Translations under genes and position numbers: made by a program
Shown: in pieces, positions 1-64,000 of the stretch
Layout: each line of letters opens with the position of its first letter
Position numbering within the stretch: the stretch's first letter is position 1
Notes under the pieces: model-generated
Databases searched by the model: none
Seen by the model: the letters and a program-made list of their open reading frames with translations, nothing else
What the model was told of the DNA's origin: nothing
From: Burkholderia sp. HI2500
GTDB taxonomy: Bacteria; Pseudomonadota; Gammaproteobacteria; Burkholderiales; Burkholderiaceae
Direction of reading: 5' to 3'
Assembly: GCF_002223055.1 (NCBI RefSeq)
Contig: NZ_NKFL01000004.1
Coordinates: 1,240,001-1,304,000 of the forward strand
DNA length: 64,000 nt

Positions 1-176
1 GCATCGGCGAGCGACGCGATGATGCTGCCGACTGCCGTACCCGTCATGCTCGCGAGGCGGGCGAGGTCGGCCTTCGACGCGCTGCCTGCGCGGCGCAGCG
101 TCTTCAGCAGCAGGCGCTCGTTGTAACGGCGCACGTTGGCCGAGTTGCTTCCCTGGCCGAAGTGCGGGCTTCTCAT
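1..176 (-). CDS. ROK-family transcriptional regulator, N-terminal part (cut by window edge)
   Basis: Reads leftward from an ATG at 176 with a good ribosome site (aaggaga) just upstream and leaves the window after 58 codons. The visible part begins MRSPHFGQGSN and contains a winged helix-turn-helix with the sequence KADLARLASMTGTAVGSII. This arrangement is typical of ROK (NagC/Mlc/XylR-type) sugar-responsive repressors, in which a MarR-like DNA-binding head precedes the ROK sugar-binding domain. The ROK domain itself lies outside the window, so the ligand cannot be inferred. A perfect palindrome lies 37 bases upstream of the start and is a likely autoregulatory or divergent operator. Confidence 0.8.
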   Translation of the reverse strand, partial: MRSPHFGQGSNSANVRRYNERLLLKTLRRAGSASKADLARLASMTGTAVGSIIASLAD

Positions 177-212
177 GGCGTCTCCTTCCATGGTGCGCCG
201 TCTGGCAGCGCA

Positions 213-239
213 TTAAATAAATCACGTTGATTTATTTAA
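213..239. promoter_or_regulatory. Perfect 12-bp inverted repeat, probable operator of the ROK regulator
   Basis: TTAAATAAATCA is followed by a 3-base spacer (CGT) and its exact reverse complement. This A/T-rich palindrome stands out in GC-rich DNA and lies immediately upstream of the ROK regulator start. NagC/Mlc-type ROK repressors are known to bind A/T-rich palindromes. Binding by this regulator is inference. Confidence 0.6.
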
Positions 240-486
240 CCGCGCGCACGTCGGCGTGTCAGCCTAGGGAAATCCCGGTTTCGGTGGAAGCGGGACGTTG
301 GTGCGAGGTGTTTGGAATCGGGGATGGATCGCGGAGATCGAGAAAATCGGGCGCAGGTGCTTGAGGGGGAGTACGAGCGTGCGGCGCCGGGTTGTTGCCG
401 GATTTGCCGCATGCCGGGGCGCGCAAACCAAAGCGATTGGTTTGCCCTCGGTGATGGGGGAGGTGTGTTTCCGGCGCCGGAAATGA

Positions 487-515
487 AAAAAGGCCGGCTA
501 GAAGCCGACCTTTTT
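487..515 (-). terminator. Rho-independent terminator of tRNA-Leu copy 1
   Basis: A 13-base stem (one G-T-type mismatch) with a 3-base loop ends in a run of five T on the minus strand, directly after the tRNA 3' end. Confidence 0.8.
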
Positions 516-525
516 ATAAAACAGA

Positions 526-612
526 TGGTGCCCAGGAGAGGACTCGAACCTCCACGATGTTGCCACCGCTAGGACCTGAACCTAGTGCGTCTACCAATTC
601 CGCCACCTGGGC
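526..612 (-). tRNA. tRNA-Leu (anticodon CAG), copy 1
   Basis: On the minus strand the gene starts GCCCAGGTGGCGG and ends CCTGGGCACCA, giving a 7-bp acceptor stem and an encoded CCA. The anticodon stem CTAGG/CCTAG encloses the loop TTCAGGT, so the anticodon is CAG. The long variable arm and 87-nt length fit a class II leucine tRNA. Identical copies are at 845-931 and 26631-26717. Confidence 0.95.
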
Positions 613-805
613 ACGTTTCGCTTGTTGCTGCATCGCGAAAGAACGCAATTATAGCGTGTCCGAAGAGGCTGTCAACACAATTTCAGGTCGCGAACGAAAA
701 TAATTGAGCACGCTGTTCGGTCGGGCGAAGGAGGGGCATGCGAGCCGCTTGCATGTGCGGCGACGCCATCTTGCGATTGACGCGAATTTTCGGCGCCGGA
801 AATGA

Positions 806-834
806 AAAAAGGCCGGCTAGAAGCCGACCTTTTT
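806..834 (-). terminator. Rho-independent terminator of tRNA-Leu copy 2
   Basis: Identical hairpin and T run to the one at 487-515, inside the duplicated unit. Confidence 0.8.
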
Positions 835-844
835 ATAAAACAGA

Positions 845-931
845 TGGTGCCCAGGAGAGGACTCGAACCTCCACGATGTTGCCACCGCTAGGACCTGAAC
901 CTAGTGCGTCTACCAATTCCGCCACCTGGGC
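845..931 (-). tRNA. tRNA-Leu (anticodon CAG), copy 2
   Basis: Identical in sequence to the gene at 526-612, with acceptor stem GCCCAGG/CCTGGGC, anticodon CAG, long variable arm and encoded CCA. It lies in the second copy of the tandem repeat. Confidence 0.95.
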
Positions 932-1004
932 ACGTTTCGCTTGTTGCTGCATCGCGAAAGAACGCAATTATAGCGTGTCCGAAGAGGCTGTCAACACAAT
1001 TTCA

Positions 1005-1575
1005 TCGAAAGCGATGAAAAGTGTTTACGTCGAACGGCCTGCCACACACTGGCCGGGGCTGGCCAGTCTCGCTGCGAAAATTCAGCCCGACGCCTGCTTC
1101 GTCTCGACGTGCGTCGGCAAACCATTCGGTCGGGAAAAACGTGTTGCGAAATTTCTCGCCGTTCATCAAAGTTTGGCAGGATCGCTTCACGGGTGAACAA
1201 CCAGGGCAAACAACCGCATCGTCTGCACGAACTCAACTGGGATCGAGGATCCCGAACGGGTCGCACCGGCACGGTATCGACGCGTCCTGACGACCGTCTG
1301 AATGGCAAAAATTAGGACGAGTCCGAAACGAAATAGAAACCATATGGGACGAGGTCTAATTGGACCCGGTGCCTAATAAAAATCGAGATGGTTCCGGCAA
1401 CATGGCGACATTGGAACCCGCGGCAGCATGCCGTGCGGTTGCCTGTTGAGGGACCCGGGGCCGCCTGAGCGCTAGTCGCGTGGCGGGATCGCGAGCGCGA
1501 CGAAAAATGTGGCCGTGGCCGCAACCATGCAGGAAGTGCGCGACTGCAACGAACTCGGGCGAATAAAACAATAAC
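1005..1575. other. Gene-free region upstream of the sensor kinase
   Basis: No convincing coding region on either strand. The open frames here have poor codon bias and no family features. The stretch before the kinase start is less GC-rich, for example around 1310-1390, and probably holds its promoter, but I cannot pick out clear -35/-10 boxes. Confidence 0.5.
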
Positions 1576-3909
1576 GTGGACCAAACCATGCCTGACTGGC
1601 TCAATCGAGTCTTGAAAATTGCAACATCCGTTCGACCTGCCGTATGGCCGCTCACGGCCGGCGCGGTGTTGCTGGCGGTGCTCAGCTGCACGCCGACCGC
1701 CGAGGCGTTGCTGTCGCCGCTCGACCGTTTGTACTGGAACCTGGTGGTGACCGGCGTCGATCACGGGGATCGTGACGAGGTCGTCGTCATCTCGATCGAC
1801 AAGAAGACCATTGCCGAACTCGGCAGCGGCGAAAGCTATGCGCGGACGTCCCATGCGCAGGTGCTCGATCGGCTGGGTGCCGCCGCGAGTGTCGTGCTCG
1901 ACATGACGATGTTCAGCGCGGCGTCCGGCGATCGGCCGCTGGCGGGCGCGATCGCGCGGCAAGGGCACGTCGTGCTGCCTGCCCACGTATCGCAGGAGGC
2001 CACGCGTGCCGACACCGTGCTGTTGCCCGAGGCGCGCTTGCGTGCCGCGGCCGCGGCCATCGGCCAGCGCAGCGTGGTGCTGGGCAGCGACCATCTGGTG
2101 CAGGGCATCGTGCCTTATATTCACGCGGACAACGCGGAGGCGGAACTGCCGCACGTGGCGCTGGAGGCGATTCGCGTGGCGGGCGCGTCGCTGCCGGCCG
2201 GCGACGTGCGTCACCAGGTGCAGGACCACGTGTCGAATCTGGGGCATGTCGAGACCGGTTCGCTCGCGCTGTTCCTGCCTGCGCGCTTCGACCTCGATCG
2301 CTATTCATACGTCGACGTGCTGAAAGGGCGCATTCCCGAGTCGGCGTGGCGCGGTCGCATCGTCTTCATCGGCGACGCGATGTCGGACCTTTCCGGGGTG
2401 TACGACCTGTCGACGTCGGAAGGGGGGCGGCTGCGGCGCGTCGAGGTCGATGCACTGGTGACGCAGGCGCTGCTCGATGGCCGCATTCTGCGGCGCGAGC
2501 CGGCGGCGATCCAGGTTGGCGTCAGCGTCGCGGTCGCGACGGGGATGCTGCTGATCTGCATGCTGGTGCCGGGCTGGCGCATGTACGCATTCGCGATCGC
2601 GTGGATGGCCACGTTCGTCTCCGTCTCGCTGGTGCTGCTGGTGCATTGGTCGTACTGGATGCCGCTCGGGCCGAAGTTTGCCGTGTGCGCGCTGATTTTC
2701 GCGTTCTGCGGCTGGCGGCGTGCCGGCAGCCTGCGGACGTTCATGCTGAAGGAATATGGGCTGCTGCACCGGCTGGCCGGCAAGCATGCGTTCGCCGGCT
2801 TGCCGCACGCGGCGGGCGCCGATACCGAGCTGCCGAGCGCGGACGAAGTCGAGATCGCGATGCAGCAGATTCGCGCCTGGCAGACGGCCTATGTCGACAT
2901 GATCGAGACGTTGCCGTATCCGATCTTCGTCGAACAGCACGGCCGGCTGCTGCTGTGCAATGCGGGCGGCCGCGCGATGCTGGAGACGTTCGACACCGAG
3001 GGTGACCGCGACGCGGCCGTCCGGCACGTGCTGTCGATCGCGCACGACGAAGTGCGGATCGCGAAGGCGAGCGGCAAGATTCACTCGGCGGAGCTGACGC
3101 TGAACGGGCGCACGCAGATGATGATGGTGACGCCGTTCGGCGACGGCGAGCAGCATCGTTCCACGGCGAGCATGATCTGCTTCGTCGATATCCACAACAT
3201 CAAGGCCGCGGTCGAAAGCGACCGGCTGACGCTGCGACACATGGCGCACGACCTGCGCAATCCGCTGTCGACCGTGCTGTCGCTGCTCGAGGAGCGCAAC
3301 CGCGCCGACGGCGCGACCGACGAGGATTTCCTGACGGACCTGCACAAGCTGGTGGACTACAGCCTGCGCGTCGCACAGGATTTCACGCAGCTGTCGCGCG
3401 CCGAGCATCTCGACACCCGCGCCTACGTGGCCGTGTCCGCCAACGATCTGGCGACGGAAGCGGTCGATCATCTGTGGCACAGCGCGAATGCGAAGCGAAT
3501 CCGCGTCGAAGGTCCGCATTACGAGGGCGACGACGTGTTCGTGTCCGGCAATCGCGACATGCTGCTGCGTGCGCTGACCAATCTGCTCGACAACGCGATC
3601 AAGTACTCGGACGAGGAGACGGTGGTCGACGTGTGGATCGCTGCCGACGATCGGCAGGTGACGATGACGGTGCAGGATCAGGGGATCGGCATCCCCGCCG
3701 GCGCGCTGCCGCGCCTGTTCGAGCCGTTCTTTCAGGTCGACGGCTCGCACCGCGACGCCAGCCGCGGCGTTGGGCTCGGCTTGCCGTTCGTGAAGGCCGT
3801 GGTCGTGCGTCATGGCGGCTCGATCGACGTGACGTCGACGCCGGGGCAGGGCAGCCGCTTCATCGTGCGCTTGCCGAGAACCGCTGCGGAAGCGCTCGAA
3901 GACGCGTGA
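1576..3909 (+). CDS. CHASE2-domain sensor histidine kinase
   Basis: Inner-membrane two-component sensor of 777 residues. The order is an N-terminal membrane segment, a periplasmic CHASE2 domain (about 40-315), three membrane segments (about 322-385), a PAS-like segment (about 440-520), a HisKA domain with the phospho-acceptor His558 in HMAHDLRNPLS, and a HATPase domain with the N box LTNLLDNAIKYS and G boxes DQGIGIP and GVGLGL. The start is GTG at 1576; an ATG at 1588 is an alternative. No response regulator is adjacent. The nearest is at 19461, at the far end of the chitinase/secretion locus, so the pair probably brackets and controls that locus (inference). A strong terminator follows. Confidence 0.9.
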   Translation: MDQTMPDWLNRVLKIATSVRPAVWPLTAGAVLLAVLSCTPTAEALLSPLDRLYWNLVVTGVDHGDRDEVVVISIDKKTIAELGSGESYARTSHAQVLDRLGAAASVVLDMTMFSAASGDRPLAGAIARQGHVVLPAHVSQEATRADTVLLPEARLRAAAAAIGQRSVVLGSDHLVQGIVPYIHADNAEAELPHVALEAIRVAGASLPAGDVRHQVQDHVSNLGHVETGSLALFLPARFDLDRYSYVDVLKGRIPESAWRGRIVFIGDAMSDLSGVYDLSTSEGGRLRRVEVDALVTQALLDGRILRREPAAIQVGVSVAVATGMLLICMLVPGWRMYAFAIAWMATFVSVSLVLLVHWSYWMPLGPKFAVCALIFAFCGWRRAGSLRTFMLKEYGLLHRLAGKHAFAGLPHAAGADTELPSADEVEIAMQQIRAWQTAYVDMIETLPYPIFVEQHGRLLLCNAGGRAMLETFDTEGDRDAAVRHVLSIAHDEVRIAKASGKIHSAELTLNGRTQMMMVTPFGDGEQHRSTASMICFVDIHNIKAAVESDRLTLRHMAHDLRNPLSTVLSLLEERNRADGATDEDFLTDLHKLVDYSLRVAQDFTQLSRAEHLDTRAYVAVSANDLATEAVDHLWHSANAKRIRVEGPHYEGDDVFVSGNRDMLLRALTNLLDNAIKYSDEETVVDVWIAADDRQVTMTVQDQGIGIPAGALPRLFEPFFQVDGSHRDASRGVGLGLPFVKAVVVRHGGSIDVTSTPGQGSRFIVRLPRTAAEALEDA

Positions 3910-3984
3910 GCCGTGCCGGGCCGCAACGGTAGTGCGGCCGCCAGCTTCGTCGAGGTCGGGTAGAGATTGAACCGGATGGATGGA

Positions 3985-4022
3985 AAGCCGGGCCCTGTAT
4001 CGCACAGGGCCCGGCTTTTTTT
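3985..4022 (+). terminator. Rho-independent terminator after the sensor kinase
   Basis: AAGCCGGGCCCTGT pairs with ACAGGGCCCGGCTT around a 5-base loop and is followed by a run of T. This 14-bp perfect stem ends the kinase transcript. Confidence 0.9.
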
Positions 4023-4470
4023 CGTTCGGGCCTGGCGCGTGTCGCGACACGGCGGATGACGAGACGGGCGCGCCTGTCGGCGCTTCGGACTGCGTCACGA
4101 TCGCGCCGTCCCGAGCGGTGCCGACCTGACGAGACTTGCGGATGGAGGCTCGTCGCCGTGAACCGCGGGATAGCGGCCGGTGCGGCGATGGCCTGCCACG
4201 TCGGCACGAGAGACGAAGGCGCGGGGGCCGCGTGTCGTCTTCCGACGCGGACCTGCCGTCAAGCCGGACTTCGATCCCGCAGGCGCGGCGCGACCTCGGA
4301 CGCGAAGCAGCGGAAAGGTCGAGGACGCCATCGACATGACGCGATGACATCGGGGCGACGTCGATCCTGGCGGTGGCGTTTGCGATCCGCGCATTCCTTG
4401 CGCATCGGCCGCACCTTCACAACCGTCCGCAGCGTTGCGGATGCCCATCCGCCAACCGAAACCCAAACGA
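4023..4470. other. Gene-free region between two terminators
   Basis: Lies between the kinase terminator and the chitinase terminator, which converge. The open frames crossing it are antisense extensions over neighbouring genes with no recognisable domain. I see no gene here. Confidence 0.5.
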
Positions 4471-4473
4471 AAA

Positions 4474-4496
4474 CGCCCTCGCGCGAGGCGAGGGCG
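4474..4496 (-). terminator. Rho-independent terminator of the chitinase gene
   Basis: CGCCCTCGC and GCGAGGGCG form a 9-bp stem with a 5-base loop. On the minus strand it is followed by TTTTCGTTT, about 90 bases after the chitinase stop. Confidence 0.8.
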
Positions 4497-4581
4497 ATAT
4501 CGGCATCAGCCGTTGTGCGTCGGAAGACGCGGGTTCGGATTGACCGGGGCGCCGCGCTGGCGCCGCCGGCCGGACCGGGCA

Positions 4582-7521
4582 TTACTCCTTGTGTTCATCC
4601 CACGCCTGGTCCCACGCGGTGCCCTTGCCCGGCTCGTACGCCCAGGCTGCCATCGAGCACCAGTTGGTGTACGGGAACGGCTTGCAACGGAACAGCTTGC
4701 CGTTATTGGAAACGATGTCGCCCGCGTTGTACTTCGTGCCTTCCTTGTACTGCGGGTGGTTGCCACCGCTGCCGCCACCTTCGCCGCCGCCGTTGCCACC
4801 GTTACCACCGTTACCACCGCCGCTTTCGCCACCACCGCCTTCGCCGCCGTTACCGCCGCCGCTGCCGCCGTCGTTGCCGTAGAGCGTCCACGCGTCGTTC
4901 CACGCGAAGCCCTTGCCCGGCTCATACGCCGTCGGCGCGCCCGAGCACCAGCCGCTGTTCGGGAACGGCTTGCACTGGTAAAGCTTGCCGAGGTTCGACA
5001 CGATGTCGCCGGCGTTGTACTGCGTACCGGCCTTGTACGCCGGGTGCTTGCCGCCTTCGCCGCCACCGTTGCCACCGTTGCCGCCGCCTTCGCCGCCGTT
5101 ACCGCCGCCCGCATCCTTGGCCTTCACGAGGACGGTGTGCTTCGCGGTGCTCGACAGCTTGCCGTCGCTGACCGTGACCGAGAACGTGAAAGACTGGTCC
5201 TTCGCGAGCGTGGGCGCATTGAAGTTCAGCTTCGCGCCGGCCGGCGTCGCCTGGATGCCGGTCGGGACGTTCCACTTGAAGCTCAGCTTGTCGCCGTCCG
5301 GGTCGGTCGATTTCTCGGCCGACAGCACGACAGCCTGGCCGGCCTGAGCCGTCGCCGGGCCGCCGAGTTGCGCGACCGGCGGGCGGTTTTCCGCCGGCGG
5401 CGGTTCCACTGCCGTGTCGGCCTTGGCGGTCACGACGACTTGCGCGCTGTCCTTCAGGCCGGCCGGATCGGTGACCGTCACGCGGAACGTGTACTTCGTG
5501 TCCTGCTTGACCGACGGAATGTCGACGCTTGCCTTCGCGCTCGTCGCGTTGGCGAGCTGCAGCGGCGTGCCGGCGACCTGTTCCCACTGGTAGGTCAGCT
5601 TGTCGCCGTCCGGATCGCGCGACTTCGACGCGTCGAGCGTCGCCGTCGCCGGCCCGGTGATCGTCATGTCGGCACCGGCGTTCGCGACCGGCGGATGGTT
5701 TTCCGCGCCACCGCCGCCTTCGTTGCCGTGGCCGAGACCCTTGTGCATCGCATTCAGGATGTCGCCGTTGTCCGCGTCGATTTCCCACGAGAACAGGCCA
5801 CCCAACTGGTGCGCACGCACGTAGTCGCCCTTCGCGAGGATGGAGCGCTCGTCGTCGAAGGTGAGGAGTTCGCCGGTGCTCTTGTTGAACACGTACGGTG
5901 CTTCGGCCGTCTGGTCGTAGTGATACTCGTAGCCGTTGATGCCGGCGTTGTTCGGCCCGATCATCTCCGCCTTGAGCTTCTTGTAGTCGAGGATGCCCGG
6001 TTCCCACTGACCCTTGTGCGCACCTGTCGCCGTGCCGGTGAACGGATTGCCGTCGGCATAGCCGTGCACGCCGGTCCAGCCGCGGGCATAGGCCGCCGCG
6101 CCGACCACGAGCTTCTTCGGATCGACGCCCTGCGCGAGCAGCGCCTTGATCGAATTGTGCGTCGTGTATGCCGTGTCCGGCTTCCAGCCCGGTGCGTACA
6201 GCGCGGTCTGGTGGCCGAGATCCTTCAGACTGAACGCACCGTAGAAGTCGTACGTCATGTCGAAGATGTAGTCCATGTACTTCGTGGCTTCCTTGTAGTT
6301 CACCACGTCGATCTTGTCCTTGCCCGCGCCGATCGCCGACGTCAGTTCGTACGTCTTGCCGGTTTCCTGCGACAGCTTGTCGAGCATCTGCCGCAGTTCC
6401 TTCATCAGCGTCACGTACAGCGGGCCGTCCTTCACCGGATCGCCGAGCGACGGGTTCACGCCCTTGCCGCCGGGGAATTCCCAGTCGATGTCGACGCCGT
6501 CGAAGAACTTCCACGTGCGCAGCAGCTGCTCGGTCGAGTCGACGAACACCTTGCGCTTCGCCGGGTCATGCAACTTGAAGAACGGATCGGACAGCGTCCA
6601 GCCGCCGATCGACGGCAGGATCTTCATGTTCGGGTTGCGTTTCTTCGCGGCCATCATCTGGCCGAGCACGCCCTTGAGCTTCGAGTTCGCGGTCTGGCCC
6701 GGCAATGCCTTGGCCATTTCACCGTAGGTGTCGTGGATCGCGACGCTGAAGTCGGGCAGGCCCTTGCAGCTCTGCTGAAGCGTGTTGAACGAGCCCGGCA
6801 GGTCCTTCGCGAGCGAGGCGTTGACGTCCGCACCGCCGCAGATCGGGATGAAGCCGTACAGCATGTGCGTGAGGTTCTCGACCGGCACGTTGTCGACGTT
6901 GAACTTGCGGTCGTAGATCGACCAGGTCGCGAAGTACGTGCCGACTACCGAGCCGGACGTGTTCGCGTACGGCTTGTGGTTCTTGCTCGCGTTGTTCGGC
7001 AGATCGTCGGCGAGCTCGGGAATCGTGTCGAACACGACCACGTCGAGCGGTGCGCTGTCGGTCACCGCGCCGTTCGCGTCGATCACGCGCACCTGCATCT
7101 TCTTCACGCCGGGCGTCTTCACGTTCGCGACCACCTGGCCGCTCTGCGTGCCGCCGGGCGTCATCTTCACCTCGGACGCGGGGTCGACGACGCCGTCGAC
7201 CAGCGCGACCGCCTTCACCGCGGTGCCGTTACTCCAGATGTCGAACGGCAGCGGTACGTCGACCTTCTTGTTCAGCTTGACGATGTCCTTGTACGGCGCG
7301 ACGCCTGCCTTCTGCATGTCGATTTCGACGAAGCCGTGCGGCTGCGAGGTGATTTCGTACTGTTTGAGGCTGGGTTTGCCGGGTGCGGCGAATGCGGCGT
7401 TGGCAAAGCTGAGTGCGCTGGCCGCGGCGAGTGCCGCATAGGCGATGTGCGTGCGGCGCAGCGAGCGGCGTCGAACCACGAGATCAAGAGTCGGTTTCTT
7501 CGAATTCAATTTGATAGCCAT
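4582..7521 (-). CDS. Secreted multidomain GH18 chitinase with two CBM5/12 domains
   Basis: Predicted 979-residue secreted chitinase. From the ATG at 7521 a signal peptide (about residues 1-45) ends at AFA. A GH18 catalytic domain follows, with the signature DGVDIDWE at about 341-348 (the final Glu is the catalytic acid) and the conserved strand ILPSIGGW near 301-308. Two PKD-like immunoglobulin-fold domains, each opening with a PPVA motif, come next. The C terminus has two aromatic CBM5/12 chitin-binding domains (YNAGDIVS, AWxxxW) tethered by Gly/Asn/Glu-rich linkers. The long upstream in-frame extension to 7599 lacks signal-peptide character, so the ATG at 7521 is preferred. It is divergent from the LPMO gene and next to a secretion operon that probably exports it. 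Confidence 0.93.
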   Translation of the reverse strand: MAIKLNSKKPTLDLVVRRRSLRRTHIAYAALAAASALSFANAAFAAPGKPSLKQYEITSQPHGFVEIDMQKAGVAPYKDIVKLNKKVDVPLPFDIWSNGTAVKAVALVDGVVDPASEVKMTPGGTQSGQVVANVKTPGVKKMQVRVIDANGAVTDSAPLDVVVFDTIPELADDLPNNASKNHKPYANTSGSVVGTYFATWSIYDRKFNVDNVPVENLTHMLYGFIPICGGADVNASLAKDLPGSFNTLQQSCKGLPDFSVAIHDTYGEMAKALPGQTANSKLKGVLGQMMAAKKRNPNMKILPSIGGWTLSDPFFKLHDPAKRKVFVDSTEQLLRTWKFFDGVDIDWEFPGGKGVNPSLGDPVKDGPLYVTLMKELRQMLDKLSQETGKTYELTSAIGAGKDKIDVVNYKEATKYMDYIFDMTYDFYGAFSLKDLGHQTALYAPGWKPDTAYTTHNSIKALLAQGVDPKKLVVGAAAYARGWTGVHGYADGNPFTGTATGAHKGQWEPGILDYKKLKAEMIGPNNAGINGYEYHYDQTAEAPYVFNKSTGELLTFDDERSILAKGDYVRAHQLGGLFSWEIDADNGDILNAMHKGLGHGNEGGGGAENHPPVANAGADMTITGPATATLDASKSRDPDGDKLTYQWEQVAGTPLQLANATSAKASVDIPSVKQDTKYTFRVTVTDPAGLKDSAQVVVTAKADTAVEPPPAENRPPVAQLGGPATAQAGQAVVLSAEKSTDPDGDKLSFKWNVPTGIQATPAGAKLNFNAPTLAKDQSFTFSVTVSDGKLSSTAKHTVLVKAKDAGGGNGGEGGGNGGNGGGEGGKHPAYKAGTQYNAGDIVSNLGKLYQCKPFPNSGWCSGAPTAYEPGKGFAWNDAWTLYGNDGGSGGGNGGEGGGGESGGGNGGNGGNGGGEGGGSGGNHPQYKEGTKYNAGDIVSNNGKLFRCKPFPYTNWCSMAAWAYEPGKGTAWDQAWDEHKE

Positions 7522-7829
7522 CCATCCTGGTGTTGAAAAAAGTGTCGCGAATGCCAGCGCATTTTTCTTCGTGGATGGCGGGGCGGCAACGAATCTCAAT
7601 GCAATCTAAACGCGGGCCGGTCAACGCGGGACATGCCTATGTCAGGACTGCGGATGACCCGGCAGGGAATCGTTTAGAGATCGTTGAGGAAGATTCTCGA
7701 TTGAAAGACGCTTGCCGATACTTCACTCAGCGTTTCGTCAGCAGAACATGCGTCACGCCATTCCGGACGTTCGAACGCGATCCGTCGAACGAAGCCAACC
7801 CTGACCAACTTTCAACCAAACGAAATCAG
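7522..7829. promoter_or_regulatory. Divergent promoter region between chitinase and LPMO
   Basis: This 308-base non-coding stretch separates two divergently transcribed genes for secreted chitin-active proteins. It must hold both promoters, and joint control by the two-component system of this locus is plausible. I could not identify an unambiguous repeated operator by eye. Confidence 0.5.
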
Positions 7830-9290
7830 ATGAGAACCCGAACTGCGAAAAAGACCCTCTTTACCCTGTCGCCGCTCGTTGCCTGCGCGTCGATGTTCTT
7901 CGCCCAGGCCGCATTCGCGCATGGCTACCTGTCCGAGCCGCCGTCGCGCGGCCTGCTGTGCAGCGCGAAGTCGGGGAAGATCGAAAACTTCAACTGCGGC
8001 TCGGTCACCTATGAACCGCAAAGCGTCGAAGGCAAGCAAGGCTTCCCGGCAGCCGGCGCGCCGGATGGCGAGATCGCGAGCGGCGGCGTGACGCAGTTCA
8101 GCGAACTCAACGAGCAGTCGGTCGATCGCTGGAAGCAGACCAGCATCAAGCCGGGCCCGCAGAAGTTCAAGTGGACGTTCACCGCGGCGCACGTGACGAA
8201 GGAATTCAAGTACTACCTGACGAAGCAGGGCTGGAATCCGAACGCGAAGCTCACGCGCGACCAGTTCGACCTGAACCCGTTCTGCACGGTCGACGGCGGG
8301 ATGAAGAAAGCCGACGAGATCGGCCCGCACAACTGTACGATTCCGGCGGACAAGAAGGGCCATCACGTGATGCTGACGACGTGGCACGTCGGCGATACGG
8401 CCGGCATGTTCTACAACGTTGCCGACCTGAACATCACCGACGACGGCGGCGCGACCGATCCGGGCAAGCCCTCGTGGTCGAACGTCGGCAGCATCGCGCC
8501 GATCATGGACCTGAAGGCCGGCGACAAGGTCACGAACCGCGTGTTCAAGTCGAGCGGCGAAGTGCCGTCGATGAAGACCACGGTGACGATCGGCTCCGCG
8601 CAGCAGGGCGAGCGCAACATGTGGCCGATGCTGCTCGCGAAGGAGATCAACCGCGTGCAGTCGGCGAACCTGATGGCCGGCGTCGAGCGCGAGGGCCGCA
8701 TCGAGCCGTCGCTCGGCAAGAACGACGTGTTCTCGAAGAAGGGCAGCGGCATCGTGCGCACCGAGACGACGATCGATCACCAGCCGGAAGGTGGGATCGA
8801 CGAAGGCTTCAGCATCTCGAACAACGGCGAGTTCAAGATCCAGAACGGCAAGGCGACCGCGAAGTTCTTCCTGAAGTTCAATCACACGAAGGACACCAAC
8901 GTCACCGTGAAGGTCTACGACGCGTCGAACTCGCTGGTCGGCTCGAAGTCGTCGACGATGCGCATGCAGGGCGACGTGAGCGTCGACATCGCGAACGCGA
9001 AGGCCGGTCAGCACACGGCCGTGGCGACGTCGCAGATCGAAGGCGGCACGCTGAAGCAGGAAACCACCACGTTCAAGCTGACCGGCGATGCGGGCGGCGG
9101 TGAAGGCGCGCAATGCCAGGCCGAATGGAAGCAGGGCTCGGCTTACACGGGCGGCGCGAAGGTGCAGCACAGCGGCCGCACGTACGAGGCGCGCTGGTGG
9201 ACGCAGAACGAGGTTCCGGGCAGCCCGGCCTCGACGGGTGCGGACCACACCGGCAAGGTGTGGAAGGACCTGGGCGCCTGCGCCAAGTAA
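7830..9290 (+). CDS. GbpA-like lytic polysaccharide monooxygenase / chitin-binding protein (AA10)
   Basis: Predicted 486-residue secreted copper enzyme that oxidatively cleaves crystalline chitin. The signal peptide (about residues 1-30) ends AQAAFA and is followed directly by HGYLSEPPSR. This would leave the N-terminal His required for the copper histidine brace, with the second His in FTAAHV. The AA10 domain spans about 31-210. A GbpA-type middle region and a C-terminal CBM5/12 with Trp-rich motif (ARWWTQNE) follow. The start is ATG 7830, since the longer upstream frame precedes the signal peptide. It acts together with the divergent GH18 chitinase, and a terminator follows. Confidence 0.93.
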   Translation: MRTRTAKKTLFTLSPLVACASMFFAQAAFAHGYLSEPPSRGLLCSAKSGKIENFNCGSVTYEPQSVEGKQGFPAAGAPDGEIASGGVTQFSELNEQSVDRWKQTSIKPGPQKFKWTFTAAHVTKEFKYYLTKQGWNPNAKLTRDQFDLNPFCTVDGGMKKADEIGPHNCTIPADKKGHHVMLTTWHVGDTAGMFYNVADLNITDDGGATDPGKPSWSNVGSIAPIMDLKAGDKVTNRVFKSSGEVPSMKTTVTIGSAQQGERNMWPMLLAKEINRVQSANLMAGVEREGRIEPSLGKNDVFSKKGSGIVRTETTIDHQPEGGIDEGFSISNNGEFKIQNGKATAKFFLKFNHTKDTNVTVKVYDASNSLVGSKSSTMRMQGDVSVDIANAKAGQHTAVATSQIEGGTLKQETTTFKLTGDAGGGEGAQCQAEWKQGSAYTGGAKVQHSGRTYEARWWTQNEVPGSPASTGADHTGKVWKDLGACAK

Positions 9291-9314
9291 CGACCTGAAA
9301 GGGCGTTGAGACGA

Positions 9315-9342
9315 GCCGCACGCAGCAATGCGTGCGGCTTTT
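9315..9342 (+). terminator. Rho-independent terminator after the LPMO gene
   Basis: GCCGCACGC and GCGTGCGGC form a 9-bp stem with a 6-base loop, followed by TTTTCTTTT. Confidence 0.9.
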
Positions 9343-9562
9343 CTTTTGGTGTCGGCGCGTACCGCCCCGCACCTTGAAAACCTTATTGATATTTCGTTGA
9401 GGAAGGTGGTGGCGCAGGGCGCCCCCCGGGAAAATGACGTCATCGATCGGCGCTTTCCTTCAATCGAATACGCATCAGCGAAAGCGCGATTCACCTGCCG
9501 TCTGCGATACGACGGCCTCCGGCCGCGATGCCGCGCCGGGATCTCTACCGAGGGCATACGAC

Positions 9563-10003
9563 GTGAAACCGAACTATCTGAAATGGACAAAACGACGGGG
9601 CCAGAAGGGCTTCACCCTGCTGGAGCTGCTGGTCGTGCTGCTGATCATTGCGCTGCTGGCCGGCTATGTCGGACCGAAGCTCTTCTCGCAGGTCGACAAG
9701 GCGAAGGTCAAGTCGACGGAAGCGCAGATGAAGACGCTGGGCGACGCGGTCTCGCAATTCCGGCTCGACATGGGCCGCTATCCGACGGCTGACGAAGGGC
9801 TCGACGCACTGGTCGCGGCGCCGCAGGGCACCGACGGCTGGAACGGCCCGTATCTCGCGAAGGCCGTGCCGAAGGACGGCTGGGGCCGCGTGTACCAGTG
9901 GAACGTGCCGGGCCGCGACGGCGAAGCGGAGATCGTATCGCTCGGGCGCGACGGTCGGGTTGGCGGGAGTGGTCTCGATGCAGACCTCGTCTACGGCATG
10001 TAA
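9563..10003 (+). CDS. gspG: Major pseudopilin, GspG-like
   Basis: A 146-residue type II secretion major pseudopilin. The prepilin peptidase site reads QKG|FTLLELLVVLLII with Glu at mature position 5. The C-terminal part has the GspG-typical stretch YPTADEGLDALV and aspartates near the C terminus, as in calcium-binding GspG proteins. The start chosen is GTG 9563 with gaggg upstream, because earlier in-frame starts add an unrelated leader. It is the first gene of the secretion operon and overlaps the next by 26 bases. No prepilin peptidase gene lies in the locus, so one elsewhere in the genome must process it. Confidence 0.88.
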   Translation: MKPNYLKWTKRRGQKGFTLLELLVVLLIIALLAGYVGPKLFSQVDKAKVKSTEAQMKTLGDAVSQFRLDMGRYPTADEGLDALVAAPQGTDGWNGPYLAKAVPKDGWGRVYQWNVPGRDGEAEIVSLGRDGRVGGSGLDADLVYGM

Positions 10004-10499
10004 GGGCCTGCGTCGCTGGGTGGCCGCGGTGGCGCTGTTCGCCGCCGGCACCTCCAGCGTCGCTGCCAGGGATTGCTGGACCTGGGCAGGCGAGCAGCAT
10101 GGCATCGATCCGCTGCTGCTCGTCGCGATCGCGAAAGTGGAATCGTCGATGAATCCGCGCGCGATGAACTGGAACCGGAACGGCACCTACGACATCGGGC
10201 TCATGCAGATCAACAGCACGCATCTGCCGCGTCTGGTCAAGGTCGGCGTGACGCACAAGCGGCTGATCGACGAGCCGTGCACGTCGATTGCCACCGGCGC
10301 ATCGATTCTCGCCGATTTCATCGATCGGCACGGCTATACCTGGAACGCGGTCGGTGCGTACAACGCCGGGTCTTCGCCGAAACGCGAGCCGGCCCGCAAG
10401 GCCTACGCGACCAAGGTCTGGAAGGAATACCGGGTGCTGACGAGCGATCGTGAAGCGAGCCTCGCGAAACTCGACGAATGGCGGAGGACGTCGCGATGA
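9978..10499 (+). CDS. Lytic transglycosylase (SLT family), secretion-system associated
   Basis: A 173-residue predicted periplasmic murein lytic transglycosylase with an N-terminal signal segment (about 1-30). The catalytic Glu is in AIAKVESSMNP, followed by GLMQIN and, near the end, AVGAYNAG, the usual motif order of IagB/SLT-type enzymes. Such enzymes open local gaps in peptidoglycan for envelope machines. Its place inside the operon, overlapping gspG and gspF, points to that role here. ATG 9978 is preferred to the upstream TTG because gggag lies just before it. Confidence 0.85.
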   Translation: MQTSSTACKGLRRWVAAVALFAAGTSSVAARDCWTWAGEQHGIDPLLLVAIAKVESSMNPRAMNWNRNGTYDIGLMQINSTHLPRLVKVGVTHKRLIDEPCTSIATGASILADFIDRHGYTWNAVGAYNAGSSPKREPARKAYATKVWKEYRVLTSDREASLAKLDEWRRTSR

Positions 10500-11680
10500 A
10501 CACGTTTCGGGTACGGGTGCTTGCCGACGGCAAGGTCTCGCAGCAGACGGCCGAAGGGGCGAGCGAGACGGAGGTGCGCGCGCGGCTCTCGGCACAGGGC
10601 TGGGTCGTGGTCGAGATCCGGCGCGAGGCGGGCTTCGGGCGCCGCCGCGCGGCGCCGAAGTTTGCGCTGACGCTGTTCCTGCAGGAGTTGTCGACGCTGC
10701 TCGATGCGGGCCTCGTGCTGATCGAGGCGCTCGAAGCGCTGCGCGACAAGGCGGATTCGGGCAAGGACGCGAAACACGTGATCGACCGGATTCTCGCGGT
10801 GATGGTCGAAGGGCAGCCGTTGTCGAAGGCGCTGGCGCAGCAACCGGCGATCTTTCCGCCGCTGCTCGTCGCGACGATCGAATCGTCGGAGGGCAGCGGC
10901 CAGTTGCCGGTCGTGCTGAAGCGCTACCAACAGTACGAAGTGCGAATCGAACAGGTTCGCAAGCGCGTCACCGGCGCGCTGATCTATCCGGTCGTCGTGA
11001 TCGGCGTGGGTATCGCGATCCTGCTGTTCATGGCGTTCTTCGTGATTCCGCGCTTCGCGGTGGTGTTCGAGTCGCTGGCCACGCTGCCGGCGACCGCGCA
11101 GGCGATGCTCTGGTGGGCAACCCTGCTGCGCGAGAACGGCATGGCGGTCGGGCTGGCGGTCGTGGCGTCGTTCGTGGGCATGGGGCTGGCGGTGCGCTCG
11201 GCGGCCGTCAAGCGCGCCGCGCAGCGGCTGATGTGGCGCGCGCCGAAAGTGCGCGACATCTGCGCGCTGTTCGCGCTCACGCGGTTCTACCGGACCGTCG
11301 GCCTGCTGATCGCGGGCGGCACGCCGGTGATCGTCGCGCTGGAGCTGTCCGGCAAGGTGTTGCCCGAGCATTTCCGCGGGCGGCTGGCGGCGGCCCTCAC
11401 CGAAATGCGCGCAGGGCGTCCGGTCGCCGCCGTGCTCGCCGCGCATGCGCTGACGACGTCGGTTGCCGAACGGCTGTTGCGCGTCGGCGAACAGAGCGGC
11501 GACCTGGGCGGGATGTGCGAACACATCGCGCAGTTTCATGACGGCGCGCTCGACCGCGCGATCGAGATGCTCAGCAAGGTCTTCGAACCGGTGCTGATGC
11601 TGGCGGTGGGCGCGACGGTGGGCGCGGTGGTCCTGCTGCTCTACATGCCGATCTTCGAATTGGCCGGCAGCGTCGGATAG
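10496..11680 (+). CDS. gspF: Type II secretion inner-membrane platform protein GspF
   Basis: A 394-residue polytopic inner-membrane protein with the tandem T2SSF fold. The conserved motifs FLQELSTLLDAGLVL (first half), GSGQLP and, in the second half, RVGEQSGDL are present, with membrane segments at about residues 165-185, 210-235 and 360-385. ATG 10496 follows ggagg and overlaps the upstream stop by 4 bases. Together with GspE it forms the motor platform. Confidence 0.92.
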   Translation: MNTFRVRVLADGKVSQQTAEGASETEVRARLSAQGWVVVEIRREAGFGRRRAAPKFALTLFLQELSTLLDAGLVLIEALEALRDKADSGKDAKHVIDRILAVMVEGQPLSKALAQQPAIFPPLLVATIESSEGSGQLPVVLKRYQQYEVRIEQVRKRVTGALIYPVVVIGVGIAILLFMAFFVIPRFAVVFESLATLPATAQAMLWWATLLRENGMAVGLAVVASFVGMGLAVRSAAVKRAAQRLMWRAPKVRDICALFALTRFYRTVGLLIAGGTPVIVALELSGKVLPEHFRGRLAAALTEMRAGRPVAAVLAAHALTTSVAERLLRVGEQSGDLGGMCEHIAQFHDGALDRAIEMLSKVFEPVLMLAVGATVGAVVLLLYMPIFELAGSVG

Positions 11681-11734
11681 CGATCCGGGCCGACCCGGCT
11701 CTCGCGAACTCGCTGACCAACAGGAGAAAACTGA

Positions 11735-13369
11735 ATGAAAACGGAACACATCGCTCAACGCTGGCAGTCGGAATCGGAGGCATCCGGCGTTGGCTTCGCG
11801 CAATACGTCGACGGCCTGCTGAGCGGCGACGCATCGGTGCTGGCCGAAGTGGCGGCCTGCCTCGGCGTCGACGCGGTCGACGCGCAGACGCTGCAGGCGG
11901 CGCCGACGCGCTTCGACCTGCTGCCGCTGCACGATGCGCTGACCTGGCGCGTGCTGCCGATCGAGCGCGACGGCGCGGCCTGCGTCGTCCTGGCCGATCC
12001 GTTCGCGCGCCAGGTGCGCGACGAACTGCTCGCGCGCTTCGGTGCGCAGCCGGTGCAGATGGCGATGAGCGTGCCGGGCGAGGTCGAGCGGCTGCTCGGC
12101 GACGTCGAGTCGAACGAGCGTCTGATGGACGACGTGACCATCGATGCGCAGGGCGATTCGCTCGCGCAGGCGATCGAGTCGATCTCGCTCGCGAGCATCG
12201 CGAAGGACGAAAGCCCGATCATCCGGCTCGTCAATACAACCCTCTACGACGCGCTGCAGAGCCGCGCGAGCGACATCCACCTCGAAGCGGTACCCGACGG
12301 CCTGGCGATTCGCTACCGGATCGACGGTGTGTTGCAGTCGATCCGTCACATCCCGGGGCTCGAGACGGCCGCGCAGACGCTGTCGCGTCTCAAGGTGCTG
12401 GCCGCGCTCGACATCGCGGAAAAGCGCGTGCCGCAGGACGGCCGTTTCAAGGTCGTGATGCAGGGCCGCGAGATCGATTTCCGCGTGTCCATCATTCCCG
12501 GCACCTATGGCGAGAACGCGGTGATGCGCGTGCTCGACAAGTCGCAGCGCGGCGACAGCGTGAGCCTCGACGTGCTCGGCTTCGACGCGCAGACGGCCCG
12601 GCGCGTGCGCGCGCTCGCGCACCGGCCGTACGGGCTGATGCTCGTGACGGGGCCGACCGGCAGCGGCAAGTCGACGACGCTGTATGCGGTGCTGTCGGAA
12701 GTCAACACCGGCGACGACAAGATCATCACGATCGAGGACCCGGTCGAATACGAACTGAAGGGCGTGCTGCAGATTCCCGTCAACGAGCGCAAGGGGCTCA
12801 CCTTCGCTCGCGGGCTGCGCGCGATCCTGCGGCACGATCCGGACACGGTGATGGTCGGCGAGATCCGCGACGAGGAGACCGCGTCGATCGCGGTGCAATC
12901 GGCGCTCACCGGTCACCGCGTGCTGTCGACGGTGCACGCGAACGACGGCTTCAGCGTGATCGACCGCTTCATCTACATGGGCGTCGAGCCGTCGACGTTT
13001 CTCGAGGCGCTGAACGGCGTCGTGTCGCAGCGGCTGGTGCGGCGCATTTGCGAAAGCTGCGGCGGCGCGGCGGCCGATGGTGCCGATCTGGCGGGGGCGT
13101 CGCTCGACGACCTGAAGCACGTGGTCACGCCCGGCGAGGGTTGCGAAACCTGCCGGGGCACCGGTTATCACGGCCGGATCGGCCTCGCCGAAGTGCTGAC
13201 GCTCGACGCGGCGATGAAGGCTGCGTTGCTCGAGCGTTCGATCGAGAAGCGCGCGCAGGCGCTCGCGAACAACGCGGACTACCAGTCGATGCGCGATGCG
13301 GGCCTCGCCGCGATTCGCGCGCGACTGACGACGTTTCAGGAGGTGCAGCGTGCGATCGCCGTGGAATAA
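11735..13369 (+). CDS. gspE: Type II secretion ATPase GspE
   Basis: A 544-residue GspE/PilB-family hexameric ATPase. It has an N-terminal GspE-N domain (about 1-150), a Walker A GPTGSGKST near 305-313, an Asp box ITIEDPVEY, a Walker B-type LRHDPD..MVGEIRD and a His box TGHRVLSTVHAND. The four zinc-binding cysteines (CESC and CETC) are in the C-terminal subdomain. It powers pseudopilus assembly. Its start has agga ten bases upstream and lies 54 bases after gspF. Confidence 0.94.
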   Translation: MKTEHIAQRWQSESEASGVGFAQYVDGLLSGDASVLAEVAACLGVDAVDAQTLQAAPTRFDLLPLHDALTWRVLPIERDGAACVVLADPFARQVRDELLARFGAQPVQMAMSVPGEVERLLGDVESNERLMDDVTIDAQGDSLAQAIESISLASIAKDESPIIRLVNTTLYDALQSRASDIHLEAVPDGLAIRYRIDGVLQSIRHIPGLETAAQTLSRLKVLAALDIAEKRVPQDGRFKVVMQGREIDFRVSIIPGTYGENAVMRVLDKSQRGDSVSLDVLGFDAQTARRVRALAHRPYGLMLVTGPTGSGKSTTLYAVLSEVNTGDDKIITIEDPVEYELKGVLQIPVNERKGLTFARGLRAILRHDPDTVMVGEIRDEETASIAVQSALTGHRVLSTVHANDGFSVIDRFIYMGVEPSTFLEALNGVVSQRLVRRICESCGGAAADGADLAGASLDDLKHVVTPGEGCETCRGTGYHGRIGLAEVLTLDAAMKAALLERSIEKRAQALANNADYQSMRDAGLAAIRARLTTFQEVQRAIAVE

Positions 13370-14120
13370 CGTGTTCGCGGTGCTCGACGCCGACCGGCTG
13401 CGCGTATGGACGAGCGACGACTGGCGCGCACGGCGCGCCGGCGAGCCGCGGATCGTCGTCGCGCACGACGGCGCGCCCGCCGAAGCGCTGGCGCGGGTGC
13501 TCGGCGACCTGCCGAAGGCGCGCCTGCCGATGCTGAACCGCGTGCACGTCGTCGCGGGGCATCCGTGGACGCATGGCGTCGTGCTGCCCTGGCAGGACGG
13601 GCTGGTGTCGGACGCCGCGTGGGACGGTTATGCGCGCGCGCTGTTCGCCGCCCGTGCGCAGCGCGGCGCGCTGCGGATTCGCCTCGAAGGCGGGCGGCGC
13701 GGCCGCGCGCAACTCGCGGTGGCGGCTTGCGACACGTTGCTCGTGTCGCTCGACGAGACGTGCCGCGCAGCCGGCTGGCGGCTCGTCAGCGTGCGCGACG
13801 CGCTGTCGGTGGCGCTCGCCACGCATGCGAAGCACCTGGGCGGCGACGACTACCGCTATGCGTTGCTGCAGCCGCGCGTCGTCACGTGCGTGTTCCGGCG
13901 TGCGGGCGAGTGGGCCGACGTGGTCACGCTGCCGCGCGCGGGGGGCAGCCGTCTCGACGACTGGTTCGCGGCCGCGGCGTTGATGGCCGGACAGCCGCTC
14001 GCCGGCGCGGCCTTCGCGAGCGCGCTCGACGGCACGCTGCCGAGCGCGGCCGCCGACGGTGTCACGTTGCTCGACGACGACATGGACCAGGCCGTGCTCA
14101 CGCAGGAGGAGCCGGCATGA
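13350..14120 (+). CDS. Secretion-operon protein, PilM/GspL-cytoplasmic-like position (function not recognised)
   Basis: A 256-residue protein with no signal peptide or clear membrane segment. It overlaps the end of gspE by 20 bases. I recognise no motif firmly. By position (ATPase, this protein, PilN-like, PilO-like, PilP-like, secretin) it matches the actin-like PilM/GspL-cytoplasmic component that links the ATPase to the assembly complex. The sequence similarity is too weak to see by eye. Codon bias is like that of its neighbours and the gene is translationally coupled at both ends, so it is very likely real. Confidence 0.7.
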   Translation: MRSPWNNVFAVLDADRLRVWTSDDWRARRAGEPRIVVAHDGAPAEALARVLGDLPKARLPMLNRVHVVAGHPWTHGVVLPWQDGLVSDAAWDGYARALFAARAQRGALRIRLEGGRRGRAQLAVAACDTLLVSLDETCRAAGWRLVSVRDALSVALATHAKHLGGDDYRYALLQPRVVTCVFRRAGEWADVVTLPRAGGSRLDDWFAAAALMAGQPLAGAAFASALDGTLPSAAADGVTLLDDDMDQAVLTQEEPA

Positions 14121-14647
14121 AGCGCCTGAACGAACTGGATTTCGCGGCGCCTCGCACGCGTGTCACGCCGTGGGCGGCCGTCGCGCTGTGCTGCGCGCTG
14201 CTGACCGGCGCGTTCGTCGCGAGCGAGTGGTCCAACGTCGAGCGGTTGCGCGACGAGGTCGACAGTATCGAAAGCCGCATCGACCAGCGCCAGCGCGCGA
14301 TCGAGCGCGAGCAGCGCCGGCAGAAGAACATGACGGCGGAGGAGCGCCGCATCGCGCGCGTGCTCGACCAGCAGCGCACGAGTGCAACCGGCGCGGGACC
14401 GGCGGTGGTCGACTGGATCGAGCAGGCGTGGACGCCGCAGATCGCGCTGAAGCTGCTGACGGTCGACAAGGCCGGACAGGAAGCGCGCCTCGAAGGCGGT
14501 GCCGCGCATCTGTCGCACATCTACATGTTCGTCGACCGCCTGAAGGACCGTCACCCCGACCGCAAGGTCCGCCTGCTGCAGCACCGGACGAAAGCCGAGG
14601 ACGGCAAGAACATTTTCTATTTCAGCCTGAACATCGAACACCCATGA
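14117..14647 (+). CDS. PilN-like inner-membrane assembly protein
   Basis: A 176-residue bitopic protein. A short cytoplasmic N terminus is followed by one membrane segment (about 18-38, AVALCCALLTGAFVA), a coiled coil rich in Arg/Glu (about 40-85) and a small alpha/beta domain. This is the PilN / GspL-periplasmic layout. ATG 14117 overlaps the preceding stop by four bases and follows aggagg. It probably forms a heterodimer with the next gene product. Confidence 0.75.
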   Translation: MKRLNELDFAAPRTRVTPWAAVALCCALLTGAFVASEWSNVERLRDEVDSIESRIDQRQRAIEREQRRQKNMTAEERRIARVLDQQRTSATGAGPAVVDWIEQAWTPQIALKLLTVDKAGQEARLEGGAAHLSHIYMFVDRLKDRHPDRKVRLLQHRTKAEDGKNIFYFSLNIEHP

Positions 14648-15198
14648 CGAACCTGAAATCAATCGACATGACCGCGCTCGCCGAGCGGCTGCGCTGGGGC
14701 GCCTATGCGGCGTCCCGCAAGCTGGGCGTGCCGGGGCTGGTGGCAGGGGGGCTCGTCGTGGCGCTGATCGGCGTGCACGCGTGCTACCTGCAGCCGGGCG
14801 CCGAGCAGCTCGAGGCCGATCGCGACGCGCGGACGAAGGCGCTGGCCGCGCTGCCGAAACCGGGCCAGAAGGCCGGTAACGGCGGCATGACGCTGCAGCA
14901 GGTGCAGCAACTGCGCAGCACCGAGCAGGCGTACTCGATCGTCCAGATCCTGACCCAGCACGGTATGGAGCGCAAGCACGCGACCTATCGCCGCGAAGTC
15001 GAGGTGCAGGGCAAGCTGCGCCGGCTCACGATCAACGTCGCGCTGTCCGGCAGCTATGTCGGGTTGCGCGAAGCGATCCGCGAGATTACGCAGCAGCCGA
15101 TGGTACGCATCGAGGGACTGTCGGTCGAGCGTGAGCGGATCGACAGTCCCAACGTGATCGCCGACCTGCGGGTCAGCCTGCTGGGGCCGGATGCATGA
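14644..15198 (+). CDS. PilO/GspM-like inner-membrane assembly protein
   Basis: A 184-residue bitopic protein with one membrane segment (about 30-50, LVAGGLVVALIGVHA), a short coiled region and a C-terminal ferredoxin-like domain, as in PilO and GspM. Its ATG overlaps the stop of the PilN-like gene in an ATGA, a sign of coupled synthesis. Confidence 0.72.
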   Translation: MTNLKSIDMTALAERLRWGAYAASRKLGVPGLVAGGLVVALIGVHACYLQPGAEQLEADRDARTKALAALPKPGQKAGNGGMTLQQVQQLRSTEQAYSIVQILTQHGMERKHATYRREVEVQGKLRRLTINVALSGSYVGLREAIREITQQPMVRIEGLSVERERIDSPNVIADLRVSLLGPDA

Positions 15199-15674
15199 TG
15201 CGCGCGCCCCTGATCCCGATCGCGGCCGCGCTCGCGCTGGCTGCCGCGTGCGTCGCCGGCGGCAGCGCGGCGAATGAGACGCACGAGCTGGCGCCGGTCG
15301 TCGACCTTTTTCCCGCGCAGAGCTGGGCATCGCTTGGCGCGGAGACGGCGACCGACGCCGAGCCGCCGCCCGACGCGGCGCCCGAATCCGACATGCCGCC
15401 GCTCGACACGCCGATCGACGCGCCACCGGTTGCGTCGGCGCCGTTCGACATTGCCGGCGAGTGGCGCGAGAACGGTCATCGCATCGTCGTGCTGGACGGC
15501 GCGGGCAAGACTTTCCTGCTGTGCGAATCGCGTTGCGGCGTGCGTGACTCGGTGCTGCCGGGCGGCGAGATCGCCGAAGGCTACCGGCTGAAGAAACTGG
15601 GCAAACAGGGCGCGGTGATCGTGACCCGTGGCGGCAGCGATATCGAGCTGTCGCCGCCCGTCCCGACTCCATGA
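15195..15674 (+). CDS. PilP/GspC-like periplasmic linker protein
   Basis: A 159-residue protein with an N-terminal signal or anchor segment (1-26), a Pro/Asp-rich spacer (about 50-85) and a compact C-terminal beta domain (about 90-150, IVVLDGAGKTFLL, EGYRLKKLG) resembling the homology-region fold of GspC/PilP. Such proteins join the inner-membrane complex to the secretin. The small C-terminal domain contains a Cys pair (LCESRCG) that could form a disulfide. It overlaps the previous gene by four bases. Confidence 0.7.
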   Translation: MMRAPLIPIAAALALAAACVAGGSAANETHELAPVVDLFPAQSWASLGAETATDAEPPPDAAPESDMPPLDTPIDAPPVASAPFDIAGEWRENGHRIVVLDGAGKTFLLCESRCGVRDSVLPGGEIAEGYRLKKLGKQGAVIVTRGGSDIELSPPVPTP

Positions 15675-15705
15675 ACCCCGATTTGAACCTGTTCCGAACA
15701 TCATC

Positions 15706-18066
15706 ATGAAACGTAAACTCAGTCTTTTGCTCCTGATCTCGGCGCTCGCGCTGACAGGATGCGCGAGTACCCCATTCAACGCCGCGCCTGCCGCCGCCAC
15801 GACACCCGCCGAGCGCCTCAGCACGCTGCAGCAGCAGAAGCAGGCCGCGCCCGACGACATCGCCCTTACCACCGCCGTCGAGGGCAGCCGGCAGGAGTAT
15901 GTGCGCGCCGAGCTGAAGGCAGCCGACCGCCAGGTCGCGCAGGGCAACCATGCCGCCGCGATCGACCACCTGAACAACGTGCTGCGCGAGGAGCCGGGCA
16001 ACTTCAAGGCCAGCCAGTCGCTCGAGCAGGTCAAGCGCCGCCAGCAGATGTCGGTCGACCTCGCGCGCGCGCAGCGCATCGGCGGCGAGAAGCCGCAGGA
16101 AGCGCTCGAGATCGTGCGGCGAATTCTCGCCGAGCAGCCGAACCATGCGGACGCGAAGCGCCTGCGCGATACGCTGCTGAATCAATCGCAGGCCGGTCGC
16201 ACGGTGCGCCCGCAACTGGCCGACGCGCTGCGCAAGCCGGTGTCGCTCAACTTCAAGCAGCAGCCGCTGATGAACATCTTCGACGTGATTTCGCGCGTGT
16301 CCGGCGTGAACTTCGTGTTCGACCGCGACGTGGATACCAGCCAGCCCGCGACGCTGTTCGCGGAGCGCACGACCGCCGAGGACGCGATCAACCTGCTGCT
16401 GCGCACCAACCAGCTCGAGAAGAAGGTGCTCGACAAGCACACGCTGCTCGTCTACCCGTCGCAGCCGGACAAGGCGCGCAACTACACGGAGTTCGCGATT
16501 CGCACGTTCTTCCTGTCGCACGCGGACGCGAAGTCGGTGATGGCCGCGCTGCGCCAGATGATCAAGCCGAAGGACGTCTACGTGGACGAGCGCGTGAACG
16601 CGGTCGTCATGCGCGACACGCCGGAGACGATCCAGGTCGCGGAGCGCGTCGTGATGGGCCTCGATATCCCGCAATCGGAAGTCACGCTCGACGTGCAGGT
16701 GCTGGAGGTCAACATGAACGACAGCCTCGATCTGGGCGTGCAATATCCCGGCAAGGTCCAGTTCAACGCGCTGGGCAGCGTGGAGGGCGGTGCACTGACG
16801 CTCGGCGACCTGCTGCGCCTGAATCGCGATCGCGTCGGCGTGTCGAGCGAATCGGGCGGGCTCGCGCTCGCGATCGACATGTTGCAGAAGCAGGGCAAGA
16901 CCAAGACGATCGCGAATCCGAAGATCCGTGTGCGCAACATGGAGAAGGCGAACATCAAGATCGGCGAGCGTGTGCCGATCGTCACGACCACCAATGCGAA
17001 CGGCGTCGTCACCGAATCGGTCAGCTACCAGGACGTGGGCCTGATGCTGAAGGTCGAGCCGCGCATCAGCCTGAACGAGGAGGTGAGCGTCAAGGTGAAC
17101 ATGGAGGTCAGCAGCATCCTGTCGAAGGAAACCACGAAGACCGGGCTCGTCGCCTATTCGCTCGGGACGCGCAACGCGGAGACGCTGATGACCGCGAAAA
17201 ACGGCGAAACGCAGATCCTGGCCGGCCTGGTGAAGCGCAATGAAAGTGAAAGCATCGCGGGGCTGCCGGGCATGTCGGGCCTGCCGGTGCTCGGCCGGCT
17301 GTTCGGCTCGAACGGCCGCAGCAGCGAGCGTTCGGAGATCGTGCTGCTGATCACGCCGCATATCGAACGCAATCTCGACCTGCCGACGTCGGCGGTGACG
17401 ACCTTCCTGTCGGGTACCGAGTCGCGCGTGACCACCGAGGCGCTGACGCTCGAGTCGGCACGCGCCGTGCCGGCGCGGATGACGTCGTCGGACGGCCCGG
17501 ACCTGAACGCGCCGATCGAGCCGTCGACGCCCGCAGCCAACGATGCGAGCGCCGAACCGGCCAACGCCGACGCCGAGCCGCAGGCACCCGCTCAGGCCGA
17601 GCAGGGCGCGCGCGGTACCGGGATGATGCGTACGCGTGCGGATGCCGGGCGGCAACCGGCTGCGGCGATCAAGACCGTAGCGGCCCAGGTCGCATCGGTC
17701 GCACCGAGCCGTGCGGCCGCGCCGCGCGGCGAGATCACACGCGCCGTCGCTGCGGCGGCACCGGCTGCCGGCCCGCGTGCGGAAGTCGTCGCCGCGCAGG
17801 GTGACGTCGACGCGTCTCCGCAGGCGGTGCAATCGCCCGCCGTCGTGCGCGCCGTTGCGCCGGTGACCGTGGCCGATGCCGCCGCGCCGCGCGCGGCGCT
17901 CGCCGAGTCGCAGGCACGTGGTGAGCATCGCATCACCGCCGCGGTACGCTCGCTGATCGGCTCGCTCCACGCGCTCGTCGTGCGTTTGACGGGCGAGCGC
18001 GAACCGGCGCCGGTGCGGTATGCCGACGCGCCGGTCCTGCTGTCGCGTGCACGGGGCTTCGCATGA
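15706..18066 (+). CDS. gspD: Outer-membrane secretin GspD, lipoprotein type
   Basis: A 786-residue secretin that would form the outer-membrane channel. A lipoprotein signal has a lipobox ending ALTGC near residue 19, so it may reach the outer membrane without a separate pilotin. A TPR-like helical region (about 50-160) is followed by an STN/N0 domain (LNFKQQPLMNIFDVISRVSG), an N1-type domain and the secretin domain (to about 560) with VPIVTTTN and the terminal motif SERSEIVLLITPHI. An unusual Ala/Pro-rich tail of some 220 residues follows. ATG 15706 is chosen because the lipoprotein signal begins there. Confidence 0.93.
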   Translation: MKRKLSLLLLISALALTGCASTPFNAAPAAATTPAERLSTLQQQKQAAPDDIALTTAVEGSRQEYVRAELKAADRQVAQGNHAAAIDHLNNVLREEPGNFKASQSLEQVKRRQQMSVDLARAQRIGGEKPQEALEIVRRILAEQPNHADAKRLRDTLLNQSQAGRTVRPQLADALRKPVSLNFKQQPLMNIFDVISRVSGVNFVFDRDVDTSQPATLFAERTTAEDAINLLLRTNQLEKKVLDKHTLLVYPSQPDKARNYTEFAIRTFFLSHADAKSVMAALRQMIKPKDVYVDERVNAVVMRDTPETIQVAERVVMGLDIPQSEVTLDVQVLEVNMNDSLDLGVQYPGKVQFNALGSVEGGALTLGDLLRLNRDRVGVSSESGGLALAIDMLQKQGKTKTIANPKIRVRNMEKANIKIGERVPIVTTTNANGVVTESVSYQDVGLMLKVEPRISLNEEVSVKVNMEVSSILSKETTKTGLVAYSLGTRNAETLMTAKNGETQILAGLVKRNESESIAGLPGMSGLPVLGRLFGSNGRSSERSEIVLLITPHIERNLDLPTSAVTTFLSGTESRVTTEALTLESARAVPARMTSSDGPDLNAPIEPSTPAANDASAEPANADAEPQAPAQAEQGARGTGMMRTRADAGRQPAAAIKTVAAQVASVAPSRAAAPRGEITRAVAAAAPAAGPRAEVVAAQGDVDASPQAVQSPAVVRAVAPVTVADAAAPRAALAESQARGEHRITAAVRSLIGSLHALVVRLTGEREPAPVRYADAPVLLSRARGFA

Positions 18067-18551
18067 GCATCCGTCGACGTGCGCGCGCGCGCGGTTTCAC
18101 GCTGATCGAACTGCTGGTGGCGTTGACGCTGCTCGCGTTGCTCGCGACCGTCTCGCTGCCGCTGACCGACCTGGTCAAGCGCCGCTCGGACGAGGCCGAA
18201 CTGCGCCGTGCGCTGGTGGTGATCCGCTCGGCGCTCGACGCGTACAAGGCGGCGGCCGATGACGGGCGCATCGAGCGCAGTGTCGACGCGAGCGGCTATC
18301 CGCCCGACCTGCACGCGCTCGTCGACGGCGTCGAGGACAAGAAATCGCCGGACGGCGCGAGACTGTACTTCCTGCGCAAGCTCCCCGCCGATCCGATGTG
18401 CGAATGCGAGGGCAAGGCGCCGGAGGACACCTGGGAAACGCGCAGCTATGCGAGCGACCCCGATGCGTTCTCGTCCGGCGAGGACGTGTTCGACATTCGC
18501 TCGACCAACCGCAAGGAGAGCCTCAATGGCGTCCCGTACAACCAGTGGTAA
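18063..18551 (+). CDS. Pseudopilin with GspG-like N terminus
   Basis: A 162-residue type IV pilin-like protein. The prepilin motif is RARG|FTLIELLVALTLLALL, with Glu5 present. The C-terminal domain has a Cys-x-Cys (PMCECEG) that may form a disulfide or bind metal, and the end resembles GspG family tails (ESLNGVPYNQW). The ATG overlaps the secretin stop by four bases. It is a second GspG-type subunit, probably a minor pseudopilin. Confidence 0.85.
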   Translation: MSIRRRARARGFTLIELLVALTLLALLATVSLPLTDLVKRRSDEAELRRALVVIRSALDAYKAAADDGRIERSVDASGYPPDLHALVDGVEDKKSPDGARLYFLRKLPADPMCECEGKAPEDTWETRSYASDPDAFSSGEDVFDIRSTNRKESLNGVPYNQW

Positions 18552-18921
18552 GCGTGCACGCCGCACCGCGGGCTTCACGCTGATCGAACTGCTCGTCGTG
18601 ATGGCGATCATCGCGTCGCTCACCGCGTTCGTCGCCCCCGGCTACCTGAAGCAGAGCGATCGCGCGAAGGAAACGGTGCTGCGCCACAACCTGAACACGC
18701 TGCGCCAGTCGATCGACGACTATCGGGCGGATCACGGCCGCGATCCCGACACGCTCGAGGTGCTGGTCGACAAGCGCTATCTGCGCGAGATCCCGCTCGA
18801 CCCGGTCACGGGCAAGCGCGGCTCCTGGCAACCGCAGGCCGGCGACCGGGGCGGCGTCGCGGACGTGAAGAGCGGCGCGAAAGGGCGTGCGCTCGACGGG
18901 AGCGCATATGGGACATGGTAA
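18526..18921 (+). CDS. Pseudopilin, GspG/GspH-like
   Basis: A 131-residue pilin-like protein with TAG|FTLIELLVVMAIIASL and Glu5. It overlaps the previous gene by 26 bases and has an aaggaga ribosome site inside that gene. The end, GRALDGSAYGTW, resembles the tail of the preceding pseudopilin (GVPYNQW), suggesting that the two arose by duplication. Confidence 0.85.
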   Translation: MASRTTSGKRARRTAGFTLIELLVVMAIIASLTAFVAPGYLKQSDRAKETVLRHNLNTLRQSIDDYRADHGRDPDTLEVLVDKRYLREIPLDPVTGKRGSWQPQAGDRGGVADVKSGAKGRALDGSAYGTW

Positions 18922-19447
18922 CCGGCGGCGTGGCGGCCGATGCCGCGGCCCGCGCGGGCAGCGCGGCATCGCGTATCTCGGCGTGCTGATGCTCGTCGCG
19001 GCGCTGGGGCTCGGCATGACGCAGGCCGCGCGCATCTGGCAGACGGTGCAGCAGCGCGATCGCGAGGCGCAGTTGCTGTTTGTCGGCGACCAGTATCGCG
19101 CGGCGATCGCAAGCTACTACAATGCGGCGGGTGGCAGCCGCTATCCGGAGTCGCTCGACGTATTGCTCGAGGACCGCCGCGCGCTGCCGACGCAGCGTCA
19201 CTTGCGGCGTCTGTACGCCGATCCGCTGACCGGGTCGACGCAGTGGGGGCTCGTGAAGGCGCCGGACGGCGGCATCATGGGCGTGTTCAGCGAGGCGCCG
19301 GGGCAGCCGCTGAAGCGCCAGGGCTTCCCCGCGCGGTACGATACGTTCGGCGACAGCGACGCCTATGGCGAATGGGCTTTTGTTTACTTGCCGCCCGCTC
19401 CGGCCGACGGAGTGGCGAACGGGCCCGAGGACGGGGTGGCATCTTGA
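18908..19447 (+). CDS. Divergent minor pseudopilin-like protein
   Basis: A 179-residue protein. A basic N terminus is followed by QRG|IAYLGVLMLVAALGLGMTQ, a pilin-like hydrophobic helix that lacks the usual Phe1 and Glu5. Lack of Glu5 is typical of the tip pseudopilin GspK, but this protein is shorter than GspK. The rest is a globular domain with YPESLDVLLED and AYGEWAFVYLP. It overlaps the upstream gene by 14 bases. It probably caps or initiates the pseudopilus (inference). Confidence 0.7.
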   Translation: MGHGNRRRGGRCRGPRGQRGIAYLGVLMLVAALGLGMTQAARIWQTVQQRDREAQLLFVGDQYRAAIASYYNAAGGSRYPESLDVLLEDRRALPTQRHLRRLYADPLTGSTQWGLVKAPDGGIMGVFSEAPGQPLKRQGFPARYDTFGDSDAYGEWAFVYLPPAPADGVANGPEDGVAS

Positions 19448-19460
19448 GACTGGATCGAAC

Positions 19461-20144
19461 ATGATTGTCGCAATACTCGAAGACATGGTGACGCAGGCGG
19501 GCGTCGTGGCCGGCTGGCTCAACAAGGCCGGCTACGACACGGAGGTGCGTCACGACGGCGACAGCTTCATCGAGCTGGTGCGCACGCAGCGCGTCGACGT
19601 GCTGCTGCTCGACTGGGACGTGCCCGGCAAGTCGGGGATCGAGGTGATGCGCTGGGCGCGCGAATCGTTTGCCGACACGCTGCCGATCATCATGATGACG
19701 CAGCACGACGGCGAGAACGACATCGTGTTCGGTCTGAACACCGGTGCAGACGACTATCTGATCAAGCCGTTGCGGGAGCGCGAACTCGTCGCGCGCGTCA
19801 ATGCGCAGGCGCGCAAGTACTATCCGGAGACGCAGCGCGCGAAGGTCGTCGAGGTCGGCAAGTTCGTGCTCGACACGAGCTCGCATGCCGCGACCGTCGA
19901 CGGCGTGCCGGTCGAGCTGTCGCAGCGCGAGTTCGATCTCGCGCTGATGCTGTTCGAGAGCGTCGGGCGGATCGTGTCGAAGGACATGATGATCAAGCGT
20001 ATCTGGGGCGTGGTGGACCGGAAGTACGATGCGACGCTGGCCACCTATGTCAGCAAGTTGCGTACGAGCCTCGGGTTGCGGCCGAAGAACGGGCTCGCGA
20101 TCACGACGATCTACAACTACGGGTATCGGCTCGAGTTGACCTGA
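19461..20144 (+). CDS. OmpR-family response regulator
   Basis: A 227-residue regulator. The receiver domain (1-120) has the phospho-acceptor Asp in VLLLDWDVPG, the switch Thr in IIMMTQ and Lys in LIKPL. The C-terminal winged helix (about 130-225) ends TIYNYGYRLEL, as in the OmpR/PhoB family. It starts 13 bases after the last pseudopilin gene, so it is co-transcribed with the secretion operon. With the CHASE2 kinase at the other end of the locus it forms a plausible two-component pair for chitin-related secretion. Confidence 0.92.
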   Translation: MIVAILEDMVTQAGVVAGWLNKAGYDTEVRHDGDSFIELVRTQRVDVLLLDWDVPGKSGIEVMRWARESFADTLPIIMMTQHDGENDIVFGLNTGADDYLIKPLRERELVARVNAQARKYYPETQRAKVVEVGKFVLDTSSHAATVDGVPVELSQREFDLALMLFESVGRIVSKDMMIKRIWGVVDRKYDATLATYVSKLRTSLGLRPKNGLAITTIYNYGYRLELT

Positions 20145-20734
20145 GCAAGCGGCCGGCCGCGGCGACGCGCGCCGGCTGACCACAGGATCGGTATCGCCGA
20201 TCCTTCCAGTCCCCATCCGTATTCCCGTTCCGGCAAGGCTGTCGCGGCACGCCGCTTCAGCCGCCGTTCGGCATTGAATCGACGCGCCTGCGCGAGGCTA
20301 TCCTGAGGCTTTCGCGAGGCACGGCAGCCCGTCTCGCCGCGCTCCGGTCACATCCCGTTCCCCCCGTCGTTCGTCATCGCCGCCGCGAGCGGTACGCTCG
20401 GTCGTGCCGGCCTCGGGCGCGTTTGCGCGCACCATCCGTGTCGATGGCCATATCGCTGCACGGTGCATCTTTCGCCAGATGGTGAGGATTCCTTTCGTAT
20501 TTTCCGGGTGCTGTCCTCTACGTCGACAGGTGCGCCCGTAATGGCTGGGCAGCGTCGTCGCCGGCATCGCATTGCATTGCGATTCATCCGTCCAGGCGGC
20601 ACGCGTTGAGAATTTTCTTAAGTTTGTTGGGTGGCGATGGCCGGATCGGAATAATGCCTGCGAACTCGACGGGTTCGTTGTTCCGCTGTCAGGGACCGGC
20701 AGCGGAAATCCTCAATTCTCTACCCAGATACTCG
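20145..20734. other. Intergenic region upstream of the fimbrial operon
   Basis: 590 bases without a supported gene. It lies between the response-regulator stop and the fimbrial subunit and must hold the fimbrial promoter. A relatively A/T-rich stretch near 20600-20640 (gagaattttcttaagtttg) is the best promoter area, but I cannot assign boxes with confidence. Confidence 0.5.
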
Positions 20735-21256
20735 ATGAAAAAGACCCAGAAATCCCTCCTGTTGGCCGCGCTCCTGGCCGCATTCGGTTCGACGTCCGCA
20801 CTCGCCGCGGATGGCACGATCAACTTCCACGGCAAGATCGTCGCGACGACCTGCAAGATCGACAACAGCAATATTCAGGTGCCGCTCGGCGCGATCGGTA
20901 TCGACCAGCTCGCCACCGCCGGCCAGGAAAGTCGCCGCGTGCCGTTCCAGATCGCGCTGAGCGAGTGCAACGACCAGCTGAGCGGCGTGCGCGCGCAGTT
21001 CGAGGGCACGTCGAACGACGACGATCCGACGCTGCTCGCGATCGGCACCGGCGCGCAGGACGATGCGAAAGGCGTCGGCATCCAGTTGATGGACGAAGGC
21101 GGCAAGCAGATCGGCATCAACACCGAGACCGACACGCTCAAGCTGACGCCGGGCAGCAACGTGCTGAACTTCGCCGCGAACTACGTCTCGACGTCCAACC
21201 AGACCGAGGCGGGCGAGGCGAACGGCACGGCGTCGTTCACGCTGCACTACCGCTAA
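20735..21256 (+). CDS. Type 1-like major fimbrial subunit
   Basis: A 173-residue chaperone-usher pilin. A signal peptide (1-24, cleaved after ALA) is followed by DGTINFHGKIVATTCKID and ends ASFTLHYR, with the penultimate Tyr typical of donor-strand pilins. Two Cys (in TTCKI and SECND) form the expected disulfide. ATG 20735 is chosen since it starts the signal peptide. It is the first gene of the chaperone-usher operon. Confidence 0.93.
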   Translation: MKKTQKSLLLAALLAAFGSTSALAADGTINFHGKIVATTCKIDNSNIQVPLGAIGIDQLATAGQESRRVPFQIALSECNDQLSGVRAQFEGTSNDDDPTLLAIGTGAQDDAKGVGIQLMDEGGKQIGINTETDTLKLTPGSNVLNFAANYVSTSNQTEAGEANGTASFTLHYR

Positions 21257-21273
21257 GCAGACGGGATCGACCG

Positions 21274-22002
21274 ATGACGATTCAATTCGGACAACGTACG
21301 CTGGCCTGCGTGCTCGGGCTGTGCATGACCCACGGCGCGCTGGCGGGCGTGGTGGTGGGCGCGACGCGCATGATCCTGCAGGAGGACCGGCGCGAAGCCG
21401 TCGTGCCCGTGAAGAATGCGGACAGCCAGCCTTACGTCGTGCAGGCCTGGATTGACGGCGGATCGACGAAGGGCGGCGCGAAGGCACCGTTCTTCGTCAC
21501 GCCGCCGCTGTCGCGGCTCGATCCCGGCAAGGAAAACCTGCTGCGCGTGATGCCCGTCAAGCACGGGCTGCCGTCCGATCGCGAGTCGCTGATGTGGCTG
21601 AACGTGAAGGAGATTCCGGCCACGCCGAAGCAGGACAACGTGCTGCAGATCGCGATCCAGACGCGGATCAAGGCGTTCTATCGGCCGCAGGGCCTGACCG
21701 GCTCGTCGGCCGATGCGCCGGCGGCGCTGACCTGGCGCATCGCGCCGTCGGGCGACGGTGTGCTGCTGACGGTGAACAATCCGACGCCTTATCACGTCAC
21801 CTTCTCGAAGATCGGCATCGATGCCGGCACGATCGAGGACGTCGATCTCGAGATGGTGCCGCCGCTGCAGGCGGCGACCTACAAGCTGCGCTACATCCAC
21901 GCGGTGCCGACGCAGCCCGTCACGCTGCGGTTCAGCACGATCAACGACTACGGCGCGGTGACGCCGTCCGTCACGATGAAGGTGCCGACCGGCGCCGTTT
22001 GA
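21274..22002 (+). CDS. Periplasmic fimbrial chaperone (PapD family)
   Basis: A 242-residue periplasmic chaperone with a signal peptide (1-24, cleaved after ALA) and two immunoglobulin-like domains. The G1-strand region MWLNVKEIPA and the conserved Arg and Lys of the cleft (in ATRMIL and TRIKAFYRP) are visible. It binds pilin subunits, donates a strand and delivers them to the usher. It lies 17 bases after the pilin gene. Confidence 0.93.
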   Translation: MTIQFGQRTLACVLGLCMTHGALAGVVVGATRMILQEDRREAVVPVKNADSQPYVVQAWIDGGSTKGGAKAPFFVTPPLSRLDPGKENLLRVMPVKHGLPSDRESLMWLNVKEIPATPKQDNVLQIAIQTRIKAFYRPQGLTGSSADAPAALTWRIAPSGDGVLLTVNNPTPYHVTFSKIGIDAGTIEDVDLEMVPPLQAATYKLRYIHAVPTQPVTLRFSTINDYGAVTPSVTMKVPTGAV

Positions 22003-22116
22003 CGCAACGCGGTCGCGGGGCCGGCCAGCGGCCACTCCGCGATCCGCTTTTCCGACTTTCCATTTTTTTGACTTCATGCGGCGTGCGCTCATCCGGCGCG
22101 CGCCGTTCCCCCATTC

Positions 22117-24729
22117 ATGACACGATGCCTTGACCCGCTGCGCCGATGCGTGCTCGCGCTCGCTTCGACCTTCGCGTTCGGATTGCCGACCGCGGGGGCG
22201 CACGCGCACGCGAACACGGCATTCAATCCCGCGTTCCTCGCGTTCGGCAACCCGCAGGCGGACGTGGATCTCGACGTGTTCGCCGAAGCGAACGTATTGC
22301 TGCCCGGCGTGCACCCGGTCGAGGTGTCGGTCAATGGCGAAGCGTCGGGCATGCACGACATCCGCTTCGAGCGCGATCCACGCGACGAGCAAGGCAATGC
22401 GGTGCGGCCCTGCCTGAGCGCCGCCCAGCTCGACGGGTTCGGCGTGAACCTCGCGGCCTATCCGCGCGTCGCCGAGGTGGATGCCGCAGATGCCGCAGAT
22501 GCCGCAGATGCCGCAGATGTCGCAGATGCGCCCGGCGCTACGCTTGCGTGCGTCGATCCGCGTGATGCGATGCCGGACGCAACGGTCACGGTGGATCCGG
22601 ATCGTCAGACGCTGGCGCTGACGGTCCCGCAGGCGAAGATGAAGCGCGTGCCGCGCGGCTCGGTCGATCCGTCGCGCTGGGACGAAGGCATCAATGCACT
22701 GCGCTTCGACTATCGCTTCAACGCCGCGCAGCGGCGTTACGACGGGCCGTCGGGCCACGCGACGGAAGCGTACGGCAGCGTGCGCGCGGGCCTGAACCTC
22801 GGCGCGTGGCGCCTGCGCAGCAGCGCGATGGTGAACCACAACGCGTCGGGGCTGCAGACGCAATTCATGAATACCTATCTCGAGCGCGACATTCCCGGCT
22901 GGCGCAGCCGCGTCACGTTCGGCGAGAACTTCACGTCCGACAACGTGTTCGACAGCGTGGCGTTCCGCGGCGTGCAGCTCGCGTCCGACGACACGATGCA
23001 ACCGGACAGCCAGCGCGGCTACGCGCCGGTCGTACGCGGCATCGCGCAAAGCCATGCGAAGGTCGAGATTCGCCAGAACGGCTATCTGATCTACAGCAGC
23101 TACGTGCCGCCGGGGCCGTTCGAGATCGACGATCTGTACGCGATTGCGGCGCATGCGGACCTCGAGGTGACGATCGTCGAGGCGGATGGCCAGAAGCGCA
23201 GCTTCATCCAGCCGTCGGCGAGCATTCCGACCCTGCTGCGCCAGAATGCCTGGTCGTATCGCGCGGCCGCGGGGCGCTTGCGTGCCGATTCCGCCCAATC
23301 GCAGTGGTTCACGTCGGCGAGCGCCGCTTACGGCTTGCCTGGCGAGACGACGATCTACGGCGGCGCGACGTTCGCGAACGGATACGCGGCGCTGGCGGCC
23401 GGCGCCGCGCGCAACCTGGCGCGGATCGGTGCACTGTCGGTGGACGTGACGCACGCCCGTTATCGGGACCAGGCGGGGCAGGCGGGCGCGGGCAGCGCAG
23501 TGCGCGCGATGTACGCGAAGGCGTTCGCGTCGACCGGCACGGAACTGCGCGCCGCGCATCACCAGTACTCGGGCGGCTATCGCAGCCTGTCCGACGTCGT
23601 GGTGCGCTACGCGACGTCGGTCGACACGTGGGCCGGCCGCGCGGGCAAGCGCAGCCGCAGTGAGCTGAGCGTGTCGCAGAGCCTGGGGCGCGCGGGCTCG
23701 CTGTACGTCAGCGCGAGCCGGCGCGCCTACCGCGACGGTGCGGGCGAGGACCGGCTGCTCCAGCTCGGCTATTCGGGCAGCGTGTCGCGCGTGTCCTACA
23801 ACGTGAGCCTGAGCGCCGAGCAGCGCGCGCGCGGCGAGCGCAGCCGGCAGGTGTCGCTGAACCTGTCGATTCCGTTCGGCGGCGGGCGCACGACGACACC
23901 GCACGCGTACGGCAGTGCGACGCTGATCGCCGGTACCGCGGGCACCGAGCAGCGCGCGGGCGTGTTCGGCACGTTGTTCGACGACGATCGCCTGAGCTAT
24001 GGCGTCGACGCCGATCGCACGGCTCACGGCCTGGGCGGTGCGGTGAACCTGAACTACCGTGCGACGGCCGGCCAGTTCGGGGCCACCCACAACCAGACGC
24101 GCAGCGGCTCGCAGACCTCGGTCAGCGCGGCGGGCGGGATGGTCGTGCACGGCGGCGGCGTCACGCTGTCGCAGCCGCTCGGCGAAACCGTCGCTCTGGT
24201 GCGTAGCGAGGGTGCGGCCGACGTCGGCGTGATCGCGCATGCCGGCGTGCGTACCGACCGCGCGGGCTATGCGGTCGTGCCGAGCGTCACGCCGTACCGG
24301 CAGAACCGCATCGCGTTGCGCACGGCGGAACTCGATCGTCAGCTCGAGATCCGCAACGCGATCGTGCACGTCGTGCCGACGCACGGCGCGGTCGTGCTGG
24401 CGCCGTTCGAGGTCGAGGCGGGGCGCCTGATGCTCGACATGACCGACGACGCGGGCCAGCCGGTGCCGTTCGGTGCCGCCGTGCTGACGACGGCCGGCAA
24501 GGAGGTCGGCATGGTCGGCCCGAACGGGCAGGGCTTCGTCACCGGCGTCGGCCGGGCCGGCGACCTGTTCGTGCGATGGGGCGCGCGCCCGGACGAGCGC
24601 TGCGCGCTGTCGTACAACATGGGCGAGTCGACGCCGCACAGCAATTTCCCCGAACTCGAGGTCGTCTGCTCGCGCACGCATCCGGCGCTGCGGGCCGACG
24701 CTTCTTCACCCACTTCCCCCCGTTCATGA
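22117..24729 (+). CDS. Outer-membrane fimbrial usher
   Basis: An 870-residue FimD/PapC-family usher with a signal peptide (about 1-32). An N-terminal chaperone-binding domain (FNPAFLAF, DVDLDVFAEANVLLPG) precedes a 24-strand beta barrel with plug (FTSDNVFDSVAFRG, YVPPGPFEIDDL) and a C-terminal domain. The C-terminal Cys pair (ERCALSY, VVCSR) is present. Within the N-terminal domain is an acidic Ala/Asp tract coded by five tandem 9-bp units, an insertion I would not expect from the family. It overlaps the adhesin gene by four bases. Confidence 0.93.
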   Translation: MTRCLDPLRRCVLALASTFAFGLPTAGAHAHANTAFNPAFLAFGNPQADVDLDVFAEANVLLPGVHPVEVSVNGEASGMHDIRFERDPRDEQGNAVRPCLSAAQLDGFGVNLAAYPRVAEVDAADAADAADAADVADAPGATLACVDPRDAMPDATVTVDPDRQTLALTVPQAKMKRVPRGSVDPSRWDEGINALRFDYRFNAAQRRYDGPSGHATEAYGSVRAGLNLGAWRLRSSAMVNHNASGLQTQFMNTYLERDIPGWRSRVTFGENFTSDNVFDSVAFRGVQLASDDTMQPDSQRGYAPVVRGIAQSHAKVEIRQNGYLIYSSYVPPGPFEIDDLYAIAAHADLEVTIVEADGQKRSFIQPSASIPTLLRQNAWSYRAAAGRLRADSAQSQWFTSASAAYGLPGETTIYGGATFANGYAALAAGAARNLARIGALSVDVTHARYRDQAGQAGAGSAVRAMYAKAFASTGTELRAAHHQYSGGYRSLSDVVVRYATSVDTWAGRAGKRSRSELSVSQSLGRAGSLYVSASRRAYRDGAGEDRLLQLGYSGSVSRVSYNVSLSAEQRARGERSRQVSLNLSIPFGGGRTTTPHAYGSATLIAGTAGTEQRAGVFGTLFDDDRLSYGVDADRTAHGLGGAVNLNYRATAGQFGATHNQTRSGSQTSVSAAGGMVVHGGGVTLSQPLGETVALVRSEGAADVGVIAHAGVRTDRAGYAVVPSVTPYRQNRIALRTAELDRQLEIRNAIVHVVPTHGAVVLAPFEVEAGRLMLDMTDDAGQPVPFGAAVLTTAGKEVGMVGPNGQGFVTGVGRAGDLFVRWGARPDERCALSYNMGESTPHSNFPELEVVCSRTHPALRADASSPTSPRS
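22480..22524 (+). repeat. Tandem 9-bp repeat (gatgccgca) inside the usher gene
   Basis: Four perfect copies of gatgccgca plus one gatgtcgca encode Asp-Ala-Ala repeats. A 9-bp unit keeps the frame when copies are gained or lost, so length variation would change a loop and not switch the gene off. Confidence 0.9.
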
Positions 24730-25694
24730 AACCCATGATTTCCCGATTTGCCGCATGCCTGCGCCGCTGGGCGGCGTTCGTCGCGCTGACGCTCTGCACG
24801 GCGCCCGCGTTTGCCGCGTGCCTGAGCCTCCCCGAAGATTTCAATCCGATCGAGTTCGGTTCGATCGCGGCCGACGGCGTCGAGGTCGGCGGCGTCGTCC
24901 GGTCGATCCGGTTCACGCTGACTCTCACCTGTGCGCCGAACGGCCAGGGCGAGCCGCTGGCGCGGACCTTGAATTACTCGAGCGAGTTCGGCCCCGCGCC
25001 GGGCATGAACCTGTGGGCAACCAATCTCCCCGGCCTTGCGCTGCGGATGGTGCGCGACGGCGAGGATCTCGGCAGCAAGACGGAAGGCGTGCTCGGGACG
25101 CATCCGGGGGACGGCTCGGCGCGCGAGTTCGTGATCGACATGGAGCTCGTCAAGATCGGGCCGGTGACGCCCGGCTTCCTGCTGGGCCAGGCGTTTATCG
25201 TCGAGGCGTCGCCCGTGAGCGGCGATCCGGGCCATTACGTGGTGCGCAAGCACATTACGAGCAGTTACGTGCGGGGCGTCGCGTGCACCGTCAATACGGC
25301 TTCGAAGCATCTCGTCGTGCCGCTCGGCGCCGTGCCCGCGTCGGCCTTCGACGGTCCGGGCTCGACCCAGGCGTCACGCGAATTCGCGATCGACCTGACC
25401 TGCAGCCCGTTCGGCGAGGCACGGCCGACACCGCTGTCGATCCAGCTGCTCGGCGAGACGGTGCCGGGCACGACCGACGTGCTGAAGCTGCTCGGCGATG
25501 ACGCCGCGCTGGGTGTCGGCATTCGCGTGCTGAAAAACGATGCGCCGGTCACGTTGAACACCTGGCACAGCCTCGGCGACGCGACGGTCGGGGCAACCAC
25601 GTTGCCGTATACCGCGCAGTACTACCAGTACGGCGAGCGCGTGACGGCGGGGTCGGGCGACGGTGTGATGACGTTCCTGATCGAGATGCGCTGA
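24726..25694 (+). CDS. Fimbrial tip adhesin / minor subunit
   Basis: A 322-residue secreted two-domain fimbrial protein with a signal peptide (about 1-31) ending AFAA. An N-terminal lectin-like domain (32-190) is followed by a pilin domain (about 195-322) that ends GDGVMTFLIEMR. Four or more Cys are placed as in FimH-like tip adhesins. Coupling by ATGA to the usher and its position last in the operon support the role of tip adhesin. The ligand cannot be inferred. Confidence 0.85.
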   Translation: MKPMISRFAACLRRWAAFVALTLCTAPAFAACLSLPEDFNPIEFGSIAADGVEVGGVVRSIRFTLTLTCAPNGQGEPLARTLNYSSEFGPAPGMNLWATNLPGLALRMVRDGEDLGSKTEGVLGTHPGDGSAREFVIDMELVKIGPVTPGFLLGQAFIVEASPVSGDPGHYVVRKHITSSYVRGVACTVNTASKHLVVPLGAVPASAFDGPGSTQASREFAIDLTCSPFGEARPTPLSIQLLGETVPGTTDVLKLLGDDAALGVGIRVLKNDAPVTLNTWHSLGDATVGATTLPYTAQYYQYGERVTAGSGDGVMTFLIEMR

Positions 25695-25811
25695 CGCTGC
25701 GCCGGGTATTTTGAAATCCTTGAGAATGGTTATCAACACGGGTTTCCGCCTCGATAATTTCATCCACATATCCATGGCAACCATGTCTTCGCAACCGATA
25801 AAGGATGAATC

Positions 25812-26363
25812 ATGCAGGTGGCTTCCCAAACAGATTTGCAGAACGAAACATTATCCAGCGGTCGATACGACCGCTTTTCCCGCGCGCTGCACTGGATTTT
25901 CGCGGCCGTGATCCTGTACACGATGGTGGCTGGAATTTCGCTGCACTTCATCACGCAGCCGGATCTCTGGCGTTTCGTGTCGACCCTGAACATGTCGCTC
26001 GCGAGCTGTCTGATCGTGCTGTTTCCGCTGCGCTACGTGTGGTCGTTCTTCCGCCGCACGCCGCCTGACGTCGCGTCGATTCCGCGTCAGCAGCAATCGA
26101 TCGCGCACCTGGTGCACTCGCTGATTTACGCGCTGGTCGCCTTCGTGCTGTTCAGCGGGTTCGTGATGGTGCCGGACGGTTACTGGCTGTTTGGCCTGCT
26201 TTACGTGAAGACGCCGTATAGCGCGGGGCCGGTGACCGAGCACTGGTTCGAACTTCACAAGTTCGGCTGCTATACGCTGGCATTCGTGGTGGTGGTACAC
26301 GCGGGGGCGGCACTCAAGCATCATTTCGTGTCGAAGAACGACGTGCTGAAGCGCATGCTCTGA
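25812..26363 (+). CDS. Cytochrome b561
   Basis: A 183-residue four-helix membrane di-haem b-type cytochrome. Conserved His are visible in RALHWIFA (helix 1), AHLVHSLIYA (helix 3) and FELHKFGCYT plus VVHAGAALKHH (helix 4). It transfers electrons between quinol and acceptors in the inner membrane. It has its own promoter region after the fimbrial operon, and a terminator follows. Confidence 0.9.
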   Translation: MQVASQTDLQNETLSSGRYDRFSRALHWIFAAVILYTMVAGISLHFITQPDLWRFVSTLNMSLASCLIVLFPLRYVWSFFRRTPPDVASIPRQQQSIAHLVHSLIYALVAFVLFSGFVMVPDGYWLFGLLYVKTPYSAGPVTEHWFELHKFGCYTLAFVVVVHAGAALKHHFVSKNDVLKRML

Positions 26364-26483
26364 TGGTGACGTGGCGCGAGGCGGATTTCGATCCACCGCG
26401 CGCGCACCACTTTGGTGCTGATTCGCGACGATGCCGGGCGGGCCGCGATGGGCGCGCGCAAGGCTCGGAAACGAAGGGGAGGT

Positions 26484-26507
26484 GGCCGGCACGATGCCGG
26501 CCTTTTT
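26484..26507 (+). terminator. Rho-independent terminator after cytochrome b561
   Basis: GGCCGGC and GCCGGCC form a 7-bp stem with a 5-base loop followed by TTTTT. Confidence 0.85.
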
Positions 26508-26591
26508 GCTTTTTTAAAACCGAGGCTGCCGAGGAGAGAACTCGGCAGCACATGCGCGACCCCGGCGCAGTGCTTCCTGGGCTTGAAATGA

Positions 26592-26619
26592 AAAAAGGCC
26601 GGCTAGAAGCCGACCTTTT
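26592..26619 (-). terminator. Terminator of tRNA-Leu copy 3
   Basis: Nearly identical to the hairpins after the other two tRNA-Leu genes, with one base change in the T run. Confidence 0.8.
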
Positions 26620-26630
26620 CATAAAACAGA

Positions 26631-26717
26631 TGGTGCCCAGGAGAGGACTCGAACCTCCACGATGTTGCCACCGCTAGGACCTGAACCTAGTGCGTCTACC
26701 AATTCCGCCACCTGGGC
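26631..26717 (-). tRNA. tRNA-Leu (anticodon CAG), copy 3
   Basis: Same 87-nt sequence as the genes at 526-612 and 845-931, with anticodon CAG and encoded CCA. The downstream terminator flank is also shared. Upstream the sequence diverges after about 5 bases, so this copy is not part of the recent 214-bp duplication. Confidence 0.95.
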
Positions 26718-26966
26718 ACGTTTTGCAGTAGCTGCTTGCTGCAAAGAAGCGAAATTATAGCGCCCCAATTATTCGTGTCAACACTTTTTTGCGACGCATC
26801 GCAAACCGGGCTCCGCCATGCCTGCCGGCGGCATTCCGGTCATTTGGCGACACAGGCGGGTGATAGAATGACCCGCCGCCGTCAATATAGAACTGTCTGA
26901 CGGACACCTCTATGTTGATGCCGTGCACCATCAATCAACGCAACGAGAACAACCATCGACAAACCC

Positions 26967-29435
26967 TTGAGCAAATATCCGTACCCCATTCCGAGCCGTG
27001 AAGAAATTCTCGGCGTGCTGCGTACGAGCGACGCGCCGCTGGCCGCCAACGACATCGCGGAAGCACTGTCGATCAAGCGTCAGGAGCGCGAGGGGTTCTT
27101 CCGGCGTGTCGCCGCGATGGAACGCGACGGCCAGATCCGCCTCGACAAGCGCGGCCACTACCAGTTGACCCATCCGTCGAACTTCGTCGCCGGGCGCGTG
27201 CAAGGGCATCGCGACGGCTACGGGTTCGTGATCCGCGACGACGGCCAGGACGACCTGTTCTTGCCGAACGGCGAAATGCAGAAGGTGATGCACAACGATC
27301 GCGTGCTCGCGCGGATCGTCGGCTACGATCGCCGCGGCCGTCCGGAAGGGCATGTCGTCGAAGTCACCGAGCGCGCGAACAAGCGCGTGATCGGCCGCCT
27401 GCTCAACGAGAACGGCGCGCTGATCGTCGCACCGGAAGACAAGCGTATCGGCCACGACATCCTGATCACGCAGAACGTGAAGAAGGCGAAGGTCGGGCAG
27501 GTCGTCGTCGTCGAGCTGACCGATTTCCCGAGCCGCCATTCGCAGCCGCTCGGCCGTGTCGTCGAGGTGCTCGGCGACATCGACGATCCGGGCATGGAAA
27601 TCGAAATCGCGGTGCGCAAGTACGGCGTGCCGCACGAGTTCAGCCAGCCGGCGCTCGACGAAGCCGCCGCGCTGCCCGACAAGGTGCGGCCGACCGACCT
27701 GCGTTTCCGCGTCGACCTGCGCGACGTGCCGCTCGTGACGATCGACGGCGAGGACGCCCGCGACTTCGACGACGCCGTCTACTGCGAGCCGGTCAAGGTC
27801 GGCCGCGGCGACGGCTACCGGCTGATCGTCGCGATCGCCGACGTGTCGCACTACGTACAGCCGGGCAGCGGGCTCGATGCCGATGCGCTCGAGCGCAGCA
27901 CGTCGGTCTACTTCCCGCGCCGCGTGATTCCGATGCTGCCGGAGAAGCTGTCGAATGGCCTCTGCTCGCTGAATCCGCAGGTCGACCGCTGCGTGCTCGC
28001 GTGCGACATGGTGATCACCGCGCGCGGCGAGATCAAGGCGTACCAGTTCTATCCAGCCGTCATCCATTCGGCGGCGCGCCTGACGTACACCGAAGTCGCC
28101 GCCGTGCTGTCGAACACGAAGGGGCCGGAGGCTGCGCGCCGCGCGGATCTTCTGCCGCACCTGCAGGACCTGTACGGCGTCTACAAGTCGCTGTTCGCCG
28201 CGCGGCAGAAGCGTGGCGCGATCGACTTCGACACGACCGAGACCTACATCGTCTGCAACTCGCAGGGCAAGATCGAGCAGATCGTGCCGCGCCAGCGTAA
28301 CGATGCGCACAAGCTGATCGAGGAATGCATGCTGGCCGCGAACGTCTGCGCGGCCGATTTCCTGAAGCGCAACAAGCATCCGGGCCTGTACCGCGTGCAC
28401 GCGGGGCCGACGCCGGAGAAGCTCGAGAACCTGCGTGCGTTCCTGCGCGGCATGGGTCTGTCGCTCGGCGGCGGCGACAAGCCGCATGCGAGCGACTACG
28501 CGGCGCTGATGGCGCAGATCCGCGACCGGCCCGATGCGCAGATGCTGCAGCCGATGCTGCTGCGCTCGATGCAGCAGGCCGTCTACAGTCCGGACAACAT
28601 CGGTCACTTCGGCCTGGCCTACGAGGCGTACGCGCACTTCACGAGCCCGATCCGTCGTTATCCGGACTTGCTCACGCACCGCGCGATCTACGCGATCCTG
28701 TCGGGCAAGAAATACGTGCCGAAGGCGCCGGAAGGTTTCGAGCTGAACACCGCGCTGTCGCCGCGCGCTCGCGCGATGCAGCAGGCCGACGACGAATCGC
28801 GCGGCCGCTCGCGTTCGAACACGGCGATCTGGGAAGAACTCGGCCTGCACTGCTCGGCGAACGAGCGCCGCGCGGATGAAGCATCGCGCGACGTCGAGGC
28901 CTGGCTCAAGTGCTACTTCATGCGCGACAAGCTCGGCGAGGAGTACGGCGGGATGGTGAACGGCGTCACGTCGTTCGGCATCTTCGTGCAGCTCGATACG
29001 CTGTTCATCGAAGGGCTCGTGCACGTCACGGAACTCGGCTCGGACTACTTCCAGTACGACGAGATCAAGAACGAACTGCGCGGTGAGCGCACGGGCATCC
29101 GCTATCGCCTGTCGGATCGCGTGCGCGTGCAGGTGAGCCGCGTCGATCTCGATGCACGCAAGATCGACTTCCGCCTCGTGCGCGATACGCCGGTGAAGGC
29201 GCCGCGTCCGTCGCCCGCGCCGGCGTCCGCTGGCGGCGGTGTCGACCGCGGCAATGGCCCGCGTGTACGCACGCTGCCGCAGGTGGAGGATCCCGTGCCG
29301 CGCCGCAAGAAGGCCGCGAGTGCGCCGAGCGTTGCGGTGAATGAAGCGCGCGCCGCGCGCAAGAAGGGTAGCAGCGGTGGTGGTGCGGCGGCGAAGCCGA
29401 CCGCGAAGAAGACACGCGCCCGCAAGAAGTATTGA
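26967..29435 (+). CDS. rnr: Ribonuclease R
   Basis: An 822-residue 3'-5' exoribonuclease of the RNB family. The order is an N-terminal helix-turn-helix (REEILGVLRTSDAPLAAND), cold-shock domains, an RNB catalytic domain with Asp-rich centre DGEDARDFDDAVYC, an S1 domain (about 640-730, GMVNGVTSFGIFVQL) and a Lys/Arg-rich tail. The longest sensible frame opens with TTG 26967; no ATG or GTG gives a better fit. RNase R degrades structured RNA, and its neighbour rlmB matches the usual rnr-rlmB pair. Confidence 0.95.
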   Translation: MSKYPYPIPSREEILGVLRTSDAPLAANDIAEALSIKRQEREGFFRRVAAMERDGQIRLDKRGHYQLTHPSNFVAGRVQGHRDGYGFVIRDDGQDDLFLPNGEMQKVMHNDRVLARIVGYDRRGRPEGHVVEVTERANKRVIGRLLNENGALIVAPEDKRIGHDILITQNVKKAKVGQVVVVELTDFPSRHSQPLGRVVEVLGDIDDPGMEIEIAVRKYGVPHEFSQPALDEAAALPDKVRPTDLRFRVDLRDVPLVTIDGEDARDFDDAVYCEPVKVGRGDGYRLIVAIADVSHYVQPGSGLDADALERSTSVYFPRRVIPMLPEKLSNGLCSLNPQVDRCVLACDMVITARGEIKAYQFYPAVIHSAARLTYTEVAAVLSNTKGPEAARRADLLPHLQDLYGVYKSLFAARQKRGAIDFDTTETYIVCNSQGKIEQIVPRQRNDAHKLIEECMLAANVCAADFLKRNKHPGLYRVHAGPTPEKLENLRAFLRGMGLSLGGGDKPHASDYAALMAQIRDRPDAQMLQPMLLRSMQQAVYSPDNIGHFGLAYEAYAHFTSPIRRYPDLLTHRAIYAILSGKKYVPKAPEGFELNTALSPRARAMQQADDESRGRSRSNTAIWEELGLHCSANERRADEASRDVEAWLKCYFMRDKLGEEYGGMVNGVTSFGIFVQLDTLFIEGLVHVTELGSDYFQYDEIKNELRGERTGIRYRLSDRVRVQVSRVDLDARKIDFRLVRDTPVKAPRPSPAPASAGGGVDRGNGPRVRTLPQVEDPVPRRKKAASAPSVAVNEARAARKKGSSGGGAAAKPTAKKTRARKKY

Positions 29436-29583
29436 GCGTGCGGGGCGGCGCCAGCGCCCGCCCTGCAGTATCGAGAGACGCCGCGTGACCGGTCATCAGC
29501 CGGCAACGCGGCGCTTTCCTTTTCCATGGATCGCGGCTGCGCGCGTCGCGCGGCCGCACGTTTGATCGAAGGTTGTTCCAGTC

Positions 29584-30327
29584 ATGTCACGTCTGAAGGT
29601 TCTTTACGGTTTTCATGCGGTGACCGCACGTTTGCGGCACGATGCATCGACGGTTGCGGAGGTGCTGTACGACCAGACGCGCCGCGACCGCCGCATGCAG
29701 GACTTCCTGCACACCGCGAAGGAAGCGGGCGTGCGGTTGATTGCAGCCGACGAAACGCGCCTGTGGGGCCTCGCGCATACCGAGCGTCACCAGGGTGTCG
29801 TCGCGCGTGTCGAGGACATCCCGCTCGCGCAGAACCTGTCCGAGCTGCTCGACGGCATCCAGGGCCCGGCGCTGCTGCTGGTGCTCGACGGTGTCACCGA
29901 TCCGCACAACCTCGGCGCGTGCCTGCGTGTCGCCGATTCGGCCGGCGCGCATGCGGTGATCGCGCCGCGCGACCGCGCGGTCGGCCTGAACGCAACCGCG
30001 GCCAAGGTGGCGAGCGGCGCGGCGGATACGGTGCCGTACATCACGGTGACGAACCTCGCCCGCGCGCTGCGCGAACTGAAGGAGGCCGGCGTGTGGATCA
30101 TCGGCACGTCGGACGAGGCATCGGCGACGCTCTACGAAACCAAGCTCGACGGCCCCGTCGCGCTCGTGATGGGCGCGGAAGGCGAAGGCATGCGCCGGCT
30201 GACGCGCGACACCTGCGACGAAGTGATGAGCATTCCGATGGCCGGCAGCGTGGAAAGCCTGAACGTATCGGTCGCAAGCGGCGTGTGCCTGTACGAAGCC
30301 GTGCGCCAGCGGCGCGTGAAGGGCTGA
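29584..30327 (+). CDS. rlmB: 23S rRNA (guanosine-2'-O-)-methyltransferase RlmB
   Basis: A 247-residue SpoU-family methyltransferase that modifies G2251 of 23S rRNA. It has an N-terminal substrate-binding domain, then the three SPOUT motifs: [15 protein letters not shown] (motif 1), [10 protein letters not shown] (motif 2) and [19 protein letters not shown] (motif 3), forming the knotted AdoMet site. It is the usual downstream partner of rnr. Confidence 0.95.
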
Positions 30328-30424
30328 CGCAGCCCGTCCCGCGCGCCCTGCGCGGGCCTCGAATGAACCGAACGACGCGTGCCGCGATCCGCTGCGGCAC
30401 GCGGCTCTCCGGAGCTCGCGACCG

Positions 30425-31297
30425 ATGACCCTGTTTCGCGCCGGCGCATCCTGCGCGGTGCTGTGCCTGTTGGCTGCCTGCACGTCGCCGTCGCTCGTCG
30501 AACGCGGTACTTACTACGCCGACACGAGCCTGCACGCGCGCGGCGCCGATGCGCGGATCCGCTTTCTCGTGATGCATTACACCGAAAGCGACGAGGCGAA
30601 ATCGCTGCGCACGCTGACGGGCGATTCGGTCAGCGTGCATTACGTCATCCCGCCGCAGCCGCGCATCGAGCGCGGGAGGCCGGTCGTCTTCCAGCTCGTT
30701 CCGGAATCGGAGCGCGCATGGCACGCGGGCGTCAGCGAGTGGCAGGGCACGACCGAGCTGAACGCGGTGTCGATCGGCATCGAGAACGTGAACCGCGGGC
30801 CGCTCGATCCGCAAAATCGCACCTGGCAGCCTTATCCGCCCGAACAGGTCGCGGCGCTGACCCGGCTGTCGAAGGACATCGTCGCGCGCTACGGGATTCC
30901 GCCGACGCGCGTGGTTGGGCACAGCGACATCGCGCCGCAACGCAAGATCGATCCGGGGCCGCTGTTTCCCTGGCATGCGCTGGCCCGGGCCGGCGTCGGC
31001 GCGTGGCCGGACGATGCGGTCGTGGCCGCGCGGCTCGGCGGTCGCGATCCGCATGCGCCGGTCGACGTGCGCGAACTGCAGCTCAAGCTCGCGCGCTACG
31101 GTTACGACGTGGCCACCGATGGCGTGCTCGACGCACGCACGCGACGCGTGTTCGCGGCGTTCCAGATGCATTTCAGGCCGTCCGACTATGCAGGCAACCC
31201 GGACGCCGAAACCGACGCGATCGCGCAGGCGTTGCTCGACAAGTACTTTCCCGGCACGCAACCGGCGGACAACGCGCCCGCAGCGGGCGCACCCTGA
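30425..31297 (+). CDS. N-acetylmuramoyl-L-alanine amidase lipoprotein (AmiD-like)
   Basis: A 290-residue lipoprotein with lipobox LLAAC at about residue 19. The Amidase_2 zinc domain (about 45-190) has the ligands His in LVMHYTESD, His in [10 protein letters not shown] and His in [16 protein letters not shown], and a PG_binding_1 domain (about 210-265, [10 protein letters not shown]) follows. AmiD-type enzymes cleave the muramic acid-peptide bond in recycled peptidoglycan from the outer membrane. Confidence 0.9.
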
Positions 31298-31388
31298 ATC
31301 CGCCGTGCCCGGCACGCCGAAAAACCCGGGCCGTCATCCGAGTCCGGTAAACTGGCGGTTTTCCGCAATCCCGCAGCATCACCATTCC

Positions 31389-32084
31389 ATGACTCAAGAC
31401 GAACTCAAACGCCTCGTCGGCCAGGCCGCCGCTGATTACGTGATCCAGAACGTGCCGGAAGGTGCCGTGATCGGCGTCGGCACCGGCTCGACCGCCAACT
31501 GCTTCATCGACGCGCTCGCCGTCGTCAAGGCGCGCTATCGCGGCGCCGTGTCGAGCTCCGTCGCCACCACCGAGCGCCTGAAGTCGCACGGCATCAAGGT
31601 GTTCGACCTGAACGAGGTCGACTCGCTGCAGGTGTACGTCGACGGCGCCGACGAGATCGACGCGAGCGGCGCGATGATCAAGGGCGGTGGCGGCGCGCTG
31701 ACGCGCGAGAAGATCGTCGCATCGGTGGCCGATACGTTCGTCTGCATCGCGGACGCCAGCAAGCGCGTGCCGGTGCTGGGTGCGTTCCCGCTGCCGATCG
31801 AAGTCGTGCCGATGGCGCGCACGGCGATCGGCCGGCGCGTGACCGCGCTCGGCGGCGTGCCGGTGCTGCGCGTGACGAAGGACGGTGCGCCGTATATCAC
31901 CGACAACGGCAACGAGATCATCGACGTGAAGGGGCTGCAGATCGCCGATCCGCGTGGTTTCGAAGCGCAGGTGAATGCATGGCCGGGCGTCGTGACGGTC
32001 GGCCTGTTCGCCGAGCGCGGTGCGAATCTGTGCTTGCTCGGCACGGAAAACGGCGTTGAAACGATCGTTTATTCGGCTAATTGA
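31389..32084 (+). CDS. rpiA: Ribose-5-phosphate isomerase A
   Basis: A 231-residue cytosolic enzyme that interconverts ribose 5-phosphate and ribulose 5-phosphate in the pentose phosphate pathway. Visible motifs are [12 protein letters not shown] (phosphate loop), DGADEID (catalytic Asp), [12 protein letters not shown] and a VYSAN tail. The length is normal for RpiA. A terminator follows. Confidence 0.97.
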
Positions 32085-32157
32085 AAGATATGGAAAGCAG
32101 TCCGTAATGATGTGTCGCGTCGTAATGGACTGAATGTTTAAATCTTGTGGAAATCGG

Positions 32158-32196
32158 GGCCCGGTAGGCGCAATGCGCTTCCCGGGCCTTATTTTT
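32158..32196 (+). terminator. Rho-independent terminator after rpiA
   Basis: GGCCCGG and CCGGGCC form the outer stem, with an inner GCGC-AAT-GCGC stem, followed by TTATTTTT. Confidence 0.85.
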
Positions 32197-32361
32197 AGCC
32201 GTATAAATCACCCGGTCAAAAAGAGGGATAACCCTGTCAGGTGTTTACCAGATAGCGAAATATCCTCGAACTCATCAACTTATAGATCATAAGAACAGTC
32301 GTAACCAGGGCCGGCGGAACTGCGGAGCAGGTGTTCGCAAATCGACGCACGGGGAGGTGTC

Positions 32362-33078
32362 ATGGAGCAGGGCAAAGACCGGTCACTGGTCGCGAAAGTG
32401 ATGGATGGGCTTGTCTCGGGTATCGTCGAGGACAAGTACGGCGGCATCTTGCCGCCGCAGGACGTGCTGTCGAAAGAGTTCGATGTGAGTCGCACCGTGA
32501 TGCGGGAAGCGCTATCGATGTTGCTTGCGCGCGACATGCTGGACGTGCGTCCGAAAGTCGGCACGCGCGTGCGGCCGATGCGCGACTGGCGGATGATCGA
32601 CGAAGACGTGGTGAGCTGGCGATTCCGGGCGAAACCCGATCCGCAGTTCATGCGCGACGTCATCGAATTCCGGATGCTGATCGAACCGCGCGCGACCGCG
32701 CAGGCGGCGGTGCGTGCGACGGCTGCCGACATCGCGAGCATCCGCGAAGCGTTCGATGCGTTCAAGGTGCTGCAGCCGGGCGACTCCGGCTACGACACGG
32801 CGGACGAGTTGCTGCACACGCGGATCGTGCAGGCGAGCGGCAACCAGTTCTTCCAGCAGATGGCGGCGATCGTGCGCGGTGCGGTGCGTCTCGTGAATCC
32901 GCGTGTCGTGCAGAAGGAAGGTGCACACGACGTCGTCGTGAAGGCGCATGCACGTGTGGTCGATGCGATCGAGCGGCGCGACCCGCGCGAAGCCGAAGCC
33001 GCTTCGCTCGCGCTGATCGATTTCAGCGCCGACGAGATCTCGCGCGATTTCTCCGTCGACGTGCCCATGCGCGCCTGA
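32362..33078 (+). CDS. FadR/GntR-family transcriptional regulator
   Basis: A 238-residue regulator. The N-terminal GntR winged helix (about 10-75) contains LPPQDVLSKEFDVSRTVMREAL. A C-terminal FCD helical domain (about 95-225) has metal-ligand candidates Asp/His in ELLHTRIVQASGN and KAHARVVDAI. FCD regulators usually sense sugar acids or organic acids. The oxidoreductase gene 100 bases downstream on the same strand could be its target, but this is inference. Confidence 0.9.
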   Translation: MEQGKDRSLVAKVMDGLVSGIVEDKYGGILPPQDVLSKEFDVSRTVMREALSMLLARDMLDVRPKVGTRVRPMRDWRMIDEDVVSWRFRAKPDPQFMRDVIEFRMLIEPRATAQAAVRATAADIASIREAFDAFKVLQPGDSGYDTADELLHTRIVQASGNQFFQQMAAIVRGAVRLVNPRVVQKEGAHDVVVKAHARVVDAIERRDPREAEAASLALIDFSADEISRDFSVDVPMRA

Positions 33079-33178
33079 CGCTGCGCGAATCGCTCATCCG
33101 TGTGCCGCGGGCCGTTTATCATGACGGCCGGCCGGCAGCATGCCGGCCATCGTCATACGACCGACACGGAAGATCAGG

Positions 33179-34165
33179 ATGAACGACAACGACCATCGCA
33201 CGGTGCGCTTCGGCATCATTGGCGCAGGCAGCATCGCGCGCCGTTTCGCGCAAAGCCTCGCGCACGTGCCGGGTGCCACGCTCGCCGGTGCCTGGGCCCG
33301 CCGCGCCGATGCCGCGGCAGACTTTTGCGAAGCGTACGGCGGTACGCCTGCTGCAAGCCTCGAAGCACTCCTCGCGAGCGATATCGACGCGGTCTACATC
33401 GCGACGCTCCATGACAGTCACGCGCAGTACACGCTGGCGGCGCTTGCTGCCGGCAAGGCCGTGCTGTGCGAAAAGCCCGCGACGCTGAACGCGGCGCAGC
33501 TCGACACCGTGCTGCGTGCGGCACGCGACGCCGGGCGGCTTTTCATGGAGGCGATGAAGCCGCCGTTCTTCCCGCTGTACCGTCAGTTACGTGCGCATCT
33601 GCATGACGATCCGATCGGCGAGATCCGGCTCGTGCGGGCAGGGTGCGCGTCGTCATCGGTGCCGGACGACCATACCGTCTATCGACTCGATCGCGCGGGC
33701 GGCGCACTGCTCGATATCGGGATCTACGAGGCGTTTCTCGCGGTCGACTGGCTCGGTGCGGCGCGCGACGTGCAGACGCTCGGCCGCGTCGGCGCAACGG
33801 GTGTCGACCTGTTCGCAAGCCTGAACAGCGTGCACGCGAACGGCGGGATCGCGCAGCTCTTTTGCGGGCTCGACGTGATGGGGCGCGGCGACGCGCTGAT
33901 CGCCGCGGCCGGCGGCCACGTGACGATTCACGAGAAATGGTGGAACCCCGCGCGTGCGACGATTCGTTATGCGGACGGGCGCACCGTCGAACTCGATGCG
34001 CCGGTCGACGGCGGCGGGCTGAACTACGAGACCGCGCATTTCTGCGACCTGCTGCGCGCGGGCCAGACCGAAAGCCCGATCATGACGCACGACCATTCGC
34101 GGCAGATGATCGCGATGACCGATGCCGCGCGAGCGGCGCTCGGCGTGCGTTATTCGGGCGAGTAA
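33179..34165 (+). CDS. Gfo/Idh/MocA-family oxidoreductase
   Basis: A 328-residue NAD(P)-dependent oxidoreductase. The Rossmann motif is FGIIGAGSIARRFA near residues 11-24, with EKPATLN (the conserved Lys) around residue 95. The C-terminal GFO_IDH_MocA domain includes GGALLDIGIYEAFLAVDW. Substrate cannot be deduced. ATG 33179 with an agatcagg ribosome site is chosen. Confidence 0.9.
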   Translation: MNDNDHRTVRFGIIGAGSIARRFAQSLAHVPGATLAGAWARRADAAADFCEAYGGTPAASLEALLASDIDAVYIATLHDSHAQYTLAALAAGKAVLCEKPATLNAAQLDTVLRAARDAGRLFMEAMKPPFFPLYRQLRAHLHDDPIGEIRLVRAGCASSSVPDDHTVYRLDRAGGALLDIGIYEAFLAVDWLGAARDVQTLGRVGATGVDLFASLNSVHANGGIAQLFCGLDVMGRGDALIAAAGGHVTIHEKWWNPARATIRYADGRTVELDAPVDGGGLNYETAHFCDLLRAGQTESPIMTHDHSRQMIAMTDAARAALGVRYSGE

Positions 34166-34217
34166 GCGGGAAGGCGGGAGCCGGGCACGCGCGAGCGGCC
34201 CGGCGCACGGTGTGCGC

Positions 34218-34910
34218 TCAGTGCCGCGACGGCAGCGACAGGCGCTTTTCGTACCAGCGCTGCACCCATTCGAGGATCTGACACAGGATCCAGTACACCG
34301 CCGCGGCGGCGAGATAGAGCGGCAGCGGCTGATAGGTTGCCGCGATCACTTCCTGCGCGCTGCGCAGCAGTTCGGTCACGGTGATCACGGACACGAGCGA
34401 CGTGTCCTTGATCAGGCTGATCAGGCTGTTCGACAGGCTCGGCACCGCGATGCGCAGCGCCTGCGGGCCGATCACGTAGCGCAGCGTCTGCCCCCACGAC
34501 AGCCCGAGGCTGTACGCGGCCAGCCATTGACCGCGTGCGATCCCGTTGATCGCGCCGCGCATGCTTTCCGACATGTAGGCCGCGACGTTCGCGGACAGCG
34601 CGATGACGCCGGCGGGCGTCGGGTCGAGCGAGATGCCGAGGCTCGGCAGCCCGTAATAGATGACGAAGATCTGCACGAGCAGCGGCGTGCCGCGCATCAG
34701 GCTCACATACGCGCGGGCGAGCCACGCGAGCGCGTTGACCCAGATGCGTTCGAAGCCGTCGAGCGCTTCGCTTTGCCGGATGCCCATCATCGCGAGCACG
34801 ACGGCGCCAAGCAGGCCGAACACCATCGACAGCACGGCGAACTTGACGGTCAGAACGGCGCCTTGGGCGAGCACCGGCAGCGATTGGACGAGCAGGGACG
34901 TTGTCGACAT
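34218..34910 (-). CDS. Amino-acid ABC transporter permease
   Basis: A 230-residue inner-membrane permease of the His/Glu/Gln/Arg type. It has five predicted membrane helices and the EAA-type loop SLGLSWGQTLRYVIGPQALRIAVPSL. The helices at the N terminus (LTVKFAVLSMVFGLLGAVVLAMM) match the family. It probably works with the binding protein encoded upstream at 35033-35827. No ATPase gene is in this cluster. Confidence 0.92.
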   Translation of the reverse strand: MSTTSLLVQSLPVLAQGAVLTVKFAVLSMVFGLLGAVVLAMMGIRQSEALDGFERIWVNALAWLARAYVSLMRGTPLLVQIFVIYYGLPSLGISLDPTPAGVIALSANVAAYMSESMRGAINGIARGQWLAAYSLGLSWGQTLRYVIGPQALRIAVPSLSNSLISLIKDTSLVSVITVTELLRSAQEVIAATYQPLPLYLAAAAVYWILCQILEWVQRWYEKRLSLPSRH

Positions 34911-34966
34911 GGAATACGAATCGAATGCGTGCGCGAAAGCGCAATCATAAACCGGACGAATAAAAC

Positions 34967-34998
34967 AAAGGGCGGCATCGTTACGGATGCCGCCCTTT
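34967..34998 (-). terminator. Hairpin between binding-protein and permease genes
   Basis: A perfect 13-bp stem (AAAGGGCGGCATC / GATGCCGCCCTTT) with a 6-base loop lies between the two ABC genes, followed on the minus strand by TTTGTTTT. It should terminate or reduce transcription from the binding-protein gene into the permease gene, giving more binding protein than permease. Confidence 0.85.
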
Positions 34999-35032
34999 CC
35001 GGCCCGCCGTCAGGCGGGAAATGCAGGCGTGC

Positions 35033-35827
35033 TTACTTGATCGGCTTCGTCACGTCGATGCCGAACCACTTGTCCGAGATCTTCGTGAAGGTGCCGTCGG
35101 CCTCGAGTTGCGCCATCGCGTCGTCGATCGCCTTCTGGAACTTCGGGTTGCCCTTCTTGAACGGGATGCCCGACGGGTTCGCCGAACCGACGTTCGCGCC
35201 CGGGCGCAGCGGCAGTTGCGAGTTCTTCGTCAGGTACGCGAGCATCAGGCGGTCGTTGAGCGCCGCGTCGAGACGGCCGGCCGCGAGATCGCGCAGGTAC
35301 TCGGGCGCGCCCGGGTACGTCTTCACGTCGATGCCCGGCACCGACTTCGCCATGTCCATGTAGTTCGTGCCGAGCGCGACGCCGAGCTTCTTGCCCTTCA
35401 GGTCTTCCAGCGACTTGAAGTCACGCGTGTCGTCCTTGCGCTGGATCAGCTGCGCGGACGAGTACGTGTACGCCGGCGAGAAGTCGAGCGTTTCCTTGCG
35501 CTTGTCGGTGATGCCGACCTGGTTGGCGATCACGTCGAACTTGCCGGCCTGCAGGCCCGCGATGATGCCGCTCCATTCGGTCGTCACGAATTCGGCCTTC
35601 ACGCCGAGCTTCGCGGCCACGGCCTTCGCGATGTCGACGTCGAAGCCGACGAGTTCGCCTTGCGGGTTCTTCGAGTTGAACGGCGGGAACGTGCCTTCGA
35701 GGCCGACCCGCAGCGTGCCGCGTTGTTTCACCTGGTCGAGAAGGTCGGCCGCATGCGCGGTGGCAGCGGCGAACGACGTGCCGATCAGGCCGGCAACCAG
35801 CAGCTTCTTCAGCAGCGCAATTTTCAT
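35033..35827 (-). CDS. Amino-acid ABC transporter substrate-binding protein (SBP family 3)
   Basis: A 264-residue periplasmic protein with a signal peptide (1-26, cleaved after AHA) and the family 3 fold. Signature LVGFDVDIAKAVAAKLG and the early motif GTLRVGLEGTFPPFN are present. It resembles cystine/polar amino-acid binders such as TcyJ, but specificity cannot be read from the sequence. It is transcribed ahead of the permease with a hairpin between. Confidence 0.92.
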   Translation of the reverse strand: MKIALLKKLLVAGLIGTSFAAATAHAADLLDQVKQRGTLRVGLEGTFPPFNSKNPQGELVGFDVDIAKAVAAKLGVKAEFVTTEWSGIIAGLQAGKFDVIANQVGITDKRKETLDFSPAYTYSSAQLIQRKDDTRDFKSLEDLKGKKLGVALGTNYMDMAKSVPGIDVKTYPGAPEYLRDLAAGRLDAALNDRLMLAYLTKNSQLPLRPGANVGSANPSGIPFKKGNPKFQKAIDDAMAQLEADGTFTKISDKWFGIDVTKPIK

Positions 35828-35927
35828 CGTGTGTTTCCTTGCCCTGTCCGGGTCATTGATTCTGATATCGAGGCCAATGATAGCAAAAATGCAATCGACC
35901 TCTAAATATCGTTTGTTTATGGCTATA

Positions 35928-36965
35928 TTACGCGGTGCGTTCGCGGGCGACGGCCTTCACGCATTCCGCGACGAGCGCGGGACCGCGGTAGATGAACCCC
36001 GTGTAGAGCTGCACCAGCGCCGCGCCGGCTGCGAGCTTCGCCCGGGCATCCTCGCCCGAGAAAATGCCGCCGACGCCGATGATCGGCACTTCGCTGCCGA
36101 CTTCGGCGTGCAGCTTGCGGATCACTTCGTTCGACGCGTCGAACACGGGGCGGCCGGACAGGCCGCCGGCTTCGTCCGCATGCGGCAGGCCCTGGACAGC
36201 CGCGCGCGACAGCGTCGTGTTGGTGGCGATGACCGCCTCGATCTTGTGGCGCAGCAGCGTGTCGCCGATTTCCTTGACCTGTTCGTCGTCGAGATCGGGC
36301 GCGATCTTCAGCGCGAGCGGCACGAGCTTGCCGTGCAGGTCGGCGAGGCGCTGCTGCTTGTCCTTCAGCGCCGCGAGCAGTGCGTCGAGCTCGCCCGCAC
36401 CCTGCAGCTGGCGCAGGTTCTTGGTGTTCGGCGACGAGATGTTGATCGTCACGTAGCTCGCGAACGGGTACACGCGCTCGAGGCAGTACAGGTAGTCCTC
36501 GGCGGCGCGCTCGATCGGCGTATCGGCGTTCTTGCCGATGTTCAGGCCGAGGATGCCGCGATAGCGGGCAGCCTGGACGTTCTTCACGAACTGGTCGACG
36601 CCGTGGTTGTTGAAGCCCATCCGGTTGATCAGTGCTTCGGCCTGCGGCAGGCGGAACATCCGCGGGCGCGGGTTGCCGGGCTGCGGGCGCGGCGTGACCG
36701 TCCCGACCTCGATGAAGCCGAAGCCGAGCGCCGCGAGGCCGTCGATGGCCGCGCCATCCTTGTCGAGGCCGGCCGCGAGGCCGACCGGGTTGCGGAACGT
36801 GAGCCCCATCACGGTGCGCGGCGCGTCGGGCACGCGCGCCGACAGCGCACAGGCAAGGCCCGTGCGGCCGGCCGCGCCGAGCGCGCGCAGCGTGAGGTGG
36901 TGAGCGTCTTCCGCATCCATCTTGAACAGGGATGCGCGGGCCAGCGGATAGAGGGAACTGAACAC
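35928..36965 (-). CDS. pyrD: Dihydroorotate dehydrogenase (quinone), class 2
   Basis: A 345-residue membrane-associated flavoenzyme of pyrimidine synthesis that oxidises dihydroorotate with quinone. It has the N-terminal amphipathic helix region ([16 protein letters not shown]), [12 protein letters not shown], the FMN/substrate motif [15 protein letters not shown] with the catalytic Ser, and [16 protein letters not shown] 36965 is preferred because it gives the family's normal N terminus; the frame could open earlier at 36998. Confidence 0.95.
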
Positions 36966-37063
36966 GGGAATTGGGCGGACAGCCGGAATGAATGACAACC
37001 CGCTATTTTACCGGGAGTTGGGCGGCAGGGGCGCGCTTCGCTTCGTCACCCCCGCGGCGCGCG

Positions 37064-37894
37064 TCAGCCCGAGCCGGAATGCCCGCCCGGCAACGGCGCA
37101 CGGGCCAGCGCCGCATCGACGGGCGGCAGGTCGATCCGTTCCGGATCGAGTATCTTCCAGCGGCCGTCGATCAGCCCTTCGAGCGGGTGGAAGTTCGCCT
37201 TGTAGGCCATCTTCGGACTCTCGCGGATCCAGTAACCGAGGTACACGTAGGGCAGGCCGAGGCTCTTCGCCTGCTCGATCTGCCACAGGATGTTGTAGGT
37301 GCCGTAGCTCGTGTGCCGGTCGTCGGGCTCGAAGAACGTGTAGACGGACGACAGCCCGTCGCCGAGGATGTCGATCATGCTGACCATGCGCAGCTTCCCG
37401 GGCTCGCCGCCCGGGGCGTCGAGGTCGCGGAATTCGACGAGGCGCGAGTTGATCCGGCTCTGCAGCAGGAATTGCTCGTACTGGTCGCGGCTGTCGCGAT
37501 CCATGCCGCCGCCCGCGTGGCGCGCGGACTGGTAGCGCATGTAGAGCGCGTAGTGCTCTTCGTCGTAGTGCAGCGGCGAAACCGTCGCGACCAGCGTGCG
37601 ATGCCGCTTCCACATCCGGCGCTGCGTACGCGACGGCGCGAACGCGGCGACGGGGACGCGCACCGGCACGCAGGCACGGCAGCCGTCGCAGTACGGACGA
37701 TACGTGAAGACGCCCGAGCGCCGGAAGCCGGCCTTCACGAGCTCGGTGTAGATGTCGGAGTTGATCAGGTGGCTCGGCGTCGCGACTTGCGAGCGCGCGA
37801 CGCGGCCGTCCAGATAGCTGCACGGATAGGGCGCCGTTGCATAGAATTGCAGCGCCGAAAGCGGTGAAAGCGGCAGCTCAGTCGGGTGAGTCAT
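37064..37894 (-). CDS. bpt: Aspartate/glutamate leucyltransferase (Bpt)
   Basis: A 276-residue N-end-rule enzyme that adds Leu to proteins with N-terminal Asp or Glu. The N-terminal ATE domain has CSYLDGR and the Cys-rich [15 protein letters not shown]; the C-terminal domain has the [15 protein letters not shown] and [18 protein letters not shown] motifs. It lies next to aat, which encodes the other L/F-transferase of the pathway. Confidence 0.95.
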
Positions 37895-37927
37895 GGGCAG
37901 CTCTCGTTGCAGGGAGGGAGTGCCGCG

Positions 37928-38692
37928 CTAGCGCTCGATCCCGGAGGGGGCCGCCGTTTCGGCGTGGCCCGTCAGCGCGGCGAGCACGCGCTTGTCGAAC
38001 TGCCACGGAATCGGCGGTTCGGCTACCGCGCTGCGCACGTGAGCGACAAAGGCCTTGCGTGCGATCTCGCGGCCGCCGAGCGACGCTAGATGCGACGTAT
38101 TCTGCTGGCAGTCTATCATTTCCAGCCCCTGCTCGCGAAGGTGCGCGACGAGCGCGGCCAGCGCGATTTTCGACGCATCGGTCGCGTCCGCGTACATCGA
38201 TTCGCCGAAAAACATCCGCCCGAACGATACGCCGTACAGGCCGCCGACGCGCCGCCCGTCGTGCCACGTCTCGATGCTGTGCGCGTTGCCGGAGCGGTAG
38301 AGTGACGTGTACGCATCGATGATCTCGGCCGTGATCCACGTGCCGCGCTGCCCGCGGCGCGGCGCCTGCGCGCACGCGCGCATCACGCCCGGAAAGTCGT
38401 GGTCGACGCGCACTTCCCATTCGGGCTCGCGCAGCACGCGCTTCAGCGTCTTGCGCAGCGAAGGCGACACCTTGAATTCGGCAGGCACGAGGATCATGCG
38501 CGGGTCGGGGCTCCACCACAGCACGGGCTGGCCGTCCGAATACCACGGGAAGATGCCGCGCAGGTACGCGTCGATGAGGCGCGAGGGCAGCAGGTCGGCG
38601 CTCGCGGCGAGCAGCCCGGGCGCGCCGGTCGCGGGACCGAGCGCGCGTTCGATGGGCGGAAACGGATCGTCCGGGCCGAGCCAGGGGACCAT
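37928..38692 (-). CDS. aat: Leucyl/phenylalanyl-tRNA-protein transferase
   Basis: A 254-residue enzyme that adds Leu or Phe to proteins with N-terminal Arg or Lys, marking them for ClpAP. The conserved motifs [29 protein letters not shown] and [17 protein letters not shown] are visible. ATG 38692 gives the usual N terminus (MVPWLGP). It precedes bpt by 33 bases in a shared operon. Confidence 0.96.
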
Positions 38693-38703
38693 GGGGCGGG
38701 GGC

Positions 38704-39249
38704 TCAGCCGTTGCGCAGCGAGCGGAAGATATCGCCGGTGTGCACGCCGTAGTCGCCCGCGGCGCGATCGGCGAAGAAGAATCGCAGGGTCTGGCTGACG
38801 GTCGGGAACGCGATTTCGTCCCACGGGATGTCGGCTTCGTCGAACAGCTTCACTTCGAGGCTTTCCTCGCCGGCCTCGAACGCCGGATCGGTGAGCCGCG
38901 CGAGGTAGAACAGGTGAACCTGGTGCACGTGCGGCACGTTGAGCAGCGTGAACAGGTTCTGCACCTCGACGCGCGCGCCGGCTTCCTCGAGCGTTTCGCG
39001 CGCGGCGGCTTCGGCCGTCGTCTCGCCCATTTCCATGAAGCCCGCGGGCAGCGTCCAGAACCCGTAGCGCGGTTCGATCGCGCGGCGGCACAGCAGGATC
39101 TGATCGCCCCAGACCGGAACCGTGCCGACGACGTTGCGCGGATTCTGGTAGTGGATCGTGCCGCAGTGATCGCAGATGAAGCGCTCGCGGTTGTCGCCCG
39201 GAGGAATGCGCGCGATGACTTCGTGACCGCAGACGGAGCAGAATTTCAT
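38704..39249 (-). CDS. Nudix hydrolase with N-terminal zinc ribbon
   Basis: A 181-residue protein. A zinc-ribbon CSVC...CDHC at residues 4-30 is followed by a Nudix domain whose box reads [22 protein letters not shown], with all catalytic Glu present. The zinc ribbon plus Nudix pattern is that of NudC-like or ADP-ribose-type hydrolases; the exact nucleotide is unknown. It ends 11 bases before aat and probably starts the aat-bpt operon. Confidence 0.92.
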
Positions 39250-39365
39250 GTCGAGTGGAAGGGACGAGGTGATGCGAGTGTATCACCGGGGCGCGGCATT
39301 CTTGAACGCCTGCGCGTGCAGGCCGCGTGTCGCGCGAAGCGGGACGGGGCGTGCGGCGGGAAAAC

Positions 39366-39394
39366 AAAAAGCCCGGCGCGGAGCCGGGCTTTTT
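39366..39394 (-). terminator. Terminator of tRNA-fMet
   Basis: AAAAAGCCCGGC / GCCGGGCTTTTT is a perfect 12-bp stem with a 5-base loop directly after the tRNA on the minus strand. Its A and T runs could make it work in both directions. Confidence 0.9.
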
Positions 39395-39411
39395 GCGTAA
39401 TTCTGGTCGGT

Positions 39412-39488
<77 letters not shown>

Positions 39489-39685
39489 TCCGTCGAAGAA
39501 ATGAATTATAAGGAGTAACCCGAATGCGTGCAAGCGGTTTCTGACAATTTCTTGTCGCTGCTTGTGGGGCCGGTACGGCGGGTGCGTGCGCTAGAATCGA
39601 GCGGTTTGTTTCGCTTCTTCGACAGCGGGGCCGTGCGCGATCGCTTCGGCGCTGTTGCGACTCTCATTACTGTACCGACGGATTC

Positions 39686-40183
39686 ATGGACATCGCTCAC
39701 GATCTGCAATCGATCGGCGCGCAGGAACAGGCGCTCGTATTTCCCCATTTCGACCCGGCCCGCGCATGGGCGCTCGGCAGCCGGATGCACGCGCTCGCGA
39801 CGTCGCGCGGCCATGCGATCGCGATCGACATCGTTACGTTCGGCCAGCCGCTGTTCTACGCGGCGCTGGCTGGCGCCACGCCCGACAATGCCGACTGGGT
39901 ACGCCGCAAGCGCAACGTCGTCGCCCATTTCCGCCGCAGCTCGTACGCGATCGGCCTGCGCATGCAGCAGGCCGGTGCGACGCTCGCCGACAAGCATGGG
40001 CTGCCGATCGCCGAATATTCGCCGCACGGCGGCTCGTTCCCGCTGACCGTCGCCGGTGCCGGTGTGATCGGCTCGATCACCGCGTCGGGGCTGCCGCAGC
40101 GCGCGGACCACGAATTCGTCGTCGAGGCGCTGTGTGCCGAGCTCGGCCACGACTACGCCGTGCTGGCCCTCGCAAGGAGCTGA
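39686..40183 (+). CDS. UPF0303 / haem-degrading-domain (HbpS-like) family protein
   Basis: A 165-residue cytoplasmic protein resembling the UPF0303 family, with the pattern [40 protein letters not shown] and HGGSFPLTV. Members share the HbpS/GlcG-like fold; the function is not established. It is followed after only 3 bases by the SMR transporter gene, so the two are probably co-transcribed. Confidence 0.85.
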
Positions 40184-40186
40184 GCG

Positions 40187-40525
40187 ATGCAGCTTCCCGG
40201 TTACGCATGGCTCGCGATCGCGATCGTCGCGGAAGTGATCGGCACGTCGGCGCTGCGCGCGGCGGACGGCTTTACGCGCCTCTGGCCGTCGTTGCTGGTC
40301 GTGGCCGGTTATGGCATCGCGTTCTACTGCCTGTCGATCACGTTGCGCACGATGCCCGTCGGCATCATCTATGCGGTCTGGTCGGGCGCGGGCATCGTGC
40401 TGATCACGCTCGTTGCGATGCTGCTCTATCGCCAGGTGCCGGACTTGCCGGCCGTGATCGGCCTCGGCCTGATCATCGCCGGCGTCGTGGTGCTGAACCT
40501 GTTCTCGAAGATGCAGGCGCACTGA
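40187..40525 (+). CDS. Small multidrug resistance (SMR) family transporter
   Basis: A 112-residue four-helix inner-membrane protein. The family's essential Glu is present in helix 1 (AIVAEVIGTSAL), with the conserved YAVWSGAGIVLI in helix 3. It is an EmrE/QacE-like proton-coupled exporter of small cations or guanidinium compounds. The substrate cannot be told by eye. Confidence 0.92.
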   Translation: MQLPGYAWLAIAIVAEVIGTSALRAADGFTRLWPSLLVVAGYGIAFYCLSITLRTMPVGIIYAVWSGAGIVLITLVAMLLYRQVPDLPAVIGLGLIIAGVVVLNLFSKMQAH

Positions 40526-40547
40526 GCGTGCGACTGCCATTTGCCGG

Positions 40548-41711
40548 ATGACTCTCATGACCGATTCCACTTCCGCTGCCGTTTCCGCCGAATCCACTCA
40601 GCCCGACGTGCGCGCGACTGTCGCGAACCGCATCGGCTTTCTCGAACTGAACCGGCCGAAGGCGCTGAACGCGCTGTCGGTCGGCATGATCCGGCTGATG
40701 CAGCAGGCGCTCGACGCGTGGCGCGACGATCCGGAAGTCGTCGCGGTCGTCGTGCACAGCCCGCATCCGCGCGCGTTCTGCGCGGGCGGCGACGTGCGCT
40801 TCTTCCACGATGCGTGGCAGCGCGGCGACCGCGATGCGGTCGACACGTTCTTCATCGAGGAATACACGCTCAACCACACGATCTTCACCTACCCGAAGCC
40901 CTATATCGCGCTGATGCACGGTGTCGTGATGGGCGGCGGCATGGGGATTTCGCAGGCGGCGCGGCATACGGGCGGCCTGCGGGTCGTGACCGACTCGACG
41001 AAGATGGCGATGCCTGAAACCCGTATCGGCCTGTTCCCGGACGTCGGGATGAGCTGGTTCCTCGCACGCACGCCCGGCGCGCTCGGCCGCTATCTCGCCG
41101 TGACCGGCGCGACGCTCGACGCGGCCGGCGCGCTGTACGCGCGGCTCGCCGACGTCTATCTGCCCGATGCCGCACTGCCGGCGCTGCTCGATACGCTGCG
41201 CAGCGCGCGCATCGACAGCGGCGAGCAGGCGGTCGCGTGCGTGGCCGATGCGGCGGCCGCACACAAGGTCGTGCCGACGCCCGACACGTCGGCGCTGGCC
41301 GACGCGCGCGCCGGAATCGACCGGCATTTCGCGCAGCCGGACATCGGCGCGATCCTCGCGTCGCTCGACACCGAGCCGGATTGCGCGGCCGTCGACGGCT
41401 GGGTCGAGAAGGCGACCCACGCGATGCGCGAACAGTTGTCGCCGCTGTCGATGGCCGTATCGCTGGAAGTCGTCGAACGTGCACGCGGGGCAACGATGGC
41501 CGATTGCCTGCGGCGCGATCTCGATCTCACGCGCTCGACGTTCGCGCGCGGCGACGTGATCGAAGGCGTGCGCGCGCTGATCGTCGACAAGGACCATCAG
41601 CCGGCCTGGCGTTTCAAGTCGTCCGCCGATATCGACCGCGCGGACGTGCTCGCGATGTTCGACAGCCCGTGGACGCCTGACACGCATCCGCTGCGGAAAC
41701 TGCAGGACTGA
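40548..41711 (+). CDS. Enoyl-CoA hydratase/isomerase family protein (3-hydroxyisobutyryl-CoA hydrolase-like)
   Basis: A 387-residue crotonase-fold enzyme. The oxyanion-hole regions are FCAGGDVRFF and HGVVMGGGMGIS, and the catalytic-site motif is MPETRIGLFPDVGMSWFL. The length and the long C-terminal ECH_2 extension (DCLRRDLDLTRS...RALIVDKDHQPAW) fit 3-hydroxyisobutyryl-CoA hydrolases of valine breakdown better than classical hydratases. ATG 40548 or 40557 may be the start. Confidence 0.88.
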   Translation: MTLMTDSTSAAVSAESTQPDVRATVANRIGFLELNRPKALNALSVGMIRLMQQALDAWRDDPEVVAVVVHSPHPRAFCAGGDVRFFHDAWQRGDRDAVDTFFIEEYTLNHTIFTYPKPYIALMHGVVMGGGMGISQAARHTGGLRVVTDSTKMAMPETRIGLFPDVGMSWFLARTPGALGRYLAVTGATLDAAGALYARLADVYLPDAALPALLDTLRSARIDSGEQAVACVADAAAAHKVVPTPDTSALADARAGIDRHFAQPDIGAILASLDTEPDCAAVDGWVEKATHAMREQLSPLSMAVSLEVVERARGATMADCLRRDLDLTRSTFARGDVIEGVRALIVDKDHQPAWRFKSSADIDRADVLAMFDSPWTPDTHPLRKLQD

Positions 41712-41749
41712 CGTCGGTCGGACTGGCCGAAGCGCGCGCCGGAAACGAC

Positions 41750-41779
41750 AAGGCCGCCTGCACGAGCAGGCGGCCTTTT
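41750..41779 (+). terminator. Rho-independent terminator after the hydratase gene
   Basis: AAGGCCGCCTGC and GCAGGCGGCCTT form a perfect 12-bp stem with a 4-base loop, ending in TTTT. Confidence 0.9.
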
Positions 41780-41829
41780 GCATGGGTGTCGACCGGCGGG
41801 CGGCGAAGGGTGCAGCGCTTGCCGCCGCG

Positions 41830-42258
41830 TTATTCGTCGCCTGCGTCGTCCGACATGAACGCGCGCATGAACACGAGGGCGCCGAAGCCCCATACCGCGT
41901 TCGCCGCGAAGCCGGCCGCGAGCACGGGCATCATGTTGCCCGACGGCCAGATGCCGCGCAGCGGATCGATCGCGAACACGCGGGCGGCCGTCAGCACGAT
42001 GCCGCCGAACACCAGCGCGCCGATCCACGAGGCCTCGCGCTCCGGCGAGACGCGCAGCAGCCACGCCATCGGGATCGCGCAGCACGCGCTGATCAGCGCA
42101 TTCGCGACAAATTCAGGAATGCCGAGCGGCGCGAACGGCTGCGTGGAGAAGCCGGTTGCGGCGATCAGGTCGGCCGTATGAAGGAGGGCGAGCGTGGCTT
42201 CGCGGAAGAACAGGGCGGCCAGGAAGCCGGACAGGAATGGCAGGATGACTTTCTGCAT
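41830..42258 (-). CDS. Hypothetical inner-membrane protein
   Basis: A 142-residue protein with four predicted membrane helices (about 5-25, 45-70, 80-100, 112-135) and an acidic tail (SDDAGDE). I do not recognise the family. ATG 42258 (MQKVILPFL) is preferred over the GTG-like extension upstream. It is convergent to the hydratase gene and divergent from ssuD. Confidence 0.75.
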   Translation of the reverse strand: MQKVILPFLSGFLAALFFREATLALLHTADLIAATGFSTQPFAPLGIPEFVANALISACCAIPMAWLLRVSPEREASWIGALVFGGIVLTAARVFAIDPLRGIWPSGNMMPVLAAGFAANAVWGFGALVFMRAFMSDDAGDE

Positions 42259-42599
42259 CGATGAGTGCACCGCAGGCGCGCACGGCCGGGGCCGTCCGCG
42301 CGGAGTTATTCGGATAGGTGCGCCATTATAGGGCCCGCCCGCCGCGATATTCGCTCCAGCGTCGTGCTAATCACGAAAGCGGAAAACCTAAGCTCAAAAA
42401 AATCGTTCCAAAGCCCTGCACCGATCCCTAGACTGATTTCCCAGAAACAGCCGTGCAATCGCGTCCTCGCCCGCTGCACGGCCTGACCGGCGAGCCATCC
42501 CGATTCGAACGCACACCATGCATGCGCCGCGCATCCGCGACGCGAGCAGGGCGGTGTCTTTTTCAAATTCCGGCAAGGACAGTCAAGCAGGAGCAGCAG
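42259..42599. promoter_or_regulatory. Divergent intergenic region upstream of ssuD
   Basis: 341 bases without a supported gene between the membrane-protein gene and ssuD. The A-rich tract around 42370-42415 (cacgaaagcggaaaacc, ctcaaaaaaatcg) is a likely site for the sulfate-starvation promoter and activator, as ssu genes are usually under CysB/Cbl-type or SsuR control. No binding site is proven. Confidence 0.45.
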
Positions 42600-43757
42600 A
42601 TGAATGTGTTCTGGTTTATCCCCACGCACGGCGACAGCCGCTACCTCGGTACGGCCGAAGGTGCGCGCGCCGCGGATTACGATTACTTCAAGCAGGTCGC
42701 GGTGGCGGCCGATACGCTCGGCTACGAGGGCGTGCTGCTGCCGACCGGCCGTTCCTGCGAGGATGCGTGGGTCGTTGCGTCGAGCCTCATCCCGGCGACG
42801 CAGCGCCTGAAATTCCTGGTCGCGATCCGTCCCGGCATCGCATCGCCGGGGCTGTCGGCGCGGATGGCCGCGACCTTCGACCGCCTGTCGGGCGGCCGCC
42901 TGCTGATCAACGTCGTGACGGGCGGCGATGCCGCCGAGCTCGAAGGCGACGGCCTGTTCGCGGATCACGACACGCGCTATGAAATCACCGACGACTTCCT
43001 GAACATCTGGCGCGGGCTGCTGTCCGCGTCGCACGACAACGGCGGGTTCGACTACATCGGCAAGCATCTGCAGTCGAAGGGCGGCAAGGCACTGTATCCG
43101 CCCGTGCAGCGTCCGCATCCGCCGCTGTGGTTCGGCGGCTCGTCGCCGGCTGCGCACGAGATCGCGGCCGATCACATCGACACCTACCTGACCTGGGGCG
43201 AACCGCCCGAGGCCGTCGCGAAGAAGATCGCCGATATTCGCGCCCGCGCCGAGGCGCGCGGCCGCAAGATCAAGTTCGGCATTCGTCTGCACGTGATCGT
43301 GCGCGAGACCGAGGACGAAGCATGGCGCGACGCCGAGCGCCTGATCAGCCGCCTCGACGACGAAACCATCGCACGCGCGCAGAAGGCGTTCGCGAACATG
43401 GATTCGGAAGGTCAGCGCCGGATGGCCGCGCTGCACGGCGGCAAGCGCGGCGGCCGCGAGGCGCTCGAGGTGTACCCGAACCTGTGGGCCGGTGTCGGCC
43501 TCGTGCGCGGCGGCGCGGGCACCGCACTCGTCGGCAACCCGGAGCAGGTCGCCGAGCGCATGCGCGAATACGCGGATCTCGGCATCGAGACCTTCATCCT
43601 GTCCGGCTATCCGCACCTGGAGGAGTCGTACCGTTTCGCGGAACTCGTATTCCCGCTGATCAAGGGCAACGGCGCGGCGAAGGCGACCGGCCCGCTGTCG
43701 GGCCCGTTCGGCGAAATCGTCGGCAACAGCTATCTGCCGAAAGCGGCCCAGAGCTGA
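42600..43757 (+). CDS. ssuD: FMNH2-dependent alkanesulfonate monooxygenase
   Basis: A 385-residue bacterial luciferase-family enzyme that uses reduced FMN and oxygen to release sulfite from alkanesulfonates. Visible family features are [13 protein letters not shown] at the N terminus, [33 protein letters not shown] and [22 protein letters not shown] 42600 follows aggag. It is the first gene of ssuD-ssuC-ssuB. No ssuE reductase or ssuA binding protein is in the window next to it, so these must be supplied elsewhere. Confidence 0.95.
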
Positions 43758-43774
43758 GCGACAGGAGGCCTGCG

Positions 43775-44587
43775 ATGACAACGAAAACGTCGACGACGGG
43801 CGCGGCCCTGGCCGCCCGCGCATGGCGCGGCGTCGCGCCGTGGCTCGTGCCGCTCGCGCTGCTGGCGGCCTGGGAAGTCGGCGCGCGCATCGGCTGGCTG
43901 TCGACCCGCGTGCTGCCCGAACCCGTGGCGGTCGTGCGAGCGGCCTGGTCGCTCGTGACGTCGGGTGAAATGTGGGCGAACGTGAAGGTCAGCACGTGGC
44001 GCGCGCTGTTCGGTTTCGCGATCGGCGGCGGCGTCGGCCTCGCGCTGGGGCTCGCGACCGGCTTGTCGAAGGCGGCCGAGGTCGCGCTCGATTCGACGAT
44101 CCAGATGATCCGCAACATCCCGGCGCTCGCGATGATTCCGCTCGTGATCCTGTGGTTCGGCATCGACGAGAAGGCGAAGCTGTTCCTCGTTGCGCTCGGG
44201 GTGTTCTTCCCGGTCTATATCAACACGTATCACGGGATCCGCTCGGTCGACGCGAACCTGATCGAGATGGCGAAGAGCTACGGCGTGCGCGGCTTTGCGC
44301 TGTACCGCGACGTGATTTTGCCCGGTGCGTTGCCGTCGATTCTCGTCGGCGTGCGCTTTGCGCTCGGGCTGATGTGGGTGATGCTGATCGTCGCGGAAAC
44401 GATCTCCGCGCAGTCGGGCATCGGCTACATGACGATGAACGCGCGTGAATTCCTGCAAACCGACGTGGTGGTGGTCGGCATCCTGCTGTACGCGGTGCTC
44501 GGCAAGCTGGCCGACGTGCTGGCGAAATGGCTCGAGCGCGTGACGCTGCGCTGGCACCCCGCTTATCAATCAGGAGCAAAGGCATGA
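43775..44587 (+). CDS. ssuC: Aliphatic sulfonate ABC transporter permease
   Basis: A 270-residue inner-membrane permease with six predicted helices and the EAA loop [27 protein letters not shown]. The spacing and partners identify it as SsuC and not the related TauC. It follows ssuD by 17 bases with an aggagg ribosome site and overlaps ssuB by four. Confidence 0.93.
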
Positions 44588-45543
44588 ATGCGACGACTTC
44601 GGCGGCCGTCTACGGCCCGCTTGCCGGCGCAGACCTCGAGGCCGAGCTGGCGCAGGCGCGTGTCGCGGACGGTGACGCGCGGGACGCAGCGGTTCTCGAA
44701 CGTGACGCCAGTGCATCCGTCGTTCCGCTCGCGCGGCGACGGCCAGGAAGCCCGGCAACCGACGATGCCGTGACGCTGTCGGGTGTCAGCAAGCGCTTCG
44801 GGGCACGCACGGTGCTCGACAACGTCGAGCTCGGCATCGCGCGCGGCAGTTTCGTCGCGATCGTCGGCCGCAGCGGTTGCGGGAAATCGACGCTGCTGCG
44901 TCTCGTCGCGGGACTCGAGCAGCCGAGCAGCGGCACGCTCGAAACGCGCGGCGAGGGCGGCGGCGAACTCGATACGCGGATCATGTACCAGGACGCGCGC
45001 CTGCTGCCGTGGAAGACCGTGCTGCAGAACGTGATGCTGGGCCTCGGGCGCGGCGCGCGCGACCAGGCACGCGCGGTGCTCGATGAAGTCGGCCTGCTGG
45101 AACGCGCGAACGACTGGCCCGCGCAACTGTCGGGCGGCCAGCGGCAGCGTGTCGCGCTGGCCCGTGCGCTCGTGCACCGGCCCCAACTGCTGTTGCTCGA
45201 CGAGCCGCTCGGCGCGCTCGACGCACTGACCCGCATCGAGATGCACGCGCTGATCGAGCGGTTGTGGCGCGAGCATCGATTCACCGCGCTCCTCGTTACG
45301 CACGACGTGCAGGAGGCCGTCGCGCTTGGCGACCGCATCCTGCTCATCGAGCAGGGGCGGGTGGCGCTGGATCAGCCGGTGCCGCTCGACCGGCCGCGCG
45401 CCCGCGCGTCGGCCGCGTTTGCGGCGCTCGAGGATCGCGTGCTGAAACGCGTGCTCGCCGGCGGGCCCGGTGCGGCCGACCACGACGCACCGCATGAGGC
45501 AGACAACGTTCGACCGGTCGGGCAGATCCGCTGGGCCGTTTAA
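44584..45543 (+). CDS. ssuB: Aliphatic sulfonate ABC transporter ATPase
   Basis: A 319-residue ABC ATPase with Walker [10 protein letters not shown] (about 96-104), Q-loop [10 protein letters not shown], signature [15 protein letters not shown], Walker [13 protein letters not shown] and switch His in LLVTHD. It carries an N-terminal extension of about 60 residues that is not part of the ABC fold. Coupled by ATGA to ssuC. Confidence 0.93.
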
Positions 45544-45600
45544 ATCCGGGCGGCAGCGGCCGCCCGTTCTGAGATCTTTTTCTTCGGAGCGATCAACCTG

Positions 45601-45816
45601 ATGAGCATCACTGCAATCAACGTACGTAACCAGTTCAAGGGCAAGGTCAAGGAGATCATTCGCGGATCGGTGGTCTCCGAGGTCGACGTCGAGACGCCGT
45701 TCGGCATCGTCACGTCGGTGATCACGACCCGTTCGGTTGACGAACTCGAACTGAAGGTGGGCGCGGAAGTCGTCGCGCTCGTGAAATCGACCGAAGTCTC
45801 GATCGCGCGCCTCTGA
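45601..45816 (+). CDS. ssuF: Molybdopterin-binding TOBE (Mop) protein, SsuF-like
   Basis: A 71-residue single TOBE/Mop domain (SITAINVRNQFKGKVKEII, VVALVKSTEVSIARL). Such small Mop proteins bind molybdate or tungstate as oligomers. In pseudomonads a Mop gene, ssuF, closes the ssu operon, and its position here, 57 bases after ssuB, is the same. The link to sulfonate use is by context. Confidence 0.85.
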   Translation: MSITAINVRNQFKGKVKEIIRGSVVSEVDVETPFGIVTSVITTRSVDELELKVGAEVVALVKSTEVSIARL

Positions 45817-45958
45817 GCCCGCGTGTGCTGCAACGGCGCGGCGCCGCGGGCAACCTGCCCGTTGGCGCCGCCCGGCATTGGCGCAGCGCGTTTGCCTTGG
45901 TATTCGACGTCCGGACGAAGTGCTAGGATGGAGCGACACCGATGCCGGAGGCCAACGC

Positions 45959-46156
45959 ATGACCCCCATCCTTTCCCCCGAAGCCATCGAGGCGCTGAAA
46001 TGGATCGACCAGTTCGGTGAAAGCCGGCCGGTTCCCGCCGTGTTCGACGACGTCGTCTACGCGTTGCTGAACGAGGGGCTGATCTACCAGGCGGCGGCCG
46101 ACCGGGTCGACCTGACGGCCGATGGCAAGTCCTTTTTATCCGACGAATACGATTGA
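45959..46156 (+). CDS. Hypothetical small protein
   Basis: A 65-residue acidic protein (IEALKWIDQFGESRPVPAVFDDVVYALLNEGLIYQ). The last part, DLTADGKSFLSDEYD, looks like the end of a winged helix. It has a ggaggc site upstream of ATG 45959 and typical codon bias. Family unknown to me. Confidence 0.7.
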   Translation: MTPILSPEAIEALKWIDQFGESRPVPAVFDDVVYALLNEGLIYQAAADRVDLTADGKSFLSDEYD

Positions 46157-46211
46157 GCGCACGGCGCCGGCCGCCCGGGCGGCCTGGCGCTGCGTCGCCA
46201 CGGAGCGTGCG

Positions 46212-46457
46212 ATGGAACCGAGAGGCAGCGACCTCGGCGATTTCAGCGAGCCGTATCGCGGCTTCGAGATCGAGGTGAAGACCGAGCAGGTCTGGGACGG
46301 CGAGCATGCGCATTACCGCGTGCTGCAGGGCGACGCGGTGCGGATCGACTGGCGGCTCGTCAAGGTCGACGGGATGCTGCTGACCGAACGGCGCGTGATC
46401 GAGCGCGTGCTCGACGAGGCCCGGCGGGCGGTCGATGCGGAGCTGGGTGAGGGGTAG
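46212..46457 (+). CDS. Hypothetical small protein
   Basis: An 81-residue protein (EPYRGFEIEVKTEQVWDGEHAHYRVLQGDAVRIDWRLVK) with a mixed beta then helical pattern. It follows the previous small gene by 55 bases. Codon bias supports coding. No family recognised. Confidence 0.68.
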   Translation: MEPRGSDLGDFSEPYRGFEIEVKTEQVWDGEHAHYRVLQGDAVRIDWRLVKVDGMLLTERRVIERVLDEARRAVDAELGEG

Positions 46458-46538
46458 CACGCGTGCCGGGCAGGCATGGCCCGTGTTGCGGTAAAATACC
46501 GGGTTGTTTCCGCGCCGCTGGCCTGTTGCCCGAAATCC

Positions 46539-47573
46539 ATGTCCGTACCGTCTTCACTTCCTCCCCGCCGCGTATCCGTCGCGCCCATGCTGGACTGGAC
46601 TGACCGCCATTGCCGGTCGTTCCACCGTACGCTGACGCGCGACACGTGGCTGTATACGGAGATGATCACGACGGGCGCGCTGCTGTTCGGCGATGCCCAG
46701 CGGCATCTCGCGTTCACGCCGAACGAATCGCCGGTCGCGCTGCAGCTGGGCGGCAGCGAGCGGGACGATCTCGCGCGCGCGGCGAAGCTCGGCGAGCAGT
46801 GGGGCTACGACGAAATCAACCTGAATTGCGGATGCCCGTCCGAGCGCGTGCAGCGCGGCGCGTTCGGCGCGTGCCTGATGAATGAGCCGCAACTCGTTGC
46901 CGACTGCGTGAAGGCGATGCGCGATGCGGTGTCGGTGCCGGTCACGGTCAAGCACCGGATCGGGGTCGACGCGGTCGAGGACTACGCGTTCGTGCGCGAC
47001 TTCGTCGGTACGGTGGCCGAGGCTGGCTGCGAAACGTTCGTCGTGCATGCGCGCAATGCGATCCTGAAGGGGCTGTCGCCGAAGGAGAATCGCGAGATCC
47101 CGCCGCTCAAGTACGACTATGCGTATCAGCTGAAGCGCGATTTTCCGTCGCTCGAGATCGTCATCAACGGCGGTATCACGACCCTCGACGAGGTTGCGCA
47201 GCATCTCGAGCATGTCGATGGCGTGATGCTTGGCCGCGAGGCGTATCACAACCCGTACGTGCTCGCGGAGGTGGATACGCGCTTCTACGGGTCGACCTTG
47301 GCGGTGCCGACGCGCGAAGAGGCCGAGGCGAAGCTGATCGAATACTGCGCGGCCGAACTGAAGCGCGGGACCTACCTCGGCGCGATCGTGCGGCACGCGC
47401 TCGGACTGTATCGCGGCATGCCCGGCGCACGCGGCTGGCGTCGTGTGCTGTCCGACAACAAGAAGCTCGCGCGCGCTGATCTGGCCGTGTTCGACGAGGC
47501 GCGCGCGCATCTGAACGAGGCCGAAGAAGTTTTTGAAAAAAAAGCTTTGCAAGATTCAAAAGTGTTCGTATAA
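46539..47573 (+). CDS. dusA: tRNA-dihydrouridine synthase A
   Basis: A 344-residue FMN enzyme that reduces U20/U20a in the D-loop of tRNAs. It has VAPMLDWTDRHCRSFHR, NLNCGCPSERVQRGAFGACLM with the catalytic Cys, VTVKHRIGVD and INGGITTLDE. ATG 46539 is chosen because upstream frame has no family residues. Its 3' end overlaps the promoter of tRNA-His. Confidence 0.95.
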   Translation: MSVPSSLPPRRVSVAPMLDWTDRHCRSFHRTLTRDTWLYTEMITTGALLFGDAQRHLAFTPNESPVALQLGGSERDDLARAAKLGEQWGYDEINLNCGCPSERVQRGAFGACLMNEPQLVADCVKAMRDAVSVPVTVKHRIGVDAVEDYAFVRDFVGTVAEAGCETFVVHARNAILKGLSPKENREIPPLKYDYAYQLKRDFPSLEIVINGGITTLDEVAQHLEHVDGVMLGREAYHNPYVLAEVDTRFYGSTLAVPTREEAEAKLIEYCAAELKRGTYLGAIVRHALGLYRGMPGARGWRRVLSDNKKLARADLAVFDEARAHLNEAEEVFEKKALQDSKVFV

Positions 47574-47574
47574 T
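47547..47574 (+). promoter_or_regulatory. Strong promoter of tRNA-His
   Basis: TTGCAA (47547-47552), 16 bases, then consensus TATAAT (47569-47574). The -10 box overlaps the dusA stop codon. Transcription would begin near 47581. Confidence 0.8.
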
Positions 47575-47575
47575 C

Positions 47576-47615
47576 TTGTTCTTCGCTGCTGAAACACAAA
47601 AGCAGCGAAGAACAA
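47576..47615 (+). other. Long hairpin between dusA and tRNA-His
   Basis: TTGTTCTTCGCTGCT and AGCAGCGAAGAACAA form a perfect 15-bp stem with a 10-base loop, followed by AAAAAG. It may end dusA transcription weakly or act in the 5' leader of the tRNA-His precursor. It lacks a good T run, so a plain terminator role is uncertain. Confidence 0.6.
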
Positions 47616-47629
47616 AAAGCAGTAACAGT

Positions 47630-47706
47630 GGTGGCTGTAGCTCAGTTGGTAGAGTCCAGGATTGTGATTCCTGTCGTCGTGGGTTCGAGTCCCATCAGCC
47701 ACCCCA
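47630..47706 (+). tRNA. tRNA-His (anticodon GTG)
   Basis: Starts at the extra G-1 (GGTGGCTGTAG), has anticodon loop ATTGTGATT, TTCGAGTC in the T loop and ends AGCCACCCCA with encoded CCA. 77 nt. A tyrosine integrase gene lies 87 bases downstream, so its 3' end is the likely attachment site of the prophage. Confidence 0.95.
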
Positions 47707-47735
47707 AAGAATTCTGAGTAGTATCAAGCAGTTAG

Positions 47736-47774
47736 AAACGGCACTGAGATTTTATCCAGTGCCGTTTTTGTTTT
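47736..47774. terminator. Hairpin terminator between tRNA-His and the integrase gene
   Basis: AAACGGCACTG and CAGTGCCGTTT form an 11-bp stem with a 10-base loop, followed by TTGTTTT on the plus strand; A residues precede it on the other side. It can end the tRNA transcript and possibly the converging integrase operon. Confidence 0.8.
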
Positions 47775-47793
47775 GGAATTCCCAAATTGGGAA

Positions 47794-48819
47794 TTACATG
47801 CCTCTTCGCTTTACGATTTTCGTTCGATCGTAGACGCGCGCCGTCGTCGCCGGATTCGCATGCAAGTCCGGCAATGCGCCGCGTTCCGCCTTATGCCGCG
47901 TCACGTAATACGCGCGCAGGTCGTGGAACGTAAAGCGCCTCCCGATCTTCTTCAGCTCCAGGGCCTTGCTCATCAGCTTCGACCATTCGGTCTTGAAGCC
48001 GGCCGGCGTGTAGTGCGTCGCGTATCGATTCGAGAACACGTATAGGCAGTCGTCCTTGCGAGCAGCGCGCAGGCGCGCGATCAGTTCGGTCAGAGCGGGC
48101 GTGATCTCGATATGCTCGATCACCTCGCCGCGTTTCTTGCCGCGCTGCTTCGCGCGCTTGACGCGGATCTCGCCGGCGGCTTCGTCGATCTGCGGCCACG
48201 CGAGATCGAGAAACTCGACCTTCCGGTTGCCCGCCAGCGCCGCGTATTCGGCGGCCATGCCGATGACCGCCTTCTGTCCGCCGAGCGACGCGACCCAGGC
48301 GGCGAACGACTGGAAGTCTTCCGGTTCGGGTGCTTCGGTGCGCGGCTGCTCCTCGTTCCGACGAACCTCGCGACAGGGGTTATGCTTGGCCTCGCCGCGG
48401 TCGATCGCCAGACCGATCAGGTTCGAAAGCAGCGCAACCTCGCGGTTGGCGCGCACCGGCGCGGCTGCGCGCTCGATGCGCAGATAGCGCGAGACGTGTG
48501 TCGCGTCGATGTCGGCGGCGCGCATGTCGCCGAACGTTTCCAGCAGCGGCCCGCTGCATTGCTTGTAGTCGTTGCGCGTGTACTGCGAGTAGCGCTGCCA
48601 TCCGGGCGTCTCCTGGAACTGCTCCCATAGCCGCGCGATCGTGCCAACGTCGTCGCCGGCGCCGAGCAGGTCGAGCACCTTGCGTATTGCGACGAGCCGG
48701 TCCTGGCCGAGGTTGATCGGCTTCTTCCCGACCGGGTGATAGCGGTACGTGAAGCCTTCCTTCCGTTTCCGCGCCTCCATGCGCGGCAGGAGGCCATCAC
48801 GTTCCCGGTGCTTCTTCAT
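47794..48819 (-). CDS. int: Phage integrase (tyrosine recombinase)
   Basis: A 341-residue site-specific recombinase. It has an N-terminal arm-binding segment (GFTYRYHPVGKKPINLG), a core-binding SAM-like domain (about 65-145) and a catalytic domain with the first Arg in AALAGNRKVEFLDLAW, HxxR in TFHDLRAYYVT, and the nucleophile Tyr in ARVYDRTK. The ATG at 48819 overlaps the stop of the upstream Xis-like gene in ATGA. It lies at the phage edge next to tRNA-His and is the last gene of the leftward operon. Confidence 0.93.
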   Translation of the reverse strand: MKKHRERDGLLPRMEARKRKEGFTYRYHPVGKKPINLGQDRLVAIRKVLDLLGAGDDVGTIARLWEQFQETPGWQRYSQYTRNDYKQCSGPLLETFGDMRAADIDATHVSRYLRIERAAAPVRANREVALLSNLIGLAIDRGEAKHNPCREVRRNEEQPRTEAPEPEDFQSFAAWVASLGGQKAVIGMAAEYAALAGNRKVEFLDLAWPQIDEAAGEIRVKRAKQRGKKRGEVIEHIEITPALTELIARLRAARKDDCLYVFSNRYATHYTPAGFKTEWSKLMSKALELKKIGRRFTFHDLRAYYVTRHKAERGALPDLHANPATTARVYDRTKIVKRRGM

Positions 48820-49022
48820 GCTGCGACTCTCCATTTCGGCTGCGCGCGCGGCGCGGCTTCGGCGCGCGGGCGGTTGACCTGCTCCCACGTCAGCATGGGA
48901 TGCCCGTCAGCCTTTCGCGGCGCGTCGATGCCGAGTGCTTTCTTGATCCACCGGGCCTGCGCCGCACCCTGTTTCAGGCCGCCCGTCAGCTCGACGAGCT
49001 CGTCATTGGTCACGATTGGCAT
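48816..49022 (-). CDS. DUF4224-like / excisionase-type small DNA-binding protein
   Basis: A 68-residue protein (NDELVELTGGLKQGAAQARWIKKALGI...GHPMLTWEQVNR). The pattern, a short helix-turn-helix for picking substrate sites plus a C-terminal basic tail, matches the DUF4224 proteins that commonly sit just upstream of phage integrases. It probably controls integration direction or acts as a recombination directionality factor (inference from position). Confidence 0.78.
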   Translation of the reverse strand: MPIVTNDELVELTGGLKQGAAQARWIKKALGIDAPRKADGHPMLTWEQVNRPRAEAAPRAQPKWRVAA

Positions 49023-49024
49023 GG

Positions 49025-50032
49025 CTACACCTCCGGGAATTCGTCGTGCGTACGGCCGTCGAGGTGGCGGCCGGCGGCGCGCTTTCCGACCTTGGTAAAG
49101 TGGTGGTTCGCCGCGAAGCGGAAAACTGGCTCACGAGCTGGTGTCGTCCCGCATCCGCGGATAGCCGTGCCATTCGGCTCGACAGGCAGCCATTCGCCCC
49201 ATTGCTTGAACAGAAACGGCACGCCGTAGGCCGCGCACTGGTCGCGAAGATCTCGGGCCCAGCCGGGATGAATCGGCCGCGCGCCGGGGCCGCTTTCGCC
49301 GCCGACGATCACCCAGTCGAGTCTGGGCGAGCTGTACCCCGAACCGTCGTCGGCATATTCGGTGGTCGGCCCGTGGATCCACGGCGCATCGGCAGGGCAG
49401 TCTTCGCAGGACTGCATTTCCCGCATGCAGCAGACACCCGTTGGATCGAACCAAGCTCGAAGATCGACCGGCCCGAGCAGCGGCTCCATCGATAGAAACC
49501 GGCGGCACGCCGGCGTCATCAGCAGCTTTTCGACATCGCGATCTGCCTCGACCTGATTGACGATCGTCGCGCCGAGCCAGACGTTCGACCACGGCCACGG
49601 CGTGTTGACGCCGCGGCCGGCGAGTTCCAGTGCCCGCATGATCATCGGCCCGGCATTGCCGATCCGCTTCGTGAGCAGCAGCCAGTCGAGGTGCGGGGTA
49701 TTCCAGATCAGGTCGATCAGGTCCGCGCGCCAGGCGTCCGGAACGGCGTTGTCGAACACGTCTGCGAGCGACGCGCAGAATACGCGCTGGCGCCGGCCGT
49801 GCGCGGCGAAAAACTCGGCATGTGCCTCTTCCCATGCGAGCGGCTTGCGCCAATTCGCCTGCGACGTGCGGCGGCGCGGCGCGCCGGGCCCCCAGTTCAC
49901 GGCCGTGCCGCCGGCGAAGCGCGCGTTACGCGTCTCCGCGTAGCAGTGGTCGCAGCCCGGGCCGACCTTCTGGCAGCCTTCCCACGGGTTGAAGGTGTGG
50001 TCGCACCATTCGATTTTGGTGTTCTCGCTCAC
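49025..50032 (-). CDS. Phage Gp37/Gp68-like DUF5131 protein
   Basis: A 335-residue protein from GTG 50032 (good aggag site). The N terminus TKIEWCDHTFNPWEGC and then CDHCYAE give a Cys-rich cluster reminiscent of radical-SAM or related TIM-barrel proteins. The later motifs LLTKRIGN, WLGATIVNQ, FLSMEPLLGPVDL and VIVGGESGPGARP are those of the DUF5131 phage family. Function unknown; an enzyme is likely. The upstream frame to 50116 belongs to the preceding gene in another phase. Confidence 0.85.
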   Translation of the reverse strand: MSENTKIEWCDHTFNPWEGCQKVGPGCDHCYAETRNARFAGGTAVNWGPGAPRRRTSQANWRKPLAWEEAHAEFFAAHGRRQRVFCASLADVFDNAVPDAWRADLIDLIWNTPHLDWLLLTKRIGNAGPMIMRALELAGRGVNTPWPWSNVWLGATIVNQVEADRDVEKLLMTPACRRFLSMEPLLGPVDLRAWFDPTGVCCMREMQSCEDCPADAPWIHGPTTEYADDGSGYSSPRLDWVIVGGESGPGARPIHPGWARDLRDQCAAYGVPFLFKQWGEWLPVEPNGTAIRGCGTTPAREPVFRFAANHHFTKVGKRAAGRHLDGRTHDEFPEV

Positions 50033-50787
50033 GATGCGTCTCCTGCGCGGGCGGTGTCGTACTTGGCTTTGGCTTCGCGGTAGTGTTCGTCGCAGCAGAA
50101 GCCTTGGCCCATCCAAAGCGAGGACGACGGATTGCCGCAGAAGCAGGACGGCATGGGGTTCACCTGGTTTGCGTTGAACCAGAACTGAGCATGCTTGCCG
50201 TGCGGCGCGTCGAAATCGGGGAGGTGGCCCGGACCGGCCAAGGTATTGACGATCCAGCTCAGGCCCGCTTCAGCGCCGTTGCCGTGCTGCCACTCGATAA
50301 CGGCGGACTGCATGGCAACGGTTTGGTCGTGGATGATGTCCGACAGCGTCTTGATGAGAGACTCCGACCGCACGACGTCGCGCGTCTCCTGTTCTTCACG
50401 CTTCAGACGCTCGCGCATCGATTCGTGCTTCTTTTCGCGCACATACAACGCGACTGGACCGTCCTCGGTGTCGTAGATTTCGAGTAGGAGCCAGCCGTCG
50501 CCGGCCGGCGCGCTCGGCGTCCAGAAGCTGCAGTTCGCACTGTTGGATGAGAAGTACTGGTCGTACGTGTCGCAATCGACGTCGTTCTCCATATGGATGA
50601 ACGCGGCTTCGATACCGAACGCAGCGAAGAACGTCTCGTAGTTCACATCCTCGTCGAGGTACGGGACGGCGGGGTGCGACAGCATGCCTTCCTCGTCGCG
50701 CACGATCTCGCGCGGCGTGAGAATCGCGCGGCGCAGCCCCTGGAGGTCGGCCGGCATAGCGGCGCGCGGGGTATCGGTGGTGGTCAT
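50029..50787 (-). CDS. Hypothetical phage protein
   Basis: A 252-residue protein with an acidic N-terminal half (DEDVNYETFFAAFGIEAAFIHMENDVDCDTYDQYF), a long amphipathic helix (about 125-170) and a C-terminal Cys-rich end (SCFCGNPSSS..FCCDEH) that could bind zinc. It overlaps both neighbours by four bases. No family recognised. Confidence 0.75.
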   Translation of the reverse strand: MTTTDTPRAAMPADLQGLRRAILTPREIVRDEEGMLSHPAVPYLDEDVNYETFFAAFGIEAAFIHMENDVDCDTYDQYFSSNSANCSFWTPSAPAGDGWLLLEIYDTEDGPVALYVREKKHESMRERLKREEQETRDVVRSESLIKTLSDIIHDQTVAMQSAVIEWQHGNGAEAGLSWIVNTLAGPGHLPDFDAPHGKHAQFWFNANQVNPMPSCFCGNPSSSLWMGQGFCCDEHYREAKAKYDTARAGDAS

Positions 50788-51179
50788 TGTTCCCGGCCCT
50801 CCATGTCGGCAGCGGTGATGACGTACTGGCGCACATTGACGACGCTGTAGAACGTCGGCTTCGCGTGCTTCTCGATCCAGCCGGCCAGCAGCGCATCGAG
50901 TTCGGCCCTTGCTTCTGGCATGACGTCCGGGTAGCCGTCCGCGTATTCGCCGACCTCGTCGTAGGCACGATTGCCCATCGTGTCAATCACGTCGCCCGCA
51001 TCGCACAGATACTTGATCGAGATGGGTTCAACATCTCCGACGTACACGACGTCGCCGATGGCGAGGTCCTCGTATGTGTCGAGCAGCTCATCGAGCTCGT
51101 TACACGTAAAATCCTCGTTGTTGCGGCTCCAGACGACGCGCATATCAGCTGCGTGGCTGCTTTCGGTTTGGATGGTCAT
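50784..51179 (-). CDS. Hypothetical phage protein
   Basis: A 131-residue acidic protein (VVWSRNNEDFTCNELDELLDTYEDLAIGDVVYVGD). Acidic composition is seen in DNA-mimic antirestriction proteins, but I see no diagnostic motif, so no function is given. It starts 10 bases after the reverse transcriptase stop, so it is translated from the same transcript as the DGR. Confidence 0.72.
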   Translation of the reverse strand: MTIQTESSHAADMRVVWSRNNEDFTCNELDELLDTYEDLAIGDVVYVGDVEPISIKYLCDAGDVIDTMGNRAYDEVGEYADGYPDVMPEARAELDALLAGWIEKHAKPTFYSVVNVRQYVITAADMEGREQ

Positions 51180-51189
51180 GGTGTGATCC

Positions 51190-52461
51190 TCAGAAGGTTT
51201 TCGTAAGATCTCGATCGATGGCTTTCCCCAGCGAACGCAGGAGGTTCGCGAGGCTTGCGCGATCGTGGTGGCTGGCGGTTGCCTGCCGCAGCAGGCCGAA
51301 ATACGAATTCGCGACCGGCATCAGGTCGCCGGCTGGTGTCTCGGCGACGCGCCGCAGGGCTTCGTTGCGCGTGCGTTTCCGCGTCTCGCGACGCCATGGC
51401 TTGATGACCTGGCCGACGAAGTCGATGCCGCGGTCAATCGGCTGGAGGATGGTTTTGCGCGGGTTGATCCGCGCGCCGAGCTGCGTGGGCAGGAACGCGG
51501 TGACGTCGGCGAGGATCGCGTTCAAGCGCGCCGGCGACTCGTGCAGGAACACGAAATCGTCGACGTAGCGGATGTAGTGCCGCGCGCCGAGCACATGCTT
51601 CGCGCGCTGATCGAGAACGTCGAGGTACACGTTCGCGAAGAACTGGCTCGACAGGTTGCCGATCGGGAGGCCAAGGTGGTCGGCTTGTTCCATCAGGCGC
51701 TTGTGCGGCGGGACGAGCTCCATCATTGCCGGGTCCCCGTGGTATTCGAAGTCGGCCCGTGGATCGTGCATCAGCACGCGCTCGGTCAGCGCACGCCAAA
51801 ACGGCTCGGAGATCTTCTCGAAGAGCAGGCCGAGCAGGATGCGCTTGTCGATGCTGACAAAGAAGTTCGCGAGATCGCACTTCAGGTAGAACGCGCGACG
51901 CGACCAGTTCTGCGTGATCGATCGCACCTTCGCTTCGAGGCGCTGCGCGGCGTATAGCGTGCCGCGGCCCTTGATGCAGGCGCATGAATCGGCGATGAAG
52001 GACCGCTCGAAGCGCGGGCCGATCCGGTTGTAAAGCAGGTGGTGCACGATACGATCGCGAAACGCAGCCGCCCAGACTTCGCGCGGCTTCGGTCTCGTGA
52101 TGACGAAGCATTTCGAGCGGCCGGGCGTGTAGCTGCCGTCGGCCAGCTCGTCGTACAGACGTCGCAGGTTGCGTTCGAGCCGTATTTCGAACGCAAGCGC
52201 TGCATTGCTGTTTCGCTTCGTTCGCCGGCAGTCGAGATACGCTTCGACGAGCTCGGCGAACGAAAATGGCCCTCGATCTGCGGACGGCGCGGGCGCGCAA
52301 CTCGTTGTTCTGGTGGTTGTTGTTCTGGTTGCCATTGTTGAAGTTCTGGTACCACGCCCAGCCGGAGGTATCGTGCGATCTACGTCGCCCGACCGATTTC
52401 TCAGTCGGGAAACTGCGCTGGACCTTTCCGCACGCCGGCGGCCGGTTTCCTCATTGCGCAT
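51190..52461 (-). CDS. DGR reverse transcriptase
   Basis: Reverse transcriptase of a diversity-generating retroelement. It copies template-repeat RNA with errors at adenines so that cDNA can replace variable repeats. From ATG 52461 (423 residues) the RT domains are: RT2-like FVITRPKPREVW, RT3 FYLKCDLANFFVSID, RT4 GLPIGNLSSQFFANVYLD with the DGR-specific SQ replacing QG, RT5 RYVDDFVFL with catalytic YVDD (about 299-302), and RT6/7 GIDFVGQVIKPWRR. Homology begins just after the template repeat, and no ATG, GTG or TTG lies between the repeat and the RT domain in frame. The start is therefore uncertain: 52620/52623 (overlapping avd), 52461, or ATG 52335 inside the repeat. Operon with avd and two target genes. 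Confidence 0.93.
   Translation of the reverse strand: MRNEETGRRRAERSSAVSRLRNRSGDVDRTIPPAGRGTRTSTMATRTTTTRTTSCAPAPSADRGPFSFAELVEAYLDCRRTKRNSNAALAFEIRLERNLRRLYDELADGSYTPGRSKCFVITRPKPREVWAAAFRDRIVHHLLYNRIGPRFERSFIADSCACIKGRGTLYAAQRLEAKVRSITQNWSRRAFYLKCDLANFFVSIDKRILLGLLFEKISEPFWRALTERVLMHDPRADFEYHGDPAMMELVPPHKRLMEQADHLGLPIGNLSSQFFANVYLDVLDQRAKHVLGARHYIRYVDDFVFLHESPARLNAILADVTAFLPTQLGARINPRKTILQPIDRGIDFVGQVIKPWRRETRKRTRNEALRRVAETPAGDLMPVANSYFGLLRQATASHHDRASLANLLRSLGKAIDRDLTKTF
52277..52366 (-). repeat. DGR template repeat (TR), 90 bp
   Basis: Matches the three variable repeats at 52921-53010, 53407-53495 and 59538-59627. On the sense (minus) strand it is rich in AAC/AAT triplets and in the target reading phase would encode nine Asn. 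The first 28 plus-strand bases are identical in all four copies and include a 14-base run of only G and C on the sense strand, comparable to the (G/C)14 element of the Bordetella phage DGR. It lies between avd and the RT catalytic domain, inside the open RT frame. Confidence 0.95.
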
Positions 52462-52528
52462 GGCGGTGGCTTTGTGAGCCAGCGGCACGACCAGATTGAT
52501 ATATCGCTCAGCCGCGAAGGCCTTGACC

Positions 52529-52885
52529 TTAGCGGAGCGGGCGACGGTTTGCGGCGTTCTTCCAGCCGGTGGCCTGCTTCCCGATGCTCGTCGTCTTCTC
52601 GACGGCAGCTGCGTAGCCATCACGAGCGATCAGGCGTTTGTCCATGCTGAGACGAAGCAGCAGCTCGATCACCTGCAGGCGCTCGAGCAATTCGACGAGG
52701 TGGGGCGCCTTGTCGGCTGCGACGTTCGCGCGGAACACCAACACCATGATCTCGATGCATTCCGCGCTGATCTTCTCGCCGATGCTGCGCTTGAAGTCGC
52801 GGGGCATGTTCTTGACCAGGCTGGTAACGTCATCGAGTAGCCCGTAGGCCGCTCGATATATCGGGAGTTGGTTGTGCAGGGCCAC
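52529..52885 (-). CDS. avd: DGR accessory variability determinant (Avd)
   Basis: A 118-residue helical protein (LPIYRAAYGLLDDVTSLVKNMPRDFKRSIGEKI...MVLVFRANVAADKAPHLVELLERLQVIELLLRLSMDKRLI) with the pattern of the S23-type four-helix bundle of Avd. Avd forms a pentamer that binds the RT and the template RNA. The start appears to be GTG 52885, 14 bases after the stop of the first target gene. Order target-avd-TR-RT is the same as in Bordetella phage BPP-1. Confidence 0.93.
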   Translation of the reverse strand: MALHNQLPIYRAAYGLLDDVTSLVKNMPRDFKRSIGEKISAECIEIMVLVFRANVAADKAPHLVELLERLQVIELLLRLSMDKRLIARDGYAAAVEKTTSIGKQATGWKNAANRRPLR

Positions 52886-52899
52886 GGTGGGTTAAATGA

Positions 52900-53364
52900 T
52901 CAAAAAACTGAAGGGATAAATCTGCGGACGGCGCGGGCGCGCAACTCGTTGCCCTGGCGGGTGCCGTTCTGGCCGCCATTGCCGAAGTACGGGCACCACG
53001 CCCAGCCGGAATTCGATTCGTGACGTTCGCCGGACCAGTAATAGGCCTGCTCGAACTCGCCCTTCAGGTTGGCGAACAGGAGCGATTGCTCCCGCGGCGT
53101 CGGCAGTTCGCCGCCACGTTCGGCGGCCCATGCCTTCGCCGCCTCCCAATCCAGATCTTCGGCCTCCCCCGGCAGGAGAATCAGGTAGTGGCTCAACGAG
53201 CCGTCTTCGAGAAGAATCTGGCCGGCGATGCGCTCGCCGGCCGCGAGCGGGATCGTGACGGCGTCGACGTGGTACTCGGTCGCGCGCGGTTGCTTCTTGA
53301 ACTCGTCGATCATCGCGCCGATGCGCGCGTGATCTGCTTCGATCTGTTCGAGCGTGATCGTCAT
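52900..53364 (-). CDS. DGR target protein A (DUF1566/C-type-lectin-like)
   Basis: A 154-residue protein. An N-terminal alpha/beta stretch (IEADHARIGAMIDEFKKQP) precedes a Lcl/DUF1566-like domain: LPGEAEDLDWEAAKAWAAERGGELPTPREQSLLFANL, AYYWSGE and GWAWC. It ends in the variable repeat and ELRARAVRRF. Thirteen template adenines are substituted in its VR, giving new residues at surface positions of the lectin-type fold. It lacks a signal peptide and is too small for a tail fibre. Starts at ATG 53364, ends 14 bases before avd. Confidence 0.9.
   Translation of the reverse strand: MTITLEQIEADHARIGAMIDEFKKQPRATEYHVDAVTIPLAAGERIAGQILLEDGSLSHYLILLPGEAEDLDWEAAKAWAAERGGELPTPREQSLLFANLKGEFEQAYYWSGERHESNSGWAWCPYFGNGGQNGTRQGNELRARAVRRFIPSVF
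52921..53010 (-). repeat. DGR variable repeat VR1
   Basis: 90 bp aligned without gaps to the template repeat. All 13 differences are at template sense-strand adenines, and the last 28 sense bases are identical. The codons encode GWAWCPYFGNGGQNGTRQGN. Confidence 0.95.
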
Positions 53365-53394
53365 TGCATGCTCCGATTGTGAATGGCTGAAGGG

Positions 53395-53757
53395 TTAAAT
53401 CGACAATCTGCGGACGGCGCGGGCGCGCAACTCGCTGGTCTGGCGGTTGAGGCTCTGGTAGCCATCGTCGAAGTCCTGGGACCACGCCCAGCCGGGATAG
53501 TCGGGGTCGTCGTCCGGCGTGTTGGACCAGTACGCAGCCTTCTCGAACAGGTCGCGGTGCTGTTCGTAAGCGATCACGAGCTCGGTGCGCGTCGGCAAAT
53601 CACCGCCGATGCTCTTGGCCCAGTCCATCTGTTCCTGCCACGTTGCGCGATCGTTGTCGCCGGGCAGCAGGATCGTGTGCGTGACGTCGCCATTCTTGTC
53701 GACGAAGCCGCCGAGGTAAATCTCGCCCTCGGCGAGCGTGGGAAGCTGGATCTGCAT
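53395..53757 (-). CDS. DGR target protein B (DUF1566/C-type-lectin-like)
   Basis: A 120-residue protein: LAEGEIYLGGFVDKNGDVTHTILLPGDND, the helix QEQMDWAKSIGGDLPTRTEL, KAAYWSNTPDD and PGWAWSQDF, ending ELRARAVRRLSI. It is a minimal DUF1566/C-type lectin domain whose C-terminal variable positions come from VR2. It is shorter than target A but close to target C throughout, so the two are paralogues. It lies 30 bases upstream of target A. Confidence 0.9.
   Translation of the reverse strand: MQIQLPTLAEGEIYLGGFVDKNGDVTHTILLPGDNDRATWQEQMDWAKSIGGDLPTRTELVIAYEQHRDLFEKAAYWSNTPDDDPDYPGWAWSQDFDDGYQSLNRQTSELRARAVRRLSI
53407..53495 (-). repeat. DGR variable repeat VR2
   Basis: 89 bp aligned to the template repeat. 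All 11 internal differences are at template sense adenines; homology ends at 53495. The variable codons read SQDFDDGYQSLNRQTS. Confidence 0.95.
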
Positions 53758-53851
53758 GGTTTCTCCGGAAAAGAGAAGGGCGCCGATGAATGCGGCGCCC
53801 TTCGAATGCCGCGCGGACCGAGGTGAGCCGCGCGGGATAGGCTCTGTTGAA

Positions 53852-54475
53852 TCAGCGGGGCATCCACTGCGTGCCGCGCACGATCCGGCCGACCGGTTCG
53901 AGCACGAGCACCTCGGATTCCTTCTCGCTGCGCACGAGTGCGCTTCCGCGGCGCTGGGCTTTCTCCAGCGATTCGTGGCGTTGCGGCTTGCAGTTGCGGC
54001 CGACCGTGACGAACAGCGGCGCGCGTATGCCGACCGGGCCGAGCGTCAGCTCGTCGATGCGGGCCTCGAGCGCCGCGGCATTCGCGCGCCAGGTGTCGGC
54101 TTTCTGCTGCGCGGCGTCGCGCTCGGCCGCGAGGCGTTCGACATCGGCGCGCAGGTCTGCGATGACCCGCGCAACGTCGATGACGCCTGCGTTCGGGTCC
54201 AGCGACTTCTCGACCAGGCCGACCGATACCAGCGCCGGCGCGGCTGCGGCCGGCGGCGTGTCGCCAGGCGGCGGGGGCGCCTTCACTGCGCGCGCGAGCC
54301 AGTACACGTACTCGTTGCCGCCGCCGGCACGCTTCTCGCGCTCGACGATCGCCTCGCCGAGCATCCGGTTCAGCTCCTTCGTCACGTCGAGCTGCGGAAG
54401 TCCGGTTCCGGTCGCCACGGCCTTCGCCGTGGCTTCCGACGTCGCGGTGAGATACTTCTCGATGTCCTCTCTCAT
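53852..54475 (-). CDS. Phage protein with N-terminal winged helix (function unknown)
   Basis: A 207-residue protein. The first 65 residues (IEKYLTATSEATAKAVATGTGLPQLDVTKELNRMLGEAIVEREKR) look like a winged helix. A Pro/Ala-rich linker (about 68-85), a coiled coil (about 105-145, DLRADVERLAAERDAAQQKADTWRANAAALEARIDEL) and a basic C-terminal part follow. It overlaps the ATPase gene by four bases. Its function is not known. Confidence 0.72.
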   Translation of the reverse strand: MREDIEKYLTATSEATAKAVATGTGLPQLDVTKELNRMLGEAIVEREKRAGGGNEYVYWLARAVKAPPPPGDTPPAAAAPALVSVGLVEKSLDPNAGVIDVARVIADLRADVERLAAERDAAQQKADTWRANAAALEARIDELTLGPVGIRAPLFVTVGRNCKPQRHESLEKAQRRGSALVRSEKESEVLVLEPVGRIVRGTQWMPR

Positions 54476-56238
54476 GCTGCCTCCCGTATTGCATGCTGCG
54501 CGGCCGGCGCGACCTGACCATCCTCGACCCAGAAAGCCTCGATGGCTTCGGGCAGGCCGCCGGGCGGCGTCTTCAGGCTCATGAACACGAGCGCTGTGTC
54601 GACCTGGTAGGTGTATGCGAGGTCGTCGAGCCAGTACAGCAGCCGTTCACGCTCCGGCCCGACCAGCACATCTGCGCGATCAAGGACGAGCAGTTTCAGG
54701 CCCGAGAAGTGGCTGATCGCCGCGGCTATGTGCGCGTCGGCGCGCCAGCGTTCCGATTCCGACAGTAAGGCGTACGCACGACCGTTCGCGAGGATCTCCA
54801 TTTCCGGCGTGATCGTGACGTCGGCCCATTCAGACAGCTCGGCGAGCGCGGTCAGGCGCTCGTTCATCGGTGTCAGCGCTTCGCGCAGCAGGTCGGCCGG
54901 AATTCCGTTCGGCGCGAGCGCGTCGGCGATTGCTTCCCAGACGGCCACGTCCTGATACAGCGCGAAAGCCTTACCCGTAATCTCGATTGCGGCGACGGCG
55001 CGGCGCTCGGCGTCGCGCGCGGCCGCGATGTCCGTGTCGAGCTGCTTACGGCGTTGCATCAGCGCGCCGAGCTCGCGGCGCGCCGCGTCGATCGCATCGC
55101 CCGACGAGTCGCCGGCGCCGGCAGTCGCTTCGTTCTCCAGGTCCTTCAGTTGCTTCGCCGCCGCGTCAGCCGCTTCGAGTTCCGCGCGGCGATTGCGGGC
55201 GGCGTTCTGCAGCACCGTGAGGCTGCGCTCGTACTCGGGCAGTTTCGCGATCGCTTCATCATCGCGCGCGCCGGCTGCGGCGGCGGCCGTGAGCGCGCCA
55301 TGCAGGAAACGCAGCAGCGCGCCGCATTCTGGGCAGCTGCATTCCGTGCCGGCCGGTGCGGCGCCGGCGCGCACGCGCATCGCATCGACCTGCGGCTGAA
55401 ACTCCGCGAGCTGGTCTTCGGCCAGCTGCGCCAGCTCGGCGGCTTTCGCGCAGCCGGATGCCTTGTCGCGCAGCGCGGCGATTTTCGAGGCGCGGGCGCG
55501 CGCGGCGGCTTCGCCGGCCTCGGCCGCGCCGATCTGGCGCTGCAGCTCGCCGACGTCGCCGTCGAGCGACGCGCGCTCGCCTTCGAGCTTGCGCAGCGCC
55601 GCCGCGTCGAAGTTGACCGGTGCCGGTCGCCAATCCGCGGCCTTCTGGCTGCCGTACGTTTCACCGGTCGTCGCGCGCCATGCCTGCTTCGCGCCGCGTG
55701 CGCGATCCGCCGCTTCCTTCTGCGCGGCCTCGAAACCGGCGCGCAGCATCGGCGTGATCGCCTCGAGCTGGGCGTCGACGGCGAGCCTGATCACGCGGGC
55801 CGGAGACGTCAGCTTGTCGACCAGCCGCGCGCGAATTTCCTGGGCACCGATCTTCACGCCCATCAGCTCGTACAGGAACGCGCGGCGCGCAGCGGCGTCG
55901 AGCTGCGCGAAGCGCTGCGCATCGAGCACGAGAGGAAGGCGCGGATCCTCCGCGAGCTCGCGCTTCATTTTCCCGCCTGGCAGCATGACGCTGTTCGCAT
56001 GCTCGCCGCACGCGACGACGATCTGACCAGCCTCGGAACCCTCGGTCACGAGAGAACCGTATTCCTTCTTCAGCGCGACGCGCACGGTGTCTCCGGTGAG
56101 CGCCATACGCACGGCTTCCTGCAGGCTGCTCTTGCCGGCGCCGTTCGGGCCGGCGAAGAGTGCGACGGGTTTCGACAGCCGCAGGTCCGCGGCGTGGATC
56201 CCGAGCACTTTCGAGACATAGATGTCGGTGATCTTCAT
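54472..56238 (-). CDS. SbcC/Rad50-like AAA ATPase with zinc hook
   Basis: A 588-residue SMC-like ATPase. It has Walker A GPNGAGKSS (30-38), a coiled-coil arm, a zinc-hook CPEC motif (302-305) at mid-length, a second coiled arm, then a signature-like LSESERWRADAH (492-503) and Walker B LKLLVLDRADVL (514-525). This is the Rad50/SbcC layout in miniature. No SbcD-like nuclease is adjacent; the Cas4-like nuclease two genes upstream may be its partner. Probably acts in phage DNA end processing with RecT. Confidence 0.88.
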   Translation of the reverse strand: MKITDIYVSKVLGIHAADLRLSKPVALFAGPNGAGKSSLQEAVRMALTGDTVRVALKKEYGSLVTEGSEAGQIVVACGEHANSVMLPGGKMKRELAEDPRLPLVLDAQRFAQLDAAARRAFLYELMGVKIGAQEIRARLVDKLTSPARVIRLAVDAQLEAITPMLRAGFEAAQKEAADRARGAKQAWRATTGETYGSQKAADWRPAPVNFDAAALRKLEGERASLDGDVGELQRQIGAAEAGEAAARARASKIAALRDKASGCAKAAELAQLAEDQLAEFQPQVDAMRVRAGAAPAGTECSCPECGALLRFLHGALTAAAAAGARDDEAIAKLPEYERSLTVLQNAARNRRAELEAADAAAKQLKDLENEATAGAGDSSGDAIDAARRELGALMQRRKQLDTDIAAARDAERRAVAAIEITGKAFALYQDVAVWEAIADALAPNGIPADLLREALTPMNERLTALAELSEWADVTITPEMEILANGRAYALLSESERWRADAHIAAAISHFSGLKLLVLDRADVLVGPERERLLYWLDDLAYTYQVDTALVFMSLKTPPGGLPEAIEAFWVEDGQVAPAAQHAIREAA

Positions 56239-56250
56239 GGGAGGTTCCGG

Positions 56251-57435
56251 TTAGTCGGCGCTGATCGGCCCGCGTGCGCGCCGCGGCGCGCCGGCTCGCG
56301 GCTGTTGCTGCGCCTGTTCGGCGGCCGCGGTGATGGCGCGCATACGCGCGGACGCCGCGGCGTTCAGGTCTGCCTTCGCGGCCTCGTCCGGCACGCCGGC
56401 GATCGCGCTGCGCGCGAGGTCGAGATCCTCGGCAGTCGCCGCGGACTCGATGTCCTCGCGAATGCCGCGCACCAGGCCGTCGACGTCGAACTCAAACCCG
56501 CCTTGGCTCTGGCCTGCCTCGCCGCGTGGCTCGTCCTGGTCGTCGACCGGATCGGCCTGCGCCGCAGCCGGTGCGCCGTCCGTCTGCGGGTCTGACGCGG
56601 GCCCGGTCTGCGCAGGCGCCGTGCCGCGCAGCACCTCATCGGCAGGTTGCGCGCGTCCGCCGCGCAGCTCGTCAAGCGTCGCGCGGTTCACGGAGTAGCT
56701 GCCGTCGTCGTGCACGTCGACGATGTCGGCCGCTTCTTCGACGGTCGTAAGGCCCATCAGCAGCTCGGGCGCGTACAGCTTCCCGAAGAACGACGCCGTG
56801 CGGTAGCGCAACATGACCTCGTCCATCGTCTGCCACTTGCTGCCGTTCTTCGTATACCAGCCTTCCTTGACGGCCATCTCGATCGACACGGCAGGCGACT
56901 CGATGCGTTCGCCGGTTTCCTTCTCGATCGCCCATGCGACGCAGACCTTGTCCGTGATCGGAACGCTGATCGTGCGCTTCTGGCGCTGGTTGTTATCCCA
57001 GAACGTCTCGACGTAGTCGACGTTCTTCGCGCCGAGCACCTTGATGTCGAAGCGCAGCGGCGAAAAGCGGCCGCAACCGTTCACTGCAGCGATGATCCAT
57101 TGCGACGACCAGGAGGGCCGGCCTTCGACGATGTACAGGTTCTGCATCACCATCAGCGGGTCGGCGCCCATACGCTGCGCCATGTTCAGCGCGACGACAG
57201 CGTTCGCGAGTGCGTTTGGGTTCTCGCGCGACTCCTTCACGTTGCCGTACTTGTCGAGCTTCTCGATCACCTTGCGGTACGCGGCCGGCACGAGCGTCGA
57301 CGACGCGAGCAGGTTAGCCGCTCGCTGCATCAGCTCGAACGACTGCAGCGAGCCGAAGCCGGGCGCGACGGCGGGGAGGTTGGCCTCGCGCGGCAGCGGC
57401 GAGCGAACGGATTCCAGGGTGGTAGGCGTGGACAT
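56251..57435 (-). CDS. recT: RecT-family single-strand annealing protein
   Basis: A 394-residue phage recombination protein from ATG 57435. The RecT core (about 25-250) shows ALANAVVALNMAQRMGADPLMVMQNLYIVEGRPSWSSQWIIAAVN, VPITDKVCVAWA, and WQTMDEVMLRYRTASFFGKLYAPELLMGL. A low-complexity acidic linker and an Arg-rich tail follow. It anneals single strands during phage recombination and works with the nuclease encoded immediately upstream. Confidence 0.9.
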   Translation of the reverse strand: MSTPTTLESVRSPLPREANLPAVAPGFGSLQSFELMQRAANLLASSTLVPAAYRKVIEKLDKYGNVKESRENPNALANAVVALNMAQRMGADPLMVMQNLYIVEGRPSWSSQWIIAAVNGCGRFSPLRFDIKVLGAKNVDYVETFWDNNQRQKRTISVPITDKVCVAWAIEKETGERIESPAVSIEMAVKEGWYTKNGSKWQTMDEVMLRYRTASFFGKLYAPELLMGLTTVEEAADIVDVHDDGSYSVNRATLDELRGGRAQPADEVLRGTAPAQTGPASDPQTDGAPAAAQADPVDDQDEPRGEAGQSQGGFEFDVDGLVRGIREDIESAATAEDLDLARSAIAGVPDEAAKADLNAAASARMRAITAAAEQAQQQPRAGAPRRARGPISAD

Positions 57436-57449
57436 GGAGATCTCGCGGG

Positions 57450-58259
57450 TTAATCGTGGAACTGGCAGGTGCCGTGGCGCGGGCAGTACTTCTTGTCGCA
57501 CAGCAGCGATTTCGGGTTGGGGTAGAAGCGGCCGGACCGGAACATGTCCGCGGCGAACTGGATCAGCCCCGGCGTTTCCTCGGTGCCGACCATCACGCGC
57601 TTCGAGTTCGCGATCGGCGCGGTCGCGACCTCGGGCGTGCCCTTCGTTTTCAGGCCGATGATCTCGGCCGTATCGCCGATTTCCTCGCCGGTCGTGTGCT
57701 CGTACAGCAGCTCGTATGTGCCGATCTGCGGGCCGTGCCCCTTCGTGACCGCCGCGCCTTTCTGGACTGCGGACGATCCGCTCTTCAGGTCGGCGATGCC
57801 GACGCCGGCCGCCGAGCGGCGCACGCGTGCGCGGTCCATCGTGCCTGTCAGGCGCACGATGACGCCGCCGCCGCAATCGATTTCGAGCGGCTTTGTTTCC
57901 ATCTCGACCGCGACGAAGTTGTAGCGCGGTGCGACCTCGAGGCAGTACTTCGTCGTGAGCGACAGGCCGATGCGCTCGGCGTCCGACATGCTCAGGTCGT
58001 CGCGGGCCGGATCGAACTCGTTCTCCGGATCACGCAGCTTGTCGACGAACGCGCCGGCAGCGTCGTCGACGGTCAAGCCCGAGCCATCGAGGCGCGCCTG
58101 GTCGAATACGGCGGTGCCCGCGTGGATAGCGGTACCGAGCGCGGCGCGCAGGCCGACGACGTTGCGCATGTTCAGGAGGTGGATGCCTTCCCAGCGATAC
58201 GCGCAGTCGAAGAGTGCGCCCCAGCTGGACGCGCGGACGGTATAGACGGACGGATTCAT
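57450..58259 (-). CDS. PD-(D/E)XK nuclease, Cas4/RecB-like with four-Cys cluster
   Basis: A 269-residue nuclease. The core has TMDRARV, GIADLKSG and QIGTYELLYEHTTG, the motif series of the Cas4/RecB family. Cys in FDCAYRW at the N terminus and the cluster CDKKYCPRHGTC at the C terminus form the four-Cys iron-sulfur signature of Cas4/AddB-type enzymes. It supplies resected ends to RecT. It overlaps the next gene by four bases. Confidence 0.87.
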   Translation of the reverse strand: MNPSVYTVRASSWGALFDCAYRWEGIHLLNMRNVVGLRAALGTAIHAGTAVFDQARLDGSGLTVDDAAGAFVDKLRDPENEFDPARDDLSMSDAERIGLSLTTKYCLEVAPRYNFVAVEMETKPLEIDCGGGVIVRLTGTMDRARVRRSAAGVGIADLKSGSSAVQKGAAVTKGHGPQIGTYELLYEHTTGEEIGDTAEIIGLKTKGTPEVATAPIANSKRVMVGTEETPGLIQFAADMFRSGRFYPNPKSLLCDKKYCPRHGTCQFHD

Positions 58260-58423
58260 GCGGTTCTCACAGGGATGGATACGACGGACGTGCCGTCCTG
58301 GTTGAGCGCCGCAATCGCGAGCATGCACACGAAAGCGACGACGATCATCAGCGCGATCGCGCGGACGGGATGGCGCTCGTACAGGCGATCGAGCGCCGAG
58401 CAGAGAAAGTCGATAGGGGTCAT
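58256..58423 (-). CDS. Small membrane protein
   Basis: A 55-residue protein with one membrane segment (AIALMIVVAFVCMLAIAAL) after a short helix. ATG 58423 overlaps the neighbour by four bases, as does its stop. Role unknown; tiny membrane proteins in early operons often affect host division or superinfection. Confidence 0.65.
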   Translation of the reverse strand: MTPIDFLCSALDRLYERHPVRAIALMIVVAFVCMLAIAALNQDGTSVVSIPVRTA

Positions 58424-58602
58424 CCGAGGCTCCTCAGGTAGGGGCCGGCGACCAGCGAGCCGTACCAGAGGCACGCGATCGCGAAGCCGTAGGCGACCAT
58501 CCACGCGCCGGCCTCGATGGCGCGGCGTATGCGCGGCGCGCGCGCGGCAACGCGCAGAAGCGCGTTGTCGGTCGCCGCACGGGGAATGGTGAGCGCACGC
58601 AT
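58420..58602 (-). CDS. Small membrane protein
   Basis: A 60-residue protein with a basic N-terminal half and one membrane segment (GAWMVAYGFAIACLWYGSLVAG). Start ATG 58602 directly abuts the stop of the upstream gene and its own stop overlaps the next start. Function unknown. Confidence 0.65.
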   Translation of the reverse strand: MRALTIPRAATDNALLRVAARAPRIRRAIEAGAWMVAYGFAIACLWYGSLVAGPYLRSLG

Positions 58603-58932
58603 TTACAGACCCTCGCCGCAGACGCGCACGTGGCGCACGGGATCAGCGACCGGCACAGGTGCCGAGTAACCGGCCTTACCGAGCGCAGCGTCGACGACGG
58701 CGCGGATTCCGGACGTGAGTACCGTTTTTGAGGCGACGAGTCGCAGCGCCGTGACGATGTCAGGCGCCGCTGCGATCAGCTGCGCGCGCGCCTCGGATTG
58801 TTCGCCCGTGCCGAGTACGATGCAGATGCGTTCGTCTTCGCCGAGCACGACGATGCAGTTGCCGTCGTAGTCGAGGTAGTCGCCGGGCTCGCACGTTTCC
58901 CACGGCCCTTGCGGATGGTTGGTCTGTCCCAT
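58603..58932 (-). CDS. Hypothetical phage protein
   Basis: A 109-residue protein from ATG 58932 (GPWETCEPGDYLDYDGNCIVVLGEDERICIVLG, then ARAQLIAAAPDIVTALRL). The ending is common to small phage proteins of beta-then-helix type that carry the AQLIAAAPD pattern. No function known. Confidence 0.75.
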   Translation of the reverse strand: MGQTNHPQGPWETCEPGDYLDYDGNCIVVLGEDERICIVLGTGEQSEARAQLIAAAPDIVTALRLVASKTVLTSGIRAVVDAALGKAGYSAPVPVADPVRHVRVCGEGL

Positions 58933-58957
58933 GTGGTCTCTCGGTGTGGTGTGCGGC

Positions 58958-59065
58958 TCAGCCGCGGTGGTGGTCGTCGCGGCCCTTGTCCTTGATCGCG
59001 ATGGCGATTTCGACGACGAACCAGAAAGCGAGCAGCGCGAGCGCGCCGATAACGAAGCGGGCCAT
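58958..59065 (-). CDS. Very small membrane protein (35 residues)
   Basis: A 35-codon gene with a gagga ribosome site before ATG 59065. The product has one membrane segment (ARFVIGALALLAFWFVVEIAIAI) and a charged tail (KDKGRDDHHRG). It fits exactly between two neighbours in the operon. Too short for standard ORF cut-offs, but its position and hydrophobicity support it. Confidence 0.6.
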   Translation of the reverse strand: MARFVIGALALLAFWFVVEIAIAIKDKGRDDHHRG

Positions 59066-59066
59066 G

Positions 59067-59492
59067 TCAGATTCCTCGCAAGAGGCGCAGGGCGGACGCG
59101 CCGTGGTCTGCGCAGTGGCTGACACCAGTGTTGCCGGGGCCGAGTTCCGCGCCGCATGCCGAGCAGGTCGTCTGCGCGAAGCGCGGTGCGGCGGCGGCGA
59201 GGTCTGCGGCGGCGATACGACGCGCGATCTCGGCGGCGCGCGCGGCGACTAGTGTTCCCCAGACCGTGTACACGTCCTCGATGCGGCCGCGTGCCAACGC
59301 AGCGTCGATCACTGCGCAGTCGGTCGTCGAGATTTCGAGCCTGTCGAACGTGACGCCGTCGGCGATTTCTTCGTTGCGCTCATCGCGCGTCAGCGCCGCG
59401 TCATCGGCCGCTGATTGTCGGCGGTCGGCGATGGCGTCCATACGCGACGGGAGCGTGCGGACGTTTCCGACCTGGTGATTATTCGGATGCAT
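59067..59492 (-). CDS. Hypothetical phage protein with C-terminal zinc-binding motif
   Basis: A 141-residue protein from ATG 59492 (ribosome site ggaggg). It has a helical middle (TVWGTLVAARAAEIARRIAAADLAAAAPRF) and a C-terminal CSACGAELG...HCADHG cluster that may bind zinc. It lies between target C and the small membrane gene. Confidence 0.72.
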   Translation of the reverse strand: MHPNNHQVGNVRTLPSRMDAIADRRQSAADDAALTRDERNEEIADGVTFDRLEISTTDCAVIDAALARGRIEDVYTVWGTLVAARAAEIARRIAAADLAAAAPRFAQTTCSACGAELGPGNTGVSHCADHGASALRLLRGI

Positions 59493-59525
59493 CGCACCCT
59501 CCACGCAGTTGAAATCGATGAAGGG

Positions 59526-59906
59526 TTAAATGGGCAATCTGCGGACGGCGCGGGCGCGCAACTCGCTGTGCTGGGGGTGGCTGAGCTGGGTGCCACCGTA
59601 GAAGCCCTGGCACCACGCCCAGCCGGAGTAGCCCGGGTCCGTGTCGGGTTGGTTCGACCAGTAGGCGTCCGGCTCGAACTCGTCGCGATGGTTTTCCAGC
59701 AGAAAGAGCATTTCGACGCGCGTCGGCAGGTCGCCGCCGATCGATTTCGCCCACTCCATCTGCACCTGCCAGCTGGCGTCGTCGTTGTCGCCCGGCAGGA
59801 GCACGACGTGATGCTGTTCGCCGGCCGTGTTGGTGACGATGCCGACGTAGATCTCGCCCTCGGCGAGCTGCGGAACGGAAACAGCGGTGGGGGTGGGCGC
59901 GTTCAT
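59526..59906 (-). CDS. DGR target protein C (DUF1566/C-type-lectin-like), first gene of the pL operon
   Basis: A 126-residue paralogue of target B: LAEGEIYVGIVTNTAGEQHHVVLLPGDND, WAKSIGGDLPTRVEM, DAYWSNQPDTDPGYSGWAWCQGF, ending ELRARAVRRLPI. VR3 carries 14 adenine substitutions. It lies more than 6 kb from the RT, separated from the other targets by the recombination genes, yet stays in the same operon and is the first gene read from pL. Confidence 0.9.
   Translation of the reverse strand: MNAPTPTAVSVPQLAEGEIYVGIVTNTAGEQHHVVLLPGDNDDASWQVQMEWAKSIGGDLPTRVEMLFLLENHRDEFEPDAYWSNQPDTDPGYSGWAWCQGFYGGTQLSHPQHSELRARAVRRLPI
59538..59627 (-). repeat. DGR variable repeat VR3
   Basis: 90 bp aligned without gaps to the template repeat at 52277-52366. 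All 14 differences are at template sense adenines. The codons read CQGFYGGTQLSHPQHS in the variable zone. Confidence 0.95.
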
Positions 59907-60290
59907 AGAAACTCCGGAAAGGAAGAACTACTAAGTAAATTGGGGTGTGAAACGGCAAACGGTGCTTGCTGCTGCAGCTCTCACCGGTGGCGCCTCGAAG
60001 AACGAACCGCCACCGGTCAGAACTGCTTTCACTCGCGCGCCCGGCTACTCCCGGCCGTGCCGGCTCCGGGCCGCGCGAGGTTTCGTGCCGATTACCACGC
60101 CATCGGTCACGTGTTGCTGGCTGTCTTGCATCAGGTTCGCTCGGCGCACAGCGGTCTTCCGCTGCGTCCGTCCTGACTCACGACGCTGATCGCGCCGGCC
60201 GGTTGCTCCGCGTGTGCGGTCCCGGCATACCTTCGATTGTTAGAGAGCGATCCGCCTGGGCGGTGGCGCAGCGCGTTGTGTGCTGCGTTG
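59907..60290 (-). promoter_or_regulatory. Long untranslated leader of the pL operon with hairpin
   Basis: About 384 bases separate the predicted pL start point from the first gene. A perfect 10-bp stem (ACCGGTGGCG at 59983-59992, CGCCACCGGT at 60008-60017) lies near its end. No well-supported gene is present; a 28-codon frame ending near 60046 lacks a ribosome site. Long leaders of lambda-type early operons often hold antitermination or RNA control sites. Confidence 0.5.
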
Positions 60291-60296
60291 GAGTGA

Positions 60297-60335
60297 ATAT
60301 TAGAAGTTCTCTTTTTCATGGTCAAGAGAAATTCT
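60297..60335 (-). promoter_or_regulatory. Prophage early promoter pL with two operators
   Basis: Read leftward: TTGACC (-35, 60320-60325), 17 bases, TAATAT (-10, 60297-60302). AGAAGTTCT (60302-60310) overlaps the -10 and AGAAATTCT (60327-60335) lies just beyond the -35, their centres 25 bases apart. The same layout recurs at pR, so both are almost certainly bound by the same repressor. Confidence 0.85.
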
Positions 60336-60433
60336 AATATTCTCTGGCGGAAATTTGTAACATCGAGCGTGACGCTGTTCTAGCACAAGGAGAGCCGATG
60401 ATCTGTCGATCCGATATCGGGGCATATGGCTAG

Positions 60434-60482
60434 TTGAAAAGGGCTCGATTGTTTCGCTACACTACTGTACATATATACAGTG
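60434..60482 (+). promoter_or_regulatory. SOS-type promoter with LexA box
   Basis: TTGAAA (60434-60439), 18 bases, TACACT (60458-60463), then a 20-base element TACTGTACATATATACAGTG (60463-60482) that differs from the E. coli LexA consensus at only two positions. It overlaps the expected start point, so LexA would block transcription of the gene at 60512 until DNA damage. Confidence 0.8.
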
Positions 60483-60511
60483 GTGCGTTGGGTGAAACGA
60501 CGGGGCGAGCG

Positions 60512-60880
60512 ATGGACAGAAACGGGAACGCGAGTGGGCCGCGATGCAAACCGGGGGATCTGGCTAGGATCAAGCGCGCGTGGAATGCGCTTCTAGTGGG
60601 GGAGTTGGTGTTCGTGCGCAGCTATCAGCCAGGGGGCATGTGGCTTGTTAGCCTTCTGGGAGAACCAGCGCTCGGAGTCGGCGCGGACCGTAAGCGCCTC
60701 GTCATAACGCGCACGCTGATTGCTGATGATTCGGCACTTGAACCATTGGACAGCAGGGGCGAAATTAACGGCCTAGAGGCCGTTACAGGTTCAGCAGAGC
60801 GGGCGGCTCATCGGAATTCGGAAGCATGCGAAGCATCAACGCGAATGTCTGGGCCGGCTCACCAGATCTGTCCGCCTTGA
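60512..60880 (+). CDS. LexA-controlled small phage protein converging on the repressor gene
   Basis: A 122-residue protein from ATG 60512. The core (PGDLARIKRAWNALLVGELVFVRSYQPGGMWLVSLLGEPALG) is a beta-rich, SH3-like small domain often seen in Burkholderia phages as hypothetical proteins. Its last 98 bases overlap the end of the repressor gene on the opposite strand. Regulated by the LexA box just upstream, it would be made on DNA damage, and its transcript would be antisense to the repressor. Antirepression is inferred. Confidence 0.72.
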   Translation: MDRNGNASGPRCKPGDLARIKRAWNALLVGELVFVRSYQPGGMWLVSLLGEPALGVGADRKRLVITRTLIADDSALEPLDSRGEINGLEAVTGSAERAAHRNSEACEASTRMSGPAHQICPP

Positions 60881-61214
60881 GAATCGCATCGATCAAGGCT
60901 TGCGCAGCCGGACTGACAGAATTCACCAGCGCGCCTCGTTCGGCAGCGGGCAGATCGCGCGCGAGCCGCGGGCTGATGACGACGGGATCAGCGCCGATCT
61001 GAGCACAAATCGCCAGAAGCGCCTTCACGTTGAGTGGGATGATCCCGCGGAAATATTGGCTGATCAGGCCTTGGGTTCCCAGACCTGTGGCCTCCGATAG
61101 CCAAGCTTGTGACGCGCCGGGATGGCTGGATTTGTAGCGTTTCCACGCCGCAACCAGTCGATCACGATCCTCAAGTTCATCCTCGGTGAGAGGGCGTTTT
61201 TCTACTGTAGCCAT
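60783..61214 (-). CDS. Prophage repressor (CI-like), helix-turn-helix only
   Basis: A 143-residue protein from ATG 61214. The N-terminal HTH (about 25-75) reads SQAWLSEATGLGTQGLISQYFRGIIPLNVKALLAICAQIGADP. The rest is helical. It lacks the S24 peptidase domain of lambda CI, so it would not be cleaved by RecA in the usual way. The nearby LexA-controlled convergent gene may replace that link. It is divergent from the Cro-like gene and shares operators with it. Confidence 0.83.
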   Translation of the reverse strand: MATVEKRPLTEDELEDRDRLVAAWKRYKSSHPGASQAWLSEATGLGTQGLISQYFRGIIPLNVKALLAICAQIGADPVVISPRLARDLPAAERGALVNSVSPAAQALIDAILKADRSGEPAQTFALMLRMLPNSDEPPALLNL

Positions 61215-61261
61215 GTGCAAATGGTAAATAGCGCCACTAATATTTGCTTGCCGAGGTCATT

Positions 61262-61300
61262 AGAAGTTCTCTTGACTTGATATAAGAGAACTTCTAATAT
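61262..61300 (+). promoter_or_regulatory. Prophage early promoter pR with two operators
   Basis: AGAAGTTCT (61262-61270), TTGACT (61272-61277), 17 bases, TAATAT (61295-61300), with AGAACTTCT (61287-61295) against the -10. Operator centres are 25 bases apart, exactly as at pL. Transcription would begin close to the ATG at 61308, so the first mRNA may be leaderless. Confidence 0.85.
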
Positions 61301-61307
61301 TGAGCGC

Positions 61308-61538
61308 ATGAACAACATGCGATCTCTCCGCAAGACTCTGGGCATGTCTCAGGCCGAACTGGCCGGCAGCATTGGGGTCACGCAGTCCGCCCTTTCTCAC
61401 TACGAGAACGGCAGCTGTGATCCGCTCGTCGGGACAGCTCGCAGGCTCATTGCCTTTGCTGGCACGCGTGGATTTGCGTGGCATCTCGACGATGTGTACT
61501 CGTCGCCGACGGACCCTCAACAGAAGGAGGGGAAGTGA
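61308..61538 (+). CDS. Cro-like helix-turn-helix regulator
   Basis: A 76-residue HTH_3 protein: MRSLRKTLGMSQAELAGSIGVTQSALSHYENGSCDPLVGTARRLIAFA. It is divergent from the repressor and is the first gene read from pR, the Cro position. The start is ATG 61308, or ATG 61317 if leaderless initiation is not used. The stop overlaps a following GTG by four bases. Confidence 0.85.
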   Translation: MNNMRSLRKTLGMSQAELAGSIGVTQSALSHYENGSCDPLVGTARRLIAFAGTRGFAWHLDDVYSSPTDPQQKEGK

Positions 61539-61828
61539 TCATCCGCCGTTTTGTGACGAAGCGCGGCAGCCAGCGGTTTCGCGCGCGCGACTTCGAGCGG
61601 CTTTCTCTCAAGCCGCCACCGACGCATCGATTCCGCGCCCGGCTCGGCCGCGTCATGCAGATTTCATTCGATCTCGAATCGCTGCAATCAGGACGCGACG
61701 AGTGGAGTCGTCGCTTGGATGACGCGTGGATCGGTCCAGTTCTTCGAGCTGAGCTACAAGCTGAGCGGCGTCTAGCGCTGAAGATTGCACGAGCAGCCGA
61801 AGAAAGTCGGCAAGCAGCTCGGCGATAG
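61535..61828 (+). CDS. Hypothetical phage protein (overlaps an opposing gene)
   Basis: A 97-residue basic protein from GTG 61535 (ribosome site aggaggg, overlap with cro stop). The sequence is Arg-rich (IIRRFVTKRGSQRFRARDFERLSLKPPPTHRFRARLGRVM). Codon bias is good up to about 61650 and weak beyond, where an opposing gene overlaps it. It might be shorter or degenerate at its end. Confidence 0.48.
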   Translation: MIIRRFVTKRGSQRFRARDFERLSLKPPPTHRFRARLGRVMQISFDLESLQSGRDEWSRRLDDAWIGPVLRAELQAERRLALKIARAAEESRQAARR

Positions 61829-61943
61829 CTTCGCGCTGGCTCTTCATGACGTCGTGGAAGTAGGGCGAGTTTTTTAGGAACGCGTCGAGCTGAGCGGTCA
61901 CATTGGGATTGTCGTTCAGTCGATGGTTGTTCGAGATGGTCAT
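61653..61943 (-). CDS. Hypothetical phage protein (opposite strand)
   Basis: A 96-residue protein (NNHRLNDNPNVTAQLDAFLKNSPYFHDVMKSQREAIAELLADFLRLLVQ) with mainly helical, phage-like composition and better codon bias than the overlapping plus-strand frame. It stops at 61653 inside the gene above, so the two converge and overlap by 176 bases. Confidence 0.6.
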   Translation of the reverse strand: MTISNNHRLNDNPNVTAQLDAFLKNSPYFHDVMKSQREAIAELLADFLRLLVQSSALDAAQLVAQLEELDRSTRHPSDDSTRRVLIAAIRDRMKSA

Positions 61944-62039
61944 GCGAACCCCGTGTTGTGGTTGTTGAAGAGGTCAGAGTCTTCGATTCTCGCATAGCGG
62001 TGGTTCGCATCTTTTTCAATAAAAATCGGGGCTATCGTC

Positions 62040-62264
62040 ATGTCAAGACGCGCCGAATTTCGAAACGAAGTAAAAACGCGGCTGCGTGATCGCGTGTACG
62101 ACGCGCTCCAGTTCTACAAGCAGCTGCACGGCATCGATTCCGACTCCGCCGCGCTCAACCGCATCGCGGAAGTGGCGCTGTTCGGCGTTGTGGGCACTTT
62201 GCCCGTTCAGCTCGCGGGCGTCAGTGCCGATGTGGGACAGACTGGCCCGCAGGTGAATGCATGA
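62040..62264 (+). CDS. Hypothetical phage protein
   Basis: A 74-residue protein (SRRAEFRNEVKTRLRDRVYDALQFYKQLHGIDSDSAALNRIAEVALFGVVG) whose helical pattern could be a ribbon-helix-helix variant. Preceded by an A/T-rich stretch without a clear ribosome site and overlapping the next gene by four bases. Function unknown. Confidence 0.7.
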   Translation: MSRRAEFRNEVKTRLRDRVYDALQFYKQLHGIDSDSAALNRIAEVALFGVVGTLPVQLAGVSADVGQTGPQVNA

Positions 62265-62479
62265 CAGGTCGCCGCGTAGAGCAGGCGGTCCTGCTGCCAG
62301 TGGCCGAAGCAGCTGATCTGGCAATGCGTGCGGCGGCGGAGGGCATCCCCGTTACCGATTTCCTGGGAATTCAGGTGCTACGCGGCGCGTACGGCGCCAT
62401 GCACCCGCTCGTCATCGAGTTTGAGAAGCGGCCCAAAGCGGCCCAATCTGGGACCGATGGTGAGGAGCAACAGCCGTGA
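62261..62479 (+). CDS. Hypothetical phage protein
   Basis: A 72-residue protein (VEQAVLLPVAEAADLAMRAAAEGIPVTDFLGIQVLRGAYG) of unknown family, with ATGA overlaps to both neighbours. Its place before the replication gene suggests an early or accessory role only. Confidence 0.7.
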   Translation: MTGRRVEQAVLLPVAEAADLAMRAAAEGIPVTDFLGIQVLRGAYGAMHPLVIEFEKRPKAAQSGTDGEEQQP

Positions 62480-63585
62480 ACGACCTCCCGAATCCTCTCA
62501 CCGCTGTCGACTGCGATCTGCGCGATTTCGCGTTCATGCCGCTCGACGTCGTGCGCCTGCGTGACAGCGACATCGCGGCGTTGTCGACCGCAGATGAGTT
62601 CCGCTCCGCAGTGCTGCTCTGGTGCGCTGCGTGGCACCAGGTGCCCGCTGCGTCTCTTCCGGACGACGATCGCGTGCTCGCGCAGCTGGCCGGGTACGGT
62701 CGCGTCGTTGCCGAATGGAAGAAAGTGCGTGAAGGCGCGCTGCGCGGCTGGGTGAAGTGCGCTGATGGCCGCCTGTACCACCCCGTAGTCGCCGAGAAGG
62801 CGCGCGATGCGTGGGCCGCAAAGCACGAGCAGCGCTACAAGACCGAGTGCGCACGCATCAAGAAGCACAACCAGCGTCACGAAATCCAGGTCGAATTCCC
62901 CACGTTCGAAGAGTTCTTGTCCCCCGAATATCGCGATCCTGTCCCTAGGGACAAACAGAAAGTGTCCCCGGGGACATGCGGTAAGCGTCCCCCGGGACAA
63001 ACAGGGAGTGTCCCCCAAACTGTCCCCGGGGAAACAGCATCCAAGGGACAGGGAGAGGGAGAAGTAAACCTAAAAGCAAGCGGCGGCGGCACAGCACAGG
63101 CAGTAGCGGACGATGCGCAGAACGCCGCCGCCGCCTTCGTCGAGATCCTGCGCTCGAGTGGCGTGGGCTTTGCCGCCGATGACGAGCGCGTGCGCAGCTG
63201 GCCGTCGCTCGGCGCGACTCCGATCGACCTGCGTACCGCGATCCAGGTCGGGCTGCTGCGTCGGAAGCGCGAGGGCTCGACGCAGCCGCTGAATATCGGC
63301 CTGCTGAACTCGCTGCTGCCCGAGGCGATCGCGCAGCGCACCGGCCGCGCCGGTGCCGCTTCGTCTGGTGCGGCCGCCGGTCCGTGGCATACGAGCTGGG
63401 CCGGGATCGTTGCGCATGGCCGCACGCTCGGCCTCGAGCAGGGCGAGCATGAGACGTGTCCCGAATTCAAGCTGCGTGTGTTCGAAGCATCCGGCGATGG
63501 CCCGTGGTGGGACGAGCACAACCGCGCGTTTCGCAACAGCGCCGGCCCGGTCGCGGCTGGCTCGATCCTGGAGGCCGGTCGATGA
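62476..63585 (+). CDS. DUF1376-type phage replication protein
   Basis: A 369-residue protein. The N-terminal DUF1376 domain (about 5-115) shows FMPLDVVRLRDSDIAALSTADEFRSAVLLWCAAWHQVPAASLPDDD and KKVREGALRGWVKCADGRLYHPVVAEKARDAW. A low-complexity linker (about 155-195) is coded by palindromic DNA, and a C-terminal domain (about 210-365) follows. DUF1376 proteins sit in the position of lambda O in many phages. The gene is followed directly by rusA. Confidence 0.83.
   Translation: MNDLPNPLTAVDCDLRDFAFMPLDVVRLRDSDIAALSTADEFRSAVLLWCAAWHQVPAASLPDDDRVLAQLAGYGRVVAEWKKVREGALRGWVKCADGRLYHPVVAEKARDAWAAKHEQRYKTECARIKKHNQRHEIQVEFPTFEEFLSPEYRDPVPRDKQKVSPGTCGKRPPGQTGSVPQTVPGETASKGQGEGEVNLKASGGGTAQAVADDAQNAAAAFVEILRSSGVGFAADDERVRSWPSLGATPIDLRTAIQVGLLRRKREGSTQPLNIGLLNSLLPEAIAQRTGRAGAASSGAAAGPWHTSWAGIVAHGRTLGLEQGEHETCPEFKLRVFEASGDGPWWDEHNRAFRNSAGPVAAGSILEAGR
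62941..63050. repeat. Cluster of GTCCC..GGGAC palindromes inside the replication gene, candidate phage origin
   Basis: Related elements are GTCCCTAGGGAC (62941-62952), TGTCCCCGGGGACA (62963-62976), GTCCCCCGGGAC (62987-62998), a half site at 63008-63015, GTCCCCGGGGAA (63022-63033) and GGGACA at the end. They recur inside the linker of the DUF1376 protein, as iterons lie within lambda O. Confidence 0.65.
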
Positions 63586-64000
63586 GCCACGAGCAACAGC
63601 AGCTGATCGCGGCGCCGATCGCCATGCGCAGCGTCGAATTCACGGTTCCCGGCACGCCGGTCGCGAAAGGCCGGCCGCGCTTCTCACTCCACGGTGGCCA
63701 CGTGCGCACGCACACGCCCGAGAAGACCGAGCGCTACGAGAACCTCGTGAAGATGGCCGCCAGCGCAGCGATGCGCAGCACCGAGCCGTACGCCGGCCCA
63801 ATCCGTCTCGTGGTGCACATCGGCATGCCCATCCCGACGAGTTGGTCGCAGAAGCGTCAACGCGCTGCGGCCGCCGGCGAGATCGGTGCCACCAAGAAGC
63901 CGGACGCGGACAACGTTGTCAAGGCGTTGAAAGACGGGATGAATGGGATCGCATACGTCGACGACGGCCAGGTCGTCGATCTCTGGGTCGCGAAGCGCTA
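63582..64000 (+). CDS. rusA: RusA-family Holliday junction resolvase (cut by window edge)
   Basis: At least 139 residues are visible. The RusA core shows VEFTVPGTPVAKGRPRFSLHGGHVRTHTPEKTERYENLVKMAA, then PIRLVVHIGMPIPTSWS and the catalytic-site series KKPDADNVVKALKDGMNGIAYVDDGQVVDLWVAKR, with the essential Asp residues (PDADN and VDD). It resolves Holliday junctions during phage recombination. The start overlaps the preceding stop in ATGA. The C terminus is outside the window. Confidence 0.92.
   Translation, partial: MSHEQQQLIAAPIAMRSVEFTVPGTPVAKGRPRFSLHGGHVRTHTPEKTERYENLVKMAASAAMRSTEPYAGPIRLVVHIGMPIPTSWSQKRQRAAAAGEIGATKKPDADNVVKALKDGMNGIAYVDDGQVVDLWVAKR

Follow-up and report, generated by a model that had tools for sequence, protein, structure and literature searches.

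The window, the 64,000-nt stretch of DNA analyzed here, carries a complete diversity-generating retroelement (DGR) with one template repeat (TR) and three variable repeats (VRs), as the earlier note had described. Each VR lies at the 3' end of a target ORF whose product has a C-type lectin fold. The host of the DGR is a myovirus-type prophage of about 44.4 kb, the first ~16.3 kb of which fall within the window. Coordinates are those of the window, except for the second attachment-site repeat.

47631–47706, plus strand: tRNA-His; its 3' 49 bp (47658–47706) form one attachment-site repeat
G000:C4:1332050–1332098: second attachment-site repeat, 49 bp, pairing with the tRNA-His end to give the ~44.4-kb prophage
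47794–48888, minus: tyrosine integrase
51190–52335, minus: reverse transcriptase (RT)
52276–52365, minus: TR, 90 nt
52364–52546, minus: RT-15 structured RNA (RF03018), directly 5' of TR and sharing 18 nt with the end of avd
52529–52885, minus: avd (accessory variability determinant)
52889–52921, minus: AT-rich octamer tail of VR1
52900–53364, minus: target T1, 154 aa, C-type lectin fold model
52920–53009, minus: VR1
53380–53405, minus: AT-rich octamer tail of VR2
53395–53757, minus: target T2, 120 aa, C-type lectin fold model
53406–53495, minus: VR2
53775–53803, minus: terminator-like stem-loop between a regulator-like gene and T2
54472–58328, minus: genes for recombination that separate T2 from T3 (SbcC-like ATPase, RecT-like annealing protein, PD-(D/E)XK exonuclease)
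59508–59536, minus: AT-rich octamer tail of VR3, with a degenerate third unit
59526–59906, minus: target T3, 126 aa; no convincing gene stands between it and the leftward promoter
59537–59626, minus: VR3
60297–60325, minus: sigma-70-like leftward promoter, TTGACC-17-TAATAT, within an inverted repeat; PL/PR-like
60783–61220, minus: repressor candidate, from position and orientation only, with no PHROG match
61272–61300, plus: mirror rightward promoter, sharing the inverted repeat with the leftward promoter
61308–61538, plus: Cro-like regulator

The earlier note placed the three targets in one operon, which is unproven: the terminator-like stem (53803–53775) precedes T2, and a 6.1-kb interval containing the recombination genes separates T2 from T3. 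The RT was recognized correctly: GNLSSQ and YVDD can be read in its translation, and it matches RVT_1 and PHROG 1423 (5.6e-111). The avd gene is likewise present, its product scoring 48.9 bits against the bAvd cut-off of 40 in Pfam and matching PHROG 3206. The window RT matches that of a BPP-1-type phage at 31.9% (tblastn). Its first possible ATG (52335) lies inside TR, as does the RT start codon of some other members of the lineage, and an alternative ATG (52461) lies within the RT-15 RNA. Among ATG, GTG and TTG, the codons considered, there was none between 52335 and codon 20 of the conserved part of the RT, which was as far as the test ran.

Adenine footprint and TR-to-VR transfer

When the gap-free comparison was recomputed, VR1, VR2 and VR3 differed from TR at 13, 11 and 14 positions, the counts originally given. 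All 38 mismatches sit at TR adenines and no G, C or T site has changed, which is far beyond chance since only 26 of the 90 nt in TR are A. The sole other mismatch, at 52366, flanks VR2 and is not part of the 90-nt block. By hand count, 20 of the 23 adenines in the variable zone (TR offsets 15 to 60) differ in at least one VR. Three independently diversified targets with the adenine-specific footprint of a DGR are thus supported. At their 3' ends, VR and TR are identical as far as CAGAT and diverge beyond it (comparison of the IMH). A search of the genome itself with TR gave 11 matches at E ≤ 1: TR and the three VRs at E 6e-22 or better, and seven other short matches at E 0.05 or worse. Apart from these four copies, no remote VR reached a meaningful score in this genome.

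The earlier note had also proposed comparing the repeats across relatives, and there too substitutions are concentrated at TR adenines. VRs were found at 157 of 167 RT-bearing loci examined. Among 144 non-redundant elements the mismatch rate was 46% at A and 1.5–2.2% at C, G and T, with a detector that favors A-only matches. TR-specific non-A bases were also present in the element's own VRs in 687 of 694 cells from 82 elements, for which the detector required only likeness to the window TR. Two 47,902-bp phage records have a TR identical to the window's; of the 31 bases that distinguish them from each other, 27 lie in VR2 or VR3. Of these 27, 26 are at TR adenines, and TR and VR1 are unchanged. 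The exact TR core occurs in eight viral contigs (L095, L096, L097, L099, L100, L103, L104 and L107). Base comparison covered the first five, and their VRs all differ, so they contain no further near-identical pair.

The earlier suggestion that the element has been active is therefore supported by comparison with relatives, through the record pair and TR-VR sharing. Judged from these sequences, TR-to-VR transfer has taken place in nature, in relatives rather than in the strain at hand.

An RNA upstream of TR and repeats behind the VRs

The RT-15 RNA of the window is a full-length member of its family (167 bits against a curated cut-off of 82) and ends at the TR border; in aligned elements it adjoins the 5' side of TR. 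Consensus folding of 33 of the 144 sequences (the window, which resembles L009 closely, and 32 others chosen to be less than 80% alike) gave 49 pairs 5' of TR, 30 of them with compensatory changes, and no conserved pairs in the TR 3' flank. A conserved RNA within the 5' part of the RT gene was considered and rejected, there being neither four-fold-site constraint nor a consensus fold. The Rfam scan of 17 of the shorter loci found RT-15 at 16 (L174 had no match). Starting from the RNA instead, 19 of 20 regions, drawn from 28 places found, have an RT directly downstream. A proposed pairing between AAUCUG of RT-15 and CAGAU at the TR end is nearly invariant, with five pairs kept in 132 of 144 elements, and the comparison speaks neither for nor against it. 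The 5' position of this RNA seems to be a new, lineage-wide feature, and a guide function for it may be suggested. The literature search, which did not include the RT-15 source paper, found nothing tying this RNA to a reverse transcriptase. Unlike the name of RF03022, the Rfam name RT-15 is silent on DGRs, and the depositors of phage Cruim01 annotate RT-15 beside the RT.

AT-rich octamer repeats stand behind the VRs, unlike TR. Lag-8 identity in VR tails was 0.41 compared with 0.26 after shuffling. By a score picked after the pattern was seen, at least two consecutive units occur behind 119 of 120 T1, 112 of 118 T2 and 52 of 53 T3 repeats and behind 5 of 123 TRs; the tails of window VR1 and VR3 were dropped as duplicates from these counts, from the lag-8 comparison and from the family-wide stem counts given below, and were viewed separately. 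Control frequencies were 290 of 20,000 random 60-mers and 167 of 5,820 shuffled tails. In fresh elements recovered by the RNA search alone, 17 of 19 tails had at least two units and the TRs shown had at most one, although this set is small (8 elements, some tails identical). The tails of T1–T3 could resemble each other through duplication.

No stem of at least 5 bp (loop 3–6) was found within 80 nt behind VR1, VR2 or VR3. In the wider family, GC-rich stems of at least 6 bp within 60 nt follow 39 of 120 T1, 15 of 118 T2 and 6 of 53 T3 repeats, with 10 of 123 for TR and 2 of 291 for shuffled sequence, so hairpins are not absent everywhere. Terminator-like stems come after some Pseudomonas tails. 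The octamer tails, together with the missing hairpin of the window, seem to be new, and a function for the octamers in homing is suggested by their placement.

These features set the element apart from BPP-1, with which it shares the order of target-VR, avd, TR and RT, the A-only mismatches and a C-type lectin target. A BPP-1-type phage among the outgroups has the RF03022 RNA 3' of TR and a hairpin with an 8-bp stem behind VR, in agreement with PMC3240598 and PMC12875486, the latter of which describes a stem-loop 3' of the IMH in BPP-1. The BPP-1 target is a tail protein. The window has its RNA 5' of TR, no RF03022 match, no GC-rich hairpin behind its VRs, octamer repeats, and targets in the early region. 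The original analogy with BPP-1 consequently stands for the adenine footprint and fails for the position of the structured RNA and the VR-flanking hairpin. Among six outgroup loci fetched, five yielded TR and VR (L225 did not), and four of those five have a hairpin; two control outgroup DGRs have an Rfam RNA 3' of TR and the other four loci have no Rfam match.

Parts of published surveys describe a hairpin requirement in a subset of DGRs and already catalogue DiGReF group 3, with TR overlapping the RT ORF end and multiple VRs (PMC3521204). In the available sections of these surveys, multi-VR hosts include B. thailandensis MSMB43, B. glumae BGR1, Ralstonia pickettii and Collimonas, multiple VRs occur in 271 of 948 DGRs, and DUF1566 is the commonest target domain (PMC3521204/PMC6642488); those sections make no link to RT-15, octamer tails or early-region targets. 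PMC8144416 does not mention Burkholderia, Pseudomonas, DUF1566, multiple target, unknown function or receptor-binding. PMC8867640 does not mention hairpin, tandem or spacer, PMC10907252 has nothing relevant on hairpins, and the matches listed for the accessible part of PMC10743442 concern only protein hairpins. The authors of phage KS5 regard its RT as unlike Brt (PMC3091744), and the search found no paper on Shewanella phage QDWS.

The closest described system is phage Magia (MT701587), whose RT is 93% identical and whose targets, Avd, TR and RT follow the same order. Its paper reports a 'potential DGR', names genes 47 and 57 as the targets, suggests that it may alter host range, and offers no RNA, tail or activity evidence (PMC7883833). 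Gene 46 (T1) is a third Magia target with its own VR, beyond the two named there. The Magia DGR is thus already known, and the lineage-wide, comparative features look new within the literature searched; besides the 5' RNA and the flanks of the VRs, they include the RT start inside TR in some members and small, mostly leaderless targets close to repressor genes.

Target proteins, rival readings and significance

The targets are small, stand-alone, lectin-fold proteins. Their Lcl_C (PF07603) scores of 20.0–28.8 bits are under the cut-off of 34.9, but the fold agrees, and close homologs carry the name DUF1566; likeness to Lcl_C/DUF1566 proteins thus extends to the fold and a weak profile match, the small stand-alone form being the difference. 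The nearest solved relatives are 8q4e (Lcl) and 8oks (Bd2740), both domains of surface proteins. Foldseek found nothing in the PDB for T2 at E ≤ 0.001. At least T2 and T3 are paralogous at the DNA level.

Several other readings of these data deserve weight. In an ordinary BPP-1-like DGR, the targets would be receptor-binding or virion-attached and would change host range. The C-type lectin fold is that of known DGR targets, the solved relatives above are surface-protein domains, and the Magia authors raise a host-range effect. We nevertheless consider this unlikely. In Magia, QDWS and the window prophage, the targets lie between repressor and integrase on the strand opposite the tail genes; T3 is just behind a PL-type promoter; the prophage tail fiber genes have no VR; and 323 of 335 targets lack a hydrophobic N-terminus. 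In BalMu-1 and phiARM81mr, on the other hand, the DGR is located among virion genes. A lysozyme gene is near the DGR of the BPP-1-type outgroup, and the VP58.5 record gives no gene functions. Alternatively, the lysogen might produce the targets as superinfection exclusion or conflict proteins, directed at the host or at other phages. No virion link was found, the targets are on the repressor strand in Magia and QDWS, and repressor or regulator genes lie upstream of T3 in many loci (PHROG scan; 98 of 132 ORFs from 33 loci, counted as ORFs rather than loci, 25 of 61 families shown). This also strikes us as improbable, since operator-like repeats surround the T3 promoter of the window, which should therefore be silent in a lysogen, and T1–T3 have no PADLOC match.

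The octamers could instead be translation, decay or termination features of an mRNA end, kept by target-gene duplication and unrelated to homing. They overlap or follow the stop codon, and both the T2/T3 paralogy and the Pseudomonas stems would fit; yet they have a period of 8 rather than 3, mostly keep one phase with respect to a conserved GCA, and recur in the elements found through the RNA alone. We rate this explanation as rather unlikely. RT-15 might also regulate translation of the RT as a leader, outside the template RNA, as suggested by its place before the RT gene and by the in-frame ATG inside it in the window. This reading seems quite unlikely given that RT-15 directly abuts TR, is the only conserved fold found near it, and in 27 of 157 elements is parted from the RT start by an in-frame stop within TR. 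Finally, the element might be dead, its VRs the remains of an ancient divergence: recent VR replacement shows directly only in the record pair, which comes from other phages, and the Magia TR has one change absent from its VRs. The ORFs are open, however, and we rejected this reading, which is barely credible, because of the concerted TR-VR change in the 82 elements and the natural pair with identical TR.

Our preferred account, which we regard as probable overall, is that a temperate myovirus-type phage carries here a DGR of a kind that has been at work in nature. A transcript starting with the RT-15 RNA and continuing through TR would be copied by RT and Avd. The RT would misread adenines, as the footprint suggests, and the cDNA would overwrite VR1, VR2 or VR3. 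Because the TR 3' flank has no conserved structure, we propose that the 5' RT-15 RNA takes the loading and priming job of the BPP-1 3' spacer. The octamer repeat behind VR would label the recipient, a part played by the hairpin in BPP-1, and its restriction to VRs would set the TR-to-VR direction. The targets look like early intracellular proteins rather than tail tips; as small, presumably cytoplasmic lectin-fold binding proteins from the early/lysogeny arm, they would be likelier to meet host or rival-phage molecules than cell-surface receptors.

More tentatively, and with somewhat less than even confidence, we suggest that RT-15 DGRs are a mechanistically distinct class in the temperate phages that infect Burkholderiaceae, Pseudomonas and relatives, with loading and cDNA start on a 5' RNA, an 8-bp-periodic recipient tail, and intracellular early lectin-fold targets that serve as a rapidly changing arsenal directed at factors of the host or of rival phages. 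What is cited here on DGR mechanism was learned from BPP-1, and such a widespread sister lineage, if real, would separate essential traits from those particular to BPP-1. Hypervariable early proteins would widen the view of what phages use DGRs for, since phage targets are described as mainly receptor-binding proteins (PMC10743442). The lineage would also offer a second chassis for targeted protein diversification.

The retroelement, its prophage and its lineage

That the element is a diversity-generating retroelement (DGR) is settled. Profile searches confirmed the identities of its reverse transcriptase (RT) and accessory protein (Avd), and the template repeat (TR) differs from the variable repeats VR1, VR2 and VR3, which lie at the 3' ends of target genes T1, T2 and T3, at 13, 11 and 14 positions, all 38 of them TR adenines.

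52276-52365, minus strand, TR, aligned without gaps over 90 nt with VR1, VR2 and VR3

Every countable detail of the earlier note's description stood, but its placement of the genes in one operon was not borne out. Read in the target frame, TR is GWAWYQNFNNGNQNNNHQNNELRARAVRR. In this asparagine-rich design, no change to an adenine of an AAC/AAT codon can create a stop. No fifth repeat copy of meaningful score was found in the element's own genome.

A 49-bp repeat of the 3' end of tRNA-His bounds the prophage, with copies at 47658-47706 of the window and at 1332050-1332098 of the same contig (G000:C4). The prophage is about 44.4 kb, with its first 16.3 kb inside the window. Ten ORFs scanned from the remainder include terminase, portal, tail sheath, baseplate, tail fibre and endolysin genes, which indicates a myovirus type. 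A phage protein of function not known (PHROG 2045; window 49025-50116, minus strand) matches the PADLOC candidate-defence models PDC-M41B and PDC-M30B, and a transposase-type ORF (PHROG 513) lies inside the prophage past the window (L220:2127-2780, in contig C4 of the same genome). The window also contains three minus-strand tRNA-Leu (CAG) genes of equal Rfam score, a neighbouring pair (529-612 and 848-931) and a third copy 26 kb away (26634-26717).

Burkholderia phage Magia (MT701587) is a known, near relative. Its announcement (PMC7883833) mentions a 'potential DGR' whose targets are 47 and 57, so the kind is known and the window element is another copy. By the A-only VR test applied to the window element, Magia gene 46 is a third target.

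To 80 of 125 genome loci and 80 of 479 viral loci from an RT search we added six phage records and the window itself, 167 loci in all. Of these, 157 had one or more A-only VRs, and the VRs found were all upstream of TR. Among 144 non-redundant elements, 82 had two VRs, 50 three, 4 four, one five and seven one, in a count that favours A-only matches and in which contig ends cut some loci. The usual distance from TR is about 650-700 nt for T1 and about 1,150 or 1,400 nt for T2, with further targets in varied, often remote places. From these counts and spacings, the lineage rule is a tandem pair of targets to which a third may be added. Targets in the early region appear to be new in the literature as far as surveyed. 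Adenine changes across the 144 elements were biased, most often giving G (2140), less often T (1358) and least often C (784). Read by eye, the adenines at TR offsets 39, 54 and 63 were unchanged in every VR row belonging to a TR identical to the window's. Two such elements with different VRs, about 48 kb apart, occur in a single genome (L199 and L200, G008 C1).

Variable repeat replacement among relatives

Evidence of activity comes from relatives, the window's strain being represented by a single genome copy. Two phage records of 47,902 bp each, OK094664 and OP650936 (one rotated), have the window's TR and differ from each other at 31 bases: 14 in VR2, 13 in VR3 and 4 elsewhere in the genome, with none in TR or VR1. 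The differences thus include the remote target T3. TR adenines account for 26 of the 27 VR differences. At the 27th, only one of the two records matches TR, as would be expected from overwriting of a VR. Judged on sequence, the two appear to be a natural pair showing VR replacement, new in the literature as far as surveyed. OP650936 and OK094664 are assigned to Shewanella baltica and a Tenericutes host; with a GC content of 63.2% and a DGR of Burkholderia type whose TR is identical to the window's, these host assignments look doubtful.

We also followed unusual TR bases in the 82 related elements alignable to the window's TR. Where the base was not A, the element's own VRs agreed with it in 687 of 694 cells; 6 cells had the majority base and 1 another. 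Where TR had gained an adenine, 153 cells of its VRs had A, 25 the majority base and 50 a third base; in L200, a new A in TR stands as A, G and A in the three VRs. Contrary evidence comes from Magia, where a C-to-A change in TR is absent from all VRs.

Octamer tracts behind the variable repeats

The BPP-1 target requires a hairpin behind its VR; according to PMC3240598, this hairpin is conserved in phage DGRs and its loops are of the form GRNA. Our hairpin detector found one in 4 of 5 outgroup DGRs having TR/VR (loops GAAA, GATA, GATA and GGTA), whereas it found no stem of at least 5 bp within 80 nt behind VR1-VR3 of the window. An AT-rich octamer tract stands there instead. Lineage VR tails, 3' of the repeats, carry three units that read roughly [AC]TTYANNN, mostly starting at base 8 or 9 past a conserved GCA, and no such tract lies behind TR. 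Lag-8 self-identity of VR tails was 0.41, versus 0.26 for shuffled sequence and 0.20 for TR tails.

At least two consecutive units occurred behind T1 in 119/120, T2 in 112/118, T3 in 52/53 and TR in 5/123 cases, with 290/20,000 random 60-mers from the same loci and 167/5,820 shuffled tails as controls. In 8 previously unseen elements from the RNA search, 17 of 19 VR tails, some of them identical, had at least two units; among the seven TR tails listed, each had none or one. The strict pattern occurs four times in the window (0.16 expected), three of them at VR1 and VR2; the third unit of the VR3 tail has degenerated too far to match. One observation speaks against the octamers strictly replacing the hairpin: elsewhere in the lineage, GC stems of at least 6 bp follow some VRs, chiefly T1 (39/120). 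The octamer tails seem to be new in the literature as far as surveyed.

The RT start and the RT-15 RNA

TR/RT overlap as such was catalogued earlier, in PMC3521204. The window has an ATG within TR, and from there to codon 20 of the conserved RT it offers no further ATG, GTG or TTG; if one of these is the start, the RT frame therefore begins within TR or upstream of it. Upstream starts are excluded by an in-frame stop inside TR in 27 of 157 elements, some of which (e.g. loci L036, L049 and L051) have their only visible RT starts inside TR.

Directly 5' of the window's TR lies the structured RNA RT-15 (RF03018; 167 bits against an Rfam cut-off of 82), also matched in 16 of 17 further loci scanned. 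Searching 398 family genomes, the window's own included, for RT-15 only gave 26 matches over the cut-off. An RT lay directly downstream in 19 of 20 places taken from that search, and the remaining one had an RT fragment only. Locus L228, where RT-15 is near only an RT fragment, is probably a broken element.

Thirty-three RT-15 sequences share a consensus fold of 49 pairs, and at 30 of these both partners have changed; in the same elements, the 140 nt from the TR end gave no common pairs. There was also no excess synonymous conservation in the 5' part of the RT gene (four-fold identity 0.46, 0.41 and 0.51 in codons 1-45 versus 0.38-0.60 elsewhere). An unpaired, conserved AAUCUG in RT-15 could base-pair with CAGAU at the end of TR; these sequences vary little, and 132 of 144 elements keep five pairs.

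An Rfam RNA was found in two of six outgroup loci, in reversed order, 3' of TR; the other four had no match. These RNAs are RF03022 at 5822-5954 in a BPP-1-type phage (TR at 5682-5802) and RT-14 at 5798-5941 in BalMu-1 (TR at 5681-5765), in contrast to the 5' position in the window lineage. The link of RT-15 to this lineage and its 5' position would, from sequence comparison, be new in the literature as far as surveyed. In BPP-1, passages of PMC12875486 assign complex recruitment and cDNA priming to the 3' spacer. Given this function, the 3' RNAs of the outgroups, and here an RNA 5' of TR with no fold 3' of it, we infer that RT-15 would do the spacer's job of recruitment and priming from the 5' side of TR.
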